Notes under the pieces: model-generated
What the model was told of the DNA's origin: nothing
Seen by the model: only the letters and a program-made list of their open reading frames with translations
Database searches by the model: none
Translations under genes and position numbers: made by a program
Shown here: piece after piece, positions 1 to 64,000 of the stretch
Position numbering within the stretch: position 1 is the first letter of the stretch
Layout of the letters: each line of letters starts with the position of its first letter
From: Mesorhizobium onobrychidis
GTDB taxonomy: Bacteria > Pseudomonadota > Alphaproteobacteria > Rhizobiales > Rhizobiaceae
Assembly (NCBI RefSeq): GCF_024707545.1
Contig: NZ_CP062229.1
Coordinates: 2,709,501 to 2,773,500, forward strand
Direction: 5' to 3'
Length of the DNA: 64,000 nt

Positions 1-2
1 AC

Positions 3-335
3 TGGACGAAATATCCCTATTCGATGACCATCTGGAATATGCGTCCCCTCGGCGTTCAGGTCTTGGCGCTCGCCTATAGGAGCGGCGAGGCCTGGAACGA
101 GACAGGCTTCGCTGATCCGGAGTTCGACGCGAAGCTCAACGCGGCGATGAAGGTCGCCGACGTTGCCAAACGCAAGATCCTTATGGCGGACGTTGAGAAA
201 CTGCTGCAGGATTCCGGCATCATCACGCAGCCCTTCTGGCGTAAGTTCTACAATCACTCGGTTGCGGCAGTGAAGAACCACGGCATGCACCAGACTAACG
301 AAATCAACCTCGAAGCGGTATGGCTTGACGAATAG
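3..335 (+). CDS. Peptide-type ABC transporter substrate-binding protein, C-terminal end
   Basis: The reading frame is open at the left edge of the window, so only the last 110 codons are seen. The tail carries a pattern usual for the family 5 (DppA/OppA-like) periplasmic binding proteins: a stretch around FADPEFDAKL, then a helix with AKRKILMADVEKLLQDSG, then a hydrophobic turn before the end. Proteins of this family bind peptides, opines or nickel in the periplasm and pass them to a two-permease ABC carrier. Any permease or ATPase genes would have to lie to the left, as none follow. A factor-independent terminator comes 30 bases after the stop. The family call is fairly safe; the substrate cannot be read. 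Confidence 0.75.
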   Translation, partial: WTKYPYSMTIWNMRPLGVQVLALAYRSGEAWNETGFADPEFDAKLNAAMKVADVAKRKILMADVEKLLQDSGIITQPFWRKFYNHSVAAVKNHGMHQTNEINLEAVWLDE

Positions 336-364
336 TCGATTCCTCCACTACCTCGCGTGAAATT

Positions 365-392
365 GGCCGCTCCGCTGTGGGCGGCCTTTTTT
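365..392 (+). terminator. Rho-independent terminator
   Basis: A perfect six-base stem (GGCCGC / GCGGCC) with a ten-base loop is followed directly by six T residues. It lies 30 bases after the stop of the binding protein and should end that transcript. Confidence 0.8.
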
Positions 393-985
393 CTTGGCCG
401 GCGTCAGGCCCTGCTCGACATCATCGGCGTGATGACCTGAAACCATGTCCACATATTCGTCGCCAGCGCGGTCGACGTTGACCCGGATTGTGTCCGCATA
501 CCGATAGCGAAAGACAACGGTGGTGATGATGGCGAAGAGCAAGGGCGCGCTCAGGCTTGAAAGGTCGAGCGCCGTCGCCCGCCGCATGAGCGCCGGTGTC
601 GCCGATCCGGAAATCTCGAACACCTGAAGGCCGGCTCCGAAACCGGCGACCATAACGCCTGCTTCGCGCCTAACTAGACACCACCATAGATCGGAAATCG
701 CGCGTCGGGAGTGAAATTCAGCAAAGGCGTGACCCGCCGCACATCCTCAGGCGAGAAGAGTTCGGCGTCGGTCCTGTTGCTCGGCCTCGCTGGTCGCGAT
801 GATGATCATTTTTCGCTTCAAGTCCATGATATTTGGAGTTAAGTTGCCGTCGCCCGCCTGTCGACCCGCCGGCCAGAATCACATCATAGGATGGCCGCGG
901 GCTCGGGGTTGCGGGAGGTCGTCTACCATCCGGTCTTCCCTGACAGAGAAAGGGCCGAGTAGCGACTGGTTGTCGACGTTTCCGG
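393..985. other. Gap with gene remnants, no intact gene
   Basis: This stretch holds no convincing intact gene. A minus-strand frame at 348-653 gives 101 residues with one hydrophobic segment but overlaps the terminator and matches no family I recognise. The only interpretable part is the sarcosine oxidase remnant at 674-763. Confidence 0.5.
674..763 (-). pseudogene. Remnant of sarcosine oxidase beta-subunit-like gene
   Basis: Read on the minus strand this gives about 29 residues beginning ELFSPEDVRRVTPLLN and ending in FPIYGGV before a TAG stop. Heterotetrameric sarcosine oxidase beta subunits and related DAO-type oxidases have a very similar stretch (SxEEVRRLxPxLN...ARFPIxGG) in the N-terminal third. 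Nothing of the remaining roughly 300 residues is seen, so it is a decayed fragment. It lies just beyond the stop of a related flavoprotein gene, which fits an older methylamine/sarcosine locus. The match is by eye over a short length. Confidence 0.45.
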
Positions 986-3397
986 TCAGGCCCGCAACCG
1001 CTTGCCCTGCGGATCATAGGGGGAGGGCGCCAGGATCCGGGCCGTCCGCTCGACGCCGACGATATGCATCGTCAACTCGGTCCCTTCCGCAGCGCAATCG
1101 CGATCGACCAGTGCCATGGCAAGGCTCTTGCCAACGGTATGGCCATAGCCGCCGGAGGTGACGAAGCCGGCAAGCTTGCCTTTGTTCCAAATCGGTTCGT
1201 AGCCGCTGGCGTCGGCATCCGCCGCGTCGATTTCGAGCGTCACCAGCGTTCGCCTTGATCCTGCTTTCCGCTCCTTCAGTGCCGTCTCGCGTCCGATGAA
1301 GTCGCCCTTGTCGAAAGCGATCCAGCGGTCCATCGCGGTTTCGGCCGGCGTGTAGTCCTGCGTGAATTCGCGCGACCAGATGCCGAAGCTTTTTTCGAGT
1401 CGCAGCGAATTGACCGCGCCGAAGCCGTATTCGGTAACCCCAAGGTCGCTGCCTGCCGCCAGCAGTGCGCGGCGCAGTCCGGCGTGTTCATTGGCCTGGC
1501 AATGGATTTCGTAGCCGAGTTCGCCAATGACCGAGAGCCGCCCGACCTTGGCCTGGACAAGGCCGACATCCAGCGTCTTGCAGGCGAGGAAGCCGAAGGC
1601 CTGGTGCGAGACATCCTGGTGTGTCAGCCGTTCGAGCAGACGGCGCGCATTGGGGCCAGCGAGCGAAAAGCCGACGACCGCGTCCGAAATGTCGCGCACG
1701 GTGACGCCGTCGCCGAGATGCTGTTCGAACCAGCGCATGTGCCATTGCCGCAGATAATAGGACCCCATGATCCACCAGGAGCCGTCGCCCCAGTTGAAGA
1801 TGGTGAGGTCGCCCTTGAGCTTGCCGTTCTCGCCCAGCATCGGCGCGAGCTTCGCGCGGCCGGGCTTCGGCAGCGCACAGGCAAGCAGCCGGTCGAGCCA
1901 GGCTTCCGCCTGCGGCCCGGAGACCTCGTAGCGCGAGAAGGCGGTGATATCGAGCAGGCCTACGCCTTCGCGCACCTTGCGGCATTCCTGGCCGACGATG
2001 TCGAAGGCGTTGGAGCGCTTCAGCGTCGGTGTCTCGATGAACCCCTGTGGGGCGAAATAGAGCGGCACTTCCATGCCCCAGGAATTGCCCCAGCGCGCGC
2101 CGGCGGCGTCCATGGCGTCATGCGCGCCGGCGGTCTTCAATGGCCGTCCGGCCGGCAATTGCTCGTTGGGATAGCTCATGACGAAGCGGCGCGAATAGAA
2201 CTGCCCGGTCGTCTGCTTGATGTATTCGCGGTTGGAGGCGAAATCGCCGTAGCGGGCGATGTCCATGCCGTAGACGTCGGCTGCCGGCTCGCCGTGGATC
2301 ATCCATTCGGCGAGCGACTTGCCGACGCCGCCGCCTTGCAGGAAGCCGGCCATGACGCCGCAGGCCACCCAGTAATTGGGAACGCCGCGCACCGGGCCGA
2401 CCAGCGGATTGCCGTCCGGCGAGAAGGTGAAGGCGCCGTTCACCCAGCGCTTGATGCCGGCCGTCTCCAGGCAGGGATAGCGGCTAAAGCCGAGCGCCAG
2501 CTCGTTGGCGATGCGGTCGGTGTCCTCCTGGATGAGTTCGATGCCGTAGTCCCACGGCGCGCCGTCCATGTTCCAGTGCTTGTGGTTGATCTCGTAGATG
2601 CCGAGCAGCAGCCCCTTCTGCTCCTGGCGCATATAGGTGAAGCCTTCCAGGTCGACGATCAGCGGCAGTTCGCGGTCGAGCGCCTGGATCTCCGGCAGCG
2701 CTTCGGTGACGAGATAATGATGCTCCATTGGCGAAACCGGCAGGTCGATGCCGGCCATTCGGCCGACCTGCTTGGCCCACAGCCCGCCGGCATTGACGAC
2801 ATGCTCGGCAATCACGGTGCCTTTCTCGGTGACCACGTCCCAGCTGCCGTCGGCGCGGCGGTTGAGCTCCAGCACGCGGTTGTGCTCGATGATGTCGGCG
2901 CCGCGCTTCCTTGCCGCCTTGGCATAGGCATGGACGACGCCCGAGGGGTCGATATGGCCTTCGCGCGCGGCGTAAAGGCCGCCAAGCATGCCGTCGGTGT
3001 TGAGGATCGGGCAGCGCTGCTTGATCTCGTCGACGCCGACCAGATGGACATCGTCAATGCCCATGGTCTGGAAGATGCGGTAGGAGGCCTTCAGCCATTC
3101 CCAGCGCTCCGGCGCCGAGGCGACCGAGATGCCGCCGGTCATGTGCATCCCGATGCTCTGGCCCGATTCCGTCTCAACCTCGGACAGAAGGTCGATCGTA
3201 TAGGCCTGCAGCGCGGCGATGTTGGGGTCGGCGTTCAGCGCATGGAAGCCGCCGGCCGCGTGCCAGCTCGATCCGGCGGTCAGCACCTCGCGTTCGATCA
3301 GCGCGACATCGCTCCAGCCGAATTTCGCCAGGTGATAGAGCACCGAGGCTCCAACCACCCCGCCGCCGATGACGACTGCTCGGTAATGGGTTTTCAT
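986..3397 (-). CDS. Dimethylglycine/sarcosine dehydrogenase-like FAD and GcvT-domain protein
   Basis: This 803-residue protein has the full dimethylglycine dehydrogenase architecture. A DAO-type FAD domain opens with VVIGGGVVGAS and fills roughly the first 380 residues. A central FAO_M segment follows, then an aminomethyltransferase (GcvT) fold and its C-terminal barrel, which bind tetrahydrofolate. The motif SSWHAAG near residue 44 holds the histidine that carries covalent FAD in this family. Such enzymes oxidatively demethylate N-methylated glycines and give 5,10-methylene-THF. The length matches the family (about 800-850). It is divergent from the GlxA-type regulator at 3562, a pairing common for betaine-derived substrates. 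Dimethylglycine and sarcosine are the likeliest substrates, but related proteins of unknown specificity exist. Confidence 0.85.
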   Translation of the reverse strand: MKTHYRAVVIGGGVVGASVLYHLAKFGWSDVALIEREVLTAGSSWHAAGGFHALNADPNIAALQAYTIDLLSEVETESGQSIGMHMTGGISVASAPERWEWLKASYRIFQTMGIDDVHLVGVDEIKQRCPILNTDGMLGGLYAAREGHIDPSGVVHAYAKAARKRGADIIEHNRVLELNRRADGSWDVVTEKGTVIAEHVVNAGGLWAKQVGRMAGIDLPVSPMEHHYLVTEALPEIQALDRELPLIVDLEGFTYMRQEQKGLLLGIYEINHKHWNMDGAPWDYGIELIQEDTDRIANELALGFSRYPCLETAGIKRWVNGAFTFSPDGNPLVGPVRGVPNYWVACGVMAGFLQGGGVGKSLAEWMIHGEPAADVYGMDIARYGDFASNREYIKQTTGQFYSRRFVMSYPNEQLPAGRPLKTAGAHDAMDAAGARWGNSWGMEVPLYFAPQGFIETPTLKRSNAFDIVGQECRKVREGVGLLDITAFSRYEVSGPQAEAWLDRLLACALPKPGRAKLAPMLGENGKLKGDLTIFNWGDGSWWIMGSYYLRQWHMRWFEQHLGDGVTVRDISDAVVGFSLAGPNARRLLERLTHQDVSHQAFGFLACKTLDVGLVQAKVGRLSVIGELGYEIHCQANEHAGLRRALLAAGSDLGVTEYGFGAVNSLRLEKSFGIWSREFTQDYTPAETAMDRWIAFDKGDFIGRETALKERKAGSRRTLVTLEIDAADADASGYEPIWNKGKLAGFVTSGGYGHTVGKSLAMALVDRDCAAEGTELTMHIVGVERTARILAPSPYDPQGKRLRA

Positions 3398-3451
3398 TGT
3401 CGCGGCCTCTCAAAACTCATTTGCACCGAGCCTAATGGTAAATGGACACAT

Positions 3452-3494
3452 ATGTCTAGACGCGCGCAAGATTTTCTGTACAATGATGTCTAGA
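3452..3494. promoter_or_regulatory. Direct repeats, probable operator of the GlxA-type regulator
   Basis: The nine-base word ATGTCTAGA occurs twice, at 3452-3460 and 3486-3494, 34 bases apart and in the same orientation. The upstream flanks also share G-ACA. The first copy overlaps the palindrome GTCTAGAC. AraC-family proteins usually bind direct repeats, and the site lies in the 164-base gap between the dehydrogenase and its divergent regulator. Confidence 0.5.
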
Positions 3495-3561
3495 ACTACG
3501 GTCTCGCGCCGCGCCGCCGAGGCATCCGTCGTCAGGCGATCCCATAGTGGAGCGACCCGCC

Positions 3562-4665
3562 ATGAATGCGCCGACTAAGAACACCAGCCTCGTCGGGATG
3601 CCGCATGCCGTTCCGGGGGACCTGCGAGAGTTGGATGAAATACCGCTGAAAACGGGCAACCGCCCATATGAGCTTGCGGTTTTCCTTGTTCCAGGGTTCT
3701 CACAAGTTTGCCTCTCCTCGATGATCGAGCCCCTGCGACTGGCGAATTATCTGTCAACGCGCAATCTGTTCAGGTGGCGTCTTGTTAGCTTGACCGGAAA
3801 AGCTGTCGAATGCGCGAGTGGCATTTCCATTGGGGTCAACAGCGACATCGAATCGGAGCGACGCGGCCTCGACGCAGGTGGGATACCTGATGCTGCGATT
3901 ATTTGCTCGGGCGATGGCATCGAGGACCATTGTTCTGCCGCGGTCATGGCGCTGCTGAGGCTGTATGCGCGGCGGGGCGCCTGGCTTTATGGCGTCGGCA
4001 CAGGCACATGGCTTCTTGCCAAATCGCGCCTGCTGGCAGGTGTCCGATGCACGATACACTGGCCAAAGATCGCCGCTCTCTCCGAAACATTCGACCGGCT
4101 CAGGATCGACGATGCTTTGTTTGTCCGAGATGGACCTATCGTGACTTGTGCTGGCGGCTTCGCGGCCTTCGACATGGTCGTCGATATTATCGAAAGGGAA
4201 TTCGGTTCAAACCTCGCGCGGGCAGTCTGCCGGCACCTGACGACCGACGACAGACGTGATGGAGCGATTTCACAGGCCGCGCCTCCTGGACTTCGCTTAG
4301 CTGGGACTAGCGACAAGCTGATACGTGCCGTCCGGCTAATGGAGCGAAACTTGGAAGAACCGCTCTTACTGGAGGAGATAGCCCGGACCGTGATGGTATC
4401 GCGACGGCAGATTGAAAGGCTGTTCCACCGCTACCTCTCGATGACACCGCACCGCTACTACCTTTCGCTCCGACTAGCGCGGGCACGGCAACTGCTCAAT
4501 TCCACCAACCTCCCCATTCTCGACATCGCTATCGCTTGCGGGTTCGAGTCATCGTCACATTTCGCGAAAACCTGCCAAGAGTATTTCGGGAAGCCGCCAA
4601 GCGCGCTGCGGGGATCGCACAGAGAGCCTCTTTCGTCGCATGCGCGAGAGCAGAGAAGGAGCTGA
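3562..4665 (+). CDS. GlxA-type transcriptional regulator (DJ-1/PfpI plus AraC domains)
   Basis: The product is about 367 residues. Its first half is a DJ-1/PfpI-like class I amidotransferase fold (ELAVFLVPGFSQVCLSSMIEPLRLAN), a ligand-binding domain here without clear enzyme function. The last 100 residues are an AraC helix-turn-helix pair, seen in EEIARTVMVSRRQIERLFHRY and IAIACGFESSSHFAKTCQEYF. GlxA-family members such as GbdR and SouR control glycine betaine, dimethylglycine and sarcosine breakdown, which agrees with the divergent dehydrogenase. The ATG at 3562 is preferred over a GTG at 3547 because a GGAG lies nine bases upstream. The stop is four bases before the next start, so it is probably cotranscribed with the M24 and dehydrogenase genes. 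Confidence 0.85.
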   Translation: MNAPTKNTSLVGMPHAVPGDLRELDEIPLKTGNRPYELAVFLVPGFSQVCLSSMIEPLRLANYLSTRNLFRWRLVSLTGKAVECASGISIGVNSDIESERRGLDAGGIPDAAIICSGDGIEDHCSAAVMALLRLYARRGAWLYGVGTGTWLLAKSRLLAGVRCTIHWPKIAALSETFDRLRIDDALFVRDGPIVTCAGGFAAFDMVVDIIEREFGSNLARAVCRHLTTDDRRDGAISQAAPPGLRLAGTSDKLIRAVRLMERNLEEPLLLEEIARTVMVSRRQIERLFHRYLSMTPHRYYLSLRLARARQLLNSTNLPILDIAIACGFESSSHFAKTCQEYFGKPPSALRGSHREPLSSHAREQRRS

Positions 4666-4669
4666 CACT

Positions 4670-5959
4670 ATGTTAGAACGCGCGGAGGAACCCGGCTTAC
4701 AGGATCACCAACGCGGGCAGGACGTCTTCAAGGATCCGCGGAAGCAAACCTATTTGAACCCGGAAGGTGCGCATCTTCCATTGAGGAGCCCAATCGCCGC
4801 AGCTACGCTTGATCGGGCTCGCGCCTACCGAATGTCACGCATCCGCGAAAAGCTGGCGGAGCACGATTGCGCTGCCCTGCTTCTCTACGATCCGGTCAAC
4901 ATCCGCTATGCTTTCGACAGTTCGAACCAAGGCGTCTGGACCGCCCACAACGCCACGCGATACGCACTGGTCGTGGCAGGAGGCCCAGGAATCATCTTCG
5001 AATTCGCAGGCTGCGAGCATCTCGACGTCGGGCTGCCAGCGGTCGATGAGGTCCGCAGGGCGAAAGACTGGCTCTATCTCTTTTCAGGAGAACATGTCGA
5101 AACTCGCGCCGGCGAGTGGGCCGACGAAATTGTCGATCTCGTGGCATCCGCAGGCAAGAACCGGCGGCTCGCCGTGGACAAAATCGAGCCAATGGGCGTC
5201 TTCGCACTTCAGCAGCGTGGCATCGACATTGTCGAAGGACAGGAACTGACCGAGCGAGCACGCGCCATCAAAAGCGCTGACGAAATCGAATTGATGCGAT
5301 GGACTATCCGCGTCTGCGAGGCAGGCATGGCGCGAATGTATGAGGTCTCCGAACCGGGCCGGATGGAGCGGGAGATCTGGGCTGAGCTTCATTTCGAGAA
5401 TGCCCGCTCCGGCGGTGAGTGGCTGGAGACAAAACTGCTCGCCGCTGGCCCGCGGACGAATCCGTGGTTTCACGAATGTTCGGACTACGTCGTCCAGTGC
5501 GGCGACATGGTCTCCTTCGACACCGACATGATCGGTCCCTATGGCTATTGTGCCGATCTTTCCCGTTCCTGGACTTGCGGCCATGTCCGCATGACGGCCA
5601 AGCAGCACGAGCTCTATCAGACCGCGCTCGAACAGATTCACCACAACCTTGCCCTTCTGAAACCGGGGCTTACCTTCCGAGAGTTCAACGAGCGGTCATG
5701 GCGCATTCCCGACAAACACATAAATTTTCGATACCCGGTTGCCGTCCACGGCGTCGGCATGGCCGATGAATGGCCGATGGTTCTCCTGCACCCTGACTTC
5801 GAGAGGAATCACGGGGGTCAATTTGAGGAAAACATGGTTATCGACGTAGAGAGCCTAATCGCCGAGGAGGGGTCGGAAAGCATCAAGCTCGAAACCCAAG
5901 TGCTTATCACCGCGACGGGCGCTGAACGTCTCGACAAGTTTCCATGGGAAGACGACTAG
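4670..5959 (+). CDS. M24-family metalloenzyme resembling DMSP lyase DddP
   Basis: This 429-residue protein has the creatinase-like N-terminal domain and the pita-bread M24 catalytic domain. Likely metal ligands are Asp284, Asp286, Asp296, His360, Glu394 and Glu408, in FDTDMIG, ADLSRSW, HGVGMADEWP and the two later glutamates. The extra aspartate two residues after the first, and the context GGEWLETKLLAAGPRTNPWF, recall the DMSP-cleaving enzyme DddP rather than an ordinary Xaa-Pro peptidase. Creatinase, another member next to sarcosine genes, lacks metal ligands, so it is less likely. The start at 4670 has AAGGAG eight bases upstream. A DddP role would give acrylate and dimethylsulfide, but a related C-N or C-S cleavage of a betaine analogue is equally possible. 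Confidence 0.65.
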   Translation: MLERAEEPGLQDHQRGQDVFKDPRKQTYLNPEGAHLPLRSPIAAATLDRARAYRMSRIREKLAEHDCAALLLYDPVNIRYAFDSSNQGVWTAHNATRYALVVAGGPGIIFEFAGCEHLDVGLPAVDEVRRAKDWLYLFSGEHVETRAGEWADEIVDLVASAGKNRRLAVDKIEPMGVFALQQRGIDIVEGQELTERARAIKSADEIELMRWTIRVCEAGMARMYEVSEPGRMEREIWAELHFENARSGGEWLETKLLAAGPRTNPWFHECSDYVVQCGDMVSFDTDMIGPYGYCADLSRSWTCGHVRMTAKQHELYQTALEQIHHNLALLKPGLTFREFNERSWRIPDKHINFRYPVAVHGVGMADEWPMVLLHPDFERNHGGQFEENMVIDVESLIAEEGSESIKLETQVLITATGAERLDKFPWEDD

Positions 5960-5971
5960 GGAGGACTAGCC

Positions 5972-7066
5972 ATGCAGACAATCGAGATCGGCGCCGCCTC
6001 TCGTCCTGAGTTCGACGGACATGAGCAGGTCCGATTCCACACTGACGAACAGACTGGATTGCGTGCGATCGTGGCAATCCACAGCACGCGGCTCGGGCCT
6101 GCGGCTGGTGGCTGCCGTATCTACCCCTACCAGACCGACGCTGAGGCGATTGCCGACGCGCTCAGGCTGTCAAAGGGTATGTCCTACAAGAACGCGTTGG
6201 CCGGGCTGCCGCTCGGGGGCGGCAAGGCAGTGATCATCGCGGATCCGCGGTCAGGGAAGACGCCGGCGATGATGCGCGCATTCGGCAGGGCGGTCGAGAC
6301 ATACTCTGGACGTTATATAACCGCGGAGGATGTCGGCTGCGTGGCCAGCGACATGGACGCCGTGGCGACAGAGACCCTTCACGTCGCCGGCCTTTCGGCA
6401 AGAGTCGGCGATCCGTCGCCCTACACGGCTCGCGGCGTTTTCTTGTGCATGCGTCTTGCGGCGCGCGAACGACTTGGCCGCGACCTCGCCGGATTGAAGG
6501 TCGCAGTCAAGGGCGTCGGCCATGTCGGGCTTGAATTGTGTCGGCTGCTGGCGGCCACTGGAGCGTCACTTGTTGTGGCCGACGTTCGGGCAGAGAATGC
6601 GCGCCGGGCCGCGGAATTGTTCGCTGCGGACGTCGTCGCCACCGAAGAGATCGCGTCGCTCGATGTGGATATCTTTGCTCCTTGCGCTCTCGGCGGCGAT
6701 CTCAACGCCGCGGCGACCGACAGGCTCCGCGCCAGGATCGTCTGTGGCGGAGCGAACAATCAGCTTCTGACAGCCGGCGACGACCGGCTCCTGCTAGCTC
6801 GGAATATTACCTATTGCCCCGACTACCTAGTCAATGCTGGCGGCATCCTCGCGATTGCGGGAGAGGTGCTTTCCTACGAAGACGAGGATGTCCGCGCTAG
6901 GATCGAGGCGTTTCCCGATGTGCTGCGCGAAGTGCTGCACCGGTCGAAGAAGGAGCAGCGACCAACGGGGGAGATCGCCGACGATATGGCGCAAGCGATC
7001 CTCTACCGCCCGTCGCGCATCGATCGCTCCTCGCCGACCCCCCTCGACCTTCCCCGATCAAGTTGA
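5972..7066 (+). CDS. Leucine dehydrogenase-like Glu/Leu/Phe/Val dehydrogenase
   Basis: The 364-residue product is an NAD(P)-dependent amino-acid dehydrogenase of the ELFV family. The N-terminal half has the substrate domain with GPAAGGCRIYPY and the catalytic lysine region SYKNALAGLPLGGGKA. The Rossmann domain shows VAVKGVGHVGLELCRLL. These enzymes deaminate branched-chain or aromatic amino acids to the 2-oxo acids. The length fits leucine dehydrogenases (about 350-365). It begins 12 bases after the M24 gene, so the two share a transcript. In this setting it could recycle ammonium or process an amino acid released by the preceding enzymes. The family is firm; the exact amino acid is not. Confidence 0.85.
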   Translation: MQTIEIGAASRPEFDGHEQVRFHTDEQTGLRAIVAIHSTRLGPAAGGCRIYPYQTDAEAIADALRLSKGMSYKNALAGLPLGGGKAVIIADPRSGKTPAMMRAFGRAVETYSGRYITAEDVGCVASDMDAVATETLHVAGLSARVGDPSPYTARGVFLCMRLAARERLGRDLAGLKVAVKGVGHVGLELCRLLAATGASLVVADVRAENARRAAELFAADVVATEEIASLDVDIFAPCALGGDLNAAATDRLRARIVCGGANNQLLTAGDDRLLLARNITYCPDYLVNAGGILAIAGEVLSYEDEDVRARIEAFPDVLREVLHRSKKEQRPTGEIADDMAQAILYRPSRIDRSSPTPLDLPRSS

Positions 7067-7159
7067 CGCGGTCTAGCATGGGGCTCGACGCATTCCGGCG
7101 ACTGCCGCAGCTGATTCCCGATCGCGGACTTCCATCTTGAAGCTGCTGGAGTTCTTCTT

Positions 7160-7426
7160 TTGAACTGTGATGGAACCGGGCAGGTGCGCGTACTCGCACA
7201 TGTCTGCGGCAGCTATGACGGCCTGATCCGTATTCTTATCGACTGCGAACGGTTTGGCTTTAGGCTTCGATCCGTCGTGGCGGAGCGCGATAAGCCTGAG
7301 CCAGCGCTCGTCATAACGCTGCACCTTTCCATTTCCGCGAAGATATCGCCCGAACTTATCCGGCATCGCCTTTGCCGGCACGGTGCAGTCAAGCGAATTA
7401 CTGTCGAACCCGTCACTGGAGGATAG
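7160..7426 (+). CDS. Small ACT-like protein, TTG start
   Basis: The 88-residue frame begins at a TTG with GGAG eight bases upstream. The pattern, GLIRILIDCERFGFRLRSV, then a beta stretch (ALVITLHLSIS), then ELIRHRLCRHGAVKRITV, follows the beta-alpha-beta-beta-alpha-beta order of ACT domains such as the small acetolactate synthase subunit IlvM. ACT domains bind amino acids to regulate enzymes, and the gene follows an amino-acid dehydrogenase by 93 bases. No database comparison was possible and the similarity is only in pattern. An overlapping minus-strand frame (7073-7381) is the competing reading. Confidence 0.4.
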   Translation: MNCDGTGQVRVLAHVCGSYDGLIRILIDCERFGFRLRSVVAERDKPEPALVITLHLSISAKISPELIRHRLCRHGAVKRITVEPVTGG

Positions 7427-7907
7427 TCATAGAAAGTGGACGCGTTCTTTGAGTGCCGAAAATTGATGCCGAAAGTCCGATATCGGAGCCGTTTGTCGAC
7501 CTAATACCAGTGCGGACTCAAACTAGCGCTGCGGCGATCTCACGCCACCAGCAGCAGCCGGTGTATTCACGTTCGCGCGAGACGGGCCGCTTCTGAGGCA
7601 CGCTCCTGCCATATTCGCCCCACCAGGCAGTCGGGACTCCATCGCCGGCCCGAGCTCGCGGGCCATTGGCGTCATCTCGCCCACGGCACTTGTCGGCCTG
7701 CCGCCCTATGGCCCCCACAACATGCCAAGGAGGCGAACCGTGCCTTGATCCGCACCGCGGCGTGCGAGTGCGGGCCTGGCAAGCTCTCTAATCGCCGAAT
7801 TGACCTCAGAGCCGTTAAGATTTTCTGGGAGCGTCCAGCCATTTCATACCGCTGCGGCACGCACGGCCAATCTCAGTGGTCGGAGGGAGGCAGGGCTCGT
7901 GCGGCAG
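7427..7907. other. Intergenic stretch, no gene seen
   Basis: About 480 bases lie between the ACT-like gene and the stop of the proC-like gene. Short frames on both strands overlap each other and show no recognisable domain. No hairpin with a T run was found. Confidence 0.5.
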
Positions 7908-8702
7908 TCAGGTGGCTTGTCCCATAGTCACGGATTTCCAAAGCGCTGCGGCAAGGCCTTCTCGCACGGCTGCTTCAAACCCGGCTGCACGCATGGCCTC
8001 GATTGCAGCCGCGGTAGTGCCGCGGTAGTCGACGAAAGTCTGGACGATATCTTTGGGATTTTCTGCGCGAGCCTCGAGGAGTTTGCCGGTTCCAACAAGC
8101 ACTGCGCTGACGCCCCGCCGCGCAATATCTGGGTTCATTCCTCGGCTGACCGCATCGTCAATCATCGCCATCGCCAAAAGCGCCGGAAACGCCGGCCCGG
8201 AGCCTGTAAGGCCCGTCAGATAATCGATATCTGCTTCGCTTTTGACTTCATCGGCAGCGCCACAGGCTTCCAGGATCCGGCGAACGACATTGCGATCATC
8301 CGCTGTGACGCCCTGGGAGCCTATCCAGGGAGTATAGGAATTCCGCACCTCTGCCGCGGCATTCGGAAGCGCGCGGACGATGCGGTCGGTCTTGAGACGT
8401 TTAGCCAATTGATCGAGAGGGATCCCGGCCATGACCGACATGGCGAGCTTCCCATGCGCAGAAATCTCAATGGCAGGCCAATCCTGGGGGCGGACCGATA
8501 CGATGACGACATCGGATCGATCGACCAGTTCCTGATTGTTCCTGGTCCATGTAGCGCTTGGCAGAAAGCCGGGTTGCCCGCTTCTATGAGAGAGAGTGAG
8601 TTGCTCGGGGGGCACTATCTGCGCATCGATGATGGCCTCGGCGAAGGCGCGTCCAAGCCAGCCACCTCCGCCAACTATTCCGATGCTCAAGGGTTCGCCC
8701 AT
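7908..8702 (-). CDS. Pyrroline-5-carboxylate reductase-family protein (ProC-like)
   Basis: The 264-residue protein starts with the dinucleotide-binding motif GIVGGGGWLGRAFAEAII and carries the ProC dimerisation-domain signature in YLTGLTGSGPAFPALLAMAMID. ProC reduces pyrroline-5-carboxylate to proline with NAD(P)H. The glycine-rich loop is GGGGWLG rather than the usual GxGxMG/A, and the gene lies with a TetR regulator instead of biosynthetic genes. It may therefore be a catabolic relative acting on proline betaine derivatives or another cyclic imine. GAGGAGG lies seven bases before the start. It begins 12 bases after the TetR gene, so the two form an operon. Confidence 0.75.
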   Translation of the reverse strand: MGEPLSIGIVGGGGWLGRAFAEAIIDAQIVPPEQLTLSHRSGQPGFLPSATWTRNNQELVDRSDVVIVSVRPQDWPAIEISAHGKLAMSVMAGIPLDQLAKRLKTDRIVRALPNAAAEVRNSYTPWIGSQGVTADDRNVVRRILEACGAADEVKSEADIDYLTGLTGSGPAFPALLAMAMIDDAVSRGMNPDIARRGVSAVLVGTGKLLEARAENPKDIVQTFVDYRGTTAAAIEAMRAAGFEAAVREGLAAALWKSVTMGQAT

Positions 8703-8714
8703 AGTTACTCCTCC

Positions 8715-9344
8715 TCAACCCGCCGAATAGCCATGTCTGGCGAAGAACCGATCCAGCTCGCGCTTCTGCGGGGCCTTACCCGTAAAAATCTCCACGTAGC
8801 CGGGAATGCGTTTCATGCGGGCCGCGAGATCTTCCTTGGTCTGCATTGAGATGTAGCCGATCTGCACCAGGTAGATGGTGCGCGCTCGAACGTCGGCCGA
8901 GCTTTCCTTGTAACCGAAGCGGACGAACATCTGGCTCACTGCGTCGAGGCGCGTTTGATCGGCTTTCTGGACCTCTGCCAGAATGTCAGGGGACTGAAGC
9001 GCCCAGCTTCTAACTGCGAACTCGAACTGGGAATCGAACAAGGATTTGTCGAGCCAGCAGTCGAAAACGTTCAGCATCGCTTCGGCGACCGTCTCGGCAT
9101 AGGCCTCAGCCTGCTTGACGAGGTTGCCAGTGTTCTTGTCCCGCCAGCGGGTCACGAGGGCAGCCAACAGTTCTTCCCTATCCTTGAAGAACCAATAGAA
9201 GCTGGTGCGCGACAGCCCCAACTTCTTGGCCAATGGCGAAATTCTCACCGTGTCGACGCCAGATTCCAGAAGCAAGTCGTAGGCGGCTTCAAGCCATCCC
9301 TCCGGCGATCCGCGCCATCCGCTGTCGTTCGAAATTTGCTCCAT
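8715..9344 (-). CDS. TetR/AcrR family transcriptional regulator
   Basis: About 209 residues. The N-terminal helix-turn-helix is clear in ISPLAKKLGLSRTSFYWFFKDREELLAAL, preceded by the helix EAAYDLLLESGVDTVR. The C-terminal part is all-helical, as in TetR ligand domains. The ATG at 9344 is taken as start; an upstream TTG at 9359 is less likely. It is transcribed ahead of the proC-like gene and faces the truncated flavin oxidoreductase at 9486. A perfect inverted repeat in the gap is the probable operator. Its original target may have been the oxidoreductase gene that is now broken. Confidence 0.85.
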   Translation of the reverse strand: MEQISNDSGWRGSPEGWLEAAYDLLLESGVDTVRISPLAKKLGLSRTSFYWFFKDREELLAALVTRWRDKNTGNLVKQAEAYAETVAEAMLNVFDCWLDKSLFDSQFEFAVRSWALQSPDILAEVQKADQTRLDAVSQMFVRFGYKESSADVRARTIYLVQIGYISMQTKEDLAARMKRIPGYVEIFTGKAPQKRELDRFFARHGYSAG

Positions 9345-9380
9345 GAGCCACCCTAACAAAATGTCGAGGTGAAAACCAGA

Positions 9381-9446
9381 AAAATGTACATCTGTGTCGA
9401 TTTGGCCGACATGTCAGCATGTAAACTTGACATCGCTGTACATTTT
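9381..9446. promoter_or_regulatory. Paired inverted-repeat operator between TetR and the flavin oxidoreductase remnant
   Basis: AAAATGTACA at 9381-9390 is the exact reverse complement of TGTACATTTT at 9437-9446, with 46 bases between. Inside lies a further palindrome, GACATGTC, at 9408-9415. The arrangement lies between the divergent TetR gene and the start of the truncated oxidoreductase and fits binding sites for a dimeric repressor. Confidence 0.5.
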
Positions 9447-9485
9447 GGAGTAGCGTTCGTACCGTCCCAGCCCGGAGTCCGTCAG

Positions 9486-9707
9486 ATGTCGAACGATCCC
9501 CTTCCGCAGCCGTACAAACTCAAGCATTTGACCCTGCGCAATCGCATCATCGTGACTTCCCACGAGCCGGCCTACCCGGAGGACGGGATGCCGAAGCAGC
9601 GCTATCTTGCTTACACGGTAGAAAGGGCCAAGGGCGGTGTGGCGATGACGATGACGGCCGGGTCTGCGGCGATCTCGAAGGACAGTCCCGCGGTTCTTAC
9701 TGACTAA
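9486..9707 (+). pseudogene. Truncated NADH:flavin oxidoreductase (old yellow enzyme demethylase type)
   Basis: The frame from the ATG at 9486 gives 73 residues, including LKHLTLRNRIIVTSHEPAYP and AKGGVAMTMTAGSAAIS. These are the first strands of the TIM barrel of large OYE-type enzymes that demethylate stachydrine, dimethylamine or related amines. Such proteins normally run to about 650-700 residues. Here a TAA ends the frame, and 55 bases later the stop of pcaB is reached from the other side, so about nine tenths of the gene is gone. A GGAG precedes the start. The break probably marks a deletion or rearrangement joining this locus to the pca cluster. Confidence 0.75.
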
Positions 9708-9762
9708 GTGGTGGCGGAGACGGCTAAATCGCAAGATCCACGGCGTGAGCCGCCTAGTGGGA

Positions 9763-10821
9763 TCAGTCAACCTTGCTTCCGATTGCCGCTATGGTTCGGA
9801 CCAGCCTGTCCGCGACACAGGTCGATGCTCCAGCCGCCATGAGCATCTGCGGCAAGATCAACCATTCCAGCGTCCAGGCTGCACCAGAGCGCTCTTGCTC
9901 ATGGATCAGCGCATGATGCATTCCCGACAATTGGACTGCGTTGTAGCGGGCAAGCGTCACCAGCATCTCGGCGTCGATGGGATTGCGCTTGTGCGCCATG
10001 GCGGATGATGAACCGCCGCCCGCCCGTTGGAGCTCGTCGCCTGCCTGCGCCATCAGCGCAATGTCCTGCCCGAACTTGCCGAGGCCGCCCGTCACAAGCG
10101 ACAGCCAGTTGGCCAGCTCAGCGATGCGGTCGCGCTGGCTGTGCCATTGCGGCGCGTCGCCGAGGCTTAGCCGCCGGGCCAGCGCGGCACGGATGGCGGC
10201 GCCCTTGTTTGCGAACTTCTCGAGTGTCCCGACGGCGCCGCCGAACTGGATGACGAGAACCGATCCTCGCACCGATTGAAGCCGCTCGTGGTGGCGCTCG
10301 AGCGGTTCGCGCCAGCTTGTGACGCGGTCGGCTACGGAAATCGGAATCGCTGCCTGCATTCGGGTTCGGGCCATCAGCGGGCGATCGCCAAACCGATGGC
10401 CGAGATCGGCGAAGGCGACCACCAGAGCCGAAAGCCGTTCTTCCAATAGGTCGATACAGGCGCGAATTCTCAGGATCATGGCCGTGTCGATCACGTCCTG
10501 GCTAGTCGCACCGAAATGCACATGCTCCGAATGCGGCTCTCCCACAGCATGCCTGATCTGCCGCACGAGCTCCGGCACCATGACGCCGTCGCGCTCCGTT
10601 CCGTCCCTCAGGGCATGGATTTCCGGCCGGAAGTTGTCGAGGACGCGTCCGATTGCGCTTGCTGCAGCCGCCGGGACGATGCCGAGTGCACCTTCTGCGT
10701 CGGCGAGCGCTTTCTCGAATCGCAGCATCGTCGCAAGCTCGGCCTCGACGCCGAGCAGCGTCGCCATCTTCTCATCGCCGAGAAGCCCGGACAGGAGGGG
10801 ATTGTCGAATGCTGCGATCAT
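9763..10821 (-). CDS. pcaB: 3-Carboxy-cis,cis-muconate cycloisomerase
   Basis: The 352-residue product belongs to the fumarase/aspartase superfamily. The signature GGGSSSAMAHKRNPIDAE near the C-terminal third is the substrate-binding loop shared by PcaB, adenylosuccinate lyase and argininosuccinate lyase, and the helix with HVHFGATSQDVIDTA carries the family's T-S-Q motif. PcaB lactonises 3-carboxymuconate to 4-carboxymuconolactone in the protocatechuate branch of the beta-ketoadipate pathway. The length fits the rhizobial form (about 350), shorter than pseudomonad PcaB. It is the last gene of the minus-strand operon, with an ATGA overlap with pcaG. The stop lies 55 bases from the truncated oxidoreductase. 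Confidence 0.93.
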   Translation of the reverse strand: MIAAFDNPLLSGLLGDEKMATLLGVEAELATMLRFEKALADAEGALGIVPAAAASAIGRVLDNFRPEIHALRDGTERDGVMVPELVRQIRHAVGEPHSEHVHFGATSQDVIDTAMILRIRACIDLLEERLSALVVAFADLGHRFGDRPLMARTRMQAAIPISVADRVTSWREPLERHHERLQSVRGSVLVIQFGGAVGTLEKFANKGAAIRAALARRLSLGDAPQWHSQRDRIAELANWLSLVTGGLGKFGQDIALMAQAGDELQRAGGGSSSAMAHKRNPIDAEMLVTLARYNAVQLSGMHHALIHEQERSGAAWTLEWLILPQMLMAAGASTCVADRLVRTIAAIGSKVD

Positions 10822-11432
10822 ATGTCGAAGAAGACCGTCTCGTTGATGCCCTGGAGATGAATGTCGAACTTATAGATGTCGCCATCGCGCGGCGCGACCA
10901 GCGTTGACACGCGCTCTCTTTGCTCAATGCGCATCAGGACGGGATCCTCGGCGTTGGCCGTTTCCTCGTCGCTGAAATACATGCGGGTGTGAAGGCCAAT
11001 GTTGATTCCACGCGCGACGATCCAGACCGTCAAATGCGGCGCCATCTTGCGGCCGTCGAAAAAGGGCACGCGACCGGGTTTGATGGTTTCGAACATGCAT
11101 TCGCCCGTCGTCATGTCGGTGGGCAGCCGGCCCCAGCCGGTAAAATTCGGGTCGGCGGAGCCGCGCAGATCCGAGGGCGAATTGTAGATGCCGGCGGCGT
11201 CCGCCTGCCAGATCTCCACAAGCGCGTCCTTCAGCGGCGAGCCGGCGCCGTCGATCACCCGGATGTTGACCCTGATGCGTTCGCCCCTGGTCTTGTCGTT
11301 GACCATCGCGGTGCCAAGGTCGCGTTCATAGACGCCCGAGATACCGGCAAAATTGGGCGTCAGCCCTATATGGACGTAGGGTCCCGCGGTCTGCGAGGCG
11401 CTTTCCTTCAGCCGGCTGAGACCCTGGACCAT
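10818..11432 (-). CDS. pcaG: Protocatechuate 3,4-dioxygenase, alpha subunit
   Basis: The 204-residue protein has the intradiol dioxygenase beta-sandwich, with RIRVNIRVIDGAGSPLKDALVEIWQADAAG as the typical start of the core. The alpha subunit does not hold the iron itself but forms part of the active-site wall with PcaH. The complex cleaves protocatechuate between its two hydroxyls to 3-carboxy-cis,cis-muconate. Length and position after pcaH are usual. The start codon shares one base with the pcaH stop, so the subunits are translated in step. Confidence 0.95.
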   Translation of the reverse strand: MVQGLSRLKESASQTAGPYVHIGLTPNFAGISGVYERDLGTAMVNDKTRGERIRVNIRVIDGAGSPLKDALVEIWQADAAGIYNSPSDLRGSADPNFTGWGRLPTDMTTGECMFETIKPGRVPFFDGRKMAPHLTVWIVARGINIGLHTRMYFSDEETANAEDPVLMRIEQRERVSTLVAPRDGDIYKFDIHLQGINETVFFDI

Positions 11433-12190
11433 CAGTTGTCCTCGATGCGGTTTTCGAACAGCGTCGAGCGGCGGCCGCGCAGTACAATGTCGAATTTGTA
11501 TGCCCGCGCATCCATCGGTATCGTTGCCTCCATGTCGAGCGCGGCGGTGAGGCCTTCAATAGCGCGGCGGTCGTTGATGGTCCGCACGATCGGGCACCTC
11601 CAGATCATCGGGTCGCCCTCGAAATACATCTGGGTGATCAAGCGCTGCGCGAAGCCGTGCCCGAAGATCGAGAAATGGATGTGAGCTGGACGCCAGTCGT
11701 TGGGTCCGTTGGGCCAGGGATATGGCCCCGGCTGGATCGTGCGGAAACAATAGGAGCCATCCTCGCCGGTGATGGTGCGGCCGCAGCCGCCGAAGTTCGG
11801 ATCGAGTGGCGCGAGATAAGTCTCCTTCTTGTGTCGATAGCGTCCGCCGGCGTTGGCCTGCCATACCTCCAGCAACGCACCGGCGACGCCGATGCCGCGC
11901 TCGTCGAGTAGGTGGCCATAGACGAGGATGCGCGGCCCGATCGCGCTTTCGCCCGGCCCGGCAAAATTGTGTATGAGGTCATTGTCCAGTTCACCGAGAA
12001 TACTGTGGCCGAAGACCGGCCCCGTAAGCTCCGACAGGGTGTTGTCGAGGGAAAGAAGCGGCCGTTGCGGCGAGCGCAGCATGGAAGTCTTGTAGGCTGG
12101 CGTGAAGGCCGGCGGATGCCAGTTGCGGTCGCGCTGAAAGAAGGTGCCGATTTCCGGCGTGCGGTTGGCGGGAAAGCGCGAGTTGGTCAT
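11432..12190 (-). CDS. pcaH: Protocatechuate 3,4-dioxygenase, beta subunit
   Basis: The product is 252 residues. It carries the iron-binding residues of intradiol dioxygenases: tyrosines in the [11 protein letters not shown] region and the histidines of [13 protein letters not shown]. The motif [17 protein letters not shown] is shared by all PcaH. It supplies the Fe(III) site of the PcaGH complex. The frame is open for 86 more codons upstream, but those residues are only a shadow of pcaC; the ATG at 12190 overlaps the pcaC stop as ATGA and gives the normal family length. Confidence 0.95.
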
Positions 12191-12591
12191 GATTTGCCGG
12201 CTTGAGCGTCCATTTCGTCGAACGTCTTCCTGGCGATCTTCATCGCATGATTTGCCGCCGGTACCCCGGCATAGATTGCCACATGCAGCAGCGCCTCGCG
12301 TATGTCGTCGCGCGTCGCCCCGGTATTGACGCTGGCGCGGATATGCATCGCAACCTCTTCGTCCTGCTTCAGCGCGGCGAGCAGCGCGATGGTGATCATA
12401 GAACGCTCGCGCTTGGTGATGTTCGGCCGCGACCAGACGTGGCTCCATGCAGCCTCCGTGATCAGTTCCTGGAAAGGAATGTCGAATTCGGTCTTGGCCA
12501 CCTCTGCGCGGTCAACATGGGCGTCACCCAGCACCGAACGGCGCGTCGCCATCCCTTCGACGTATCGGTCGCCGTGTTGTGGCTTGCTCAT
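12187..12591 (-). CDS. pcaC: 4-Carboxymuconolactone decarboxylase
   Basis: The 134-residue protein is a single AhpD-like helical domain of the CMD family. [31 protein letters not shown], and the His-bearing segment [15 protein letters not shown], are typical. It decarboxylates 4-carboxymuconolactone to 3-oxoadipate enol-lactone. The ATG at 12591 is chosen because it overlaps the pcaD stop and gives the usual length of about 130; the 24 codons before it are pcaD shadow. It is the stand-alone form, not the PcaL fusion with PcaD. Confidence 0.95.
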
Positions 12592-13397
12592 TTGCGCTCT
12601 CTTCGCATGTCGTTCAGGAAGCCACGGATCAGCCCGGCGAGCCTTTCCGGCTGCTCGACGCATGGGATGTGGCCCGCACCGGCGATGACCTCGAACCGTG
12701 CGGCGGGGATTGAGCGGGCCAGCGATCCCACCAGTTCAGGCGGCGTCGATCCGTCTTGATCGCCGACAATGCAGAGTGTCGGCACGTTAATCGCGGCGGT
12801 CGTCGCGGTGAAATCGGCGTCGCGGATAGCCGCGCAGGCAGCAGCGTAGCCGGCCGGATCCTGGCGCGTCAGCATCGTTTTATACCCTGCCAGTTCCTCG
12901 CCGCGATTCTTATGGAAATCCGGCGTGAACCATTTTTGCATCACGTCGTCGGCAAAGCTCGCGATGCCCTCCGACAGGGCCGCGTTGATGCGCCCGTTCC
13001 ACATCTCGGCCGTACCGATTTTCGCTGCCGTATCGCAAAGGATCAACCCCTCGATCAAATCCGACCGCGTCTTGTAAAGGCATTGCGCAATGACGCCGCC
13101 GATCGAAAGCCCGCAGATCACCGCGCGCTTTACGCCAAGATGGTCGAGCAGCCCTGCAAGGTCCGCCGCATGGGTCAAGATTGTTTGCGGCGCGCCACCC
13201 AGTTCGCTCAGGCCGTGTCCGCGCTTGTCAAACGCAACGAACGTACAGTCGTCGGCGAGCCTTCGCTCGACCTCGTTCCAGATGCGCATATCCGTGCCGA
13301 GCGAGTTCGCGAAGACGACCGTCGGCCTGCCAGCTGTGGGACGATGCCGGTAGTGGATCGTCGCGCCATTAATGCGAGCAAAGTTCATACCCGTCAT
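12588..13397 (-). CDS. pcaD: 3-Oxoadipate enol-lactonase
   Basis: This 269-residue alpha/beta hydrolase has the nucleophile elbow GLSIGG (serine near residue 96), an acid in the region of VGDQDGSTP, and a C-terminal histidine in GAGHIPCVEQP. It hydrolyses 3-oxoadipate enol-lactone to 3-oxoadipate, the end of the ring-fission branch. The start shares ATGA with the stop of the dehydroshikimate dehydratase upstream. No pcaI, pcaJ or pcaF follows, so the fate of 3-oxoadipate must be met elsewhere or by the BKACE enzyme of the divergent operon. Confidence 0.93.
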   Translation of the reverse strand: MTGMNFARINGATIHYRHRPTAGRPTVVFANSLGTDMRIWNEVERRLADDCTFVAFDKRGHGLSELGGAPQTILTHAADLAGLLDHLGVKRAVICGLSIGGVIAQCLYKTRSDLIEGLILCDTAAKIGTAEMWNGRINAALSEGIASFADDVMQKWFTPDFHKNRGEELAGYKTMLTRQDPAGYAAACAAIRDADFTATTAAINVPTLCIVGDQDGSTPPELVGSLARSIPAARFEVIAGAGHIPCVEQPERLAGLIRGFLNDMRRERK

Positions 13398-15286
13398 ACC
13401 TTTGGCATTCCTTTGGGCCGCATCAGCCGTTTTTGCGCGGCAATGCGGAATGGTGCGTTCGGCGCACCATATCCTGCATAAGCGCCGCGCCGTTCAACGA
13501 ACTCGATAATGAACCCCTCTCCGAATGTCGGCGCATAGAGCTGGAAAAATTCGCCGTTGTCGTCGCGGTCATAAAGGATGTTGGCTGAGCGTAACCGATC
13601 GGCGACCTCCGGATCCAAACCGAAGCGCGCTTCTACGTCGTCGTAGTAGTTCATCGATATCTGAAGTGGTTCGAAGCCGTTGGCCTGCAGCTTCGCCGCC
13701 GTCGCAAAGATGTCATCCGTTGCGAGTGCCAGATGCTGGACGCCGGAACCAAAGGTTTCGGCGATGAAATGGCCAGCCAGCGTGCGGTGACTCTCGGCGC
13801 CGTTCAGCGTGAGGCGGAAGCGCTTGTCCAGACCTTCGATGACCTGGCTACGCACGAGGCCGGCCGGATCGACGATGTCGACCATGGGGGTCTTGGTCGT
13901 CCTGAAGATCGAGACATAGAACAGCAGCCAGCTCGACATCTCCTCCTGTGCCATGGTCTGCCCGACATGATCGATACGGGTGAGGCCGACGCCATTGCCG
14001 GAACTTGCCGACGTGACCGGCGTGAACTCTATGTCCCAGACCTTTTCCAGGTCGGTCTTGGCATCGAGGAAGTAGATCAGTCCGCCGCCGACGCCGCGGA
14101 TCGCCGGGATCGACAACTCGCCGGGCCCGACCCGCTGGTGAAAGATCTCCGCGCCCAGCGCCTCGGCGCGCGCAACCGTGGCGGCGGCGTCCTCGACCTT
14201 CAGGCCCATCGCGTATGCCGACGTGCCATGGACAACAAAGGAAGAATGGGCAAAGCCCTGCCGCTCCGTATTGATGACAATATTGATCTCGCCCTGGCGG
14301 TAGAGCGTGACCTCCTTCGAGACGTGCCGACCGGCCTCGACAAAGCCGAGCATGCGCAACAGCGATCCAAGCTGTCCGGCGTCCTGGCGATCGGCCGCGA
14401 ACTCGATGAACTCGACCCCTCCAACCCCGATGCGGTCGGGCATGGGCGGGATGGCCATGTCAAGTGCCGGTTCTTCACGCCGCACCTGATCCATCAACCA
14501 TACGAGCGAACGCCGTCCGTCGACGGAGATCGCCTTTGCCGACCCGCCACGGAACTGGTCGTTGAAAATCTCGAGCGACAGATAGCCGTCATAACCGGTT
14601 GCCGCGACCGCCTGCATGAACTGTCGCACCGGCAGATCGCCTTCGCCTGGCATGTTGCGGAAGTGCCGGCTCCAATAGAGCAAGTCCATTTCGATCAGCG
14701 GCGCGTCGGCGAGTTGGACAATGAAGATCTTGTCCGCGGGTATCGAACGGATGGAGCCGAGTTCAATCCTGCGGGCCAGCGTTTGGAAGGAATCGAGAAC
14801 CAGCCCGACGTTCGGATGGTCAGTCCTGCGCACGATTTCCCACGCATCGCGATGATCGTTGACGTGACGCCCCCAGGCCAATGCCTCGTAGCCGACGCGC
14901 AGACCGCGCTTGGCGGCGCGGTCGCCAAGCTCGTGAAAGTCCATGGCCGCCCGGTCGATCCCGCCAAGCGAGACCGGCGACACCGACGAGCATACCAGCA
15001 TCAGGTCGGTGCCGAGTTCCTGCATGACGTCGAACTTGCGCTCGGCACGATCAAAGGCGCGGTTGCGCTGCGGCTCCGGCAACCCCTCAAAATCCCTGAA
15101 CGGCTGGAAGAGCGTTATGGTCAGACCTGTGTCACCAGCCATTCGGCCGACGTCGCGCGGTGAGCCGTCAAAGGCGAGGAAATCGTTCTCGAAGATTTCA
15201 ACACCGTCGAAGCCCGCGGCGGAAATTGCCGCGAATTTCTCCGCCAGGTCACCGGCGATCGACACCGTCGCGATCGAAGTCTTCAA
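13394..15286 (-). CDS. quiC: 3-Dehydroshikimate dehydratase fused to HPPD-like domain
   Basis: The 630-residue protein joins two parts. Residues about 1-275 are a xylose-isomerase-like TIM barrel of the sugar-phosphate isomerase/AP endonuclease family. Residues about 285-630 are two vicinal-oxygen-chelate repeats like 4-hydroxyphenylpyruvate dioxygenase. This is the architecture of bacterial dehydroshikimate dehydratases (QsuB/QuiC1), which turn 3-dehydroshikimate into protocatechuate. The TTG at 15286 is the start: AGGAGG stands five bases before it and the barrel begins at once (KTSIATVSIAGDL). The longer frame to 15406 would run through the operator. It is the first gene of an operon with pcaDCHGB, so dehydroshikimate is the natural source of protocatechuate here. 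Confidence 0.88.
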   Translation of the reverse strand: MKTSIATVSIAGDLAEKFAAISAAGFDGVEIFENDFLAFDGSPRDVGRMAGDTGLTITLFQPFRDFEGLPEPQRNRAFDRAERKFDVMQELGTDLMLVCSSVSPVSLGGIDRAAMDFHELGDRAAKRGLRVGYEALAWGRHVNDHRDAWEIVRRTDHPNVGLVLDSFQTLARRIELGSIRSIPADKIFIVQLADAPLIEMDLLYWSRHFRNMPGEGDLPVRQFMQAVAATGYDGYLSLEIFNDQFRGGSAKAISVDGRRSLVWLMDQVRREEPALDMAIPPMPDRIGVGGVEFIEFAADRQDAGQLGSLLRMLGFVEAGRHVSKEVTLYRQGEINIVINTERQGFAHSSFVVHGTSAYAMGLKVEDAAATVARAEALGAEIFHQRVGPGELSIPAIRGVGGGLIYFLDAKTDLEKVWDIEFTPVTSASSGNGVGLTRIDHVGQTMAQEEMSSWLLFYVSIFRTTKTPMVDIVDPAGLVRSQVIEGLDKRFRLTLNGAESHRTLAGHFIAETFGSGVQHLALATDDIFATAAKLQANGFEPLQISMNYYDDVEARFGLDPEVADRLRSANILYDRDDNGEFFQLYAPTFGEGFIIEFVERRGAYAGYGAPNAPFRIAAQKRLMRPKGMPKV

Positions 15287-15312
15287 ACGCGCCTCCTCCC
15301 TGGTTTGTTGTG

Positions 15313-15331
15313 AACGAACCAGTTCGTACAT
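15313..15331. promoter_or_regulatory. Operator copy 1, upstream of dehydroshikimate dehydratase
   Basis: ACGAAC-CA-GTTCGT is a perfect palindrome with a two-base centre, flanked on the right by ACAT. The same plan recurs at 16100-16118. It lies about 27 bases upstream of the TTG start of quiC and just before the Shine-Dalgarno, where a bound repressor would block the promoter. Confidence 0.7.
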
Positions 15332-15371
15332 AACTAAGGCAACGCTGGCAGCACCGCAAGTTTCGGCGCGC

Positions 15372-16058
15372 TCAGCGTTCTGCGGGAGCTTCGTCCTTCG
15401 CGACAAAACGCAACAGCATCTCGACGCTGTTGCGTTTGAGCCGCTCGAGTTGTGCCGGCGCGCCGAAGTCGCGTCCGAAGATCATCGAAAAGGTGGTGCG
15501 ATTGGAAACGTTGAAGAAGCACAGCGCGCTTACCTGCCAATGGAGTTCGACCGCGTCGAGTCCCGGCCGGAAGACCCCCTCTTCGACACCGCGTGAATAG
15601 ATGCGAGAGATATGGTCGATCGCAGTCACGTTCAGTTCGCGGATCGCATCCGATTGTTCGAGGTATTGGCCGTGATGGATGTTCTCGATCATCACCATGC
15701 GGATGAATTCCTCGTGTCGGTGATGGTGGTCGAATGTGAACTCCACCAGGCGTGTCAGTGCCGCCACGGGGGGCAGACCTTCGATATCAAGTTGGGCCTC
15801 GCCCTCGCGCACCTGGCGATACGCGTTCTCGAGCGCGCGCAGGTAGAGACCTTCCTTGTCGCCGAAGTAGTAGTAGATCATGCGCTTGCTGAAGCGTGTG
15901 CGCGCTGCAATCTCGTCTATGCGCGCGCCCGACAAGCCGTTCAGGGCAAACTCCTTGGAGGCGATCTCCAGGATGTTGCGTCGCGTACCCTCAGGGTCCT
16001 GGATACGCGTCGTGCTCGCGTCCGGCTTCGGCTTTCGTTCTTTCTTGATAACTGCCAT
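15372..16058 (-). CDS. TetR-family regulator of the dehydroshikimate cluster
   Basis: The product is 228 residues. The DNA-binding part is the usual TetR one: RRNILEIASKEFALNGLSGARIDEIAARTRFSKRMIYYYFGDKEGLY begins around residue 25. The rest is an all-helical ligand domain with an unusual histidine-rich turn (FDHHHRHEEF). It lies between the two divergent catabolic operons and between two copies of the same palindrome, so it very probably represses both and itself. The inducer may be dehydroshikimate, shikimate or protocatechuate; the sequence cannot decide. Confidence 0.9.
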   Translation of the reverse strand: MAVIKKERKPKPDASTTRIQDPEGTRRNILEIASKEFALNGLSGARIDEIAARTRFSKRMIYYYFGDKEGLYLRALENAYRQVREGEAQLDIEGLPPVAALTRLVEFTFDHHHRHEEFIRMVMIENIHHGQYLEQSDAIRELNVTAIDHISRIYSRGVEEGVFRPGLDAVELHWQVSALCFFNVSNRTTFSMIFGRDFGAPAQLERLKRNSVEMLLRFVAKDEAPAER

Positions 16059-16099
16059 GCAGTTTGAGTTCCCGCCCCGGCGCAGCCGGCATTTGACTA

Positions 16100-16118
16100 A
16101 ACTAACCAGTTAGTACAT
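16100..16118. promoter_or_regulatory. Operator copy 2, between tetR and aroE
   Basis: ACTAAC-CA-GTTAGT (16101-16114) is a perfect palindrome followed by ACAT. It equals the copy at 15313 except for one symmetric base pair (T/A for G/C), a compensated change that keeps the symmetry. It lies in the gap between the divergent tetR and aroE genes. Confidence 0.7.
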
Positions 16119-16235
16119 CATTCGCAAATCGCGATGGACTCATTTACCGGCGCGTTTGGCGTGAACACAAGGGCGATCCAGGAATTGCCGCATTTGGGCT
16201 GGGAGGCGGCCCGCCACAGGGAGGAATTTCGGGAG

Positions 16236-17144
16236 ATGGGCGACAGCCTTGTCGACCTCCTTTGCCGTCTTGCGGACGAGCATAAGGGCGCCGCCAGCGG
16301 CGACAGCGAAAAGGTCGTGATTGGCCTCGTCGGACGCGGCATTCAGTCCTCGCGCACTCCCGGCATGCACGAGCGTGAAGCCCGGCGCCTCGGCATCGGC
16401 TATTCGTACCTTTTGCTCGATTTCGACCGGCTCGGATTTCCGGACGCGGCGATCGGCGACTTGATCGCGGCGGCGGAAATTGCAGGCTTTCACGGCCTCA
16501 ACGTCACTCATCCGTTTAAACAGGCTGTTATTCCCGTCCTGGATGCGCTGTCGCCGGAAGCGCGCGCAATAGGCGCGGTGAATACGGTCGTCTTCGCTGG
16601 CGGACGCAAGGAAGGCCACAACACCGACAGCTGGGGTTTCGCGGAGAGTTTTCGCGAAGCGATGACAGGCGCATCGATGGGCAGTGTCGCAATGTTCGGC
16701 GCCGGCGGAGCGGGCGCCGCAGTCGCAAACGCGCTGATGGAAATGGGCGTTGGCCGGCTGTTCGTCCTCGACAGCCTACCCAGCCGCGCCTCGGATCTTG
16801 CGTCGCGCATGGGCGCCTTGTTTGGCGGTCGCGTCGAGACGTGGCCGGACCCGGCCGCAGCCGTGCGCATGGCAAACGGCATCGTCAACACGACCCCGGT
16901 GGGCATGGCGAAATACCCCGGAACACCGTTCGACACGGCTCTTCTGACAGCCGAAAAATGGGTCGCCGACATAATCTACTTTCCGACCGAAACAGAGTTG
17001 TTGGTCGCGGCCCGTACGATCGGCTGCAGAACGCTGCCGGGCATCGGCATGGCGATCTATCAGGCCGTCCGCGCGTTCGAACTCTTCACCGGGTGCAAGG
17101 CCGACCGCCGCGCCATGGCAGATCATTTCGAGGCCGCCGCATGA
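16236..17144 (+). CDS. Shikimate/quinate dehydrogenase (AroE-like)
   Basis: About 302 residues. The substrate domain contains GLNVTHPFKQAVIP with the catalytic lysine, and the paired aspartate lies in NTDSWGF. The Rossmann loop is AMFGAGGAGAAVANAL. Such enzymes oxidise shikimate to 3-dehydroshikimate or quinate to 3-dehydroquinate; in this catabolic cluster the oxidative direction is expected. The ATG at 16236 is preferred, with GGAGG about 11 bases upstream; an in-frame ATG at 16134 would add 34 residues unlike the family and has no ribosome site. A TRAP carrier follows 48 bases on. Confidence 0.85.
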   Translation: MGDSLVDLLCRLADEHKGAASGDSEKVVIGLVGRGIQSSRTPGMHEREARRLGIGYSYLLLDFDRLGFPDAAIGDLIAAAEIAGFHGLNVTHPFKQAVIPVLDALSPEARAIGAVNTVVFAGGRKEGHNTDSWGFAESFREAMTGASMGSVAMFGAGGAGAAVANALMEMGVGRLFVLDSLPSRASDLASRMGALFGGRVETWPDPAAAVRMANGIVNTTPVGMAKYPGTPFDTALLTAEKWVADIIYFPTETELLVAARTIGCRTLPGIGMAIYQAVRAFELFTGCKADRRAMADHFEAAA

Positions 17145-17192
17145 AGGCAATGACGCCTATAACCATATGAAGACCATAGGGAGGAAATCGAC

Positions 17193-18179
17193 ATGAAAGC
17201 TGAAATGAACCGACGCCTGTTTATGGTCGCCGTCGGCGCACTCGCCGCCGGGACCGCCGTTCCCGCCTTCGCGCAGGACAAACCGAAGCTGCGTTTCTCG
17301 GCCGTGTTCTCGGAACAGGACATCCGGGCCGAGATGATGAAAATGTTCGCCGACGCCATCAAGGACGACTTTGCCTTCGAGGGCTATTACGGCGGGAACC
17401 TGTTCAAGCAGGGCACCGAACTTGTCGCCATCCAGCGCGGCAACCTTGAGATGGGCAACGTTGCCCCGCAGGACATCTCCAAGCAGATTCCGGCGTGGTC
17501 TATCGTCACCGCCGGCTACCTGTTCCGTGACGCCGCGCACCTGAAGGCCTTCTTTGCCAGCGATGCCGGCGCGGAGCTGAAGAGGATGACCGAGGACCAG
17601 CTCGGTGTGAGGGTGCTCGGCCCCACCTATTTCGGCCTGCGCCAGGTCGGCCTGAAGCCGGACAAGGAAATCAAGACTCCCGCCGACATGGCCGGCATCA
17701 AGCTGCGTATGCCGGGTGGCGACGCCTGGCAATTCCTCGGCCAGGCGCTCGGCGCGAACCCTACGCCCATGGCATACGCCGAGGTCTATACCGGCCTGCA
17801 GACAGGCGCGATCGACGGGCAGGACAACCCTCTGCCCAACGTCGAGAACATGAAGTTCTACGAGGTCATGTCGCAGATCGTCCTCACTTCGCACCTCGTC
17901 GGTTTCGACCTTCTCAGCATCTCGAAGAAGGTGTGGGACGAGATGGGGGCCGAGAAGCAGGCAAAGGTCCAGGCCGCGGCGGACAAGGCGATCGACTTCT
18001 CGACAGAAAAACACCTGACGCGCGAGAAGGAACTCGTTGAAACATTCAAGGGCAAGGGCTTGAAGATCTACGAGCCCGATGTCGCTGCATTCCGCAAGCA
18101 TGTGCAGGAGCAATATCTTGCCTCCGACCTGGCCAAGGAATGGCCGGCCGGGATGGTCGACAAGATCAACGCGCTTTGA
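17193..18179 (+). CDS. TRAP transporter substrate-binding protein (DctP family)
   Basis: The 328-residue protein has an N-terminal export signal (NRRLFMVAVGALAAGTAVPAFAQ) with a likely cut after AFA. The mature part shows the DctP landmarks GIKLRMPGG and YTGLQTGAIDGQDNPLPN, where the conserved arginine binds the substrate carboxylate. It captures an organic acid in the periplasm for the membrane subunits that follow. Given its neighbours, quinate, shikimate or dehydroshikimate is the likely ligand. AGGGAGGA precedes the start. Its length and order (P, Q, M) are standard. Confidence 0.92.
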   Translation: MKAEMNRRLFMVAVGALAAGTAVPAFAQDKPKLRFSAVFSEQDIRAEMMKMFADAIKDDFAFEGYYGGNLFKQGTELVAIQRGNLEMGNVAPQDISKQIPAWSIVTAGYLFRDAAHLKAFFASDAGAELKRMTEDQLGVRVLGPTYFGLRQVGLKPDKEIKTPADMAGIKLRMPGGDAWQFLGQALGANPTPMAYAEVYTGLQTGAIDGQDNPLPNVENMKFYEVMSQIVLTSHLVGFDLLSISKKVWDEMGAEKQAKVQAAADKAIDFSTEKHLTREKELVETFKGKGLKIYEPDVAAFRKHVQEQYLASDLAKEWPAGMVDKINAL

Positions 18180-18259
18180 CGCGACAAAACTCGCCGGCCG
18201 GTCCGCTTGTGACCGGCTGGCCCAAACTCGTTTGGCCAGACGCCCGCCAGGGAGGCATG

Positions 18260-18778
18260 ATGAACCCGGGATTGAGAAAGGTCGGCGGCTGGCTCTACCG
18301 GCGCGCCGAGAACGCCATCGCCATCGCAATCGGCGCCATGTTCGCCGCGTTTCTGCTCCAGGTTGCTTTTCGCTACCTTCTCAACTGGCCGACCGGCTGG
18401 AGCAACGAGCTCACCGTCGTACTCTGGATCTGGGTTGTGCTGTTCGGCGCAGCGTTCGTCGTTCGTGAAGAAGAGGAAATCCGTTTTGATCTCCTCTACG
18501 CCGCGGTCGGTCCAGACATAAGGCGAGCAATGACGCTCGCCTTCGCGATCGCTCTCGTCGCGCTCTATGGCTGGTCCTTTCCGGCCGTCTTCGACTACGT
18601 GACCTTCATGAAGGTCGAGAGCACCGCCTACCTCAAGATACGTTTCGACTGGCTGTTCTCGATCTATCTCGTCTTCGTGGTCGCCGTGATCGCCCGCTAC
18701 CTGTGGCTCGCGTGGCGTGCTCTGCGGGGCGAAGCGCCGGCGGAATTTGACCCCACGAAAGCGAGCTCCGGCGTATGA
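18260..18778 (+). CDS. TRAP transporter small permease (DctQ family)
   Basis: About 172 residues with four hydrophobic segments: AIAIAIGAMFAAFLLQVAF, TVVLWIWVVLFGAAFVV, AMTLAFAIALVALYG and the last around FSIYLVFVVAVIARYLWL. The loop after segment two carries the charged run REEEEIRFD, typical of DctQ. It pairs with the large permease to form the sodium-driven carrier. Two ATGs stand together; the second, at 18260, has AGGGAGG four bases upstream and is preferred. Confidence 0.9.
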   Translation: MNPGLRKVGGWLYRRAENAIAIAIGAMFAAFLLQVAFRYLLNWPTGWSNELTVVLWIWVVLFGAAFVVREEEEIRFDLLYAAVGPDIRRAMTLAFAIALVALYGWSFPAVFDYVTFMKVESTAYLKIRFDWLFSIYLVFVVAVIARYLWLAWRALRGEAPAEFDPTKASSGV

Positions 18779-20085
18779 ACCTCGCGAGTCCCTTTTCGCT
18801 GTCAGTCGTTGCGATCACAGCGCTGGCCCTGCTTGGCCTGCCGATCGGTCACTCGATGATCGCCGGGTCGATCCTCTATCTCTGGCTTGCAGGGCTCGAC
18901 ATGGGCACCTCCGCCGAGCAGCTCCTCAACGGGCTCTACACGAGTTATATTCTGCTTGCCGTGCCGATGTTCATTCTCGCCGCGGAGTTAATGAACGCCG
19001 GAACAATGACCGACCGCCTGCTGCAATTCTGCAACGCTGTCGTCGGCCGTTTCCGCGGCGGCCTGGCGCAGGTCAACGTGCTGCAGTCGATCATCTTCGC
19101 CGGCATGTCCGGCTCGGCCATCGCCGACGCCGCGGGCACCGGCAAGATGATGCAGCAACTCATGACTAAGGATGGCAAGTACCCGGCGAGCTATGCCGCT
19201 GCGCTGACAGCCGTCACCTCCGTCATCGGCCCGATCATTCCTCCGTCAATTCCGCTGGTCATCTACGCGCTAATCTCGGATGCATCCATCGGCTACCTCT
19301 TCATTGCGGGTATCGTGCCGGGCCTTCTTCTCGCCCTGTCACAGATGATCATCGTCGCCATCGACGCGCGCCGGAAGAACTTTCCGGTCGAGAAGCCGGT
19401 GCCGCTCAGGGAATTTCCGGGGATCACCTTGCGCGCATTTCCGGCGCTGATGCTACCGGTCGTTCTGCTGGTCGGCATAAGGGGCGGCGTGATGACCCCG
19501 ACCGAGGCTGCGGCGGTCGCCGCCGGCTACGCGCTGCTCATCTCGGTCGCGATCTATCGCAGCGTGACGCCGGGTCAGCTCTACCATGCGCTTCTCAACA
19601 GCGCCCGCACCACAGCCTCGATCGGCATGCTCATCGCCGGCGCCCTGGTGTTCAACTACGTTGTCACGGTTGAGAACATTCCGCAGTCCCTGTCGGTGAT
19701 CCTGCAGTCCTGGGATCTTTCGCCGATGGGTTTCCTGATCCTCGTCAACATCCTGCTGCTGCTACTGGGCTGCGTGCTGGAGGGGACGACTATCCTGCTG
19801 GTAATCGTGCCGGTGCTGATTCCGACGGCGAAGGTGCTCGGCGTCGACATGGTGCATTTCGGCGTAATGGTCGTCGTCAACATCATGCTCGGGCTCGTCA
19901 CCCCGCCCTACGGGTTGCTGCTGTTCATCATGACTCGTATCGCAGAGGTATCGCTGCGCGACCTGGTGCACGACGTAATGCCGTTTCTCTACGCCATGAT
20001 TGCCGCCCTGATGCTGATCACCTTCTTCCCATCGCTGGTGCTGTGGCTGCCGCGCCTGCTGGGCTATCAAGGAATAGGACCATGA
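18775..20085 (+). CDS. TRAP transporter large permease (DctM family)
   Basis: The 436-residue, strongly hydrophobic protein has about twelve membrane segments and the DctM motifs FAGMSGSAIADAAGTGKMM and GPIIPPSIPLVIYA. It forms the transport channel of the TRAP system. It overlaps the small permease by ATGA and the dehydroquinase by ATGA, so carrier and first enzymes are made from one message. Confidence 0.95.
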   Translation: MNLASPFSLSVVAITALALLGLPIGHSMIAGSILYLWLAGLDMGTSAEQLLNGLYTSYILLAVPMFILAAELMNAGTMTDRLLQFCNAVVGRFRGGLAQVNVLQSIIFAGMSGSAIADAAGTGKMMQQLMTKDGKYPASYAAALTAVTSVIGPIIPPSIPLVIYALISDASIGYLFIAGIVPGLLLALSQMIIVAIDARRKNFPVEKPVPLREFPGITLRAFPALMLPVVLLVGIRGGVMTPTEAAAVAAGYALLISVAIYRSVTPGQLYHALLNSARTTASIGMLIAGALVFNYVVTVENIPQSLSVILQSWDLSPMGFLILVNILLLLLGCVLEGTTILLVIVPVLIPTAKVLGVDMVHFGVMVVVNIMLGLVTPPYGLLLFIMTRIAEVSLRDLVHDVMPFLYAMIAALMLITFFPSLVLWLPRLLGYQGIGP

Positions 20086-20516
20086 CCAAGCCAATCTTCG
20101 TCCTCAACGGCCCAAATCTCAACCGGCTCGGCATGCGCGAGCCGGAGATCTATGGGAGGACGACACTCGCAGAAATCGAGGGGATGTGCCGTGACGCCGC
20201 CGGCGACCATCCGATCCGTTTTCACCAGTCGAACATTGAGGGCGAAATTGTCAACTGGGTCCATGAGGCGATCGACGAAGGCGCGGGCATTCTGATCAAT
20301 CCCGCGGGTTTGAGCTTCATTTCGATCCCGGTGCTCGATGCGCTCAAAATGTTTCCAGGCCCGATCGTCGAACTGCATATCTCGAACATCCATCGCCGCG
20401 AGGAGATCTATCATCGGTCGCTGGTATCGAAGGTCGCCACCGGCGTGATCGCGGGGCTCGGCGCCGAGGGGTATCCGCTCGCGATCCGCTGGCTCATGGA
20501 CCAGGTCGACCTATAG
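20082..20516 (+). CDS. aroQ: Type II 3-dehydroquinate dehydratase
   Basis: The 144-residue protein starts with FVLNGPNLNRLGMREPEIYG, the signature of type II dehydroquinases, with the catalytic tyrosine in EIYG and a histidine in VELHISNIHRRE. It dehydrates 3-dehydroquinate to 3-dehydroshikimate reversibly. In this cluster it would link quinate to the dehydroshikimate dehydratase, so it is probably a catabolic copy. The ATG at 20082 overlaps the permease stop; 13 codons upstream belong to the permease in another frame. Confidence 0.95.
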   Translation: MTKPIFVLNGPNLNRLGMREPEIYGRTTLAEIEGMCRDAAGDHPIRFHQSNIEGEIVNWVHEAIDEGAGILINPAGLSFISIPVLDALKMFPGPIVELHISNIHRREEIYHRSLVSKVATGVIAGLGAEGYPLAIRWLMDQVDL

Positions 20517-20525
20517 TGTATCGCC

Positions 20526-21362
20526 ATGCCTGAACCCTGTATCATCGCCGTTGCGATCACCGGCTCCCTGCCGCGCAAGGAAGACAATCCTGCGGTGCCA
20601 ATCAGCGTGGCCGAACAGATCGAGTCGACCCAGGAAGCCTTTGAAGCAGGTGCGTCACTGGTGCACATCCACGTGCGCAATGACGATCAGAGTTCATCGT
20701 CTGAACCAACGCGCTTCGCTGCCGTTCAGGCGGGGGTGCGTAGGCACTGCCCCGGCATGATCGTCCAGTTCTCGACCGGCGGGCGCGGTCGCGATCCTGC
20801 CGCGCGCGGCTCGGCGCTATATCTGAAGCCGGACATGGCCTCGCTCTCGACCGGTTCGGTCAACTTCCCATCCATAGTCTACGAGAACCATCCCGCCCTG
20901 ATCGGTGATCTCGCAACCGCGATGAAGGCAAATGGCGTGCTGCCGGAGATCGAGATCTTCGACCTGTCGCACCTTCACACTGCCAGGCGGCTGGCCGACG
21001 GGGGACTTATAGGTGAGCGCCCGCACATCCAGTTTGTCATGGGCGTGCAAAACGCACTGCCTGCGGAGGAGAGATTGCTCGATGTGCTCCTCAGGGAAGC
21101 GAAACTCCTGTTTCCACAATCCACCTGGACAGCGGCCGGAATAGGCCGCAACCAAACGATCGTGATGCAATGGGCGTTGGCGCGCGGAGCAGACGCAGTG
21201 CGTACCGGACTTGAGGATAATATCAGGATCACCAGGGAACGCCTGGCGCGCAGCAATGCGGAGCTCGTCGAACTCGCGGCGGCCTCAGTCGAGAAGTTTG
21301 GTCGGCGTGTCGCCACCGTCAACGAGGCGCGCCAAACGCTTGGTCTGGCGTCAGGATCGTAA
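20526..21362 (+). CDS. BKACE-family beta-keto acid cleavage enzyme (DUF849)
   Basis: The 278-residue TIM barrel has the family's zinc ligands His47 and His49 (VHIHVRNDD) and Glu230 (TGLEDN). BKACE enzymes take a beta-keto acid and acetyl-CoA and give acetoacetate plus a CoA ester, as first known from 3-keto-5-aminohexanoate cleavage in lysine fermentation. Here the only beta-keto acid in sight is 3-oxoadipate, made by pcaD in the divergent operon. Its cleavage would give succinyl-CoA and acetoacetate and do the work of the missing pcaIJ and pcaF. The gene begins nine bases after aroQ. The family is firm and the substrate is inferred. Confidence 0.85.
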   Translation: MPEPCIIAVAITGSLPRKEDNPAVPISVAEQIESTQEAFEAGASLVHIHVRNDDQSSSSEPTRFAAVQAGVRRHCPGMIVQFSTGGRGRDPAARGSALYLKPDMASLSTGSVNFPSIVYENHPALIGDLATAMKANGVLPEIEIFDLSHLHTARRLADGGLIGERPHIQFVMGVQNALPAEERLLDVLLREAKLLFPQSTWTAAGIGRNQTIVMQWALARGADAVRTGLEDNIRITRERLARSNAELVELAAASVEKFGRRVATVNEARQTLGLASGS

Positions 21363-21522
21363 TTCCCGGCCGCAGCTTCGCGCCGCGCTGTCGGACCTGT
21401 TGCGCCTTGGCCACCGTCCTCGTCGATCCTTCAGACATCGCTATCCGCGACAAGGAGGAAGCTCGACATCCTGGCGCGCCCTCACATCAATAGGCCGGCT
21501 TTTGCCACCGAGCACGACAAAA

Positions 21523-21542
21523 AGTGCACTGTCACCGTAATT
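21523..21542 (-). repeat. 20-bp motif, copy 1 of an inverted pair
   Basis: AGTGCACTGTCACCGTAATT is the exact reverse complement of the sequence at 47084-47103. It lies between the convergent BKACE and soxR genes in a non-coding gap. Similar words are scattered in many proteobacterial genomes near small transposase-linked repeats, as far as I recall. The two copies enclose the accessory region of this window. Confidence 0.6.
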
Positions 21543-21617
21543 TAATTCCGTAATTCAAACGCATCCGCGAACTGCCCATCACACCGGACAAGCGGCTCTG
21601 ACAGGCACGCCGCCAAT

Positions 21618-22052
21618 TCATCCCAGCCAATACCTCGGCCCCGGCCCCTTGCGACCTGCCATATCGGCAGGGTTCGCAAGGCTACACCGGTCGATCGACA
21701 GGCAGCCGCAACCGATGCACTCGGTAAGCCCGGACCTCAGACGCTGCAACTCGGCGATGCGCTGGTCGATGCGCTTGGTCCACCGGCCCGACAAACGCGA
21801 CCAATCCCGACGTGACGGCACGCGATCGGCTGGCAACTTGGCGAGTTCGCCGCCAATCTCCTCAAGCGTCAGCCCAATTCGCTGCGCGAAGACGATGAAG
21901 GCGATCCGGCGCAGCACCGAGCGCGGATAGCGCCTATGCCCCGAGCCGGCCCGCTCGGAAGCGATCAGCCCGCGCTCCTCGTAGAAACGCAGTGCCGATG
22001 AGGCGACGCCGCTGCGCCGCGACACGTCGGTGATGGTCAGCATGGATTCCAT
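21618..22052 (-). CDS. soxR: Redox-sensing MerR-type regulator SoxR
   Basis: The protein is about 144 residues. The MerR helix-turn-helix is in LTITDVSRRSGVASSALRFYEERGL, followed by the dimerising helix. Near the C-terminus CIGCGCLSIDRC gives the C-x2-C-x-C-x5-C set that binds the [2Fe-2S] cluster in SoxR. Oxidation of that cluster by redox-cycling compounds turns on target promoters. In most bacteria outside the enterics SoxR controls small sets of oxidoreductase and efflux genes rather than soxS. A SoxR box lies in the gap to the divergent SDR gene. Three ATGs near the start (22067, 22052, 22043) are possible. Confidence 0.93.
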   Translation of the reverse strand: MESMLTITDVSRRSGVASSALRFYEERGLIASERAGSGHRRYPRSVLRRIAFIVFAQRIGLTLEEIGGELAKLPADRVPSRRDWSRLSGRWTKRIDQRIAELQRLRSGLTECIGCGCLSIDRCSLANPADMAGRKGPGPRYWLG

Positions 22053-22076
22053 GCGTGAACAAAGCACAATTCCCGC

Positions 22077-22107
22077 TTGACTTCAAGTTAACTTGAACTT
22101 GTAGCAA
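22077..22107 (+). promoter_or_regulatory. SoxR-dependent promoter with SoxR box
   Basis: TTCAAGTTAACTTGAA at 22082-22097 is a perfect 16-base palindrome matching the SoxR-box core. A -35 element TTGACT (22077-22082) overlaps it. The weak -10 TAGCAA at 22102 is 19 bases away, the over-long spacing SoxR promoters use. It points towards the SDR and QueA-like genes. Confidence 0.85.
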
Positions 22108-22136
22108 CTGCAGTACAGATTGAAGGAGCACCGGCA

Positions 22137-22859
22137 ATGCAGACGAATATCGATCTTCAGGGACTTCGCGTGGCGGTCACGGGCGGCACATCCGGCCTCG
22201 GACTGGCGCTTGTGCGGCAGCTTGCCGAGCAGGGTGCGTCCGTCGCCTTCGTCGCCCGCACCACCGCGGACGTCGAACGCATCGCCGACGAGACCGGCGC
22301 GCACGGGATTGTCGGCGACGTCGGCAAGAAGGAAGACATCTACCCGATCGCGTTGCAAATGACCGCCAGCCTCGGCGGGCTCGACGTCCTGATCAACAAT
22401 GCGTCGAGCCTCGGACCTGTTCCTCTGGCGCTTCTTGCCGATACCGAGTGCGAGGAGTTGGAAAAAGCGCTCGCGGTCAATCTCGTCGGCGCGTTCCGGC
22501 TAACGAAAGCCCTGTTCGGTGCGCTTGCCGCGTCCGCACGCGAGGGCCGTGGCGCGCTGGTGATCAACATCTCCAGCGACGCAGCGGTGAACGCCTATCC
22601 CGGCTGGGGCGCGTATGGCGCGAGCAAGGCTGCTCTTGCCCATCTCACGGCGATTTGGGACGAGGAGGCGAAAGCCGACGGCATCCGGCTCCTCGCGCTC
22701 GACCCCGGCGATATGGACACCCCGCTGCACGCGCTGGCGCTTCCTGACGCCGATCCGTCGACATTGAAGCGCCCCGAAGTGGCTGCTGCCGAAATCATCG
22801 AAAAGATGCTCGACGCGTTGCCGGTCAGCACAACGATTCTCGCCGGGACACGCGGATGA
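22137..22859 (+). CDS. Short-chain dehydrogenase/reductase, SoxR-controlled
   Basis: The 240-residue protein is a classical SDR. TGGTSGLGLALVRQL is the cofactor loop, LINNASS the central motif, and YGASKAAL gives the catalytic Tyr-x3-Lys with a serine in NISSDA. The substrate is not readable; its SoxR promoter suggests reduction of a quinone or another redox-active toxin. AAGGAG is eight bases before the start. It overlaps the next gene by ATGA. Confidence 0.9.
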   Translation: MQTNIDLQGLRVAVTGGTSGLGLALVRQLAEQGASVAFVARTTADVERIADETGAHGIVGDVGKKEDIYPIALQMTASLGGLDVLINNASSLGPVPLALLADTECEELEKALAVNLVGAFRLTKALFGALAASAREGRGALVINISSDAAVNAYPGWGAYGASKAALAHLTAIWDEEAKADGIRLLALDPGDMDTPLHALALPDADPSTLKRPEVAAAEIIEKMLDALPVSTTILAGTRG

Positions 22860-23890
22860 TTGCCGCCGACCGTCCCGATCGGCGCTCCGCCAGGCTGTTC
22901 GTCGTCGAGGCAGACGGCACGATGCGCGACCTGCCGCGCGCTGGACTCGCGATGCTATTCGATCCCGGCGATCTGGTCGTCGGCAACGACGCCGCGACCT
23001 TGCCTGCCAGCTTGCACGGAACGCATGTCCCCAGCGGCGAGGCGATCGAGATTCGCCTGGCAGGTTGGCTGTCACTTCCCGATCCAACCCGCTTCGTGGC
23101 TATTGCCTTCGGCGCGGGCGATCACCGCACGCGCACGGAAGACCGGCTGCCTCCGCCGCCGCTGTCACCAGGTGACCGCCTCCGGCTCGGCCCACTGGAA
23201 GCCGTCGTAGAGCGCCTTCTCGACCATCCTCGCCTTCTCGAGCTGCGCTTCCCAGGCAACCGCGCAGCGGTACTTGCTGGACTGGCGCGGCACGGCCGGC
23301 CGATCCAATACGCGCATGTTCCCGAGCCGCTGGCCCTGTGGGATGTCTGGACGAAGATTGCCGCCCGGCCGGTCGCGTTCGAGGCGCCATCGGCAGGCTT
23401 TGCACTCGACTGGCGCACGCTCCAAGCCTGGCGTCGGCGCGGCGTCGGCTTCGCAACAGTCACGCATGCCGCGGGCGTTTCCTCCACCGGCGATCCCGCG
23501 CTCGACCTGCGCCTCCCTTTCGACGAGCCGTACCGCATCCCCGAGCACACCGCGGCGCAGGTTGCGCGGGCGAAGCTCCGCGGCGGCCGCATCATCGCGA
23601 TCGGCACGAGTGTAGTGCGCGCGCTTGAGGCGGCCGCCAGTCCCGCCGGGAATGTGCGTGCCGAAAATGCCATTGCGACAGGGCGCATCGCGCGGGACAC
23701 GCGGCTTCACGTGGTCGATGCTGTTCTCACAGGCGTCCACCAGCCCGGCGAAAGCCATTTCGAGCTCCTGCGTGCCTTTGCCGACGATGCTCTGCTCGCC
23801 AAGGCCTCCGCAGCCTTCACCGCGTACCGATACCGCACGCATGAATTCGGCGATTCCATGCTGCTCAATCGCCAACCGCTGCATCTATAG
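22856..23890 (+). CDS. QueA-family protein (S-adenosylmethionine:tRNA ribosyltransferase-isomerase paralogue)
   Basis: The 344-residue protein follows the QueA plan: an N-terminal SARLFVVEADGTMRDLP, then the split barrel, then THAAGVSSTGD and RIIAIGTSVVRALEAA, and near the end FHQPGESHF-like (VHQPGESHFELLRAF). True QueA transfers the ribosyl part of SAM to preQ1 in the wobble base of four tRNAs. This copy departs from QueA in its first 40 residues, and it sits in a SoxR-driven pair with an SDR rather than with tgt. It may be a second QueA used under oxidative stress or a relative with another acceptor. ATGA overlap with the SDR ties their expression. Confidence 0.8.
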   Translation: MIAADRPDRRSARLFVVEADGTMRDLPRAGLAMLFDPGDLVVGNDAATLPASLHGTHVPSGEAIEIRLAGWLSLPDPTRFVAIAFGAGDHRTRTEDRLPPPPLSPGDRLRLGPLEAVVERLLDHPRLLELRFPGNRAAVLAGLARHGRPIQYAHVPEPLALWDVWTKIAARPVAFEAPSAGFALDWRTLQAWRRRGVGFATVTHAAGVSSTGDPALDLRLPFDEPYRIPEHTAAQVARAKLRGGRIIAIGTSVVRALEAAASPAGNVRAENAIATGRIARDTRLHVVDAVLTGVHQPGESHFELLRAFADDALLAKASAAFTAYRYRTHEFGDSMLLNRQPLHL

Positions 23891-24661
23891 CGCGAACAGG
23901 ACCGGGCCGCCTCCTCCCTGACATGCGTCCATCATCGGTCCTGGAAGATTGGCGCATCGCCTCCACGGTGGCACGCCTGGACGCTGCATTCGGCGAGGCG
24001 CACTTCGATCTAGACTAGCAACCCGACGGCCCCCGCACCCCGCTGAAACAGCCCAGCGTATCCAGCCGATCCGGAAGTGAGCCACGTCGCTGTATGATCA
24101 AGACGTTCCCGATGCTCCTGGCTGAGGTCAATACCCTCGGCCAGTTTTGCGGTTCTCCGAGCTACCAAGCCGGCTTCCAGTGGTGGCGTACGTGAGGACA
24201 TTAAGCGACTAGGCCAAAGAAAAGGAGGCCGCCTGAAAGTTTAAATCCTACGCCAAGCTCGTAGGCTCAGACGCAGGTGACAGACTGCTGAAGGCTGACA
24301 AGACACGTAAGGCGGACAGTCCAAGCGACCAGCACGCGGGGAATTTGTTGAACCTGTGGATTGACAGTACAAAACAAGTGGCGTTGAATGAGTATTCTCT
24401 AAAAGATAGTAGCGGTGACGCTCTACAAAAAGGGCGGGCAGTTGAAGTACCGGTTTCAGTCGAACCATCGCGGAATCAGCGGGGCTGGGTCTGCGTCGTC
24501 TCCATACGACCTATAACGCTGAGCTTACTATCTCCATGTCGCTTCGCGCTAACTTGGTAGTGCATCGGCGAGATGTGAGCCTTATTGCCGGGTGACTCTG
24601 AACACTCTCCGCTGGACGGAGAACAGAGGGGGCGAAGCTATCACAAAGCGGGGGGCGCGGG
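23891..24661. other. Long gap ahead of the giant-gene module
   Basis: About 770 bases with no gene I can support. The 24,230-24,560 part has a plus-strand frame without a good start (about 100 residues, fairly hydrophilic) that could be a remnant, and a short minus-strand frame at 24010-24201. Base composition is richer in A and T than the flanks in the 24,340-24,560 part. The promoter of the giant genes must lie here, but no clear -35/-10 pair stands out. Confidence 0.45.
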
Positions 24662-27600
24662 ATGGTAGATGAACGCGAATGGCTGGACGACGACACGGAC
24701 GACGGCGCACGTTCCGATCGACGGAATTCGGGCGACTCACGTTCGCCCGTTTCAGGCAGGCACGGGAGAGCAGAGCTTGGCTGCGTCACGAGGCGCGACT
24801 TTCTCCTAGGCGGCGGCGCAACTCTCGTCGCTGCGCCACTCGCCGCCGCCGAAGCCCAAGGTTCATTCCTTGATGTCGCCTATGAGGATAGGACGCGCCG
24901 CAGCCTCGTTATTGCGTGGCTTGAAGCAGGCAAACGCTACGCTTGGACGTTGCCCGCTTCCACTTTCACTGACCCGGATCTGCCGAATGGGCGCGGCCGC
25001 TTCGTGCTGCGCCGTACAAATGATGGTTGGCGCGCCGACATCGCACAATGCGCGCTGCCCGGCAGCTACAATTTTGCTCTGCGCATCGAACTGAAATGGG
25101 ATCCGGCATTCGATCCGCAGAAGCCGGGGGCGGAGCCGCCTTCCATGTCCGTCGTCCTGCGTCGAGACACAGACATCCGCCTACAGAGTGGAAAGAACCT
25201 GATCGAATTCCTGAAAGCCGACCCAGCGAGTGGCATAGATGAAATCGGGGGCGATCTTAGCAAATCTCAACTCGCCGACCTGACGCGAACGCTGTTCGGG
25301 GGCTCGTTCGACGTCAGCAAAGCGAGCCAGAGCAGCCTTGCTTTTCACCGTGAACTTTACTGGAGACTGCGCGCCGGAAAAAAGCTGGCACGCGGCGAAC
25401 AGGAGACGCCGGTCTCCAAACAGAGCCGCTTCCGCGCCCTGTCGGATGAAGGTCTGTCGCTTCAATTTCGTGAATGCATATTCACGGTTTTTTCCGGCAG
25501 CAAGGGATCGGACGCGACGAAGGCTTTCATCCTCAATGAGAACGCCAAGGGCGAGGAACAGCAGGATGTGCGCGCGCTTTTTTCCGGCGATGGCGCACCG
25601 CCAGCGCCGGACAGCACTCTTTCGGACCCGCCCGATGGCGCAATAGGCCCGGCCGCAACCACATCTGAAGATGAGCGGCGCCTCGCACCGCGGGTGCTGT
25701 ATGCACTGGTCCGGCACGACGCCGAACAGACGAAGGCCAATCCTGCAGATGCCTGGACTGGTACGCTTGCGTTGGGTCGTCATTCCGGCGGAGAGCGCGG
25801 TACTCTCGCAATCCATGAAGGAGGGGACCCTTCGTTCCTTGGGTGGCGTAATCAAGGCGATCAAAGACCCGTTTTCGCCTTGCGTACGCTCGGGATGACA
25901 CTCGATTTGCGCCGCGATCAAGCTGCGGAGCCGAGCCGGTTTAGTGATCTTAAGGGGATGCTATGGCATGCCCGTGGTGAGGACGACAAACTCCGGCTGA
26001 TCGCCTCGCTGACGCCCACCAAGCGCAAGATTCGCATCGAAACGTATTTCGGCCGGTTCACCGTTGCACCATTGCCGCCAATAGCGCCGCGATCGGGCGT
26101 ATCCGCGCGCGTGCCGTCGATCCGAATCGGAGGCACAGGACCAAAGAACACCAGGACGCTCAACCATTTTGCCGCCCCGCTCGCGCTGGAGGAGGCTGCA
26201 ATTCCGCTCAGAAGCGCCCGCCTCGCCGAGATCGCGCGCCAGCGTGCCACCGGAGGGGATGTTTCTGTCGCTTCGCCTGCGGAACGTGCGTCGCGATTGT
26301 TCAGCCACCTCACATTCAATGAAGCGGAATGCCTTTTCCACATCGACAAGCTCGCGAGGCGCTTTGCGTGGATAGGCGCTCTCGCGCCGTCGACCAATCC
26401 ACCGCAGGCTGAGGCTCTCGTCCACATCGGGGCGACAAAAGCGTCGAACGACCTGCCGTTACCGGCGCGGCTATCACTCAGTTCTGCGTCACTTCTGGTG
26501 CGCCGGCCTGCCGACCTTCTGGCACTGAAATATCGCTTCCAGGATCTGTTGCTCGAATATGCCGAGTCCGGATGGTGGGTGGTACCCGATCGGCGGATCG
26601 CCGCGTTTGTGCCGAGGGGCTCGCCGAAGCCTTCTCCGGACGTACCGCTGGTCTGCAAGGACGAAGCTCCACTTGCCAACAATCCCGACCGATACGAAAC
26701 GCGCCAGGATCCGCGTCCGTTGCTGGTCGTGGAGTTCCCGCCGCAACATATCGCCGAGCGGACATACCTGCGTCAGTTCGAGGCGGAGCCGGATCTTCCG
26801 CTGCCGCCAAAGGGAACCGAGGTCACCGAAGCTGAAGCAGAAATTCTGCGCTCGGCCGATGAAAATACCCGGTTGAATAGGCGGACCGACGACATCGCTA
26901 GAAGGCAAACGGCTGGAATGTCGGCGAATGACCCGTATCTGAAGTTTTTCAACGATTTCCAAGTTGCAATCGACGAAGCCAACAAGCGTGACAATGTGGT
27001 CATCGGTTGGAAATCCAACATCCCGAAGGATCAACGCATCTATGTCGGGCCTGCCTATCTCGATCTTGAAGCGGCGCGGGTAGCTCGCAAGCTGGCGCGG
27101 AAGCTGGCTGCAACGACGAATGACCTCGCCACACCGGAAAAGCGGGCGCTAGCTCTCAGAATCGTGCCCGAGATAGAGCTTCCGGCGACCGTCATCGCCA
27201 ATCTCCGCAAGGACTTCGACATTCATGCGGATGTCAGCGAGGGCTTTCCTGAGGCTCCTTTAGAGCAATCCCCTGAGCCCCCTACTGATGCAAACAAGCG
27301 CGACGCGTATTTTGAGGCCCGCGAGGACCTCCGCGAACGCCTTGATCCACGCTACGCGTCCTTCAGAAAGATCTACAACGATGCTTCTGCTGTACCCGAG
27401 CAGCTTAAGCCGCTGAGGGGAAGACGCAATGTGATCGCGACGGTCGAACTAAATGCGAATCCGGTCGTGGCCGCCAAAGCGGTTCTGGCGGTTGTTGCCG
27501 ATTTCGACGCGAAGAATCCGATCGACGAACCCTTCGAGATTCCGAGTGAGGCGCGTGTCTCCGGGGGTTCACGTCTTGTTTTCAGAATACCGGCCGACGA

Positions 27601-30600
27601 TTTCGAAGCCGGACGGCCGGACGCACGCGAGGGAGCACCTGCCGGTGCGTTTCCATTCACGATCGAGGCTTTGACCAACTGGGGTGCGTTCGACCTCGCC
27701 GTCGTCCGGCGTGCCGAGAAAGTGTTCGAGCCGCTCGTCGGGTGGCAGGACACCGCGCTGGAGGACCTGGATGAAGAGGCTGCGGAGGACGCGTACCGTG
27801 ATATCGCCAACGGCCGGTTGCCGCCACGCTGGGCGCGGCAAGAAACGCGCGACGAGGCGGCACGGCTGCTGCACCAGCGAATCTCACGCGGCGATGCATG
27901 GGCGGTGCGCCGTGACGAACAGCGATCGCTGACCGGCACAACCGACTGTCCCAGACCGCTGGCGCGGCTTGGATCGGTGACTGGGCCACAGCGTATGGCG
28001 GAGATCGCCACGAGCGTGCAACCGCCAAGCCTTTTTGAAACCTCGATTGAAATACCCTTCCGGCTGATGCTCTCGCCCGCCCAGGACGCCGCATGGCGCA
28101 CGCCGCTCGGATTGCCGCCGATCGCTAAGCTGACGGCAGCGAAAGACCAGGGATGGGCGCAGGGCGCGCCGGTACCGCTGTGGTTTGCCCAGCTCGATGA
28201 AGCGGCGGGCTCCTCCAGCATGCGTGCGGTTTGGTCGCCGGATTTCCGGCCGGAAGCACTGCTCGATCCGGAGCTCGGCGGGCCGCCCCACGGCCCGTGG
28301 GCTCCATGGGCGATGGCGCGAGAGGTTACGGCACGCAATCCGTACAGCGAGAAAGAGGATGTATGGCCGTTACCAGGACAGGAGCCCGATCCGAAGAAAA
28401 TGGCGCCGGAACGCTTCCGTGCCGGACTTGACGTAGCGGACCGTCACGAGCTTGTGGCGCTGACCTCACTGCATGGGTTGCCGGTGCGTGGGCGTCGCAA
28501 ACAGGACGGCACCCTGGCGGACGGCAGCCAGATCAATCCGCCATCCGGTTTCAAGCTGCGCCACGCAGCTACCGAAGCGCTCAAGGAGGGTCAACCGGAG
28601 GACGATTATTCCGCGATCTACCGCCCGCAACCGTTAGGTGTGAGCGAACTCACGCTGACCGCTCTTGGCGGCAGCTTTGACGCCGACACGAATTTCGTTC
28701 CCCCGGCATCCGCCAAGGTTGTGCCGGTCGGTGAGTGGGTGAAAACGCACAAGCCCGGAAATTCGCTGTTCGACGCGTTTTCGATCGAGCGGTGGCAGCA
28801 GAATACCCGTCTTGGACGCGATATCCGCGTTGAGGTCGCGTACAAGGGCTTTCTCTTTCCTTTCGGGCACCGCGCATCGCTGGTAAAGCTGACCGAGCGC
28901 CGCTTCATGGCGGGACCAGGCGGCCTCGCCGCCGGTCCTGTCGCATACCTCGTGCAGCGCTTCTTCCTGCGCATCGGTACCCCGCTCAAAACATTCCCGG
29001 CGCAAAGCCAACCGAATGGCGGGCGGCGCTGGCCGGTCGAGCGGCTGGAAATCCTCACGCGCGTTACACCTGATATCCTAGATCCGGCCGACGCATCACC
29101 CTCCGATGTGAGCAAGCAGTTTGAAGAGGCGGGGAACGGTCGGATTTTCCTGCGCCAAAACAAAAATGACATGCAGGTCCTGCCGGGTCTCGTTTTCTGG
29201 CCCCGGGTGCGCGCTCGTGAAGGCGGCGAGGTTAATTTCGAGCTGCAGATCGATTCCCGGGGCGCACGGGCGCGCCTGCCGCTGATCTTCGTGGACAATA
29301 CCGCGGCCAACGACGTCCGCACCATGCGGATACTGACGCAAGAGTACAACCGTCTCAAACGTGACTCCCAAGATCCCGAAAAGACAATCGTCGATCCGCG
29401 CCGCGTCCTGGGACTCGGCAGCAGCAAGCGCCGCTACGCTCCCGAGAGCGAACCGGACGGCACGAGTTTCGAAACCCAGCAATGGGTGATCGAGGCCGAA
29501 GGAAGGGAGCAGGCGATCCCGCTGATCCAGGATATCAAACGAAACGTCAAGTTCGATAATTCCAACTTTGATTTTGGCGCGCTGCTGCAGGGCGTGGATC
29601 AACCGCCGTTCTATCCGGTGATGGCGACCGCGCAAATGCGCATCGCCCAATTGGACCGGTTGCTTGGCCAAACTACCGAGCACGTCACAGTCCGTTTCGA
29701 TCCGGAGTACCAGGCGTTCGGCTTTCCCAAGGACGAACGACTTAATGTTCCTGGCAACGGCGACCCAAAAGAGGCCGCGGCAAAAACCGACGTCTATCTT
29801 GATTTTTTCAAGGCGGTGGAACTCGATCCCGGCGTTGCAGGCGATCGGATAGGCGGTGCGGTACGCCCAAAAACGCCCTTGGTCGCGGTCTCGCGCAGTC
29901 GCGGTCCTGTCGGCAATAGCAATTACATCGGTAGGACGGGAGTGGCGCGCACTTTCTCCGATTTGCCGCCCGCATCGACCGGGCTCGATCATCCCGATCC
30001 GGAAAGCTTCTTCGGTGATGCGACAGTCCTGGGCATCATCGATTTGAAGAAGGCCATCCAATTCCTTGTCGGCGCGCTGTCGAGCACGCCGCAATTCAGG
30101 GAAGTCACGCAATATACGTCCGCGATGCTCACCGACCTTTCGCAGGAGGGTGCCGCGGATGCGGGAGCGGCGGTCGCGAAAGTACGCGACCGACTGCTGA
30201 TCCCGATGCGGGAGACTTTGCTTACGCTCGCGCGCCAATTTTTCGACGCTGTGAAAAAAGAAAATGAGCAATTCGACGAGGAAATAGCTCTTGTTCGTAT
30301 CGAACGGCTGTATCCCGACGTCGGTAGGTCCTACCGAGAACTCAAGGATGCGCTCGAGCAGGCCATAGCCGCAAGTGAAACCGTGCACGATGCGGCGCCC
30401 CTGCTCGGGGCCTTCGCCAGCATCTACAGCGCCGGACGGCGGTTCCTGATGGCGATCGAACGTGTCGCCAACGATCCGCTGGCTCCTGTGCACGAGGCGC
30501 TGCGTGAGGCGTTCAACACGGAAATTCGCAACCTTATCGAGTCGGCCCAAAGGATTCTCGGTGGACTCGAGAAAGAGCTTGTCGATGCGCTGAAGAAGGT

Positions 30601-33600
30601 CGAGGCCGATGTTCGGGTCAAGCTGGGGAAAATGTTCTCCCCAGCGGCGGCGGCATTCGCGACATGGCGGCGGCTTGTGTTCGCGCTACCCGGAGCCCAC
30701 TCCATCCCGGCTCCTCTGCAGGGTCAGGCTGTGGCCGTCGACAAGAAGATCGAAGAGCTACTGGAGAAAGCCGCGGCCGAATCCAAGTTTTTCGAGGTGC
30801 TGGCAAAGGAAGGACTTCCGAAAGCCGCGCAGAAAATCGGCGAAAAATTCGATGAAGCGCTGAGGCAGGCTATCACCGGCGCCGGCGACGACTTCGACAA
30901 GGCATTGCAAGCCGCGTACGGTGACTGGAAGGTCGCGGCCGAACAGGAAGGCGAGCGCATTCAAGGCGTGCTTTATGCAGCCGCGTTCGAGGTCATTCGT
31001 GCGCTGCTTGTAGATACGCAGAAACTCGCCGAGCAGGTCGTGAAAGGCGGGGTCACGCTTCGCGACATACTCGGTCTCATCCAAGACGTGGTGAGCGACG
31101 CACTCGATCTTGTCTCGCGGCTGATCGAGTACGGTCTCGGCGAGGCTGGCGATCTGTGCGGCAAGATCGTCGACACGCTACTGAAGGCAATCGCCGACTT
31201 TTCTCCGCCGGCGCCCACGAATGTCGATGACAAATACACCGACATGCTCGGCAAGCTCGACCAGGCCAAGACGGCCTTGGACAAGATCGGGCTCGGCGCC
31301 GACGTCCTGAGCATCAAGACGGAGCTCAGTGTCGCATTTGGCGCTTTCATCAAGGTACGCGATGCTTATGGCCGAGCGGTCGCCGAGGTCGCCAAGCTGA
31401 AAGCCGACGTCTGCCTCAAGGCCGATCCGGAGCGCCTGCCGCGAGACGCGCTGGCCGCTCTCGGGCAAATCCGAAAAACACTCATCGCCAAGCTTAATGC
31501 ATTTATCGTCACTTTCAGCACGACCAGGGCCGTGGGCAACGACCTGCAAGCGTTGATGGCCAAGATCACCGGTACGAGTAATGAAGATAAGGCCGCCCGG
31601 GCTGCGCTTGCCGAGGCAGCCAGGTTCGCGGCCAAGACAGCGATGGCGCTAGGTGAGTTCTCGCTGGCAGCGACTTCCCTCGGAGAGATGACCGGCGGCA
31701 AGATCCTCGACAAGACCCGGACATCGCTAGAAAGTCTGAAGGGCACTCTTCCCGGCACCGGTCTCGACAAGGAACTCAATGCCTTGATCGAGGTGATCAA
31801 CCAAGCGGGTGCGGCCGCCCAGACGATCAAGACCGACCTTGAAAAAACAATCGCCGGCATCGGCGCCGTTGCCTCGAATCCCGCAGTCCCGGGCGACGAA
31901 GCGAAGTATGTCGCTGACTTGTTGGTGGCCGTGCACCAACTGCCGGGTCTGCTCGATAAGGTTGGCACCAAAATCGTTGGGCAGTTGGAGCAGTTGGTCA
32001 TCAGCGGCGGAAAGGTCAATGACAAAGTTGTCAATGGACTCGCATCGTTCTTGCTCGGTGGCGAGCCCTATCTCAAAGGGATCGTTTCGATCGTCTCCGA
32101 CGCCGCCGGCAGCCTCATTGGCTTTCTTGCCGACCTGCAGTCCGAACTGGTCAGGATACGCAACGACTTCTGGAAGCAGTTCGGCGGAGGGGACAAAGGC
32201 TCGTCGCCACCAACGGGCATCGGCGACGATCTGGCGGATTTCACATTCAAGAAGCTTGCCGCATTGCTCCTGGTGCCATGCCCGGACCCTGACCCGGCAT
32301 GCACAGCCGTTCCCTGCCTGATCTGCGCGCCTGCGGGAATCGATCCGCCGGACAATGACTATCTGACGGCCGAAAAAAACCAGTTGCTCGCGCTGAAGAC
32401 GGCATTGGGCAATCCCGGTACGATCGACAAAAACACACTTGCTGCCCTGCGTGGGCTGTTCGATAGATGGAGCAGCGACAAGGGCTCGGCGCAGGAGCTC
32501 GCGAGACGCCTGAACGACGCGGCCGCAGTCGTGCTCAGCGGTGATTTAAAGCGCATCGTCGATCTCGAGGGTGCGCGCCGGCGCATCGAAGCCAAGATCA
32601 AGGAACTGGTGCCGGCGAAGATCGTGCTCAACTACGATCTGCAGGCGGGCATGATCGATGTGCCCCCGGTGTTCCTGCCACGATCCGGCAGCCAGATCAC
32701 GCTCTCCGCCGGTGCAGTTTACGATTTGCTGGAGCCCAATATACCGCCGCAGCTGACCGCGAGTTGTCGGCTGGACCCGTTCGACATCAACCTTTTCGAT
32801 GTCGTGACGCTGCTGTTCGACGGAGCGCAATTCGTCAATGAAAGCGGCAAAGGGTCCGATTTCAACATTGTCTACAAGGATTTCGAGCTTGGTCCAAACG
32901 CCGAGTTCCTGAAGCCGCTCCAGGCGCTGATGAACCCTGGCGGCAGCGGGCCATATGTCCGACCGAGCAAGGATGTCCCCGGCATCGAGGCCGGCTACAG
33001 CCTCGATCTAGGCATCATTACGATCGGGACCGTGTCATTCGCGAACGTCTCGATCAACGCGTCTTGCGTGCTGCCTTTCAACGGCGCACGGGCAACGTTC
33101 GTTGCCTCGATCGGCCGGGAAGATCGGCCTGTCCTGCTCTCTATCGCGCCCTACACAGGAGGCGGGTTTCTGGCGCTCTATGCCGATGCCCAAAGGCTGC
33201 TGGGATTTGCCGCCTCGTTCGAGTTCGGCGGTGGGGGCGCCTTCCAATTCGGACCGCTGAGCGGTCAGGGCCGGATCACCACCGGCATCTATCTCCGCAA
33301 CCTCACCAAGGTGGTCGACGGCAAAGACGTAGACGACTGCATTATTGAAGGTTTCTTCTATGCGGGCGGCGAGGCGCATATCGCCTGCTTTGCGATCAGC
33401 GCCACGCTGGTGGTACGCGTCGGTCACCGATCCGGCGGCAGCATGTACGGCTCGGCTGTTTTTACCTTTTCGTTCTCGATCGGCTTCGCCAAGATCCGCT
33501 ACCAAGTCGGCGTGCAAAAAAATATGAGCAAGGGATTCTCCGGCAGCCGCAGCACGGCCGCTCTGATCTCGGGTGACATCAAGATCAATACAGATGGCCC

Positions 33601-33691
33601 CGTCGTGCATTCGCGCGCCCGAGCGATTCAAGAAGACTGGGTAACTTACCAGACATACTTTTCAGACATCGACGGATTCCCCGCATCATGA
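24662..33691 (+). CDS. Giant 3,009-residue exported protein of unknown function
   Basis: No family is recognised. Residues 44-67 form a Tat signal (TRRDFLLGGG, then a hydrophobic stretch ending APLAAAEAQG) after an unusually long 43-residue acidic and polar lead. Residues about 70-1780 look mixed and beta-rich with many Trp/Pro turns. About 1785-2640 is a long Ala/Leu/Lys/Glu-rich helical region that could form coiled coils. At 2540-2555 is a cysteine cluster C-x6-C-x4-C-x2-C. The last 365 residues are beta-rich and glycine-rich (GGGFLALYADAQ, FEFGGGGAFQFG), recalling end domains of other large uncharacterised bacterial proteins. The next gene starts inside its stop codon (ATGA). It is probably a large structural or surface protein. 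Confidence 0.85.
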   Translation: MVDEREWLDDDTDDGARSDRRNSGDSRSPVSGRHGRAELGCVTRRDFLLGGGATLVAAPLAAAEAQGSFLDVAYEDRTRRSLVIAWLEAGKRYAWTLPASTFTDPDLPNGRGRFVLRRTNDGWRADIAQCALPGSYNFALRIELKWDPAFDPQKPGAEPPSMSVVLRRDTDIRLQSGKNLIEFLKADPASGIDEIGGDLSKSQLADLTRTLFGGSFDVSKASQSSLAFHRELYWRLRAGKKLARGEQETPVSKQSRFRALSDEGLSLQFRECIFTVFSGSKGSDATKAFILNENAKGEEQQDVRALFSGDGAPPAPDSTLSDPPDGAIGPAATTSEDERRLAPRVLYALVRHDAEQTKANPADAWTGTLALGRHSGGERGTLAIHEGGDPSFLGWRNQGDQRPVFALRTLGMTLDLRRDQAAEPSRFSDLKGMLWHARGEDDKLRLIASLTPTKRKIRIETYFGRFTVAPLPPIAPRSGVSARVPSIRIGGTGPKNTRTLNHFAAPLALEEAAIPLRSARLAEIARQRATGGDVSVASPAERASRLFSHLTFNEAECLFHIDKLARRFAWIGALAPSTNPPQAEALVHIGATKASNDLPLPARLSLSSASLLVRRPADLLALKYRFQDLLLEYAESGWWVVPDRRIAAFVPRGSPKPSPDVPLVCKDEAPLANNPDRYETRQDPRPLLVVEFPPQHIAERTYLRQFEAEPDLPLPPKGTEVTEAEAEILRSADENTRLNRRTDDIARRQTAGMSANDPYLKFFNDFQVAIDEANKRDNVVIGWKSNIPKDQRIYVGPAYLDLEAARVARKLARKLAATTNDLATPEKRALALRIVPEIELPATVIANLRKDFDIHADVSEGFPEAPLEQSPEPPTDANKRDAYFEAREDLRERLDPRYASFRKIYNDASAVPEQLKPLRGRRNVIATVELNANPVVAAKAVLAVVADFDAKNPIDEPFEIPSEARVSGGSRLVFRIPADDFEAGRPDAREGAPAGAFPFTIEALTNWGAFDLAVVRRAEKVFEPLVGWQDTALEDLDEEAAEDAYRDIANGRLPPRWARQETRDEAARLLHQRISRGDAWAVRRDEQRSLTGTTDCPRPLARLGSVTGPQRMAEIATSVQPPSLFETSIEIPFRLMLSPAQDAAWRTPLGLPPIAKLTAAKDQGWAQGAPVPLWFAQLDEAAGSSSMRAVWSPDFRPEALLDPELGGPPHGPWAPWAMAREVTARNPYSEKEDVWPLPGQEPDPKKMAPERFRAGLDVADRHELVALTSLHGLPVRGRRKQDGTLADGSQINPPSGFKLRHAATEALKEGQPEDDYSAIYRPQPLGVSELTLTALGGSFDADTNFVPPASAKVVPVGEWVKTHKPGNSLFDAFSIERWQQNTRLGRDIRVEVAYKGFLFPFGHRASLVKLTERRFMAGPGGLAAGPVAYLVQRFFLRIGTPLKTFPAQSQPNGGRRWPVERLEILTRVTPDILDPADASPSDVSKQFEEAGNGRIFLRQNKNDMQVLPGLVFWPRVRAREGGEVNFELQIDSRGARARLPLIFVDNTAANDVRTMRILTQEYNRLKRDSQDPEKTIVDPRRVLGLGSSKRRYAPESEPDGTSFETQQWVIEAEGREQAIPLIQDIKRNVKFDNSNFDFGALLQGVDQPPFYPVMATAQMRIAQLDRLLGQTTEHVTVRFDPEYQAFGFPKDERLNVPGNGDPKEAAAKTDVYLDFFKAVELDPGVAGDRIGGAVRPKTPLVAVSRSRGPVGNSNYIGRTGVARTFSDLPPASTGLDHPDPESFFGDATVLGIIDLKKAIQFLVGALSSTPQFREVTQYTSAMLTDLSQEGAADAGAAVAKVRDRLLIPMRETLLTLARQFFDAVKKENEQFDEEIALVRIERLYPDVGRSYRELKDALEQAIAASETVHDAAPLLGAFASIYSAGRRFLMAIERVANDPLAPVHEALREAFNTEIRNLIESAQRILGGLEKELVDALKKVEADVRVKLGKMFSPAAAAFATWRRLVFALPGAHSIPAPLQGQAVAVDKKIEELLEKAAAESKFFEVLAKEGLPKAAQKIGEKFDEALRQAITGAGDDFDKALQAAYGDWKVAAEQEGERIQGVLYAAAFEVIRALLVDTQKLAEQVVKGGVTLRDILGLIQDVVSDALDLVSRLIEYGLGEAGDLCGKIVDTLLKAIADFSPPAPTNVDDKYTDMLGKLDQAKTALDKIGLGADVLSIKTELSVAFGAFIKVRDAYGRAVAEVAKLKADVCLKADPERLPRDALAALGQIRKTLIAKLNAFIVTFSTTRAVGNDLQALMAKITGTSNEDKAARAALAEAARFAAKTAMALGEFSLAATSLGEMTGGKILDKTRTSLESLKGTLPGTGLDKELNALIEVINQAGAAAQTIKTDLEKTIAGIGAVASNPAVPGDEAKYVADLLVAVHQLPGLLDKVGTKIVGQLEQLVISGGKVNDKVVNGLASFLLGGEPYLKGIVSIVSDAAGSLIGFLADLQSELVRIRNDFWKQFGGGDKGSSPPTGIGDDLADFTFKKLAALLLVPCPDPDPACTAVPCLICAPAGIDPPDNDYLTAEKNQLLALKTALGNPGTIDKNTLAALRGLFDRWSSDKGSAQELARRLNDAAAVVLSGDLKRIVDLEGARRRIEAKIKELVPAKIVLNYDLQAGMIDVPPVFLPRSGSQITLSAGAVYDLLEPNIPPQLTASCRLDPFDINLFDVVTLLFDGAQFVNESGKGSDFNIVYKDFELGPNAEFLKPLQALMNPGGSGPYVRPSKDVPGIEAGYSLDLGIITIGTVSFANVSINASCVLPFNGARATFVASIGREDRPVLLSIAPYTGGGFLALYADAQRLLGFAASFEFGGGGAFQFGPLSGQGRITTGIYLRNLTKVVDGKDVDDCIIEGFFYAGGEAHIACFAISATLVVRVGHRSGGSMYGSAVFTFSFSIGFAKIRYQVGVQKNMSKGFSGSRSTAALISGDIKINTDGPVVHSRARAIQEDWVTYQTYFSDIDGFPAS

Positions 33692-36600
33692 AAATTCCGG
33701 TCAATATCGCCGCTCAGGTGGTTGCTGCTGGCATCTACGGTGATCGCGCGCGCATCACGCTGGCGCTCACGCCTGTTTTCGATAAGGACAACGGACGCTA
33801 TGACCTGGCCAATTGGCCGCAGGAAATCGAGCAGCGTTTCCTGGCCAATGCCACTGACGGCGACAGCGGCGTCGAAGCGAAACAGTTTCGCCTAGAAGTC
33901 GTTCCCATCAAGGAAAAGCAAAGCTGGCGGACACCAAACATATTCAGCGCGCCCAAGCCGATTGAGCAGGGGGCCGACAAATTGAAACGGGTTGGATCGC
34001 CAATCGACGTCGGAAAACTCAACAAATACTGGCATTCCGTAATGGAAGGCGCAGACAAATTGGGCTTTGAACACCTCTACAAAGCCCTCGATCCGGCCAC
34101 GGAGGTGCGTGATCCGCTCGAATACGCAATGCGGCCGCTAGATGGAATGGCTGATAAGATAGTACCGGACATCCATGGCACGTCGCGGGCCAAGGCCGTT
34201 CAGGAACTCGTGCTTGAGCGCGGAGCGCATATTCTGGCCGGGTTTGGAAACAGAACCATCGTAACGCGATCTCCCGCCAAAGGCATAAAATCTCTAAGCG
34301 CCCAGATAAAGCAATGGCGCAAAGACCGGATTGGGCCATGGCCTCAGGACAAGAAAAAAGAACTGACGGCCGCAACATTGGCTGCCTTGGCGGAGGACGA
34401 CGCCAGCTGGGATGCCCTTTGTGCCAGTCGCCGTCGCGCTGACAAGTTCGCAGCTGCGCGCTTGGTATATCAGGACCTGCAGGCAACCTCGAAGCAAGCG
34501 ATTTGCGCACTCGTCAAGGCACACCAGTATTTGCTTTCGCGCACGCCGCTTGCTGCTGCAATGCATTTCAGCGCTGACAATCTCGGAACAACGACTGTTG
34601 TGAACGACCCGCTCCCCGAAGCAATCGCCGCTTACCGACTTGCATCACAAACCCCGACTTTCGATGGCGCAAAATCCGACGTTGCCCCGGTAACCGATGA
34701 TCCTGGTCTCGAGTTCGCGCGTCGTCGTCTGCATATGCTGCAGAGCAATCCATCGCTCGGCCGGCTTTTCCGGTTCGTCGTGGACTTCGAATGTCCCGTA
34801 ACCGAGCTTGCAAAGGCCGCTAACGGCGCGGCGCAATACGATGAGACTGTGCTCGATCGCGATCCGGACGGTCCGGAGAAACTGCCTGATGCGGTGGCAC
34901 AGAAAGCGCGTTTCCTGCTGATCAGGTTCTGCAAGGACAAGGGCCCGCGGCTTTGGAGTGCGGCCAAGCTTCGCATGCCGCTGACAGGAGCGAAGCAGCA
35001 AGCGGCTGGCCATTTCCTACCATGTACGCGCGAGGAGATCGACGCGCGCGCCATGGACCGAGACTGCAAGCAGGAGTGCGCGGATCCTAAGAGCCAGGCC
35101 TGCAAGGATTGCCTGGAGTGCAGCAAGAGCCTGCGCGAGCTTGCGGTTGCTGAGCAGGTCGACGGGATCGTGGACCTGGGGCAGCGCTGGGGGGCGGAAC
35201 ACCGTTACGAAGTCATCACGCTTGATCCCGTCGTCGCGACGGCGGCGGAAGATCAAAAGGTCAAACGGGCTGAGGAGAACCGGCACACTCTCGACAACAC
35301 GAAGGGGCTATCCAAGCAGCTGCATAAAGCATTGGAGGAAGACCAGAAAGGGACGCATCGCGGCGGCGGGCTCGCGCTTGTGGATCGCTGGCGCCAACTA
35401 CACGGGATGGGACGCCATCTTGACTCGCGGGGACAGAAGCAACAGTACGACCAGAAGGCCGACGTCGTTCTGGATGCATCCGATCTCGTGGCGGGATACA
35501 AGCTCGATGTGGGCGTTCTCGACCGCGGTGATGATGTGAATCGCCGGCGCTGGCACACGCTGATGCACCGCACCGTTGCCTATACGCCGACAAAAAACGT
35601 ACCGGCGGACTTGGGTGCGGAACTCAACGCATACATCACCAAGCTCTATCCCGATGCAGCAACTCGGCGGGATGCCGAAGACGGGCAACTGCAAGCGCCG
35701 GCAGCGTTACGGGATTGGATTACATCCTTCATGCGAACCAGTGTTGCGGATTCGCCTCGCGACTGGATCACGGTGTTCATGGAGGAGGTGATCGGCGCCT
35801 GGCGGGGCGATCCGCTCGGTCTTGCATGCGGGGTCGAGAGTTACAAACTTAGCCCGGACGATGTGCGCATCGATGTCAGCTACAATCTTCCGACGGGGCC
35901 GGCCTTGACGCCACCGCCATTACGCTTTGGCTGGCCTTATCATTTCGGTTTGCGCGCCTTCTTTGCCGGTGGCGTTTCGATGCCGCTCGACCGAGCGCTT
36001 GGCCATTACGAAAAGGACTACGGCGGCGATCTGGTGCGGCCTTCGGTGCCAGAAGGTGGGGCCGAGTTCAAAAGGCACGAGCGTATCGACGCGCCGGCCA
36101 TTGCGATTCCAGATTGGATGTTCGGAGCGCTTAAAACGCAGAAGAACCACACCGACGTTGCATTGCGGGGACGCTTCCCGGTTCCGCAAGCCGGTCGCAT
36201 GGTCGTGCGCAGTTTCGACGATCCGACGAAGACAAATCTGAAGATCGCGGGCGTTCCGGAGACGTCCGACGAGCAAGGCCGGACGCCAGGTGTCGGCTTT
36301 GATCGTCGCGTGCTGATGGCGCCGCCGGTTTCGCTCCAGTTTGCGGCGTTGCATGACGCGTTCCGCGCCAAGAGTGGAAACGACATCGAGCGCGACGTGA
36401 AGATGTGCGAGCCACGCGTACTGCTCGATCCGCCTGATCGAATAAATAACCCGTTTGAGACTACTGCGGTCGACGGCGAAGAAGAAAAGGTAGAATACAC
36501 GCCGGTTCTTTCGCCCAAGGACTCGGTTTCTCAGGTTTGGGGCAACATACGTGTTGCGTGGCGTCCATTCACCGTCGCGTCGCGGCCGCGGGGTGGGCTC

Positions 36601-39585
36601 CGCGGAGTGGATCATCGTGCTGCCTGGGGCGGCTTTCCAGTCTATCGCGCCAAGGCTTCAGCGGGGTTGGTCAAACCGGTGTTCGGCGCCCCCGTCGTGA
36701 GGCCTGCGGCAATGACCGACGAGGGCGAAATTCTTCATCGCGTCAAGGGTGACGGAGAGTTGATTTTCGACAATGACCCCAAGAGGACACGGCTTCTCTG
36801 GAGTGCCGTCGGCGTTTTCGGAAAAGAGGAGGGTCAAAGCGATCGAGCGGGAGCGGCCGTTTTCCGTCCTTTGACAACGGAGGGTAAGAAAGCGATCGAG
36901 CGCCTGCCCTACTATCCTGACCCGGCCGCGACGACCCTGGTGATCGAAGTCACGATCCGTGGCCAAGAGAAACCGCATCAAGAGGAACCGCATCGCACGG
37001 AGGTGGCGTTTTACACCGACACGGAACTGAAGCGAGCTGCGCCGGCGGACTATCCTGATGCGATACCCGTCGTACTGGACGTCATTCGTGGAAACGGCAT
37101 CGGAAAGGTGATCAGCGATGCGCGCAAAGTAAAGTATAGCCAAGTCCCGCACACGCCTCCTCCCGGTCAGTCCATACCTGTTGCGTATGTGCAGGTGACG
37201 CTCCCCCCTGGCGCAGAAGCAAACATTCGGTGCTGGTGCGTGCCAAGCGTGACGTTTCTCCGCTACGTGTGGGGTCAGATGGACTCCGTTGCAACATTGG
37301 CGGTTGCGCGAGGAATCAAGAAGGCTGGCGAAGAAATGGACATCGGCACGCTTTCGGTCGCCACGGTCGATGGAGCTTTCGTCAAGGGGCTGGCGCAACT
37401 GGCGTCAGTCAATTTCCCACAGGTCAAGAATGCGAAGTCGACAAAAATCAGGCTAGGCTTTGCAGGTCTCCCGATGCCATCGGATGAACAAATGCTTGCC
37501 TTTGCCGAAGATCTCCGCAAGCGCATGCTCGAGATGCCGCTGTCTGAGATCGCGTCGGTTGCTGAGATTGAGGCCGTACACGCGGTTGACCTGCCGAAGC
37601 ATGGGCCGAGGGTCGTTGCCAGCAAGAAATGGCAACTGCTGCGTGCCACCGCGGAGTCAATTGATAGTCTTCTCGGACCGGAAGAGCAGTGCAAGGCCAC
37701 CCTCGGCGACCGTTGTGTGTCCGATAACTGGTCGATGGAGAACCAGATGCCGGATGCGGTGGGCGTCTTGATCGACGGATCTTTGACGGTGCACGGGCCC
37801 TCCACCGAGGCAGTAGAGATTTGCGCGCGCGGAACTGCGGCGGCGCGCGGGCGCTTCGATGACGTCGAGCGCGGGCGTTCGCGTGACGATCGTGCCCGAG
37901 GTCTGTGGCCCAAGCCGGACGCTCAGGAGCCGATCAAGGCAAGTCGGCTTTTCGGATTCGATCCAGCGGATGATGGGTCAGTCAGTTTCGAACCAGAGAC
38001 CGTGACCTTGTTGCGCGTCGAAGGGTTTCTGCCAGGCACGATAAACGACACAAGCGGCGAGGTTCGCATCGATCTGCTCGACTTCCAACGTAATGCGAAG
38101 GCAATCGAGCAACGAAAGGGTGAACAGCTTCAGGCTAACGATCCGCCGTTACGCGCCTCTCGCCCTGCGGCATTCCCTGATACGCGCGCGCGCTGGATCG
38201 AGATTTTCGCCGTCGCGATCTCGCGCCACGCGGCCGCGCTGCGCACGCGGTACGGGGAGCTTCCGGAAGTACTCAGTGAACCCAAAACAGTCCAACCCAG
38301 CGCGACAAAGGACGAAAAGGAGAAGGCTGAACTAGCAATCAGCAAAGTGATCATGGACCGGCGATGGCTGCCAGCAACGGTGCGTCCGGCTCGGGTGGTT
38401 TCGCTCAGCCCTATCCCGGCATTCGCCTGGAGCGACAATGTGCCGACGCCCACCAGCGCCAAGATCCCGTCCGTCTTCGTCAGCCGGACGGTGCGGGTTC
38501 GCATCCGCGTGCAACGGCCGTGGTTTTCATCCGGCGAAGGCGAGCGGCTCGGCGTCGTTATCTGGCCACCGAATCTGTTCGACAAAGACGTGGGCAAAGT
38601 GTCCCAGGACGTGGTGAGGCCGGAGCCGGCAGACCGCAAGGAGATCAATCTGCGTGCGTTGCCCCCCGACGGTAGCCTCATTCAGGAACTGCAAGATGCT
38701 GATCTGGGAACAGGCGGCGCCTGGGTTACGCGGTGGGGGGCCGATCCCATTCGAACCAAGGGCGGGGTGCAAGGCTGGCTGCTCTCGAAGGACAATTTCC
38801 CCGGGGTGACCGAACAGGCGGAGTTTACCAAGGCGCCCCAGGAGCATCCAAAGGATGCGGTGTTGGTGAAAAATGTGTTGATGCCGGTGCCCGTCGATGC
38901 CGATGCCGCGGAACTGCGGGCAGCGCAGCCGCCTGGCGGCTTCATGGCGGTATCGATCATCACCTATGCGCCGCGCTTCGATCCCGCCCAGGAGATCTGG
39001 TACGCGGACATCGACCTGAACCCGTGCGGCGCGGTGTATCCATTCGTGCGGTTGGGACTGGTGCGATACCAGCCGAACGCGCCGCGCGCACTGCAGATGT
39101 CAGAACCGGTTGTCGAGTGGGCGCAGGTCATGCCTGAGCGAAAGCTGAGCGCCAGCGCCAGATATGTCGACAAAGATCGCAAGCAGATTGAGGTCACCGC
39201 CACACTTGAGGGAACTGCGTCGGGACCCGACGTAAACAATGGCCACCCGGAAACCTCTCCCGCGCAGGCGCCACGGGTATACTTTTCTCTCCTGCAGCGC
39301 CGCATCGATGCGGACGACGCCGTCCCGGACTCCGAGCTTGTTTTTGCAGGACCACAAATCGTTTCGCCGGGTTGCGGCTGTGCAAGCGGGACGGCCGTCT
39401 TCCAGATGAGCGATGAGGAGTATCGTAGCTATGAGTGGTCGATCTTTGCAGAGGAAGTGGATCGACTACGGCCGGCGAGCTATTTCGACGAGCCGCGCTA
39501 CGGAACGATCGCGGATACGAATTTCGTCGATACTGGTCCACGCTTCACCGCGCGGCTGTCACTAAAAAACTTGAAGGTTCAATGA
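33688..39585 (+). CDS. Giant 1,965-residue partner protein of unknown function
   Basis: No family is recognised and no signal peptide or membrane segment is seen. The start overlaps the previous stop as ATGA, so the two giant proteins are probably made together in a fixed ratio. A cysteine cluster lies at residues 460-478 (C-x3-C-x7-C-x2-C-x2-C, around CKDCLECSK), with other pairs as CWC near the middle and GCGC near the end. The first third is partly helical and the rest looks beta-rich. The segment from 750 to 820, with FGLRAFFAGGVSMPLDRAL and later FKRHERIDAPA, has the look of a conserved core. It could be a co-exported partner, an assembly factor or a second subunit of the same large structure. 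Confidence 0.83.
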   Translation: MKIPVNIAAQVVAAGIYGDRARITLALTPVFDKDNGRYDLANWPQEIEQRFLANATDGDSGVEAKQFRLEVVPIKEKQSWRTPNIFSAPKPIEQGADKLKRVGSPIDVGKLNKYWHSVMEGADKLGFEHLYKALDPATEVRDPLEYAMRPLDGMADKIVPDIHGTSRAKAVQELVLERGAHILAGFGNRTIVTRSPAKGIKSLSAQIKQWRKDRIGPWPQDKKKELTAATLAALAEDDASWDALCASRRRADKFAAARLVYQDLQATSKQAICALVKAHQYLLSRTPLAAAMHFSADNLGTTTVVNDPLPEAIAAYRLASQTPTFDGAKSDVAPVTDDPGLEFARRRLHMLQSNPSLGRLFRFVVDFECPVTELAKAANGAAQYDETVLDRDPDGPEKLPDAVAQKARFLLIRFCKDKGPRLWSAAKLRMPLTGAKQQAAGHFLPCTREEIDARAMDRDCKQECADPKSQACKDCLECSKSLRELAVAEQVDGIVDLGQRWGAEHRYEVITLDPVVATAAEDQKVKRAEENRHTLDNTKGLSKQLHKALEEDQKGTHRGGGLALVDRWRQLHGMGRHLDSRGQKQQYDQKADVVLDASDLVAGYKLDVGVLDRGDDVNRRRWHTLMHRTVAYTPTKNVPADLGAELNAYITKLYPDAATRRDAEDGQLQAPAALRDWITSFMRTSVADSPRDWITVFMEEVIGAWRGDPLGLACGVESYKLSPDDVRIDVSYNLPTGPALTPPPLRFGWPYHFGLRAFFAGGVSMPLDRALGHYEKDYGGDLVRPSVPEGGAEFKRHERIDAPAIAIPDWMFGALKTQKNHTDVALRGRFPVPQAGRMVVRSFDDPTKTNLKIAGVPETSDEQGRTPGVGFDRRVLMAPPVSLQFAALHDAFRAKSGNDIERDVKMCEPRVLLDPPDRINNPFETTAVDGEEEKVEYTPVLSPKDSVSQVWGNIRVAWRPFTVASRPRGGLRGVDHRAAWGGFPVYRAKASAGLVKPVFGAPVVRPAAMTDEGEILHRVKGDGELIFDNDPKRTRLLWSAVGVFGKEEGQSDRAGAAVFRPLTTEGKKAIERLPYYPDPAATTLVIEVTIRGQEKPHQEEPHRTEVAFYTDTELKRAAPADYPDAIPVVLDVIRGNGIGKVISDARKVKYSQVPHTPPPGQSIPVAYVQVTLPPGAEANIRCWCVPSVTFLRYVWGQMDSVATLAVARGIKKAGEEMDIGTLSVATVDGAFVKGLAQLASVNFPQVKNAKSTKIRLGFAGLPMPSDEQMLAFAEDLRKRMLEMPLSEIASVAEIEAVHAVDLPKHGPRVVASKKWQLLRATAESIDSLLGPEEQCKATLGDRCVSDNWSMENQMPDAVGVLIDGSLTVHGPSTEAVEICARGTAAARGRFDDVERGRSRDDRARGLWPKPDAQEPIKASRLFGFDPADDGSVSFEPETVTLLRVEGFLPGTINDTSGEVRIDLLDFQRNAKAIEQRKGEQLQANDPPLRASRPAAFPDTRARWIEIFAVAISRHAAALRTRYGELPEVLSEPKTVQPSATKDEKEKAELAISKVIMDRRWLPATVRPARVVSLSPIPAFAWSDNVPTPTSAKIPSVFVSRTVRVRIRVQRPWFSSGEGERLGVVIWPPNLFDKDVGKVSQDVVRPEPADRKEINLRALPPDGSLIQELQDADLGTGGAWVTRWGADPIRTKGGVQGWLLSKDNFPGVTEQAEFTKAPQEHPKDAVLVKNVLMPVPVDADAAELRAAQPPGGFMAVSIITYAPRFDPAQEIWYADIDLNPCGAVYPFVRLGLVRYQPNAPRALQMSEPVVEWAQVMPERKLSASARYVDKDRKQIEVTATLEGTASGPDVNNGHPETSPAQAPRVYFSLLQRRIDADDAVPDSELVFAGPQIVSPGCGCASGTAVFQMSDEEYRSYEWSIFAEEVDRLRPASYFDEPRYGTIADTNFVDTGPRFTARLSLKNLKVQ

Positions 39586-39677
39586 TCCATTCCGGCCAAT
39601 TTTCGTACAGGCACCATGGTGGGCGAAGCTAGTTGCTTAATCGATCCCGAAAAAGGAAACAGAAGGGGTAGAATAGA

Positions 39678-40460
39678 ATGGAAATTCGTGACTCAGCTGT
39701 TACCCGCACGGCCGGCTTTGAAGCATTTGTCGAGCATTTCTATCTTGATACCGTCGGAAAGGTAACGATCGGTTATGGGCGTATGATCCCGACCGCCGAT
39801 GCAGCCGCGGCCCTTCCTCTCAAAGACAGTGGGAGCGACGCCGAGGAAGACGCCAAACGAGACGAGTGGACGCTCATCAAGTCGAAACCCGCAGGGAAGC
39901 CAGCATCCTACTACAAGCAGTTCACGAAACTAACGCTGCTGGAATCGGACGCAAAGGCCATGCTTCGCGAAAATCTCGAGGGATCTGCTTCCGACCTCAA
40001 GACTCGCTTCCCCGACCTCGATGACTATCCAAACGATGCTCAGGACGCGCTCCTCGACATGATGTTCAATCTTGGTTTGCCAAAATTCGCAAAGGCGAAA
40101 TGGCCGAAACTGTTTGCCGCTGTTGAGCAAAAGGACTGGATGACGGCGGCCACCGAAAGCAATCGACCCGATGTGCAAGATTTGCGCAATGAGGCTATCC
40201 ACGACTTGTTCGTAAGTGCAGCAGGAGCTTCAATGAAGCTGCATCTTGCGGCACAAATTGTGAGCGAGTCATTCAAGGATCAGATAAGTCAATTGTCGAA
40301 TTTTATCTCCACGGGGCAAGGAGTCGAAAAATTCTTCCCCAACGGAATAACGAAGATCAAGTTGGACGTGAAAGCGGGCGGTGTTGAAATCGATTTCGAG
40401 ATAAGCGGACCGGAGCAAGGAAACCTCCTGTCCTCACAAGGCGCGGGAAGTCGTAGGTGA
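39678..40460 (+). CDS. GH24-type muramidase (phage-lysozyme fold)
   Basis: The 260-residue protein opens with a T4-lysozyme-like active site. Glu15 (GFEAF), Asp24 (YLDTVG) and Thr30 (TIGYG) have the same spacing as Glu11, Asp20 and Thr26 of T4 lysozyme. Later ALLDMMFNLGLPKFAKAKWPKL resembles the family's helical lobe. It should cut the MurNAc-GlcNAc bond of peptidoglycan. No signal peptide is present, so it must leave the cytoplasm by another route or act inside a particle. About 90 C-terminal residues beyond the lysozyme fold are unassigned. It lies 92 bases after the second giant gene, with a purine-rich ribosome site, and probably shares its transcript. Confidence 0.82.
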   Translation: MEIRDSAVTRTAGFEAFVEHFYLDTVGKVTIGYGRMIPTADAAAALPLKDSGSDAEEDAKRDEWTLIKSKPAGKPASYYKQFTKLTLLESDAKAMLRENLEGSASDLKTRFPDLDDYPNDAQDALLDMMFNLGLPKFAKAKWPKLFAAVEQKDWMTAATESNRPDVQDLRNEAIHDLFVSAAGASMKLHLAAQIVSESFKDQISQLSNFISTGQGVEKFFPNGITKIKLDVKAGGVEIDFEISGPEQGNLLSSQGAGSRR

Positions 40461-40613
40461 CTATGAGCTTGTAAACAGGAGTAATCTAGTTTCTGGATGC
40501 TCTGGCTTTACGCTCGCGTTCCTAGACTAGAGATGAGCGGTTGCCTGCTGGCCAGGTTCCGACACACAAAGACGGCTTGCAACTTTCACCCGCACTAGCC
40601 TGACGACTGGATC

Positions 40614-40868
40614 TCACGGCTCGCCCAGCACATCGGCAGCCCAGGCCCGCTCAAACTTGGCTTCAGCCTCGTGCTGGACGTTTCGAACGCTGGCGATATC
40701 AGCGGCTTGGTATTCGCAGATCATGCGCAGCCGGTCGGATGACCAGTAACTACGGATCCAGCGGACATCGTAGAGGTCGAGGCATGGCGCCATCCGCGCC
40801 TCTACCGCGTCGAGCTGCTGCTGAGTGAACGGGGCTTCAAAAGACCGCTCGACGATTATGCGAGGCAT
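40614..40868 (-). CDS. DUF4242 small protein
   Basis: The 84-residue protein begins PRIIVERSFEAPFTQQQLDAVE and ends with a ferredoxin-like alpha/beta pattern typical of DUF4242 proteins, some of which bind nickel or other ligands. The function is unknown. The ATG at 40868 has AGGAGA six bases upstream; the longer frame above it is a shadow of the regulator gene. It lies 25 bases after the stop of the giant regulator on the same strand, so it is likely cotranscribed. Confidence 0.75.
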   Translation of the reverse strand: MPRIIVERSFEAPFTQQQLDAVEARMAPCLDLYDVRWIRSYWSSDRLRMICEYQAADIASVRNVQHEAEAKFERAWAADVLGEP

Positions 40869-40893
40869 GGTGCTCTCCTGTTCGATGGCTCGT

Positions 40894-43800
40894 TCAAGTC
40901 TGAAGGCCCGGCGTGGGTGCCGCCGTTGGAACGCTGCGCGCCGGTCCGGCAGGATGGCGCAAAACTGCTCGCGCCCTGGCGCTGAAATCCTCAAGCTCGA
41001 TCGGTGCCCGGCAATCGTCGTCGATTTCCGGTGCCGAAGAACTGTTCGCGGCCGCGCTGAGCAGGGCCTTGGCAATGGCGATCTCGCAGTGCCGGCGGAT
41101 TTTGGAGGCGGCTGTCAGTGCCTCGCTGGCGTGGAGTCGGACTTGCTCCATTCGGCCGGCGCGACAGTAGAAACTCGCGGCGCTGTTGAGGGCGTAAGCC
41201 AGGTAAGACTTATCGTCGGCGGCACGAAGCCGCGCCAAGGCGCTCTCCAGCGCCTCGTCGGCGGCATCATCCGCCGTCATGATGGCAGTAAGCGCCTGCA
41301 GGGCATCGACGAAAGGCGTCTCCTCCCCAATCCGTGCGGCAACCGACCGTAGCTCCTCACAGCGGGCGTGCATGTCGGCATATCGTGCCATTTCGAAATG
41401 AAGCGTCGCGAGCCAGGTCAGGCATTTGTACTCGCGCCAGCGGTCTTCGCTTCGACGCGCCAGGGCAAGAGAGCGAGCGAGATACACGGCGGCTTGACCC
41501 TGCCGACCGTCCCATCGCTCCAACAGCCCGCTGGCCCAATGCAGTTCGCACAACTCTGTACCAAGGGACTGCGCGATATCGCCTGCCTCCGCGATCAATT
41601 CGCGCGCGCGAGCAATTTCTGTCTCCAGCTCAAGCAGGCAGCGAGCCGTGTTGGCGAGCTGATGCGCCTGGATTTTGCGGTCAGCGTTGCGCCCTATCTC
41701 GGCCGCACGAAGCGTGCTGGCCTCGGCCTGCTCTATTTGTCCGGCCTGCTGATGGAGAATGGAAAGCAGATAGTGCCCTGTCGCCGCGGCAGCCTGCAGC
41801 CCTTGTTCCTCCGCTGCGGTGGTCGCGTCGGCGATCGCCTCTTCAATGGGAGGAAGTGATCGCAATCCGGGACCAGTCGCGGCAAGAACGCGGATCTTGA
41901 GCAGCGCTATCCGGGAAACCAGCTTCTCCGGCGCTTCCGGCAGCCGCGCGACATGCCGCAGCCCTCGCTCGGCCAAGCCGGCGGCCTCGGCATTGGCGAA
42001 GAGCCGAAGGGCCCGCTCGCCGGCGACGATGCAAGCTCGTGCGGCCATCTCGTCATCCTCGGCTAGCACGGCGTGATGAACGAGATCGGCCGCGGCGTCA
42101 CCGCCGCGGCGCTCCGCCGCCGGTCGAAGAGCGCGCGCGATATGTCGATGCAACAGCTTGCGCCGGGGATGGGACAAGCTGCGGTAGGTGACTTGCCGGA
42201 CGAGGTCGTGGGTGAAGTCATAGGCGTCGCCGCCTGCCGGCCGCACCAGCCCGCGCCGCTCAAGCTCCCCCAGTGCCATCAGCAGCCCGGCAGCATCAAA
42301 CGGCGCCAAGCGCGCAAGATCCTCCGGCGTGAAGGTGCGGCCATGCGCTGCAGCCCAGACCAGCGTTTCGCGCACCTGGTCGGTCAGCCCAGCCAGTTGT
42401 CCTTCTATCAGGGCCTTCACGGTACGGCCGGGGCCGGGATCTCCGCGCAGGTGAGCGCGGGCAAGTTCAAGCGCGAACAGCGGATTGCCATCACTCGCGG
42501 CGATGATTTGAGCTGCGTCGAGAGCCGGGTCGAGCCGCCGGACGAGCTCTGCCGTGTGCTCGGCGCTCAACGTATCGAGCTCGATCTCCGTCAGTCGGCC
42601 ATCGCGGGCGAGCGAACGCAGCACCCGCGACACCGCGATATTGTCTTCGACTTCTCCAGAACGGGCTGCGCAGGCGATGACAAGACCGGTGGCTGCCTCG
42701 GTCCGGCGAGCAACATAGTGAAGCAGCGACGCGGACGCGTCGTCGATCCACTGGACGTCGTCGAGGGCAATACCCAACGGCTCGTCGGCGGCGAGCCCGT
42801 GAAGCACGTCGACAATGGCGTCGAACAGCTGAGTGCGATCTCCGACCCCGCCTTCGCCGCCTCCAAGCTCGGGGAGCAGCGGGCCGAGAAGCGAAGGCAA
42901 TCCATGGCGCGGTCGCTCCCGCTGGACCGAGCGCAGGAGATCGATCCAGATGCCATAGGATCGTGCCGTCTCGGCTTCGAATGCGCGCGCGCTGAAGGCG
43001 CGCCCGCCGGCAGCGGCCATCCGTTCGCTGAAATAGCCTAGCATGTGGCTCTTGCCGATGCCCGGCTCCCCAGTCACGAGGATGACATCCGGGCTGGTGT
43101 CGGCTGCCATCCCGACGAGGCGATCGATGGTTGTGCGCTCGGCGTCGCGCCCAACCATGGGCCCGGAACCCGCAGGCCGCGGAGCGTCATCCAGGGTTCC
43201 CCTGGCTGCACCGGAAGGTGCGGCTCGGGCACCTGCGATTGGGCTCGGTCGCAGCGCCTGCCTCGCCGCCTTCAGTTCCTCGCCTGGCGGCGCGCCGAGC
43301 TCGGCTTCGAATATGCGATGCGCCCGCTCGTAATGAGCGAGCGCGTCGTTGGTCCGGCCCATCTTCCCAAGCATCCGGACCACCGCAGCATGACCGGCTT
43401 CGGATAGCGGGTCGGCCGCAACAAATGCGTAGGCATAGGGCAGGGCATCCGTCGGGACGTCTTCCAGTCGCGCGATAAGCGCGGCGAGAACCCTGAACCG
43501 GAGCTGGCTCATCGCCTCCCGCTCCGCTATGCACCATTCCTGGTAGCGGTAACAGAGCGGCAGATCGAGCCCGTCGAGGAACTCGCCTCCAAACAGCGCC
43601 ACAGTCTCGGTCAGCACCTCGGTGGTCGCGGCGGCGACGCTGCTTGCGGCAAGCGAGCGCACGACCGCATGGTCGACCAGCGCATCGCCAAGCTCGATGC
43701 CGACCCGCTCACGATCCGCCACGAGCCGAGCTCTGCTGCCGTCGCCGAGCAGCGCGCGGATCTTGCTGAGGCTCCAGCGCAACTCGGCTCGCGGATCGTC

Positions 43801-43980
43801 CGGTCCGTCCCAGAACAGATCGCAGAGCCGTTCACGCCGGTGCACCTGACCGGTGGCAATGAGATAGCCAAGAAGCGCGCGCGTTTTGCGGGAGGCGGGT
43901 AAAGCAAGGGCCTTCCCGTCGGCGCCGACAAGCTGGAGCTCGCCGAGCAGACGTACCCGGAGCGGGATAGGACGTTGCAT
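40894..43980 (-). CDS. Large BTAD-AAA-TPR transcriptional regulator
   Basis: The 1,028-residue protein has the plan of AfsR/SARP-like regulators. Residues 1-100 form a winged-helix-like domain (VRLLGELQLVGADGKALALPASRKTRALLGYL), and about 100-245 the bacterial transcriptional activation domain. An AAA/STAND ATPase follows with Walker A TGEPGIGKSHML near residue 302 and Walker B IALDDVQWID. The last 400 residues are TPR-like helical repeats. Such proteins act as ATP-dependent switches, often sensing a small molecule. It faces away from the giant-gene module, which ends 434 bases from its stop. Its target may be the DUF4242 gene or itself; no operator was recognised. Confidence 0.88.
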   Translation of the reverse strand: MQRPIPLRVRLLGELQLVGADGKALALPASRKTRALLGYLIATGQVHRRERLCDLFWDGPDDPRAELRWSLSKIRALLGDGSRARLVADRERVGIELGDALVDHAVVRSLAASSVAAATTEVLTETVALFGGEFLDGLDLPLCYRYQEWCIAEREAMSQLRFRVLAALIARLEDVPTDALPYAYAFVAADPLSEAGHAAVVRMLGKMGRTNDALAHYERAHRIFEAELGAPPGEELKAARQALRPSPIAGARAAPSGAARGTLDDAPRPAGSGPMVGRDAERTTIDRLVGMAADTSPDVILVTGEPGIGKSHMLGYFSERMAAAGGRAFSARAFEAETARSYGIWIDLLRSVQRERPRHGLPSLLGPLLPELGGGEGGVGDRTQLFDAIVDVLHGLAADEPLGIALDDVQWIDDASASLLHYVARRTEAATGLVIACAARSGEVEDNIAVSRVLRSLARDGRLTEIELDTLSAEHTAELVRRLDPALDAAQIIAASDGNPLFALELARAHLRGDPGPGRTVKALIEGQLAGLTDQVRETLVWAAAHGRTFTPEDLARLAPFDAAGLLMALGELERRGLVRPAGGDAYDFTHDLVRQVTYRSLSHPRRKLLHRHIARALRPAAERRGGDAAADLVHHAVLAEDDEMAARACIVAGERALRLFANAEAAGLAERGLRHVARLPEAPEKLVSRIALLKIRVLAATGPGLRSLPPIEEAIADATTAAEEQGLQAAAATGHYLLSILHQQAGQIEQAEASTLRAAEIGRNADRKIQAHQLANTARCLLELETEIARARELIAEAGDIAQSLGTELCELHWASGLLERWDGRQGQAAVYLARSLALARRSEDRWREYKCLTWLATLHFEMARYADMHARCEELRSVAARIGEETPFVDALQALTAIMTADDAADEALESALARLRAADDKSYLAYALNSAASFYCRAGRMEQVRLHASEALTAASKIRRHCEIAIAKALLSAAANSSSAPEIDDDCRAPIELEDFSARARAVLRHPAGPARSVPTAAPTPGLQT

Positions 43981-44099
43981 TCCTGGCCTGCCTGCTCTGC
44001 CTTCGAGATAATTCGACGCCGGTTTCCACGGGCGCTTCCACGATTGTCCGCAAGTTTAGCTGTGAACACGGTCTTGCGAAAGCCTTGAGGAGCCAGCCG

Positions 44100-44306
44100 A
44101 TGACAACGACAACGGCGACGAAACCATTCGATCCTGCCCAATACAAGGAGACGACCCACGACCAATGGCGGGCTGCCGCCGCCGCCAACCGCGAAGCCAC
44201 CATCAACAAAGCGATCGTAGCCTCGAATGTGGCGCCACACTGGTCGTCTTTCCCTAAGCATGGATACCGGGATGTCCGACTAGGGTGTCGAGGCTGGGGG
44301 GACTGA
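44100..44306 (+). pseudogene. Remnant of a class I SAM methyltransferase gene
   Basis: The ATG at 44100 opens TTTTATKPFDPAQYKETTHDQWRAAA, very like the N-termini of small SAM-dependent methyltransferases (FDPxQYKxTTRxQWxxAA). After about 27 residues the likeness ends and the frame runs on through unrelated sequence to a stop at 44306. The SAM-binding loop is missing, so this is only a gene start left by deletion. Confidence 0.55.
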
Positions 44307-44308
44307 AC

Positions 44309-44440
44309 ATGAGATTATTCGCATCCGCCATCGCATTGGCGATTGCAGAAGCTGCTGCCGTCGCTGAAAGCCGGCGGCTATGTCTTCGTGTTACGGCACA
44401 CCGACAGAAGTGCTCACAAGAAGCCATTGCAGCTGAAGTG
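44309..44440 (+). pseudogene. Frameshifted remnant of an exported histidine phosphatase gene
   Basis: The ATG at 44309 begins a signal-like stretch MRLFASAIALAI. From about 44346, one frame over, comes LLPSLKAGGYVFVLRHTD, the usual opening of phosphoglycerate-mutase-like phosphatases with the catalytic RH. The two parts are out of frame by one base and the rest of the gene is missing. Confidence 0.5.
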
Positions 44441-44476
44441 TAGTGGGAACATGCATCGGGAGTAGAGGAAACCGCC

Positions 44477-45415
44477 ATGCCCGCAAAAATTGCCGTCGTT
44501 CAGAAGCCGCCGGTCTTTCTCGATCGCGAGGCGACCATCGCCAGAGCCGTCGAGGCGATCGACGAAGCCGCCGATGCCGGCGCCACCCTGGTGATCTTCC
44601 CTGAAGCCTGGATACCCGGATATCCGACGTGGGTCTGGCGGCTGAAGCCCGGCACGGATATGGCGTTGTCAAGCGAGCTTCACGCCAGGTTGCGCAGCAA
44701 CGCCGTCGATATCGAGCGAGATGATCTTGAGCCTCTGCAGCAGGCCGCCAGCCAGCGTGCGGTGACGATTGTCGTCGGCCTGAACGAGATCGATAGTCGT
44801 TTCTCGGGCACAACGCTGTTTAACACCGTGGTCGTGATTGGACCGGATGGCACGCTCCAAAACCGACATCGCAAGTTGATGCCGACCAACCCCGAGCGCA
44901 TGGTCTGGGGGACGGGCGACGCGAGCGGCCTCCGAGTTGTCGACACGCCGGTCGGCCGCCTGGGGTGCCTGATCTGCTGGGAAAGCTATATGCCGCTGGC
45001 GCGCTACGCTCTCTACGCCCAGAACATCGACATTCTCGTCAATCCGACGTGGGACAATGGTGAACTCTGCCTCGCCACATTGCGCCACATCGCCCGCGAG
45101 GGCGGATGCTGGGTCATCGGAACCGCGACGGCAATGCAGGGCAGCGATCTGCCGGCCGACTTTCCCGATCGCGATCGACTGTTCAAGGCCGAAGAGTGGA
45201 TCAACGACGGCGACGCCGTCGTCGTGAAGCCGGGCGGCGCAATCGCGGCCGGACCGCTGAACCGCGACAAGGGAATCCTGTTCGCCGAAATTGATCGGGA
45301 GGCGGTCGGCCGCGCCCGGCGGTCGCTCGACGTCGCCGGGCACTATTCCCGGCCGGATATTTTCTCGCTGTCGATCAGCCGGAAACCGCTTACACCCGTC
45401 GCGTTCACCGACTGA
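44477..45415 (+). CDS. Nitrilase-family hydrolase
   Basis: The 312-residue protein has the Glu-Lys-Cys triad of the carbon-nitrogen hydrolase family: glutamate in VIFPEAW, lysine in HRKLMPT, and cysteine in GCLICWESYMPL. The context CWE and the length place it with nitrilases and cyanide hydratases (branch 1), which turn nitriles into acids and ammonia, rather than with amidases. No aldoxime dehydratase or transporter is beside it. It is preceded by two gene remnants and a purine-rich ribosome site. The natural nitrile is unknown. Confidence 0.88.
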   Translation: MPAKIAVVQKPPVFLDREATIARAVEAIDEAADAGATLVIFPEAWIPGYPTWVWRLKPGTDMALSSELHARLRSNAVDIERDDLEPLQQAASQRAVTIVVGLNEIDSRFSGTTLFNTVVVIGPDGTLQNRHRKLMPTNPERMVWGTGDASGLRVVDTPVGRLGCLICWESYMPLARYALYAQNIDILVNPTWDNGELCLATLRHIAREGGCWVIGTATAMQGSDLPADFPDRDRLFKAEEWINDGDAVVVKPGGAIAAGPLNRDKGILFAEIDREAVGRARRSLDVAGHYSRPDIFSLSISRKPLTPVAFTD

Positions 45416-45537
45416 GCCGGCTGACGACCGCGCCGGCGGTGGGCGGAAGCCGGGAGCCGGAATGTCGTGGAGCGCGTCCCATGACGCCGTCCAGTTAGCC
45501 GGGCCGCATGACGCTTCGCTCGTCTGCCCTACCTGGC

Positions 45538-46122
45538 TCAACGCGGTCGCCGCAGCATCGGGACGAGCGTCGGCGATGAACCGATCTGGATCGCGCCGAG
45601 CGGTTCGAAGCCGTGGCGCCGGTAGAACGGAATGTTGCGCGGGTTCGAGGATTCCAGATAGGCGGGCGCGTGATCGCGATCGCACTGCGCGAGCGCGTAC
45701 GCCATCAAGGCATTGCCGTGACCTTCGCCCTGATGCGCCGGGTCGACGCCGATCACGGGCAAGTACCAATGCGGTTCGGTCGGATGGTACTTGGCCATCT
45801 GCTCGAATATAGCGGCGACTTCAGGGGCAAGAGAGGGCGCAACCGTGCTCTCGACAAGCGCACCAAGCCCTTCCTCGTCGGGATGCACACCGGGCGACAG
45901 CCACAGCGCCGTCCCGACATAGCCATCGGTGCAAAAGGCGCTTCCGTTTGAGAATGCCCTGGCCCCGAACGCGCGGACCAGTCGCGGCATGGCCGCAAGG
46001 TACTGGTGTGCATGCGGCCAGGTCCATCGCGCCATGGGATCCTCTGCAAACGCCAGCACGATTGTTCCGACCGCCGGATCTTCATCGGCCGCGGCCATAA
46101 CTCTCACTGTCGGCGATTTCAT
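45538..46122 (-). CDS. GNAT-family N-acetyltransferase
   Basis: About 194 residues. The acetyl-CoA-binding motif A is in LPVIGVDPAHQGEGHGNALMAYAL, followed by YLESSNPRNIPFYRRHGFEPLG, which closes the fold. The substrate is unknown. The ATG at 46122 is chosen because GGAGGG stands just upstream; the longer frame to 46416 has no family likeness in the added part. Confidence 0.85.
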   Translation of the reverse strand: MKSPTVRVMAAADEDPAVGTIVLAFAEDPMARWTWPHAHQYLAAMPRLVRAFGARAFSNGSAFCTDGYVGTALWLSPGVHPDEEGLGALVESTVAPSLAPEVAAIFEQMAKYHPTEPHWYLPVIGVDPAHQGEGHGNALMAYALAQCDRDHAPAYLESSNPRNIPFYRRHGFEPLGAIQIGSSPTLVPMLRRPR

Positions 46123-46336
46123 GCTGCCCTCCAAGTGACGCAGGTGGTTCGACGAGGCGCCCGCGCCCTCAACGGGCGCCGCAACAAGCGGGCAGGAGTC
46201 CGTGATCAGGCAGTCCATCGGAAACCCGCCCCACATCTGGCTACCATGTTTCGCCGCCGGCGTTAAGTTTATCTCCTGACGCAACAAGTTGTTTCGAGAA
46301 ACGGAAAGGAAACCCCCGAGGAAGGAGACAGGAGCG

Positions 46337-47056
46337 ATGACGAAACACAAGACCGGAACACGCGAGGAATGGCTCCGAGCGCGGCTCGCACTGCTCGAGG
46401 CGGAGAAACGGCTCATGCGGCAGAGCGACGAACTGGCGCGACAGCGACAGGAACTGCCGTGGGTTCGGATCGATAAGGAGTATCTATTGGAGACCGAGGA
46501 GGGAAGCGCCTCGCTCGCCGACCTTTTCCAGGGGCGCTCGCAACTCTTCGTCTATCATTTCATGTTCGGCTACGGATACCGCCTCACCGATGAGCGCCAA
46601 GGATGCACCGGATGCTCGTTGATCGCCGATCACTTCGACTGCGTCATCCCCCACTTGAACGGCCGCGACATTACACTCGTTTGCGAATCGATCGCCCCGT
46701 TGCAGGAGATCCAGGATTACAAGCAGCAAATGGGCTGGCGCTTCCCGTGGGTTTCGTCGCTCGGGAGCGATTTCAAATACGACTTCGGCGCCGCCTTCAC
46801 CGAAGAGCAGCAGAGAGACGGCGCCGACTACAACTATCAGCATGTCGACAGGGCCGAGCCGCAGAAGGAGGGAATGAGCGTCTTCGCGCTCCAGGACGGT
46901 GCCGTCTACCACACCTACTCGACCTATGCCCGTGGCACCGAGGTGTTTATGGGGGTCTACCGTTTCCTCGACTTGGCTCCGTGGGGAAGGAACGAGAACG
47001 GGCTCGAATTCCCCCAGGCGTGGTGGCGCCGCCATGACGAGTACGGCAATCGCTGA
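46337..47056 (+). CDS. DUF899 thioredoxin-like protein
   Basis: The protein is about 239 residues. DUF899 members have a thioredoxin-like fold; here FVYHFMFGYGYRLTDERQGCTGCSLIADHFD carries the C-x2-C pair at the expected place. KHKTGTREEWLRARLALLEAEK at the start is also typical. The role is unknown, possibly redox. The ATG at 46337 has AGGAG upstream, preferred over 46289. It is divergent from the GNAT gene. Confidence 0.85.
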   Translation: MTKHKTGTREEWLRARLALLEAEKRLMRQSDELARQRQELPWVRIDKEYLLETEEGSASLADLFQGRSQLFVYHFMFGYGYRLTDERQGCTGCSLIADHFDCVIPHLNGRDITLVCESIAPLQEIQDYKQQMGWRFPWVSSLGSDFKYDFGAAFTEEQQRDGADYNYQHVDRAEPQKEGMSVFALQDGAVYHTYSTYARGTEVFMGVYRFLDLAPWGRNENGLEFPQAWWRRHDEYGNR

Positions 47057-47083
47057 GCGGTGAGTGTCATGGGCACAACCGCG

Positions 47084-47103
47084 AATTACGGTGACAGTGC
47101 ACT
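47084..47103 (+). repeat. 20-bp motif, copy 2 of an inverted pair
   Basis: AATTACGGTGACAGTGCACT is the exact inverse of the copy at 21523-21542. It lies 27 bases past the DUF899 stop in a non-coding gap that ends at the convergent GFA gene. Confidence 0.6.
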
Positions 47104-47201
47104 ATTTTCCTTTCTGCCTGCCGTGCCATCGATCCGTAATGCCGACGTGGGCGCAGATCCGCCTCCTGAAGATAGTGCGCGTCCGCCCTGCCGCCGGCCG
47201 G

Positions 47202-47618
47202 TTAGCCTGGCGGCATCTTCTCGAACGTCTTCAGCGCGGTATCCATCTTGTCCCAAGGGAGAGCCCGGATACCGTAGGTGACAACGGTCGGATTGAACCG
47301 GCCCGGATCGTCGAGACTTCCGGCATAGACCGCGATCGGCTCCGGCATGGCGGCGAATGTCAGGTAGACCGGCGTTCCGCAGACCGGGCAGAACGAATGG
47401 ATGTTATCGTTGCCGCTGTCACCCGCAATGCGCCAGTCCGTCGCCGTGCCGGTGATCGTCACGTCTGCCCGCGACGCAAACGTCAGATAGGATTGGTGAC
47501 CGGTGCCGCTTCTTTTCTGGCAATCGCGGCATTGGCAGTGGTTCTCGAAGATCGGGGCTGCCTTTGCCTCGTAGCGGACCGCGCCGCACGCGCATCCGCC
47601 GGTGTAGAGAGTGCTCAT
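47202..47618 (-). CDS. GFA-family zinc-binding protein
   Basis: The 138-residue protein has the cysteine pattern of the GFA family (glutathione-dependent formaldehyde-activating enzyme fold): CACGAVRY, HCQCRDCQKRSG and FCPVCGTPV. These cysteines bind structural and labile zinc. A true formaldehyde:glutathione role is doubtful for most members, though it would suit the methanol-oxidation genes to the right. It is followed on the same strand by nothing and preceded by the AHSA1 gene 24 bases upstream. Confidence 0.85.
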   Translation of the reverse strand: MSTLYTGGCACGAVRYEAKAAPIFENHCQCRDCQKRSGTGHQSYLTFASRADVTITGTATDWRIAGDSGNDNIHSFCPVCGTPVYLTFAAMPEPIAVYAGSLDDPGRFNPTVVTYGIRALPWDKMDTALKTFEKMPPG

Positions 47619-47642
47619 CTGCTCGGCTCCTAGTTCCCGGGT

Positions 47643-48119
47643 TCAGGCCGCTAGGTCGGACGCGCGCGGCTTGGCGAAGACATCGATCGCCTGACCCGTT
47701 TCGAGGAAGGATTTCAGGCTGGAGAGGACGATCGGCCAACCGCGCTTGATGCCGTTCGCCATCCCGCTGCCGGATTCGAGTTCGTCATGGGTGACGGTCA
47801 GCCGGACCATGGCCTCGTATTCCTCGAGCTCGAAGGTTACCCGGCTGTAGCTCGCCGGATCGGACGCCTGCGAAGCGTTTGCCCAGGTGATGACGAGACG
47901 GGTCGGCGGGGAGACCTCGACGACCTTGCCGACGAGTTCGACGGTCCGTTCATCATTGGCGCGGATATGCTCCCAGCTCGAGCCGGGCTTCCAGTCGGAG
48001 ACGTTCTCGTGGCCCCAGTAGCGCCGTGCGAGGTCTGGTTTGGTGATGGCCTCGAACACCTTTCCCGGTGTCGAGACGATATAGGTCGTGTAGATAAAGC
48101 TGATCGTTTCCTTGGTCAT
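47643..48119 (-). CDS. AHSA1/SRPBCC-domain protein
   Basis: The 158-residue protein has the START-like SRPBCC fold in its AHSA1 form: YIVSTPGKVFEAITKPDLARRYWGHENVSDWKPGSSWE, then VVEVSPPTRLVITW and VTFELEEYEAMVRLTVTHD. Such proteins bind hydrophobic ligands and are often paired with an ArsR regulator, absent here. The ATG at 48119 has AAGGAG upstream. The function is unknown. Confidence 0.85.
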   Translation of the reverse strand: MTKETISFIYTTYIVSTPGKVFEAITKPDLARRYWGHENVSDWKPGSSWEHIRANDERTVELVGKVVEVSPPTRLVITWANASQASDPASYSRVTFELEEYEAMVRLTVTHDELESGSGMANGIKRGWPIVLSSLKSFLETGQAIDVFAKPRASDLAA

Positions 48120-48225
48120 TGCTACGCTCCTTGTTGTTTCGCGAGCATAGGTAGATGGGGAAACCGGACCCGTGTGAGTGACAATCGTGTCGCGAATGGC
48201 TTCTGATATGACAAAAGGTTGACGC

Positions 48226-49059
48226 ATGACGCGCTGGCAGCTTGCTCATGGACGGCATCTCGATCTTGGAGCGCAATCGTTGCTGATGGGGATTTTGAAC
48301 GTTACGCCGGACAGTTTTTCCGACGGCGGAGAATTCGATCGGCCGGAGCGGGCGCTCCAGCAGGCGCGGCGCATGATCGGCGAGGGCGCGGCGATCATCG
48401 ATGTCGGCGGCGAGTCCACCCGGCCCGGCGCCGGCGCCGTTTCGGCGCGCGAGGAACAAGCGCGCATCCTGCCGCTGATCGAGGCGCTGTCGTCCGACGG
48501 CGGCAGCCTGGTTTCGGTCGACACCTATCGGGCCGAGACGGCGCGTCTGGCGGTCGCGGCGGGCGCACATATCGTCAACGACGTGCATGGCCTGCAGCGC
48601 GAACCCGACATCGCCCACGTCGCGGCGGAAACCGGCGCCGGTCTCGTCATCATGCACACCGGGCGCGGCCGCGAAAAACTGGCGGATGTGATCGCCGACC
48701 AGTTCCTGTTCCTGAACAGATCGCTGGAGATCGCGCGCGACGCCGGAATCCCGGACGACCGGATCGTGCTGGACCCGGGCTTCGCCTTCGCCAAGGACGG
48801 AGAGGAAAACCTTGAGCTCATGGCTCGCTTCGGTGAATTGCGCGCGCTCGGTTTTCCATTGCTGGTCGGCACCTCACGCAAGCGTCTTGCCCGTCACCTG
48901 GTCGGCGGAACTGACGAGGGGCGGGACGTCGGCACAGCGGCGACAAGCGTCATCTTGCGGTTGAAGGGCGCTTCGATCTTCCGTGTGCACAGTGTCGCGG
49001 TCAATCGCGATGCACTGGCTTTCGCCGACGCGGTGCGCGAGCGCGAGACCGTGGAATAG
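48226..49059 (+). CDS. folP: Dihydropteroate synthase
   Basis: The 277-residue TIM barrel carries both DHPS signatures: MGILNVTPDSFSDGGEF and the pterin loop DVGGESTRPGA, with the sulfonamide-region motif GTSRKRLARHL near the end. It joins p-aminobenzoate to dihydropterin pyrophosphate in folate synthesis. folB and folK, its usual partners in rhizobia, are not next to it; the neighbours are AHSA1 and the convergent pqqE (nine bases away). It could be a second copy or a lone one. Confidence 0.93.
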   Translation: MTRWQLAHGRHLDLGAQSLLMGILNVTPDSFSDGGEFDRPERALQQARRMIGEGAAIIDVGGESTRPGAGAVSAREEQARILPLIEALSSDGGSLVSVDTYRAETARLAVAAGAHIVNDVHGLQREPDIAHVAAETGAGLVIMHTGRGREKLADVIADQFLFLNRSLEIARDAGIPDDRIVLDPGFAFAKDGEENLELMARFGELRALGFPLLVGTSRKRLARHLVGGTDEGRDVGTAATSVILRLKGASIFRVHSVAVNRDALAFADAVRERETVE

Positions 49060-49068
49060 AAGAGCGGG

Positions 49069-50190
49069 TCAGGCGGGCTCGGTGACGACGCCGATCCGCC
49101 GGTAGACGAATGGTTCGTCCTTTGAAGGAACTGCCGCAGCACGCTGGGCTTCGTCGATCAGCATTGCCATGCGCGCATGGATCGGCGATTTCGCGCAAGC
49201 CGGGTCCGTGGCGGCAGCATCGCCAGCGATCGCCATCGCCTGGCAGCGGCAGCCGCCCCAGTCGATCTCACGCCGTTCGCAACTGCGACAGGGCTGCTGC
49301 ATCCAGTCGGTGCCGCGAAAGGCGTTGAATGCCGGCGAATCCGTCCAGATCTCGGCCAGGCTGCGCGGTCCGAAACGCTCAAAGCTGAGCGACGGGATGG
49401 TCTGTGCGGCATGGCATGGCAGCACGGTGCCGTCCGGCGTCACCATGAACGCGTCGCGCGCCCAGCCGCCCATGCACGGCTTGGGATAGATAGCGAAGTA
49501 ATCCGGCGGGACGAAATCGATGTTCATGATGCCGGTGAGCCGTTCGCGCGCCGCCGCGACGATCTCCGCCTGCCGGTCGACCGCAGCACGCTCGGGCATC
49601 AGTTGATCGCGATTGGTCAGCGCCCAGCCGGCGTACTGCACGTTGGCGATCTCGAGCCGCTCCGCGCCCAGCGAGAGTGCCAGATCGATGAATTCCGGCA
49701 CCTCCTCGATGTTGTGGCGATGGATCGGCGCGTTGATGGTAAGCGGCAGGCCCGCCGCGCAAGCGCGGCGTGCCGTCTCCAGCTTCTTTTCGTGGCCGCC
49801 TTTGTGGTTGCCGATACGGTCGGTGGTCGCCGGACGTGCGCCTTGAAAGCTCAGCTGCAGATGGTCGAGCCCGGCTTCGGCAAACGCTTCGATGCGGCCT
49901 TCGGCAATGCCGACGCCGGCCGTGATCAGGTTGGTGTAGACGCCGCGCGCCGAAAGCCCGGCGATCAATTGCTCGAGGTCGCGGCGCAGCGTCGGTTCGC
50001 CGCCGGACAGATGCACCTGGAGAACGCCGAGATCGGCAGCCTGCGAGAACAAGTCGAGCCAGGTCTGTGTATCGAGTTCGCGATTGGCCTTCAGCAATTC
50101 GAGCGGATTGGAGCAATAAGGGCATTGCAGCGGGCAGCGATGCGTCAGTTCCGCCAGCATGCCGATCGGAGGAAGAAGGGGCTCGCTCAT
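49069..50190 (-). CDS. pqqE: PqqA peptide cyclase (radical SAM)
   Basis: The 373-residue protein has the radical-SAM cluster motif C-x3-C-x2-C in ELTHRCPLQCPYCSNP and a C-terminal SPASM-like cysteine set (CMGGWARD, CRSCERREIDWGGCRCQA). PqqE forms the carbon-carbon bond between the glutamate and tyrosine of PqqA, held by PqqD. The ATG at 50190 overlaps the pqqD stop as ATGA. It is the last pqq gene here. Confidence 0.95.
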   Translation of the reverse strand: MSEPLLPPIGMLAELTHRCPLQCPYCSNPLELLKANRELDTQTWLDLFSQAADLGVLQVHLSGGEPTLRRDLEQLIAGLSARGVYTNLITAGVGIAEGRIEAFAEAGLDHLQLSFQGARPATTDRIGNHKGGHEKKLETARRACAAGLPLTINAPIHRHNIEEVPEFIDLALSLGAERLEIANVQYAGWALTNRDQLMPERAAVDRQAEIVAAARERLTGIMNIDFVPPDYFAIYPKPCMGGWARDAFMVTPDGTVLPCHAAQTIPSLSFERFGPRSLAEIWTDSPAFNAFRGTDWMQQPCRSCERREIDWGGCRCQAMAIAGDAAATDPACAKSPIHARMAMLIDEAQRAAAVPSKDEPFVYRRIGVVTEPA

Positions 50191-50483
50191 AGCTTCACCA
50201 GCAGCTTGTCCGACCATTCCTGCAGGAAGGCGACGACGTCGGCGGCCACGGCCTCCTGTTCGGCGTCATAATCCGCGGCAAGGTCGGCAATGATGTGGCC
50301 GACCGTGGACCGTCCATCGCAGCGGCGCAATATATCGAGGCTGATATCGTTCGGCCAAAAAACCTTTTCGGGCGAAAGCACGGCGAACGCCTGCCGCACG
50401 GGGTCATATTGTATGCGCACGTGCTTCGGCAGCGAAGGCACCGATCGTGACGACACCAAAGCTCTTTCGCGCAGCGCCATCAT
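50187..50483 (-). CDS. pqqD: PQQ biosynthesis peptide chaperone
   Basis: The 98-residue product, with PKHVRIQYDPVRQAFAVLSPEKVFWPNDISLDILRRCDG, is a RiPP-recognition element that presents PqqA to PqqE. It overlaps both pqqC and pqqE by ATGA. A longer frame upstream lies inside pqqC and is rejected. Confidence 0.93.
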   Translation of the reverse strand: MMALRERALVSSRSVPSLPKHVRIQYDPVRQAFAVLSPEKVFWPNDISLDILRRCDGRSTVGHIIADLAADYDAEQEAVAADVVAFLQEWSDKLLVKL

Positions 50484-51238
50484 AGGGCTGCCTCCGGACG
50501 GAACGCGCCGGGCGGGATGTTTCCCGGCTCGGCATAAGCGTGTTGAAGCGCGTCGAGCATGGCCCACAGTATATCGCATTTGAACACCAGCGCATCGATC
50601 GCCTGCTGCTGGCGTTCCGCCGTGTCGGCATGGCCGAGCACGTAGGCGAGGGCGAAGTCGGCGTCGCGCGAGGCCTGTTCGGGCCGTCGGCTGAAATAGG
50701 CCAGCGTATCCTCGGTGATGTAATCGTATTTGGCCAGCATGGCCGGGACCCGCTCGCCGATGATGAGCGGCGAGAACATCTCGGTCAGCGACGATGCGAC
50801 CGCCTCGAACAGCGTCCGGTTCGTGCAAAAGGAGAGGTAAGCGCCGACCGCGAAACGTGTCGCCGGCAGCGCCAGCCTTTCGCTCTTCACGTCATCGGGA
50901 TCGAGGCCGAGCGAGGTCGCCAGATGCAGCCAGCGCGCAATACCGCCGCTCCAGCCGTCCTCGCCGTCATGGTCCTCGATGCGTTTGCGCCAGGCGGCGC
51001 GAAACGCCGGGTCCTCGGCATGTGCGAGGATCATGGCATCCTTGCGCGGGATGACAGCCTGGTAGCAATAGCGGTTCAGCGCCCAGGCCTGCATCTCGGT
51101 CCGCGACAGCGCACCGCTGGTCATCCTGTGATGGAAAGGATGGCGGTTGTGATAGCGCTCGGCACCGACCTGACGCAGCACGGTTTCGAGCTCGCTGGAG
51201 GACAGGCCGTTCCTGGCCGCGTCGTGGAAATCACTCAA
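50480..51238 (-). CDS. pqqC: Pyrroloquinoline-quinone synthase
   Basis: The 252-residue helical protein has RYHNRHPFHHRMTSGAL and WALNRYCYQAVIPRKDAMI, hallmarks of PqqC, with the histidines and arginines that bind the last intermediate. It carries out the final cofactor-free oxidation and ring closure to PQQ. It overlaps pqqB and pqqD. Confidence 0.96.
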   Translation of the reverse strand: MSDFHDAARNGLSSSELETVLRQVGAERYHNRHPFHHRMTSGALSRTEMQAWALNRYCYQAVIPRKDAMILAHAEDPAFRAAWRKRIEDHDGEDGWSGGIARWLHLATSLGLDPDDVKSERLALPATRFAVGAYLSFCTNRTLFEAVASSLTEMFSPLIIGERVPAMLAKYDYITEDTLAYFSRRPEQASRDADFALAYVLGHADTAERQQQAIDALVFKCDILWAMLDALQHAYAEPGNIPPGAFRPEAAL

Positions 51239-52173
51239 AATTCCATCTCCATCCCGTCGCGGGCGACTTCCCAGCCGGCGGCTTTCACCGCTGCGTGTTC
51301 GCCGGAATTCTCGTCCAGAACAGGGTTGGTGTTGTTGATGTGGACGAAGACACGGCGGCCGATCCTCACATCGGCCAGGCCGGCGATCGAACCTGTGTCT
51401 CCAGACATTGCCAGATGCCCCATGCGCGCCCCGGTTTTTTGGCCGACGCCGGCAGCAATCATCTCGTTGTCGGTATAGACCGTGCCGTCGAACAGAAGGC
51501 AGGCGGCATCGGCTAGACGCGTGCGCAGGGTCGCATCGATGCGCGCGCAGCCCGGGATATAGAAGACCGAGCTGCGACTGCCGGCACCAGTGATACGGAC
51601 GCCGACCGTGTCGCCGGACTCGGAGCTGAAATTGGCATCCGGTTGGCTTCTTTCCTCGAGATAGAGCGCAATCTTTCCGGGCACGGGAAAGCTCTCGACA
51701 GTCACGCCGGTGTCGTGGCCGTCTGCGTCGCAGATCGCCAGTTCTTCCGCCGGCGGCAAGGTGCGTCGCGGCACGAGCGCCGGATCGAGAACATTGAAAA
51801 TCGAATTCGCCTCCAGCGTCGCCAGAACCTGTGTCGTTGCATAGATGGCGAAGGGCTGCCGCTCACGCAGGCTGAGCAGGCCGGCGACATGATCGACATC
51901 GGCATTGGTCAGCACCACCGCACGGATAGGCGTCGAACGCAGCGGCGCATCATGCGCGGGCTGCAATTCAGGCGTTTGCGCAATCTGCTGGCGGATATCG
52001 GGCGAGGCGTTGAAGAGCACCCAGCCGGCGCCATCCACTGACGCGGCGATGCTTGATTGGGTTCGCGAATGCACGCCAGCCATCCCGGTGCGCGCCGCGC
52101 GGCTCAGGCGATAGTTGCAATTCCATTGCGGGAAGCCGCCGCCTGCCGCCGAGCCGATGATTTTCAAGCGCAT
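51235..52173 (-). CDS. pqqB: PQQ biosynthesis protein PqqB (metallo-beta-lactamase fold)
   Basis: The 312-residue protein opens with LKIIGSAAGGGFPQWNCNY and has the metal-site region NADVDHVAGLLSLR. PqqB is thought to hydroxylate the peptide-derived tyrosine during PQQ assembly. The ATG at 52173 gives the family's N-terminus. It is 153 bases after pqqA, a gap long enough for processing or partial termination that would let pqqA be made in excess. Confidence 0.95.
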   Translation of the reverse strand: MRLKIIGSAAGGGFPQWNCNYRLSRAARTGMAGVHSRTQSSIAASVDGAGWVLFNASPDIRQQIAQTPELQPAHDAPLRSTPIRAVVLTNADVDHVAGLLSLRERQPFAIYATTQVLATLEANSIFNVLDPALVPRRTLPPAEELAICDADGHDTGVTVESFPVPGKIALYLEERSQPDANFSSESGDTVGVRITGAGSRSSVFYIPGCARIDATLRTRLADAACLLFDGTVYTDNEMIAAGVGQKTGARMGHLAMSGDTGSIAGLADVRIGRRVFVHINNTNPVLDENSGEHAAVKAAGWEVARDGMEMEF

Positions 52174-52326
52174 TGCAATGCCCGCTCTGCGGCTCATTCA
52201 ACCAACAGCAAGTTTTCGACCGCGAATGGCTTCGCGCCCGTGTTGAACGCGCCAAAGCCTTTCACCAAGACCTCGCGCGGCAAGGCAGTGCGTGCCCCCG
52301 TTGCCAGGGACACGCACCTCTGCGGC

Positions 52327-52422
52327 CTACTTCTTGGGAGGAATTTCAGCAGGCAGATACCGCGAAATTTCGAAGCCCGCAGCAACCTGGCACATGGTCG
52401 GTTTCGTCCAGCTCTTCTTCAT
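52327..52422 (-). CDS. pqqA: PQQ precursor peptide
   Basis: This 31-residue peptide begins MKKSWTKPTMCQVAAGFEIS and holds the Glu-x3-Tyr pair (Glu18 and Tyr22) that becomes PQQ, in the motif FEISRY. GAGGAG precedes the ATG. It is too short for most gene callers. It is the first gene of the pqqABCDE set and is read in the same direction as the xox genes upstream. Confidence 0.95.
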   Translation of the reverse strand: MKKSWTKPTMCQVAAGFEISRYLPAEIPPKK

Positions 52423-52589
52423 GGCATTTCTCCTCTTCTACCAGCCCGAAGGGGCCGATCCTTTTCTCAGTCAACCATTGCTGGGCACCATTGCAATGGC
52501 TCGTCCATCAGCTCTCAAAATGGACAAATGAAACGGTAGGTTCTGAAAACTCGAAAAACAAGACGATCGAAAATAACAATGCTCATGCT

Positions 52590-53147
52590 TCAATTGCTGA
52601 TCACGTAAGGCTTCTTCTCCTCCAGCGGGAGGTTTGCACGCTCCCATCCATCGGCGCCGGGCGGATACCAGATTACCGCGCTGTAGCCCCATTCGACAGC
52701 CCGTTTCGCGGCATTCCAGGACATCCAGCAATTCGTCATGCAATAGAACAGAATAGCGCGCGACTTGTCGGGACCGGCTTCGGCCGCGAGGCCTTGGCGA
52801 AAATAGTTGGCGGTCTCCCCGGAGATAGCGCCGTAACCGACATTGGCCAGCCAGGTGCTGCCTGGGATATCCTTTCTGATCGTGTCTCTCCAAATCGTTC
52901 CTGCCGGCAAATTGGCCGGCTTCGGCGTGTTCGGCATGACGTCGAAGAACACCGCCTTCTTCTCCCGCCACAGCGCCTCCGCCTCTGCCGTCGTCACCAC
53001 GGTTGCGCCCTGCAGCGTCTGCGGCACCGGCGCCCGATATTCGTCCATCCGGTAGCCGCCGGGCTCGGTGACATCGCCAGCCCAGATCGGTTGGGTCAGA
53101 CCCAGAAGGCCCGCAGCGACCAGCAAAATCGTCTCCTTTCCCTTCAT
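52590..53147 (-). CDS. PQQ-associated CXXCW-motif protein (rhodanese-like)
   Basis: The 185-residue protein has a signal peptide (ILLVAAGLLGLTQPIWA) and a rhodanese-like domain. FYCMTNCWMSWNAAKRA carries the cysteine pair and tryptophan that define the PQQ-dependent-catabolism-associated CXXCW family. Its job in the periplasm is not known; redox handling or assembly of the dehydrogenase is plausible. It lies 10 bases after xoxJ, in the same run. Confidence 0.85.
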   Translation of the reverse strand: MKGKETILLVAAGLLGLTQPIWAGDVTEPGGYRMDEYRAPVPQTLQGATVVTTAEAEALWREKKAVFFDVMPNTPKPANLPAGTIWRDTIRKDIPGSTWLANVGYGAISGETANYFRQGLAAEAGPDKSRAILFYCMTNCWMSWNAAKRAVEWGYSAVIWYPPGADGWERANLPLEEKKPYVISN

Positions 53148-53157
53148 ACCGGTATCG

Positions 53158-54021
53158 TCATTGCGTGATCGGATTATCGTGTTCGTCGATCAGCGGCACA
53201 TTGTAGTCCAGCAGGATCCTGTTGATCTCCGCCTGGTTTTCCCTGATCACCCGGTTGAGCGTCCGCTTCCATTCCTGGTCGGATGGACGCACGCCCATGG
53301 TGATGCGGTAAGACATGCGCGAGCCGGTTTTTTCCTTCACCAGCGGAACGATCGTGAGATCGGCGCCGAGTTCCTTCGCATAGTAGCCTGCCATCGGTCC
53401 CCACATGACAGCCGCGTCGATCTTGCCGGCGAGCATGTCCTTGATCATGACCTCCCCCATGGAAGCGGTGAGGCGCGTATCCACCGCCAGCGGATAGATC
53501 TTTGCCGTTCGCAGGAGCTTGTTGGCGGCCATGTTGGCAGTCGGCGGCGTGCTCTCGACGACACCGATCTTCTTGCCGGTGAGTTTCGGATCCTCGATCG
53601 TCTCGACGCCTTCCATGCCGTTGCCCTTCGGGTGCACCAGCACATAGGAGGAGCGATAGTAGGCGTTGGTGTTCTGCACCAGTTCATCGCCCTGGGCGTA
53701 ACCCATGATAATGTCGCATCGGTTGGCCGCCAGCGTGTTGCGCACGAAGCCGGCGACAACAGGAAACCATGTATAGGCGACGGACTTCCGGCCGGTTTTC
53801 GCGGCAACCAGTTCGGCCAGCCTGTTTTCGAAGCCTTCGCCGCTCTCGTCGGTGAAGGGCATGTTCGAAGGATCGGCGCAGACGCGCAGAATGTCGGGGT
53901 CGACCAGTTCTCCCGCGGCACCAAGGCCGGCGTCCTGCGCCTGAACGTTCGAAGGCAGCAAGGCGAGTGCGCCGAGCATCGGCAGGACAAAACGCAGCTT
54001 CAACGCATCACGGTCAATCAT
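53158..54021 (-). CDS. xoxJ: Methanol oxidation periplasmic protein XoxJ
   Basis: The 287-residue protein has a signal peptide (LRFVLPMLGALALLPSNVQAQ) and a periplasmic binding-protein fold: LRVCADPSNMPFTDESGEGFENRLAEL and CDIIMGYAQGDELVQNTN are typical of MoxJ/XoxJ. XoxJ is thought to help activate XoxF in the periplasm. The ATG at 54021 lies one base from the xoxG stop. A longer frame upstream is xoxG shadow. Confidence 0.92.
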   Translation of the reverse strand: MIDRDALKLRFVLPMLGALALLPSNVQAQDAGLGAAGELVDPDILRVCADPSNMPFTDESGEGFENRLAELVAAKTGRKSVAYTWFPVVAGFVRNTLAANRCDIIMGYAQGDELVQNTNAYYRSSYVLVHPKGNGMEGVETIEDPKLTGKKIGVVESTPPTANMAANKLLRTAKIYPLAVDTRLTASMGEVMIKDMLAGKIDAAVMWGPMAGYYAKELGADLTIVPLVKEKTGSRMSYRITMGVRPSDQEWKRTLNRVIRENQAEINRILLDYNVPLIDEHDNPITQ

Positions 54022-54022
54022 A

Positions 54023-54547
54023 TCATCCACCCATGCAGGATGCTTCGGCATCCTTCGCTGCCTGTGGCTTGTTTGATTTCTTCGGCGGCCTGCCGCGGGG
54101 CGCCGCACCGTCGGCGCGGGCACGCAGATAGACGTAGAGATCATCCATGTAGCAATAGACGTTCTTGTTGTCGCCAAAAGCGGGCATGACGTTCTCCTTG
54201 CCGCCGCCGACGTTCTTGCGGCCTTCGGCGACGATCGAGAGGAACGTGGCGTAATCCATGGTTTTCAGGCTGTTGACCAAGGCCGGCGCATAGCTCGAAC
54301 CTGTGCCGTCCGGTCCGTGACAAACATGGCAATCGGAGTGATACCGGCGGTAACCGCTGAACGTATACCAATCGACGGTTCCTTTTTCGATCTTGTAGGT
54401 CGGATTACCCTCCGCATCCAAATACTTGCCGTCCTCTTCCGTCACCGCCTTGGCTTTTTCCGCGCTGTCCGAGGCCTGCGCGAGACTTGAGCTTGCCAGA
54501 GGCAGCAGAGCCAGAGCGAGAGCGGCAATTACAATGCGAACGGACAT
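54023..54547 (-). CDS. xoxG: Cytochrome c(L)-type electron acceptor of XoxF
   Basis: The 174-residue protein has a signal peptide (IVIAALALALLPLASSSLAQA) and one haem site CHVCH near residue 73 with methionine in NVMPAFG. It takes electrons from the PQQ of XoxF. The tail is basic and proline-rich (PRGRPPKKSNK). It lies 180 bases after xoxF with a strong hairpin between them. Confidence 0.93.
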   Translation of the reverse strand: MSVRIVIAALALALLPLASSSLAQASDSAEKAKAVTEEDGKYLDAEGNPTYKIEKGTVDWYTFSGYRRYHSDCHVCHGPDGTGSSYAPALVNSLKTMDYATFLSIVAEGRKNVGGGKENVMPAFGDNKNVYCYMDDLYVYLRARADGAAPRGRPPKKSNKPQAAKDAEASCMGG

Positions 54548-54631
54548 TCAGACTCTTCCTTCATTTGCCACGGACACGGGTTTGCAGTCGTGAAGCGGCA
54601 TTGATCGATGTTTTGGGTGCGCGGCGAAATT

Positions 54632-54669
54632 GAGAGCCCGGTCCTGGCTTCCCGGTGATCCGGGCTCTC
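54632..54669 (-). promoter_or_regulatory. Intercistronic hairpin between xoxF and xoxG
   Basis: A perfect ten-base stem (GAGAGCCCGG / CCGGGCTCTC) with an 18-base loop lies in the xoxF-xoxG gap. On the transcribed minus strand no T run follows, so it is more likely a 3'-end stabiliser or partial attenuator than a full terminator. It would favour more xoxF than xoxG message. Confidence 0.6.
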
Positions 54670-54727
54670 GCTTTTCAAGCCTTGGTCTTTTTCACAAGAC
54701 CCGAGGCGTGCCTAAGGTTCCCGTGTA

Positions 54728-56626
54728 TCAGTCCGGGAGACCGAAGACGGTGAGCTGGCCGCCCAGCGTCGTGTAGTCGGCAAGTGCTGCGTAGCCACCG
54801 ACCGCTCCCAGACCAGCAGTCCCAACGACCGCGGTCTCGTCGCCTTGCTCACGGCCCTGATCGACGGCGCCATGCCAGGCAGCGGCGTTATCGGGCGAAA
54901 GCAGTCCACCTGCCAGACCGATACCGGCCCATCCGCCGACGCCGGACAGAACGGCGATGTACTGCTTGCCGCCATGCTCGTAGGCCGTGATGTTGCCGAT
55001 GATGCCGGACGGGGTCTTGAACTTGTAGAGTTCATTACCGTCATGATCGACCGCCTTGATGTAGCCCTCAAGCGTGCCGTAGAAGACGACATCGCCGTCG
55101 GTTGCCAGCGCGCCCGACCACACCGAGAACTTCTCGGGCTTCGACCAGACGATCTCGCCCTTGGCAGCATCCCAGGCAATGAAGTTGCCCATGTGGTCGG
55201 CTCCAGGGGGAGGATACATCGACACGGTGGCGCCCACATAAGGCTGGCCGGCAGTGTAGCTCACCTTATAAGGCTCATAGTCCATGCAGACATGGTTTGT
55301 CGGCACGTAGAACAGCCCCGTCTTCGGCGAATAGGCCGCCGGTTGCTGGTCCTTGGTTCCAAGCGCCGCCGGGCAGATGCCCGTCGAGTTGGTGTCTTCG
55401 CCGTTCTGCTGGGTCGAATATTTGGCTACGACCTGCGGGCGGCCATACTGGTCGCTGTTGGGGTCCATGTTGACTTCCGTCGCCCAGTTCACTGCCGGAT
55501 CGTATTTCTTGGCGACGAGAAGTTCGCCAGTGGCGCGATCCATGGTGTAGGCAAAGCCGTTGCGGTCGAAATGCACCAGTACGTCGTGCTTGGCGCCGCT
55601 GACCTCCATGCCGTCGACGAGAATCATCTCGTTGACGCCGTCAAAATCCCACTCGTCATGCGGGGTCATCTGGTAGAGCCATTTGGCAACACCAGTATCC
55701 GCATCGCGAGCCATGATTGTCATGGACCAGCGATTGTCGCCTGGGCGCTGGACCGGGTTCCACGTCGAGGGATTGCCGGTACCATAGTAAACCAGGTTCA
55801 GCTTGGGATCATAGGAATACCATCCCCATGTCGTGCCGCCGCCTGTCTTCCACTGTTCGCCTTCCCAGGTGTTCGTGCCGGAATCCTTTCCGACAGGTTT
55901 GCCGAGATGGGTGGTCTTTTCGGGATCGATCAGGGTGTCTGCGTCCGGACCTTCCGAATAGGCTTTCCAGGCGAGCTTGCCGTCTTTCAGATTGTAGGCG
56001 GCCAGCCAGCCGCGAACGCCGTATTCAGCGCCGGAGACGCCGACGAGCACCTTGTCCTTGACGACTACGGGCGCTGACGTACCGGATTCGCCCTTTCCGC
56101 CGTCGGTCTGGTCGCCGTTCTTGACTGACCAGACGACCTTGCCGGTCTTGGCATCGAGCGCCACGACGGTGGTGTCGGCCTGGTTTAGAATGATCTTGCC
56201 GTCACCATAGGCGACGCCACGATTGACCGTGTCGCAGCACATGATCCCAATGACATTGGGGTCTTGCTTGGGCTCGTATTTCCAGAGGATCTTTCCGTCA
56301 TTGTTGAGATCGAGAGCGTAAACGGTGTTCGGGAACGGCGCGTGGACATACATCACGTCGCCGATGATCAGCGGCCCGCCTTCATGGCCGCGCAGCACGC
56401 CAGTGGAGAAGCTCCACTTGACCTGCAGGTTCTTCACATTGTCCTTGGTGATCTGGTTAAGTTTGGAAAAGCGGGTGTTGGCGTAGTCACCCGTCTGCAT
56501 CACCCAGTCCTTGGGATTTTCGGCCATTTTCATCAGTTCTTCATTGGCCGACGTCATGTGGACCGCGCCGAACGACATGAGCGCCGCGGTCGTTAGTAGG
56601 TAGGCAGTTTTCGCAAGTACACGCAT
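54728..56626 (-). CDS. xoxF: Lanthanide-dependent methanol dehydrogenase XoxF
   Basis: The 632-residue protein is a PQQ eight-bladed propeller with a signal peptide ([19 protein letters not shown]). The adjacent cysteines that form the rare disulfide over PQQ are in [10 protein letters not shown]. The catalytic aspartate lies in [11 protein letters not shown], and the second aspartate two residues on (DFD) is the extra lanthanide ligand; the calcium enzyme MxaF has alanine there. It oxidises methanol or other short alcohols in the periplasm and passes electrons to XoxG. GGAGG before the ATG at 56626 decides the start. The set xoxF-xoxG-xoxJ-pqq is read in one direction. Confidence 0.96.
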
Positions 56627-57299
56627 CAAAGTCCTCCCAGGGTTCACAATGACGAATCGTCCGTTGAGCCCACGAGGGCTTGCCCAAGCGATTCATGTGG
56701 GGGAAGTATTTCCGGCAGCGTGTCACGACCTAAGCCGAATGAGCAGAGGGCACCGTTACTGCCCATCCCACTTGGCCTACGAAAGACTGTCGCCGCTCCC
56801 TAATGACGGTGACGCCCTTGAAGCCGGAAACAGGATGAAGCTATGTCATCCCCAGGCGGAAGGCAAGAAAAATCACTTCCGTCTATGTTGCACTGCAATA
56901 TAGAGAAATAGATATGAAAACACTCAGATAGAAAGCTATTGATCGACTGTGAATGAAGCGAGATTTATATAAGTTGCCAAATTTTGCGTATTTTTATGGC
57001 AAAATGTATTGATTTCTATTTGGGAATATTCCTTGGAGCGTATGGGTTTAAGTATGCACGCGTCGCTCCGGGTGCCGATAGTGAAGGAGACATGAAATGA
57101 AGGTCAGCACCAGGATTCGGAGCGGATATTCGTGCTGTCGGGGAGGCCTTTTGCCGGCCGGTACGGCCCTGCTCCTTTGGTACTATATGGCCTGCATGAG
57201 AACTTGACTGGCGTGGCGGCAAGAGGCCAACTGGTGTGGTGATCTGTCTCGATCCGTCGGGCTCGAACTATCACGTCCGGGCCAATCGGAGGGTTCCCC
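56627..57299. other. xoxF upstream regulatory region, AT-rich
   Basis: This 670-base gap lies between xoxF and the divergent gene at 57300. The part from about 56,880 to 57,050 is strikingly rich in A and T against its surroundings. An inverted repeat ATTTTGC...GCAAAAT spans 56981-57005 with an 11-base loop. The xoxF promoter and any lanthanide-responsive control should be here. A short plus-strand frame is listed separately. Confidence 0.55.
57097..57207 (+). CDS. Possible 36-residue hydrophobic peptide
   Basis: An ATG with AAGGAG eight bases upstream opens a 36-codon frame. The N-terminal half is basic and the second half hydrophobic (LLPAGTALLLWYYMACM). It could be a small membrane peptide between xoxF and the next plus-strand gene, but it could also be chance. 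No family is recognised. Confidence 0.25.
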   Translation: MKVSTRIRSGYSCCRGGLLPAGTALLLWYYMACMRT

Positions 57300-57653
57300 A
57301 TGCTCAGATATGTCGGCTTTTCGAGCTTGCCGCTGTTGCTTACATCGGCCCTGGCCTTCGCAAATCCGGCCGGCGCCGCTGGAGATTATCCGACGGCGAC
57401 GATTGTCGACTATGTGCTCGGCTGCATGCAGACGAATGGCCAGACACGTCAGGCGCTGGAGAACTGTTCCTGCTCGATCGACGTCATCGCCTCGATCCTT
57501 CCGTTCGAGGATTATGAAAGGGCCGAGACCTTCAAGAGCATGTCCCTGACGACAGGGGAGCGTTCGGGACTGTTTCGCGAAAGCGCGCCGGCAAAAGCCG
57601 CAAGCACGGAACTGAAGCGCGCGCAGGCGGAAGCCGACGTGCGCTGCTTTTAG
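57300..57653 (+). CDS. Small periplasmic protein with three cysteines, unknown function
   Basis: The 117-residue protein has a signal peptide (MLRYVGFSSLPLLLTSALAF, then ANPAGAA). The mature part has CMQTNGQTRQALENCSCSID, a pattern of C-x12-C-x-C, and a cysteine next to the last residue. I recall similar small proteins beside quinoprotein dehydrogenases in other Rhizobiales but know no function. It is divergent from xoxF and convergent with the SoxYZ-like gene. Confidence 0.65.
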   Translation: MLRYVGFSSLPLLLTSALAFANPAGAAGDYPTATIVDYVLGCMQTNGQTRQALENCSCSIDVIASILPFEDYERAETFKSMSLTTGERSGLFRESAPAKAASTELKRAQAEADVRCF

Positions 57654-57713
57654 AGCGTGCCCTGCTAAGAGCGCCGACGGCGGGAGACAACCGCCGTATG
57701 CGGTTTGGAGGCT

Positions 57714-58577
57714 TCAGAGTCCCGTAGCCTCCAATGGCCATTGATTGCGAAAGACCTTGCCGTCCGTATCGATCGCTTCGACCTGGATGTCGCCAGTGCC
57801 GTGCGCGGTGAAATCGAACCGGAAATTGGGGTCTTCCGAAATCGATATTCCACCTTCCATCGAGAGGATCGGCCGGTCTGCCTGCGAGATCGACAGTTTC
57901 TGAACGAAATGCGCGGGGATGAAATACTGGGTCAGCGGGTTCCGCTGCAGGCCCGAATTGTTCGGGTGCCGGATCATCAGCTGCAATTCCTGCGCCTTTG
58001 TCATCGTCTCTTGCGGCGGGAACTGGCGCAGCTTCATCTGCCCCATCGTCGCTATCGCCTCGTCCTGGTTCTTGACCGCCGGGGCAGAGCATCCGCCTGA
58101 CGCCTTGACGAAGGTCTGAGCCATGTGGAGTTCGCCGCCCTGCGTCTCTGCGATGGCACGCAAATAGGAATAGTCGTTGACGCGGACGCGCGTCGACAGA
58201 TGTGTCACGCCGGCGTCCTTGCCGATCTGGAACGTCGCCGCCACCGGTGCCGGATTGACGTCGATGATCAAGGTGACGGATTTGATGCCGTCGGGCACCT
58301 TGGCCGGGTCGATATAGATGTCGACGGGCACGATGGCGGCATCCTGCGCCCGCTTCGGCGCCTCGACCCTGACGACGCCGGTATCGACCAGAATTGCGCG
58401 ATCGCCGAACACGTCGCCTTTCAAATTCTGCCAGATCCTGTCCGAAGACGCGGTTGTTTGCTGGGCGTTGGCGGCTCCGGAGGAGCCAAAGAGCGTGCCG
58501 ACAGCCAGTATGATCGCGACAAAGATGGCTGCGAGCGGCAAGACGAGCTGCCGGCTCCGATAAGCGTGATCTTGCAT
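57714..58577 (-). CDS. Quinoprotein-dehydrogenase-associated SoxYZ-like carrier
   Basis: The 287-residue protein has one N-terminal hydrophobic anchor or signal (LVLPLAAIFVAIILAVGTLF). The SoxY-like part follows, with GGCSAPAV where sulfur carriers have GGCGG, and then a SoxZ-like part (IRHPNNSGLQRN...HFVQKLSIS). This SoxYZ fusion is found with PQQ alcohol dehydrogenases instead of thiosulfate oxidation genes. Its carried group is unknown. GGAGG precedes the ATG. Confidence 0.85.
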   Translation of the reverse strand: MQDHAYRSRQLVLPLAAIFVAIILAVGTLFGSSGAANAQQTTASSDRIWQNLKGDVFGDRAILVDTGVVRVEAPKRAQDAAIVPVDIYIDPAKVPDGIKSVTLIIDVNPAPVAATFQIGKDAGVTHLSTRVRVNDYSYLRAIAETQGGELHMAQTFVKASGGCSAPAVKNQDEAIATMGQMKLRQFPPQETMTKAQELQLMIRHPNNSGLQRNPLTQYFIPAHFVQKLSISQADRPILSMEGGISISEDPNFRFDFTAHGTGDIQVEAIDTDGKVFRNQWPLEATGL

Positions 58578-58693
58578 TCGATGCCTCCACCAATATCAGA
58601 GAGGTGGTGCCCAGGCGATGTCCAGGATACGCCTTTCACGATGCGTTTGGCAAATCGATGCACCTGATAGCGTCCAACGCTTGTCGGTTTGAT

Positions 58694-59665
58694 CTATTCC
58701 CATTCGAGTTCGGCAAAGGCGGCCGTGGCATTGCGCTCATTGTAGTCGTCGAACAGATGCCATTTGCCCCGTTCGCCTCGGCCGGCGGTCCTGACTGCCT
58801 CGCTGAGCGGCACCCCGTCGGCGATCGCCTTGCGAATGTCGCGCGCCAGAACCTCGAAATAGCGCCGCTCCGCCGTCAGCGCCTCCGGCCAGTCGGCCGG
58901 CACCGCGCCATGACCCGGCACGACGCGCGCGGCGCCGATCGCGGCCAGCGCATTCATCTGGCGGAGCCAGCCAAGCAGCGACCCGTCGAGCGTCGGCAAG
59001 GAACCTATGAAAACGAGATCGCCGGCAAACAGCGTGCGGGTCGCGCTGTCGAAGACGGTCAGGTCGTTGTCGGTGTGAGCCGCCTTCCATGCCTGCAATT
59101 CGAGCACGCGTCCACCGAGGTCGAGTTGCAGGCGATCATCGACCAGAATCGTCGGCGGCATGATCTCGATCCCTCCCATCAGCGCGTCGCCGATCTGTTC
59201 GCGAAAGCTTTGCAGGTAGAACGCGCCGCGTGCCTCGAGCGCGCGCGGCAGATTGCGATGGCCGACAATGGTGGCGCCGATCTCCTGGAACGCCGCATTG
59301 CCGAAGATGTGGTCGGGGTGCATATGGGTGTTGATCAGGTAGCGAACCGGCTTGGCGCTTATTTTGCCGATCGCGGCGATGAGGGCGTTCGCCTCGATCA
59401 GGCTGCCGCCGCTGTCGATGACGGCAACGGCGTCGGTCCCGACGACGACGCCCAGGTTCGAAATCGCGCCCTGGTTGGCGGCGCTCATCAATTCATCGAC
59501 GCCCTGGAAGGCGAAGACGCCGTCGGCGATTTTCCTGAGCTTGAATTCAAGGCCGCTGGCAGCGGCGAGAGCGGCCCGCCCGAGGCAACAGGGCAGCATC
59601 GCGGCGCTGACCGCGGTGCAGGCGAAGGCGTTCACAAGCTTGCGTCTTGTCCTATCGATCGGCAT
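58694..59665 (-). CDS. Quinoprotein relay system zinc metallohydrolase
   Basis: The 323-residue protein has a signal-like N-terminus and the metallo-beta-lactamase site THMHPDHIFGN, with further histidines in AAHTDNDLTVFD and VPGHGAVP. It is the MBL hydrolase found with SoxYZ-like carriers and XoxF; the pair may form a relay acting on a bound thio- or aldehyde adduct. That role is inferred from gene company only. The start has GGGGAAG upstream. Confidence 0.83.
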   Translation of the reverse strand: MPIDRTRRKLVNAFACTAVSAAMLPCCLGRAALAAASGLEFKLRKIADGVFAFQGVDELMSAANQGAISNLGVVVGTDAVAVIDSGGSLIEANALIAAIGKISAKPVRYLINTHMHPDHIFGNAAFQEIGATIVGHRNLPRALEARGAFYLQSFREQIGDALMGGIEIMPPTILVDDRLQLDLGGRVLELQAWKAAHTDNDLTVFDSATRTLFAGDLVFIGSLPTLDGSLLGWLRQMNALAAIGAARVVPGHGAVPADWPEALTAERRYFEVLARDIRKAIADGVPLSEAVRTAGRGERGKWHLFDDYNERNATAAFAELEWE

Positions 59666-59699
59666 GGCTTCCCCGATATGAATTCGAGCCGTAAGGCGA

Positions 59700-60440
59700 T
59701 CAGGCCACGCCCGGAAATTTTTGGTGGAACGACCGCAAAAGGTCGCTCATCATCTGTGGATTGCGATAGTGCCGCGGCAGCCTGACGTCGAACATGCCGA
59801 GCACATGGGCTGGCCGCTGCGCGAGAACGATGATGCGATCCGACAGCATCAGCGCCTCGCGGACATTGTGCGTTACCATCAGGGCGGTCGTAGGCCGCGC
59901 CGACCACACGGTCAAAAGCAAGTGCCGAAGCCGCTCGGCGGTCCGTTCGTCGAGCGAGGCGAAGGGTTCGTCCAGGAAAAGCACCGCCGGTTCGGTGGCG
60001 AAGGCCCTGGCAAGTGCTGCCCTGCGAGCAAGGCCGAGCGAAAGCTCCGCCGGATAAAGCGAGCGCATGCCGGCGAGGCCGAGCGTGTCGAATAGCCCGT
60101 CGAGATTCTTCGTTCTCAGGCTTTTCGGCAGCGCCAGCCTGACATTCTGCTCCACCGTCCGCCACGGCAGCAAGATCGGCTCCTGGAACACGGCGGCGAT
60201 CCGGTTGGAGCCGCCTTCAGGCAGTTGGAACGAGCCGGAAAAGTCCTTGTCCAATCCAAGCAGGATGCGCAGCGTCGTGGTCTTGCCGCAGCCGGACGGC
60301 CCCAGCAAGCAGGCGAATTCGCCCTGCCGGACCTCGAAGGAAAGGTCCTGGAGCGCCGTGATCGAGATGCCTTGCGCGGACCTGAAGGTCTTTTCGGCGA
60401 TGTCGACCCTAAGCGGGACGACGGCGCCAACGGGTTGCAT
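59700..60440 (-). CDS. ABC transporter ATP-binding protein, xox-cluster type
   Basis: About 246 residues. Walker A is GPSGCGKTTT, Walker B is AVLFLDEPFASLD, and the switch histidine is in MVTHNVREAL. The signature is LSLGLARR where most have LSGGQRQR; only the serine and second glycine are kept. It resembles nitrate/taurine-type carriers. It works with the permease and binding protein upstream. The gene overlaps the permease by 32 bases if the ATG at 60440 is used; a TTG at 60479 is also open. Confidence 0.85.
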   Translation of the reverse strand: MQPVGAVVPLRVDIAEKTFRSAQGISITALQDLSFEVRQGEFACLLGPSGCGKTTTLRILLGLDKDFSGSFQLPEGGSNRIAAVFQEPILLPWRTVEQNVRLALPKSLRTKNLDGLFDTLGLAGMRSLYPAELSLGLARRAALARAFATEPAVLFLDEPFASLDERTAERLRHLLLTVWSARPTTALMVTHNVREALMLSDRIIVLAQRPAHVLGMFDVRLPRHYRNPQMMSDLLRSFHQKFPGVA

Positions 60441-61236
60441 GTCGTTCAATGGGCTGCACCAGAAGAAGTTCGATGACAAGCATCACCGCTACGAAAGCCA
60501 GCGTATAGGCAAGAATGGCGGCGACGTCGAAGAGCTGGAAATAAAGATAGATCTGGAAGCCGACACCATTGGAGCGGCCGAGCAGTTCGACCACAAGGAC
60601 GATCTTCCAGATAAGGGCGATGCCGGATCGTGAGGCGGCGGCAAGATAGGGCTGCAATTGCGGCAGCAGGACGTGGCGAATGCGATCGAGGAGCCCGAAG
60701 CGGTAGACGGCGGCCATTTCGGCGTAACTCGGATCAAGCGCCCTGGCGCCTTCGCGCATCGTCACCACGACATTCGGGATCTTGTTGACGGCAACCGCGC
60801 CAATCGCCGCCGCTTCGTTGAGGCCGAACCAGATGTAGGCGAGCACGATGACGACCAGCGCGGGAATGTTGAGAAATAGGATCAGCCAGGGACTGAAGAA
60901 CCGGTCTACGCTGCGGTAGCTGCCGAGGAGAACGCCGATGACCGAGCCAACAACCATCGCGACGACATATGCCGCGGCAACCCGGCCGAGTGTCGCGCCG
61001 AGATGGTAGAAAAGGTCGCCGTTTGCCGCCTCTGCGAGCAGCACCTGGCAGACCTGTCCCGGCCCAGGAAAGGCACGGCTCGGCCATGCATTTGCCGCAA
61101 AGCCCCACAGCAGGCAAAGCCCGAGCAGAGAGACCGCCACCGTCAGCACGGGTGTCAGCGCCGCTGCAAGGCCGGATTGGCTGGAGATGTCGGCTGCAGC
61201 GCCAGGCGGGCGATCGCCGGTGTCAGGTGCGGTCAT
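60409..61236 (-). CDS. ABC transporter permease, xox-cluster type
   Basis: The 275-residue protein has about six membrane segments and the permease loop EMAAVYRFGLLDRIRHVLLPQL, where the cytoplasmic helix docks on the ATPase. It belongs with the SsuC/TauC class. It overlaps the binding-protein gene by ATGA. Confidence 0.9.
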   Translation of the reverse strand: MTAPDTGDRPPGAAADISSQSGLAAALTPVLTVAVSLLGLCLLWGFAANAWPSRAFPGPGQVCQVLLAEAANGDLFYHLGATLGRVAAAYVVAMVVGSVIGVLLGSYRSVDRFFSPWLILFLNIPALVVIVLAYIWFGLNEAAAIGAVAVNKIPNVVVTMREGARALDPSYAEMAAVYRFGLLDRIRHVLLPQLQPYLAAASRSGIALIWKIVLVVELLGRSNGVGFQIYLYFQLFDVAAILAYTLAFVAVMLVIELLLVQPIERHATRWRRRPA

Positions 61237-62237
61237 TTCGGCAGTTCCTGCCAGAACGTGCCGGGCGCCATCTCGGGCGCGCGGCCGACCAGCTTGTCGC
61301 CGCCGATCTCGGCCAGCACGCGGTAGAGCCTGCCCGCGTCGGCCGCATCCTCGGCGACGGGGCGTCTGGGAATGCCCTCGCGATAGCGGTCACGCAGTTT
61401 GGCCAATTCCTTACCTTGCGCGCGGATAATCGGCGCAAGGCGCAGCCACTCGTCGTCGGATCTGGCCAGCAAGTCCTTGGACTGCGCCGAAGCCTTGATG
61501 AAACCCCGGACGGCGGCCGGATTTTCGTTCGCCCATTTGTCATGAAAGACATAGCCGAGCGCCGACACGGCGCCCGAGGCCCCGAGCGCTTTCGCCGCAT
61601 CATCGGCGCCGATCAGCCGACGAAAGCCGTTGACCTCGAGGCGGGCGCAAAAATGCCAGAAATTGAGCACCGCATCGAGTTCGCCTTGCATCGCCTTTTC
61701 CGAAATCAGCGGCGGCGCACCAAAGACGATGTCGCTGGTTGCCGGCAGGTCGAGGCCGTGATCGCGTCTGGCCAGCGCCTGGATCAGCAGCCAGCTTTTA
61801 TCGAGAGGCCCGCCGGCGACGCCGATCTTTTTTCCCTTGAGATCGATGATCGTCCGGATCGGCGCCGCCTCCTTCACCATGATCGCCCCGACGGCGGTCG
61901 AATAGGGGACCAATGTGAGGTCGACGCCTTCCGAACGCTGGCGCGAGACCCACAGCCAGTCGGAGACGATGATGTCGATCGCGCCGGCCAGCATGGCGAC
62001 GTTGGTTGCATCCTCGCCGGCGAAATCGATGATCTCCAGATCGATGCCGTTGGCTGTGTCGAACTTGTGCTGCTTCAGCGTGTCAAGCGCCCAGCTCACG
62101 GTGCCGAACTTCAGCACGCCAATGCGAACCCTGGCCGTGGCGAAGGAGGGGGCCGTGGCGAAGGACGGCCTTGGGACAAGAGCCGTGGCTGTTCCAAAAG
62201 CTGCCAGCCGGAGCGTTCCTCGACGCGAAATCATCAT
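61233..62237 (-). CDS. ABC transporter substrate-binding protein, xox-cluster type
   Basis: The 334-residue protein has a Tat-like signal (SRRGTLRLAAFGTATALVP) and an NMT1/SsuA-like binding fold (VRIGVLKFGTVSWALDTL, then DIIVSDWLWVSRQR). Carriers of this kind lie in many PQQ-alcohol-dehydrogenase clusters; some have been tied to lanthanide or lanthanophore handling or to a substrate of the relay. A TonB receptor is not in view. The signal region holds a tandem 18-base duplication that repeats PSFATA. GGGAGGAG precedes the ATG. Confidence 0.87.
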   Translation of the reverse strand: MMISRRGTLRLAAFGTATALVPRPSFATAPSFATARVRIGVLKFGTVSWALDTLKQHKFDTANGIDLEIIDFAGEDATNVAMLAGAIDIIVSDWLWVSRQRSEGVDLTLVPYSTAVGAIMVKEAAPIRTIIDLKGKKIGVAGGPLDKSWLLIQALARRDHGLDLPATSDIVFGAPPLISEKAMQGELDAVLNFWHFCARLEVNGFRRLIGADDAAKALGASGAVSALGYVFHDKWANENPAAVRGFIKASAQSKDLLARSDDEWLRLAPIIRAQGKELAKLRDRYREGIPRRPVAEDAADAGRLYRVLAEIGGDKLVGRAPEMAPGTFWQELPK

Positions 62238-62276
62238 GATGTCTCCTCCCGGGGCCGCAATAAGCCAGAGCGCCGA

Positions 62277-62486
62277 TCAGATCGCACGGTCTTTGTTCGG
62301 GAAAGCGCATGTCCAGCGCTTAACCTTTAGGGTCGGGTGTTCCTGCGACCATTTCGCGATTTCGCTGGGCGCCAGCACCATACATTGGACGAGAGAGCCA
62401 CGGCTCTCGAAATAGAGATGTTCGTCTCGGCAATCGCCCGGATTGGCAATCAGGCAAACCGTCAATATGAGGTCGACCATATCCAT
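62277..62486 (-). CDS. Small conserved cysteine protein of the xox cluster
   Basis: The 69-residue protein begins DLILTVCLIANPGDCRDEHLY and ends with LKVKRWTCAFPN. It has four cysteines and a pattern (C-x7-C...QCM...W-x-C) that I recall in short uncharacterised proteins beside XoxF genes in Rhizobiales. It has no full signal peptide. It lies 39 bases before the binding-protein gene on the same strand. Function unknown. Confidence 0.65.
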   Translation of the reverse strand: MDMVDLILTVCLIANPGDCRDEHLYFESRGSLVQCMVLAPSEIAKWSQEHPTLKVKRWTCAFPNKDRAI

Positions 62487-63078
62487 TCAGCACCTCTTGC
62501 GCGCTTGAAGACGCTCGCTTCGGCGAGATCCGGCCCGATCTGCGAGCCTGGACAAAATCGCCAACTGCCGGAGTCCCGAGGTGCCCATGGAAAACCCGAA
62601 TGGTTTGAGGCTACGCGTTCGCCCGATGGCCGTCAACAAAGGCGAATGGATCGGGGGCGCCGGAACCTGAAACAAAAAACCCGCCTCGGCGGCGAGCACA
62701 AATGCCGTCACAAAGCAACGAATCGCGAGCTCGAAACCAGGGCAATCGCTTCGGTTGAACCGCGCCTCATCGCCCTGCGTTCCAGCGTTGGTGGTTGGCG
62801 AAAGCCGAAGCGGCATCCGATCTCCCCCCAAAGTGGGGAAATCAGCAGCCTCGCCGATGGCGCCTACTCAGGAATGATAAGGTGCGAGTGTGCCGTGCAG
62901 CTCTCTGAACCTCTGCACGGTTGACATCGCTCATCTGCCGGGTAGCTTCCAGGATGCAGGCGCCGCAACTCCACTGGGGAGAAGCTTTCGCTCTGTCATA
63001 AAACGACGCATGCCGATGATCAAAACAACGGCGTGTGCAAATCGTCCAGGGCACCTTGACGATCAATGAGGAAATGCC
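62487..63078. other. Gap between small cysteine protein and cytochrome gene
   Basis: About 590 bases. A minus-strand frame at 62487-62831 (114 residues) is alanine- and arginine-rich and unconvincing. The stretch should hold divergent promoters for the cytochrome and the ABC carrier genes. A terminator-like element faces the minus strand at 62673-62691. Confidence 0.5.
62673..62691 (-). terminator. Terminator-like hairpin on the minus strand
   Basis: On the minus strand a short GC stem (CCGCC / GGCGG) is followed by six T residues. The stem is only four to five pairs, so strength is doubtful. No minus-strand gene is known to its right, so a short unannotated RNA could end here. Confidence 0.35.
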
Positions 63079-63459
63079 ATGCGTGCAATCGCATTTTTCG
63101 CCGTCGTGTCCGTTGCGACGTTCATCACAAACCAATCGCAGGCACAGGATGCCGCCGCGGGTGAGAAGGTCTTCGCCAAATGCAAGGCCTGCCACGTCGT
63201 CGACGAGGACAAGAACAAGATCGGTCCGTCATTGAGCGGCATTATCGGCCGGACGGCCGGCACGCATCCGGGGTTCAAATATTCTAAACCCATGACCGAG
63301 GCGGGTGCATCCGGCGTCAAATGGGACGAAGCCACGCTGACGACCTATCTTCGCGATCCCAAGGCCATGATCAAAGGCACGAAGATGGCGTTTCCCGGTC
63401 TCAAGAAGGACGAGGATCTCGCCAACGTCATCGCCTATCTGAAGCAATACTCCAAATAA
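63079..63459 (+). CDS. Class I c-type cytochrome (cytochrome c550/c2-like)
   Basis: The 126-residue protein has a signal peptide (RAIAFFAVVSVATFITNQSQA) and haem motif CKACH, with the axial methionine in GTKMAFPGL. IGPSLSGIIGRTAG and LKKDEDLANVIAYL are typical of soluble mitochondrial-type cytochrome c. It could carry electrons from XoxG to the terminal oxidase. GAGGAA precedes the ATG. Confidence 0.93.
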   Translation: MRAIAFFAVVSVATFITNQSQAQDAAAGEKVFAKCKACHVVDEDKNKIGPSLSGIIGRTAGTHPGFKYSKPMTEAGASGVKWDEATLTTYLRDPKAMIKGTKMAFPGLKKDEDLANVIAYLKQYSK

Positions 63460-63504
63460 CCCGGTTCTTCCGCAGGAAGTAGCCCGGTTCTTCCGCAGGA
63501 AGTA
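63460..63504. repeat. Two tandem copies of a 23-bp unit
   Basis: CCCGGTTCTTCCGCAGGAAG with the next two bases stands at 63460-63481 and again at 63483-63504. Each unit contains a small CTTCCGCAGGAAG palindrome. It lies just after the cytochrome stop. Confidence 0.8.
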
Positions 63505-63513
63505 ACCCGACTT

Positions 63514-63545
63514 CGCCGGCCGTTCGAAACTGCGTTCGGCCGGCG
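63514..63545. terminator. Hairpin between convergent genes
   Basis: CGCCGGCCG and CGGCCGGCG make a perfect nine-base stem with a 14-base loop. It lies between the ends of the cytochrome gene and the convergent HAD phosphatase gene. No T run follows on either strand. Confidence 0.5.
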
Positions 63546-63568
63546 CCCGCCCCGGTAGTTGGCGCCGG

Positions 63569-64000
63569 TCAAGCGGCGTCTTGCAGCCTCCGCATGGCGG
63601 AAGGCAGGTCGAGCAGGCCGTCGCAAACGAGGTCGGCGCCAAGCTCTTCAACGGCAATTTGGCTGTAGCCGCCGCGTAGCAAAATGACGGGCATGCCGGC
63701 GGCGCGCGCGGCGGCCACGTCGGCGCCGCTGTCTCCGACCATCAGCGTGTCGCGAGGCTCGACCTGAAGCTGGTCGAGCGCCAGCAGCAGGGCGTCGGGG
63801 GCCGGTTTCAGGCATGTCACCGCGTCTCCGCCGACGATCGCGCCGAGATGTTCCGTCAGCCCAAAATGCAACAGGATTTCGCGAGCCGCCAACTGCGGCT
63901 TGTTGGTCACCACGCCCATGGCTATTCCGCTCAAATGGAAGTGCGTGAGAACCTCCCTGACGCCGGGCATCAGCCTTGTCAGGCCGGTCAGGTGTCTGCG
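63569..64000 (-). CDS. HAD-family phosphatase (phosphoglycolate phosphatase-like), 3' part
   Basis: The frame is open at the right edge, so the N-terminus with the first aspartate motif is not seen. The visible 143 residues have motif II (GVVTNKP), the motif III lysine region (CLKPAPDALLLALDQL) and motif IV GDSGADVAAARAAGMPVI. This is the Gph/PGP pattern; it would dephosphorylate 2-phosphoglycolate or a similar small phosphate. The ending LVCDGLLDLPSAMRRLQ is also typical. Confidence 0.88.
   Translation of the reverse strand, partial: RRHLTGLTRLMPGVREVLTHFHLSGIAMGVVTNKPQLAAREILLHFGLTEHLGAIVGGDAVTCLKPAPDALLLALDQLQVEPRDTLMVGDSGADVAAARAAGMPVILLRGGYSQIAVEELGADLVCDGLLDLPSAMRRLQDAA

Follow-up and report, generated by a model that had tools for sequence, protein, structure and literature searches.

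Two giant predicted proteins that form a conserved gene pair, with a recurrent twin-arginine motif and a variable hydrolase slot

In polymorphic toxin systems, among them the umbrella toxin particles of Streptomyces, the large proteins stay constant and the enzyme varies between loci, according to the available text of PMC11062931. The locus described here, from a window of Mesorhizobium onobrychidis DNA (the whole stretch of 64,000 nucleotides that was analysed), resembles them in this respect: two giant proteins, P1 and P2, are followed by an enzyme, P3, whose place is taken by other enzymes at related loci. Constant proteins and a variable enzyme were both found, the role of the pair as a carrier is proposed, and the window holds no cognate immunity gene next to P3. 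Unlike the toxins in the text of that source, the enzyme is encoded by a separate gene rather than forming a C-terminal domain, and the enzymes recognised so far are wall hydrolases or proteases. Umb-like subunits (ALF-repeat UmbC, trypsin-like UmbA and UmbB) were not seen; the nearest result is a match of a P1 model to Umb1 with a Foldseek E-value of 0.23 and a probability of 0.10.

Proteins cross the Tat system in folded form, and TatA is recruited to the substrate, as stated in the available portion of PMC13323110. In hitchhiker complexes only one partner bears the twin-arginine (RR) signal, as in P1–P2, and an extra TatA beside some copies of the pair recalls both hitchhiker and TatA-paralogue systems; unlike in hitchhiker complexes, no redox-enzyme family was matched in P1 or P2. 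TatA paralogues are reported from C. jejuni (PMC4148689). To our knowledge no Tat substrate reaches the size of P1. Autotransporters (type V secretion) differ from P1, which has a Tat-type rather than a Sec-type signal, a giant partner and no autotransporter family match, and whose last ~45 residues fall outside the modelled sheet. We considered and rejected P1 as an autotransporter with a Sec-type signal, the RR signal being present in P1 and in most family members. P3 shares the Pfam family and the Glu/Asp/Thr spacing of GH24 phage-type lysozymes and differs from them in a C-terminal extension of ~90 amino acids and in its position after a giant pair, outside any recognised lysis cassette. 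The features of the locus, in window positions, are:

24662..33691, + strand: P1, giant protein with a Tat signal, 3,009 amino acids (open reading frame; no family above chance or cut-off)
24785..24859, + strand: twin-arginine signal of P1, about residues 42–66 (strict motif test; Pfam TAT_signal sub-threshold)
30122..32602, + strand: predicted long helical region of P1, about residues 1821–2647 (AlphaFold2 model)
32930..33565, + strand: predicted C-terminal beta-meander of P1, outer-membrane-barrel-like, about residues 2757–2968 (model)
33688..33691, + strand: ATGA overlap of the P1 stop and P2 start (recurs in relatives, also with 4 bases)
33688..39585, + strand: P2, giant partner, 1,965 amino acids, no signal peptide, beta-rich C-terminal half
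39133..39576, + strand: C-terminal Ig-like beta-sandwich of P2, about residues 1816–1963
39678..40460, + strand: P3, predicted GH24 muramidase (PF00959), 260 amino acids, no signal peptide; occupant of a variable slot
21420..40612, no strand: variable segment without counterpart in the close relative G020 (collinear flanks, 96.8% and 95.8%)

The original prediction had described a three-gene module of two giants without recognisable family, joined by ATGA, and a muramidase starting 92 bases past the end of P2. Positions, join and spacing agree with the reading frames of the window; the extent was set too narrowly, as the variable segment, judged by the relative that lacks it, runs from about 21420 to 40612. 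Searches of Pfam, PHROGs, PADLOC, NCBIfam and PDB sequences gave nothing above chance for P1 or P2, except for a sub-threshold TAT_signal match in P1 (13.6 bits against a cut-off of 22.7). Because full-length relatives exist (best identities of 78% for P1 and 83% for P2 in protein searches), neither is a chance reading frame.

Protein searches yielded at least 48 P1 and at least 127 P2 family members, queries included, among the best ~8,000 candidates; those listed are named ‘hypothetical’ or ‘uncharacterized’ at their source. A scan of genome contigs produced 39 loci from Alpha-, Beta- and Gammaproteobacteria, Occallatibacter (which we take to belong to the Acidobacteria) and Chlorobiota/Ignavibacteriae metagenome-assembled genomes (MAGs), and 12 plasmid records match. 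Occurrence is sporadic: counting the window’s own genome each time, the module is present in 8 of 146 genomes of the window’s genus, 5 of 397 in a sample of the order and 2 of 385 in a sample of the class. In the genus of G772, taken as Bradyrhizobium, the figure is 19 of 265, several of them fragmentary only.

In 45 of 48 assessable loci the gene directly upstream of P2 is P1 (42 of 45 once the near-identical L014, L028 and L043 are dropped). This count omits the repeats L070, L071 and L076, L057 as the remainder of L056, a second fragment of P2 in L050 and three loci with P2 at a contig edge (L015, L030 and L041). P2 lacks an adjacent P1 in L037, L047 and L054; in L054 the neighbours resemble IS21 genes of other loci. 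Among loci retrieved later the order holds in all 7 that could be assessed, leaving out L124 and L125 (neither family called), L127 (edge) and L129 (a repeat of L038). The two genes are mostly separated by small gaps or overlap, with a maximum spacing of 519 bases (L038), and the P1 gene is split in L012, L018, L020, L028, L039 and L044. Similarity matrices of P1 and P2 across 47 loci are correlated (Spearman rho 0.808; 0 of 999 permutations). P1 and P2 are a conserved two-gene unit, which appears to be horizontally variable. The fixed module of three genes is not borne out: in the neighbourhood survey that had been proposed as its check, the pair stays together and the third gene does not, the muramidase being one of several occupants of a slot. 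In L058 (1856–13998) a distant P1 relative precedes a 2,375-amino-acid protein outside the P2 profile, possibly another type of partner.

We surveyed the slot in 56 loci, with the window included and repeats dropped, as any same-strand gene within 700 bases after P2. Such a gene is present in 36; none was called in the other 20 (one of them at a contig edge; the gene caller overlooked one or more occupants, that of L021 included). A filled slot is thus not required. In eleven of the 56, Pfam recognises a hydrolase downstream of P2 and on its strand: GH24 in the window and L011, Amidase_6 in L012, M10 matrixin in L034, L054 and L057, M35 in L051, L072, L073 and L123, and C70 in L036. Nine have listed scores above the Pfam cut-off; for the M10 proteins of L054 and L057 the value listed is the best E-value among the three members (1.5e-14). 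The protease is not the first gene after P2 in L051 and L057, and in L027 an M35 protein is on the opposite strand. Tlde1/YkuD matches in the L049 slot are below cut-off (E-values of 0.003 and 0.008), and the L016/L017 and L046 occupants are cysteine-hydrolase-like by eye only. Most other occupants are small and match no family, and many of them have signal peptides according to a heuristic test that also flags several slot proteases; the others include TatA and, in L020 (locus assigned by sequence), a DUF362 match. Occupants differ even between near relatives by P2: L012 has Amidase_6 whereas L011 and the window have GH24 (L014 is also near), and L046 and L049 have different enzymes. The third gene is thus exchanged between loci. 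No nuclease or nucleotide-targeting toxin family was seen among 25 of the 28 slot families listed; as the recognised hydrolases cut peptidoglycan or protein, targets outside the cytoplasm are suggested.

Small secreted proteins also lie beside the pair in other loci. One cysteine-containing family with a CSCGPDFC motif recurs after P2, without M35 in L120 (15337), L121 (15244) and L128 (4490–4930) and with M35 in L123 (5198–5656) and L051 (17889); it is a possible inhibitor or immunity candidate. A second family, with a CYNYACD-type motif, is cysteine-hydrolase-like by eye and occurs in L046 (11356–12183), L052 (154–978) and L013 (27–476), once downstream and twice upstream of the pair, with no credible Pfam match in L046 and L052. 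The slot of L048 (10867–12822), from an Ignavibacteriae MAG, holds a 651-residue signal-bearing protein that matches nothing in Pfam and looks outer-membrane-barrel-like by eye.

The host genome comprises 7.5 Mb in two contigs. Its relative G020 is collinear with window positions 9750–21419 (96.8%) and 40613–43323 (95.8%) and has, in place of the intervening 19.2 kb, 221 bases that match no window stretch compared; the segment with P1, P2 and P3 therefore comes and goes. It also holds a MerR regulator, a short-chain dehydrogenase (SDR) and a divergent QueA-like gene (PF02547) at 21618–23890; G020 has 22075–23907 elsewhere, at 88% identity. No repeats were found at the segment edges in the stretches compared. 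A second QueA-like copy (91%) is present elsewhere in the window’s genome. The genes after P3 are on the opposite strand, with no same-strand gene within the limits used and no immunity-like gene. Dpd-type genes (7-deazapurine in DNA) occur near the pair in three loci: annotated dpdE, F, G, H and J on an Agrobacterium vitis plasmid (L050, 20178–33994), a DpdA match in L017 (15976–17088) and, in L049 (13380–16040), a helicase similar to DpdF of the A. vitis plasmid; these may reflect shared islands only. Restriction-like genes (for an HsdR N-terminal domain, a restriction endonuclease and a DUF4062 protein) follow the pair in L052 (20653–32284), which is from a Rhizobium plasmid.

The Tat-like signal first read in P1 (TRRDFLLGGGATLVAAPLAAAEAQ from residue 43) recurs in its relatives: 39 of 48 P1 and 0 of 120 P2 proteins, queries included, pass our own strict motif test, and 40 and 4, respectively, pass a looser one. 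The window’s P2, which had been described as signal-less, is negative in both N-terminal signal tests. Of the nine P1 proteins that fail, seven seem to have their start beyond the motif, and by eye P0031 has a motif that escaped the pattern. Of 30 P1 reading frames that start inside the fetched loci, two of them repeats, 21 pass; L046, L048, L049, L055, L012, L075, L121, L126 and L128 fail, some being fragments or near misses and L046 and L049 being the short P1 forms of Burkholderia and Pseudomonas. As background, 3 other genes of the 51 called in the window pass the strict test; Pfam TAT_signal matches 1 of 22 distant relatives (E-value of 0.0047). TatA-like tblastn matches adjoin the pair in six loci, intact in L053, L057, L072 and L073, a 27-residue piece in L054 and, in L026, on the opposite strand with an internal stop. 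None is more than 1.2 kb from the end of P2, and the same search found no others in the 1.5 Mb of loci covered (E-value of 1e-4); Pfam confirms two slot proteins plus that of L073. Three TatA/B/E matches are present in each of the genomes whose module tatA is intact (G035, G447 and G502), and two in each of G000, G001, G003, G020 and G499; because G499 has only two, the L026 match is not recognised by PF02416 in its genome. The recurrent motif and the tatA beside some copies make export of P1 through Tat likely.

An AlphaFold2 model of P1 residues 1812–3009 (mean pLDDT of 68.2 for the whole model; pTM of 0.35) agrees with the helical stretch and glycine-rich beta C-terminus that had been read from the sequence. 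The best matches of the modelled C terminus are outer-membrane barrels, suggesting a barrel-like domain, and Foldseek alone gave no PDB match at E ≤ 0.001. Together with the recurrent Tat signal and neighbouring tatA, this domain lends support to the earlier idea of an exported or surface assembly. However, true outer-membrane barrels normally cross unfolded through Sec and Tat moves folded cargo, so that signal and barrel are in tension; folded Tat export of a protein of more than 300 kDa would also be exceptional.

The assignment of P3 to GH24 was correct (PF00959, E-value of 3.3e-8; 34.3 bits against a curated cut-off of 22.3). In an alignment of 13 sequences E15, D24 and T30 are nearly invariant, with a spacing that is presumably the catalytic Glu/Asp/Thr motif of the family. 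Some of its 47 relatives are longer, with a second C-terminal part that matches NLPC_P60 (P0203) or CHAP (P0207) below threshold or, in P0178, has no Pfam match and carries what we take to be an M15-like motif.

We propose that P1–P2 forms a giant assembly of the envelope, exported through Tat and accompanied by an exchangeable hydrolase that is most likely directed against other bacteria, a reading to which we give about an even chance. P1 and the signal-less P2, in some loci also a signal-less enzyme, would probably form a complex in the cytoplasm, and P1 would be exported folded by the Tat system, probably as that complex, which may also carry P3. The helical region would span or project from the envelope and the C-terminal beta domain would anchor in, or dock to, the outer membrane. 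The next gene would often supply a swappable extracytoplasmic hydrolase, GH24 here and other wall hydrolases or proteases elsewhere, which the assembly would deliver or display. In its fullest form, which we regard as doubtful, this would be an undescribed delivery machine: a carrier built in the cytoplasm, moved whole through Tat (with its own TatA in some hosts), held at the outer membrane by a barrel-like domain and loaded with exchangeable enzymes. Of the two earlier suggestions, the antagonistic particle fits the variable slot better, although the muramidase here has no immunity-like gene after it. The empty slot in some loci, the many occupants without a family, the DUF362 match and the tension between Tat signal and barrel also count against delivery.

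The other suggestion was that the muramidase cuts the wall so that the structure can be placed. Specialised lytic enzymes open the wall for other envelope machines, and the pair may likewise build a trans-envelope or surface structure for which the third gene opens the wall or processes the giants, without being an effector. The GH24 and amidase variants fit such a role, as do the signal peptides of several slot proteases and the barrel-like C terminus of P1, and an immunity gene is neither needed nor seen beside P3. The M10, M35 and C70 proteases do not fit wall cutting. One would also expect the enzyme of an assembly step to stay the same, whereas its class here ranges over wall hydrolases, metalloproteases and cysteine proteases, and the occupants differ even between near relatives. 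P3, moreover, lacks an export signal. We prefer delivery and antagonism to this assembly role, which we consider rather unlikely, chiefly because the pair stays the same across loci and the class of enzyme does not.

Less probable still is a giant carrier of lipid or another hydrophobic ligand, in which the helical region and beta-meander would enclose a lipid cavity with the hydrophobic face inward, as large lipid transfer proteins do; the pair would bind lipid or carry it across the envelope, and the enzymes would be unrelated passengers. The best Foldseek E-values of the P1 model are to microsomal triglyceride transfer protein and lipovitellin (2.2e-3 to 1.3e-2), and 2 of 22 distant P1/P2-family sequences match apolipoprotein PF01442 (best 9.1e-8); a soluble beta domain would suit folded Tat export, removing the tension between Tat signal and outer-membrane barrel. 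It is highly improbable that the locus derives from, or is what remains of, a phage, tailocin or contractile injection system with its endolysin: an endolysin PHROG is matched by P3 (3e-9) and helical P1 weakly matches the tape-measure phrog_167 (E-value of 0.47), but a tblastn search of 50,697 phage records found nothing related to P2, no relative was confirmed in any of 30 viral-contig stretches, P2 has no convincing match among viral structures, P1 has a recurrent Tat signal, neither giant has a phage, T6SS or eCIS profile match above chance in Pfam or PHROGs, and 42 neighbour proteins include no sheath, tube, baseplate, portal or capsid among 25 of the 71 Pfam families listed.

The P1 and P2 families and their arrangement are absent from the sequence libraries and literature listings searched; they are new to these sources, and the function given here is a proposed one. 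If the preferred reading of an exported assembly with an exchangeable hydrolase is true, Gram-negative bacteria of soils and plants would have a further machine for secretion or antagonism, and the Tat pathway would move assemblies far larger than its usual cargo. At a minimum, two widespread and unannotated families of giant proteins are joined in close partnership, with a Tat signal that recurs and a slot in which hydrolases are exchanged.
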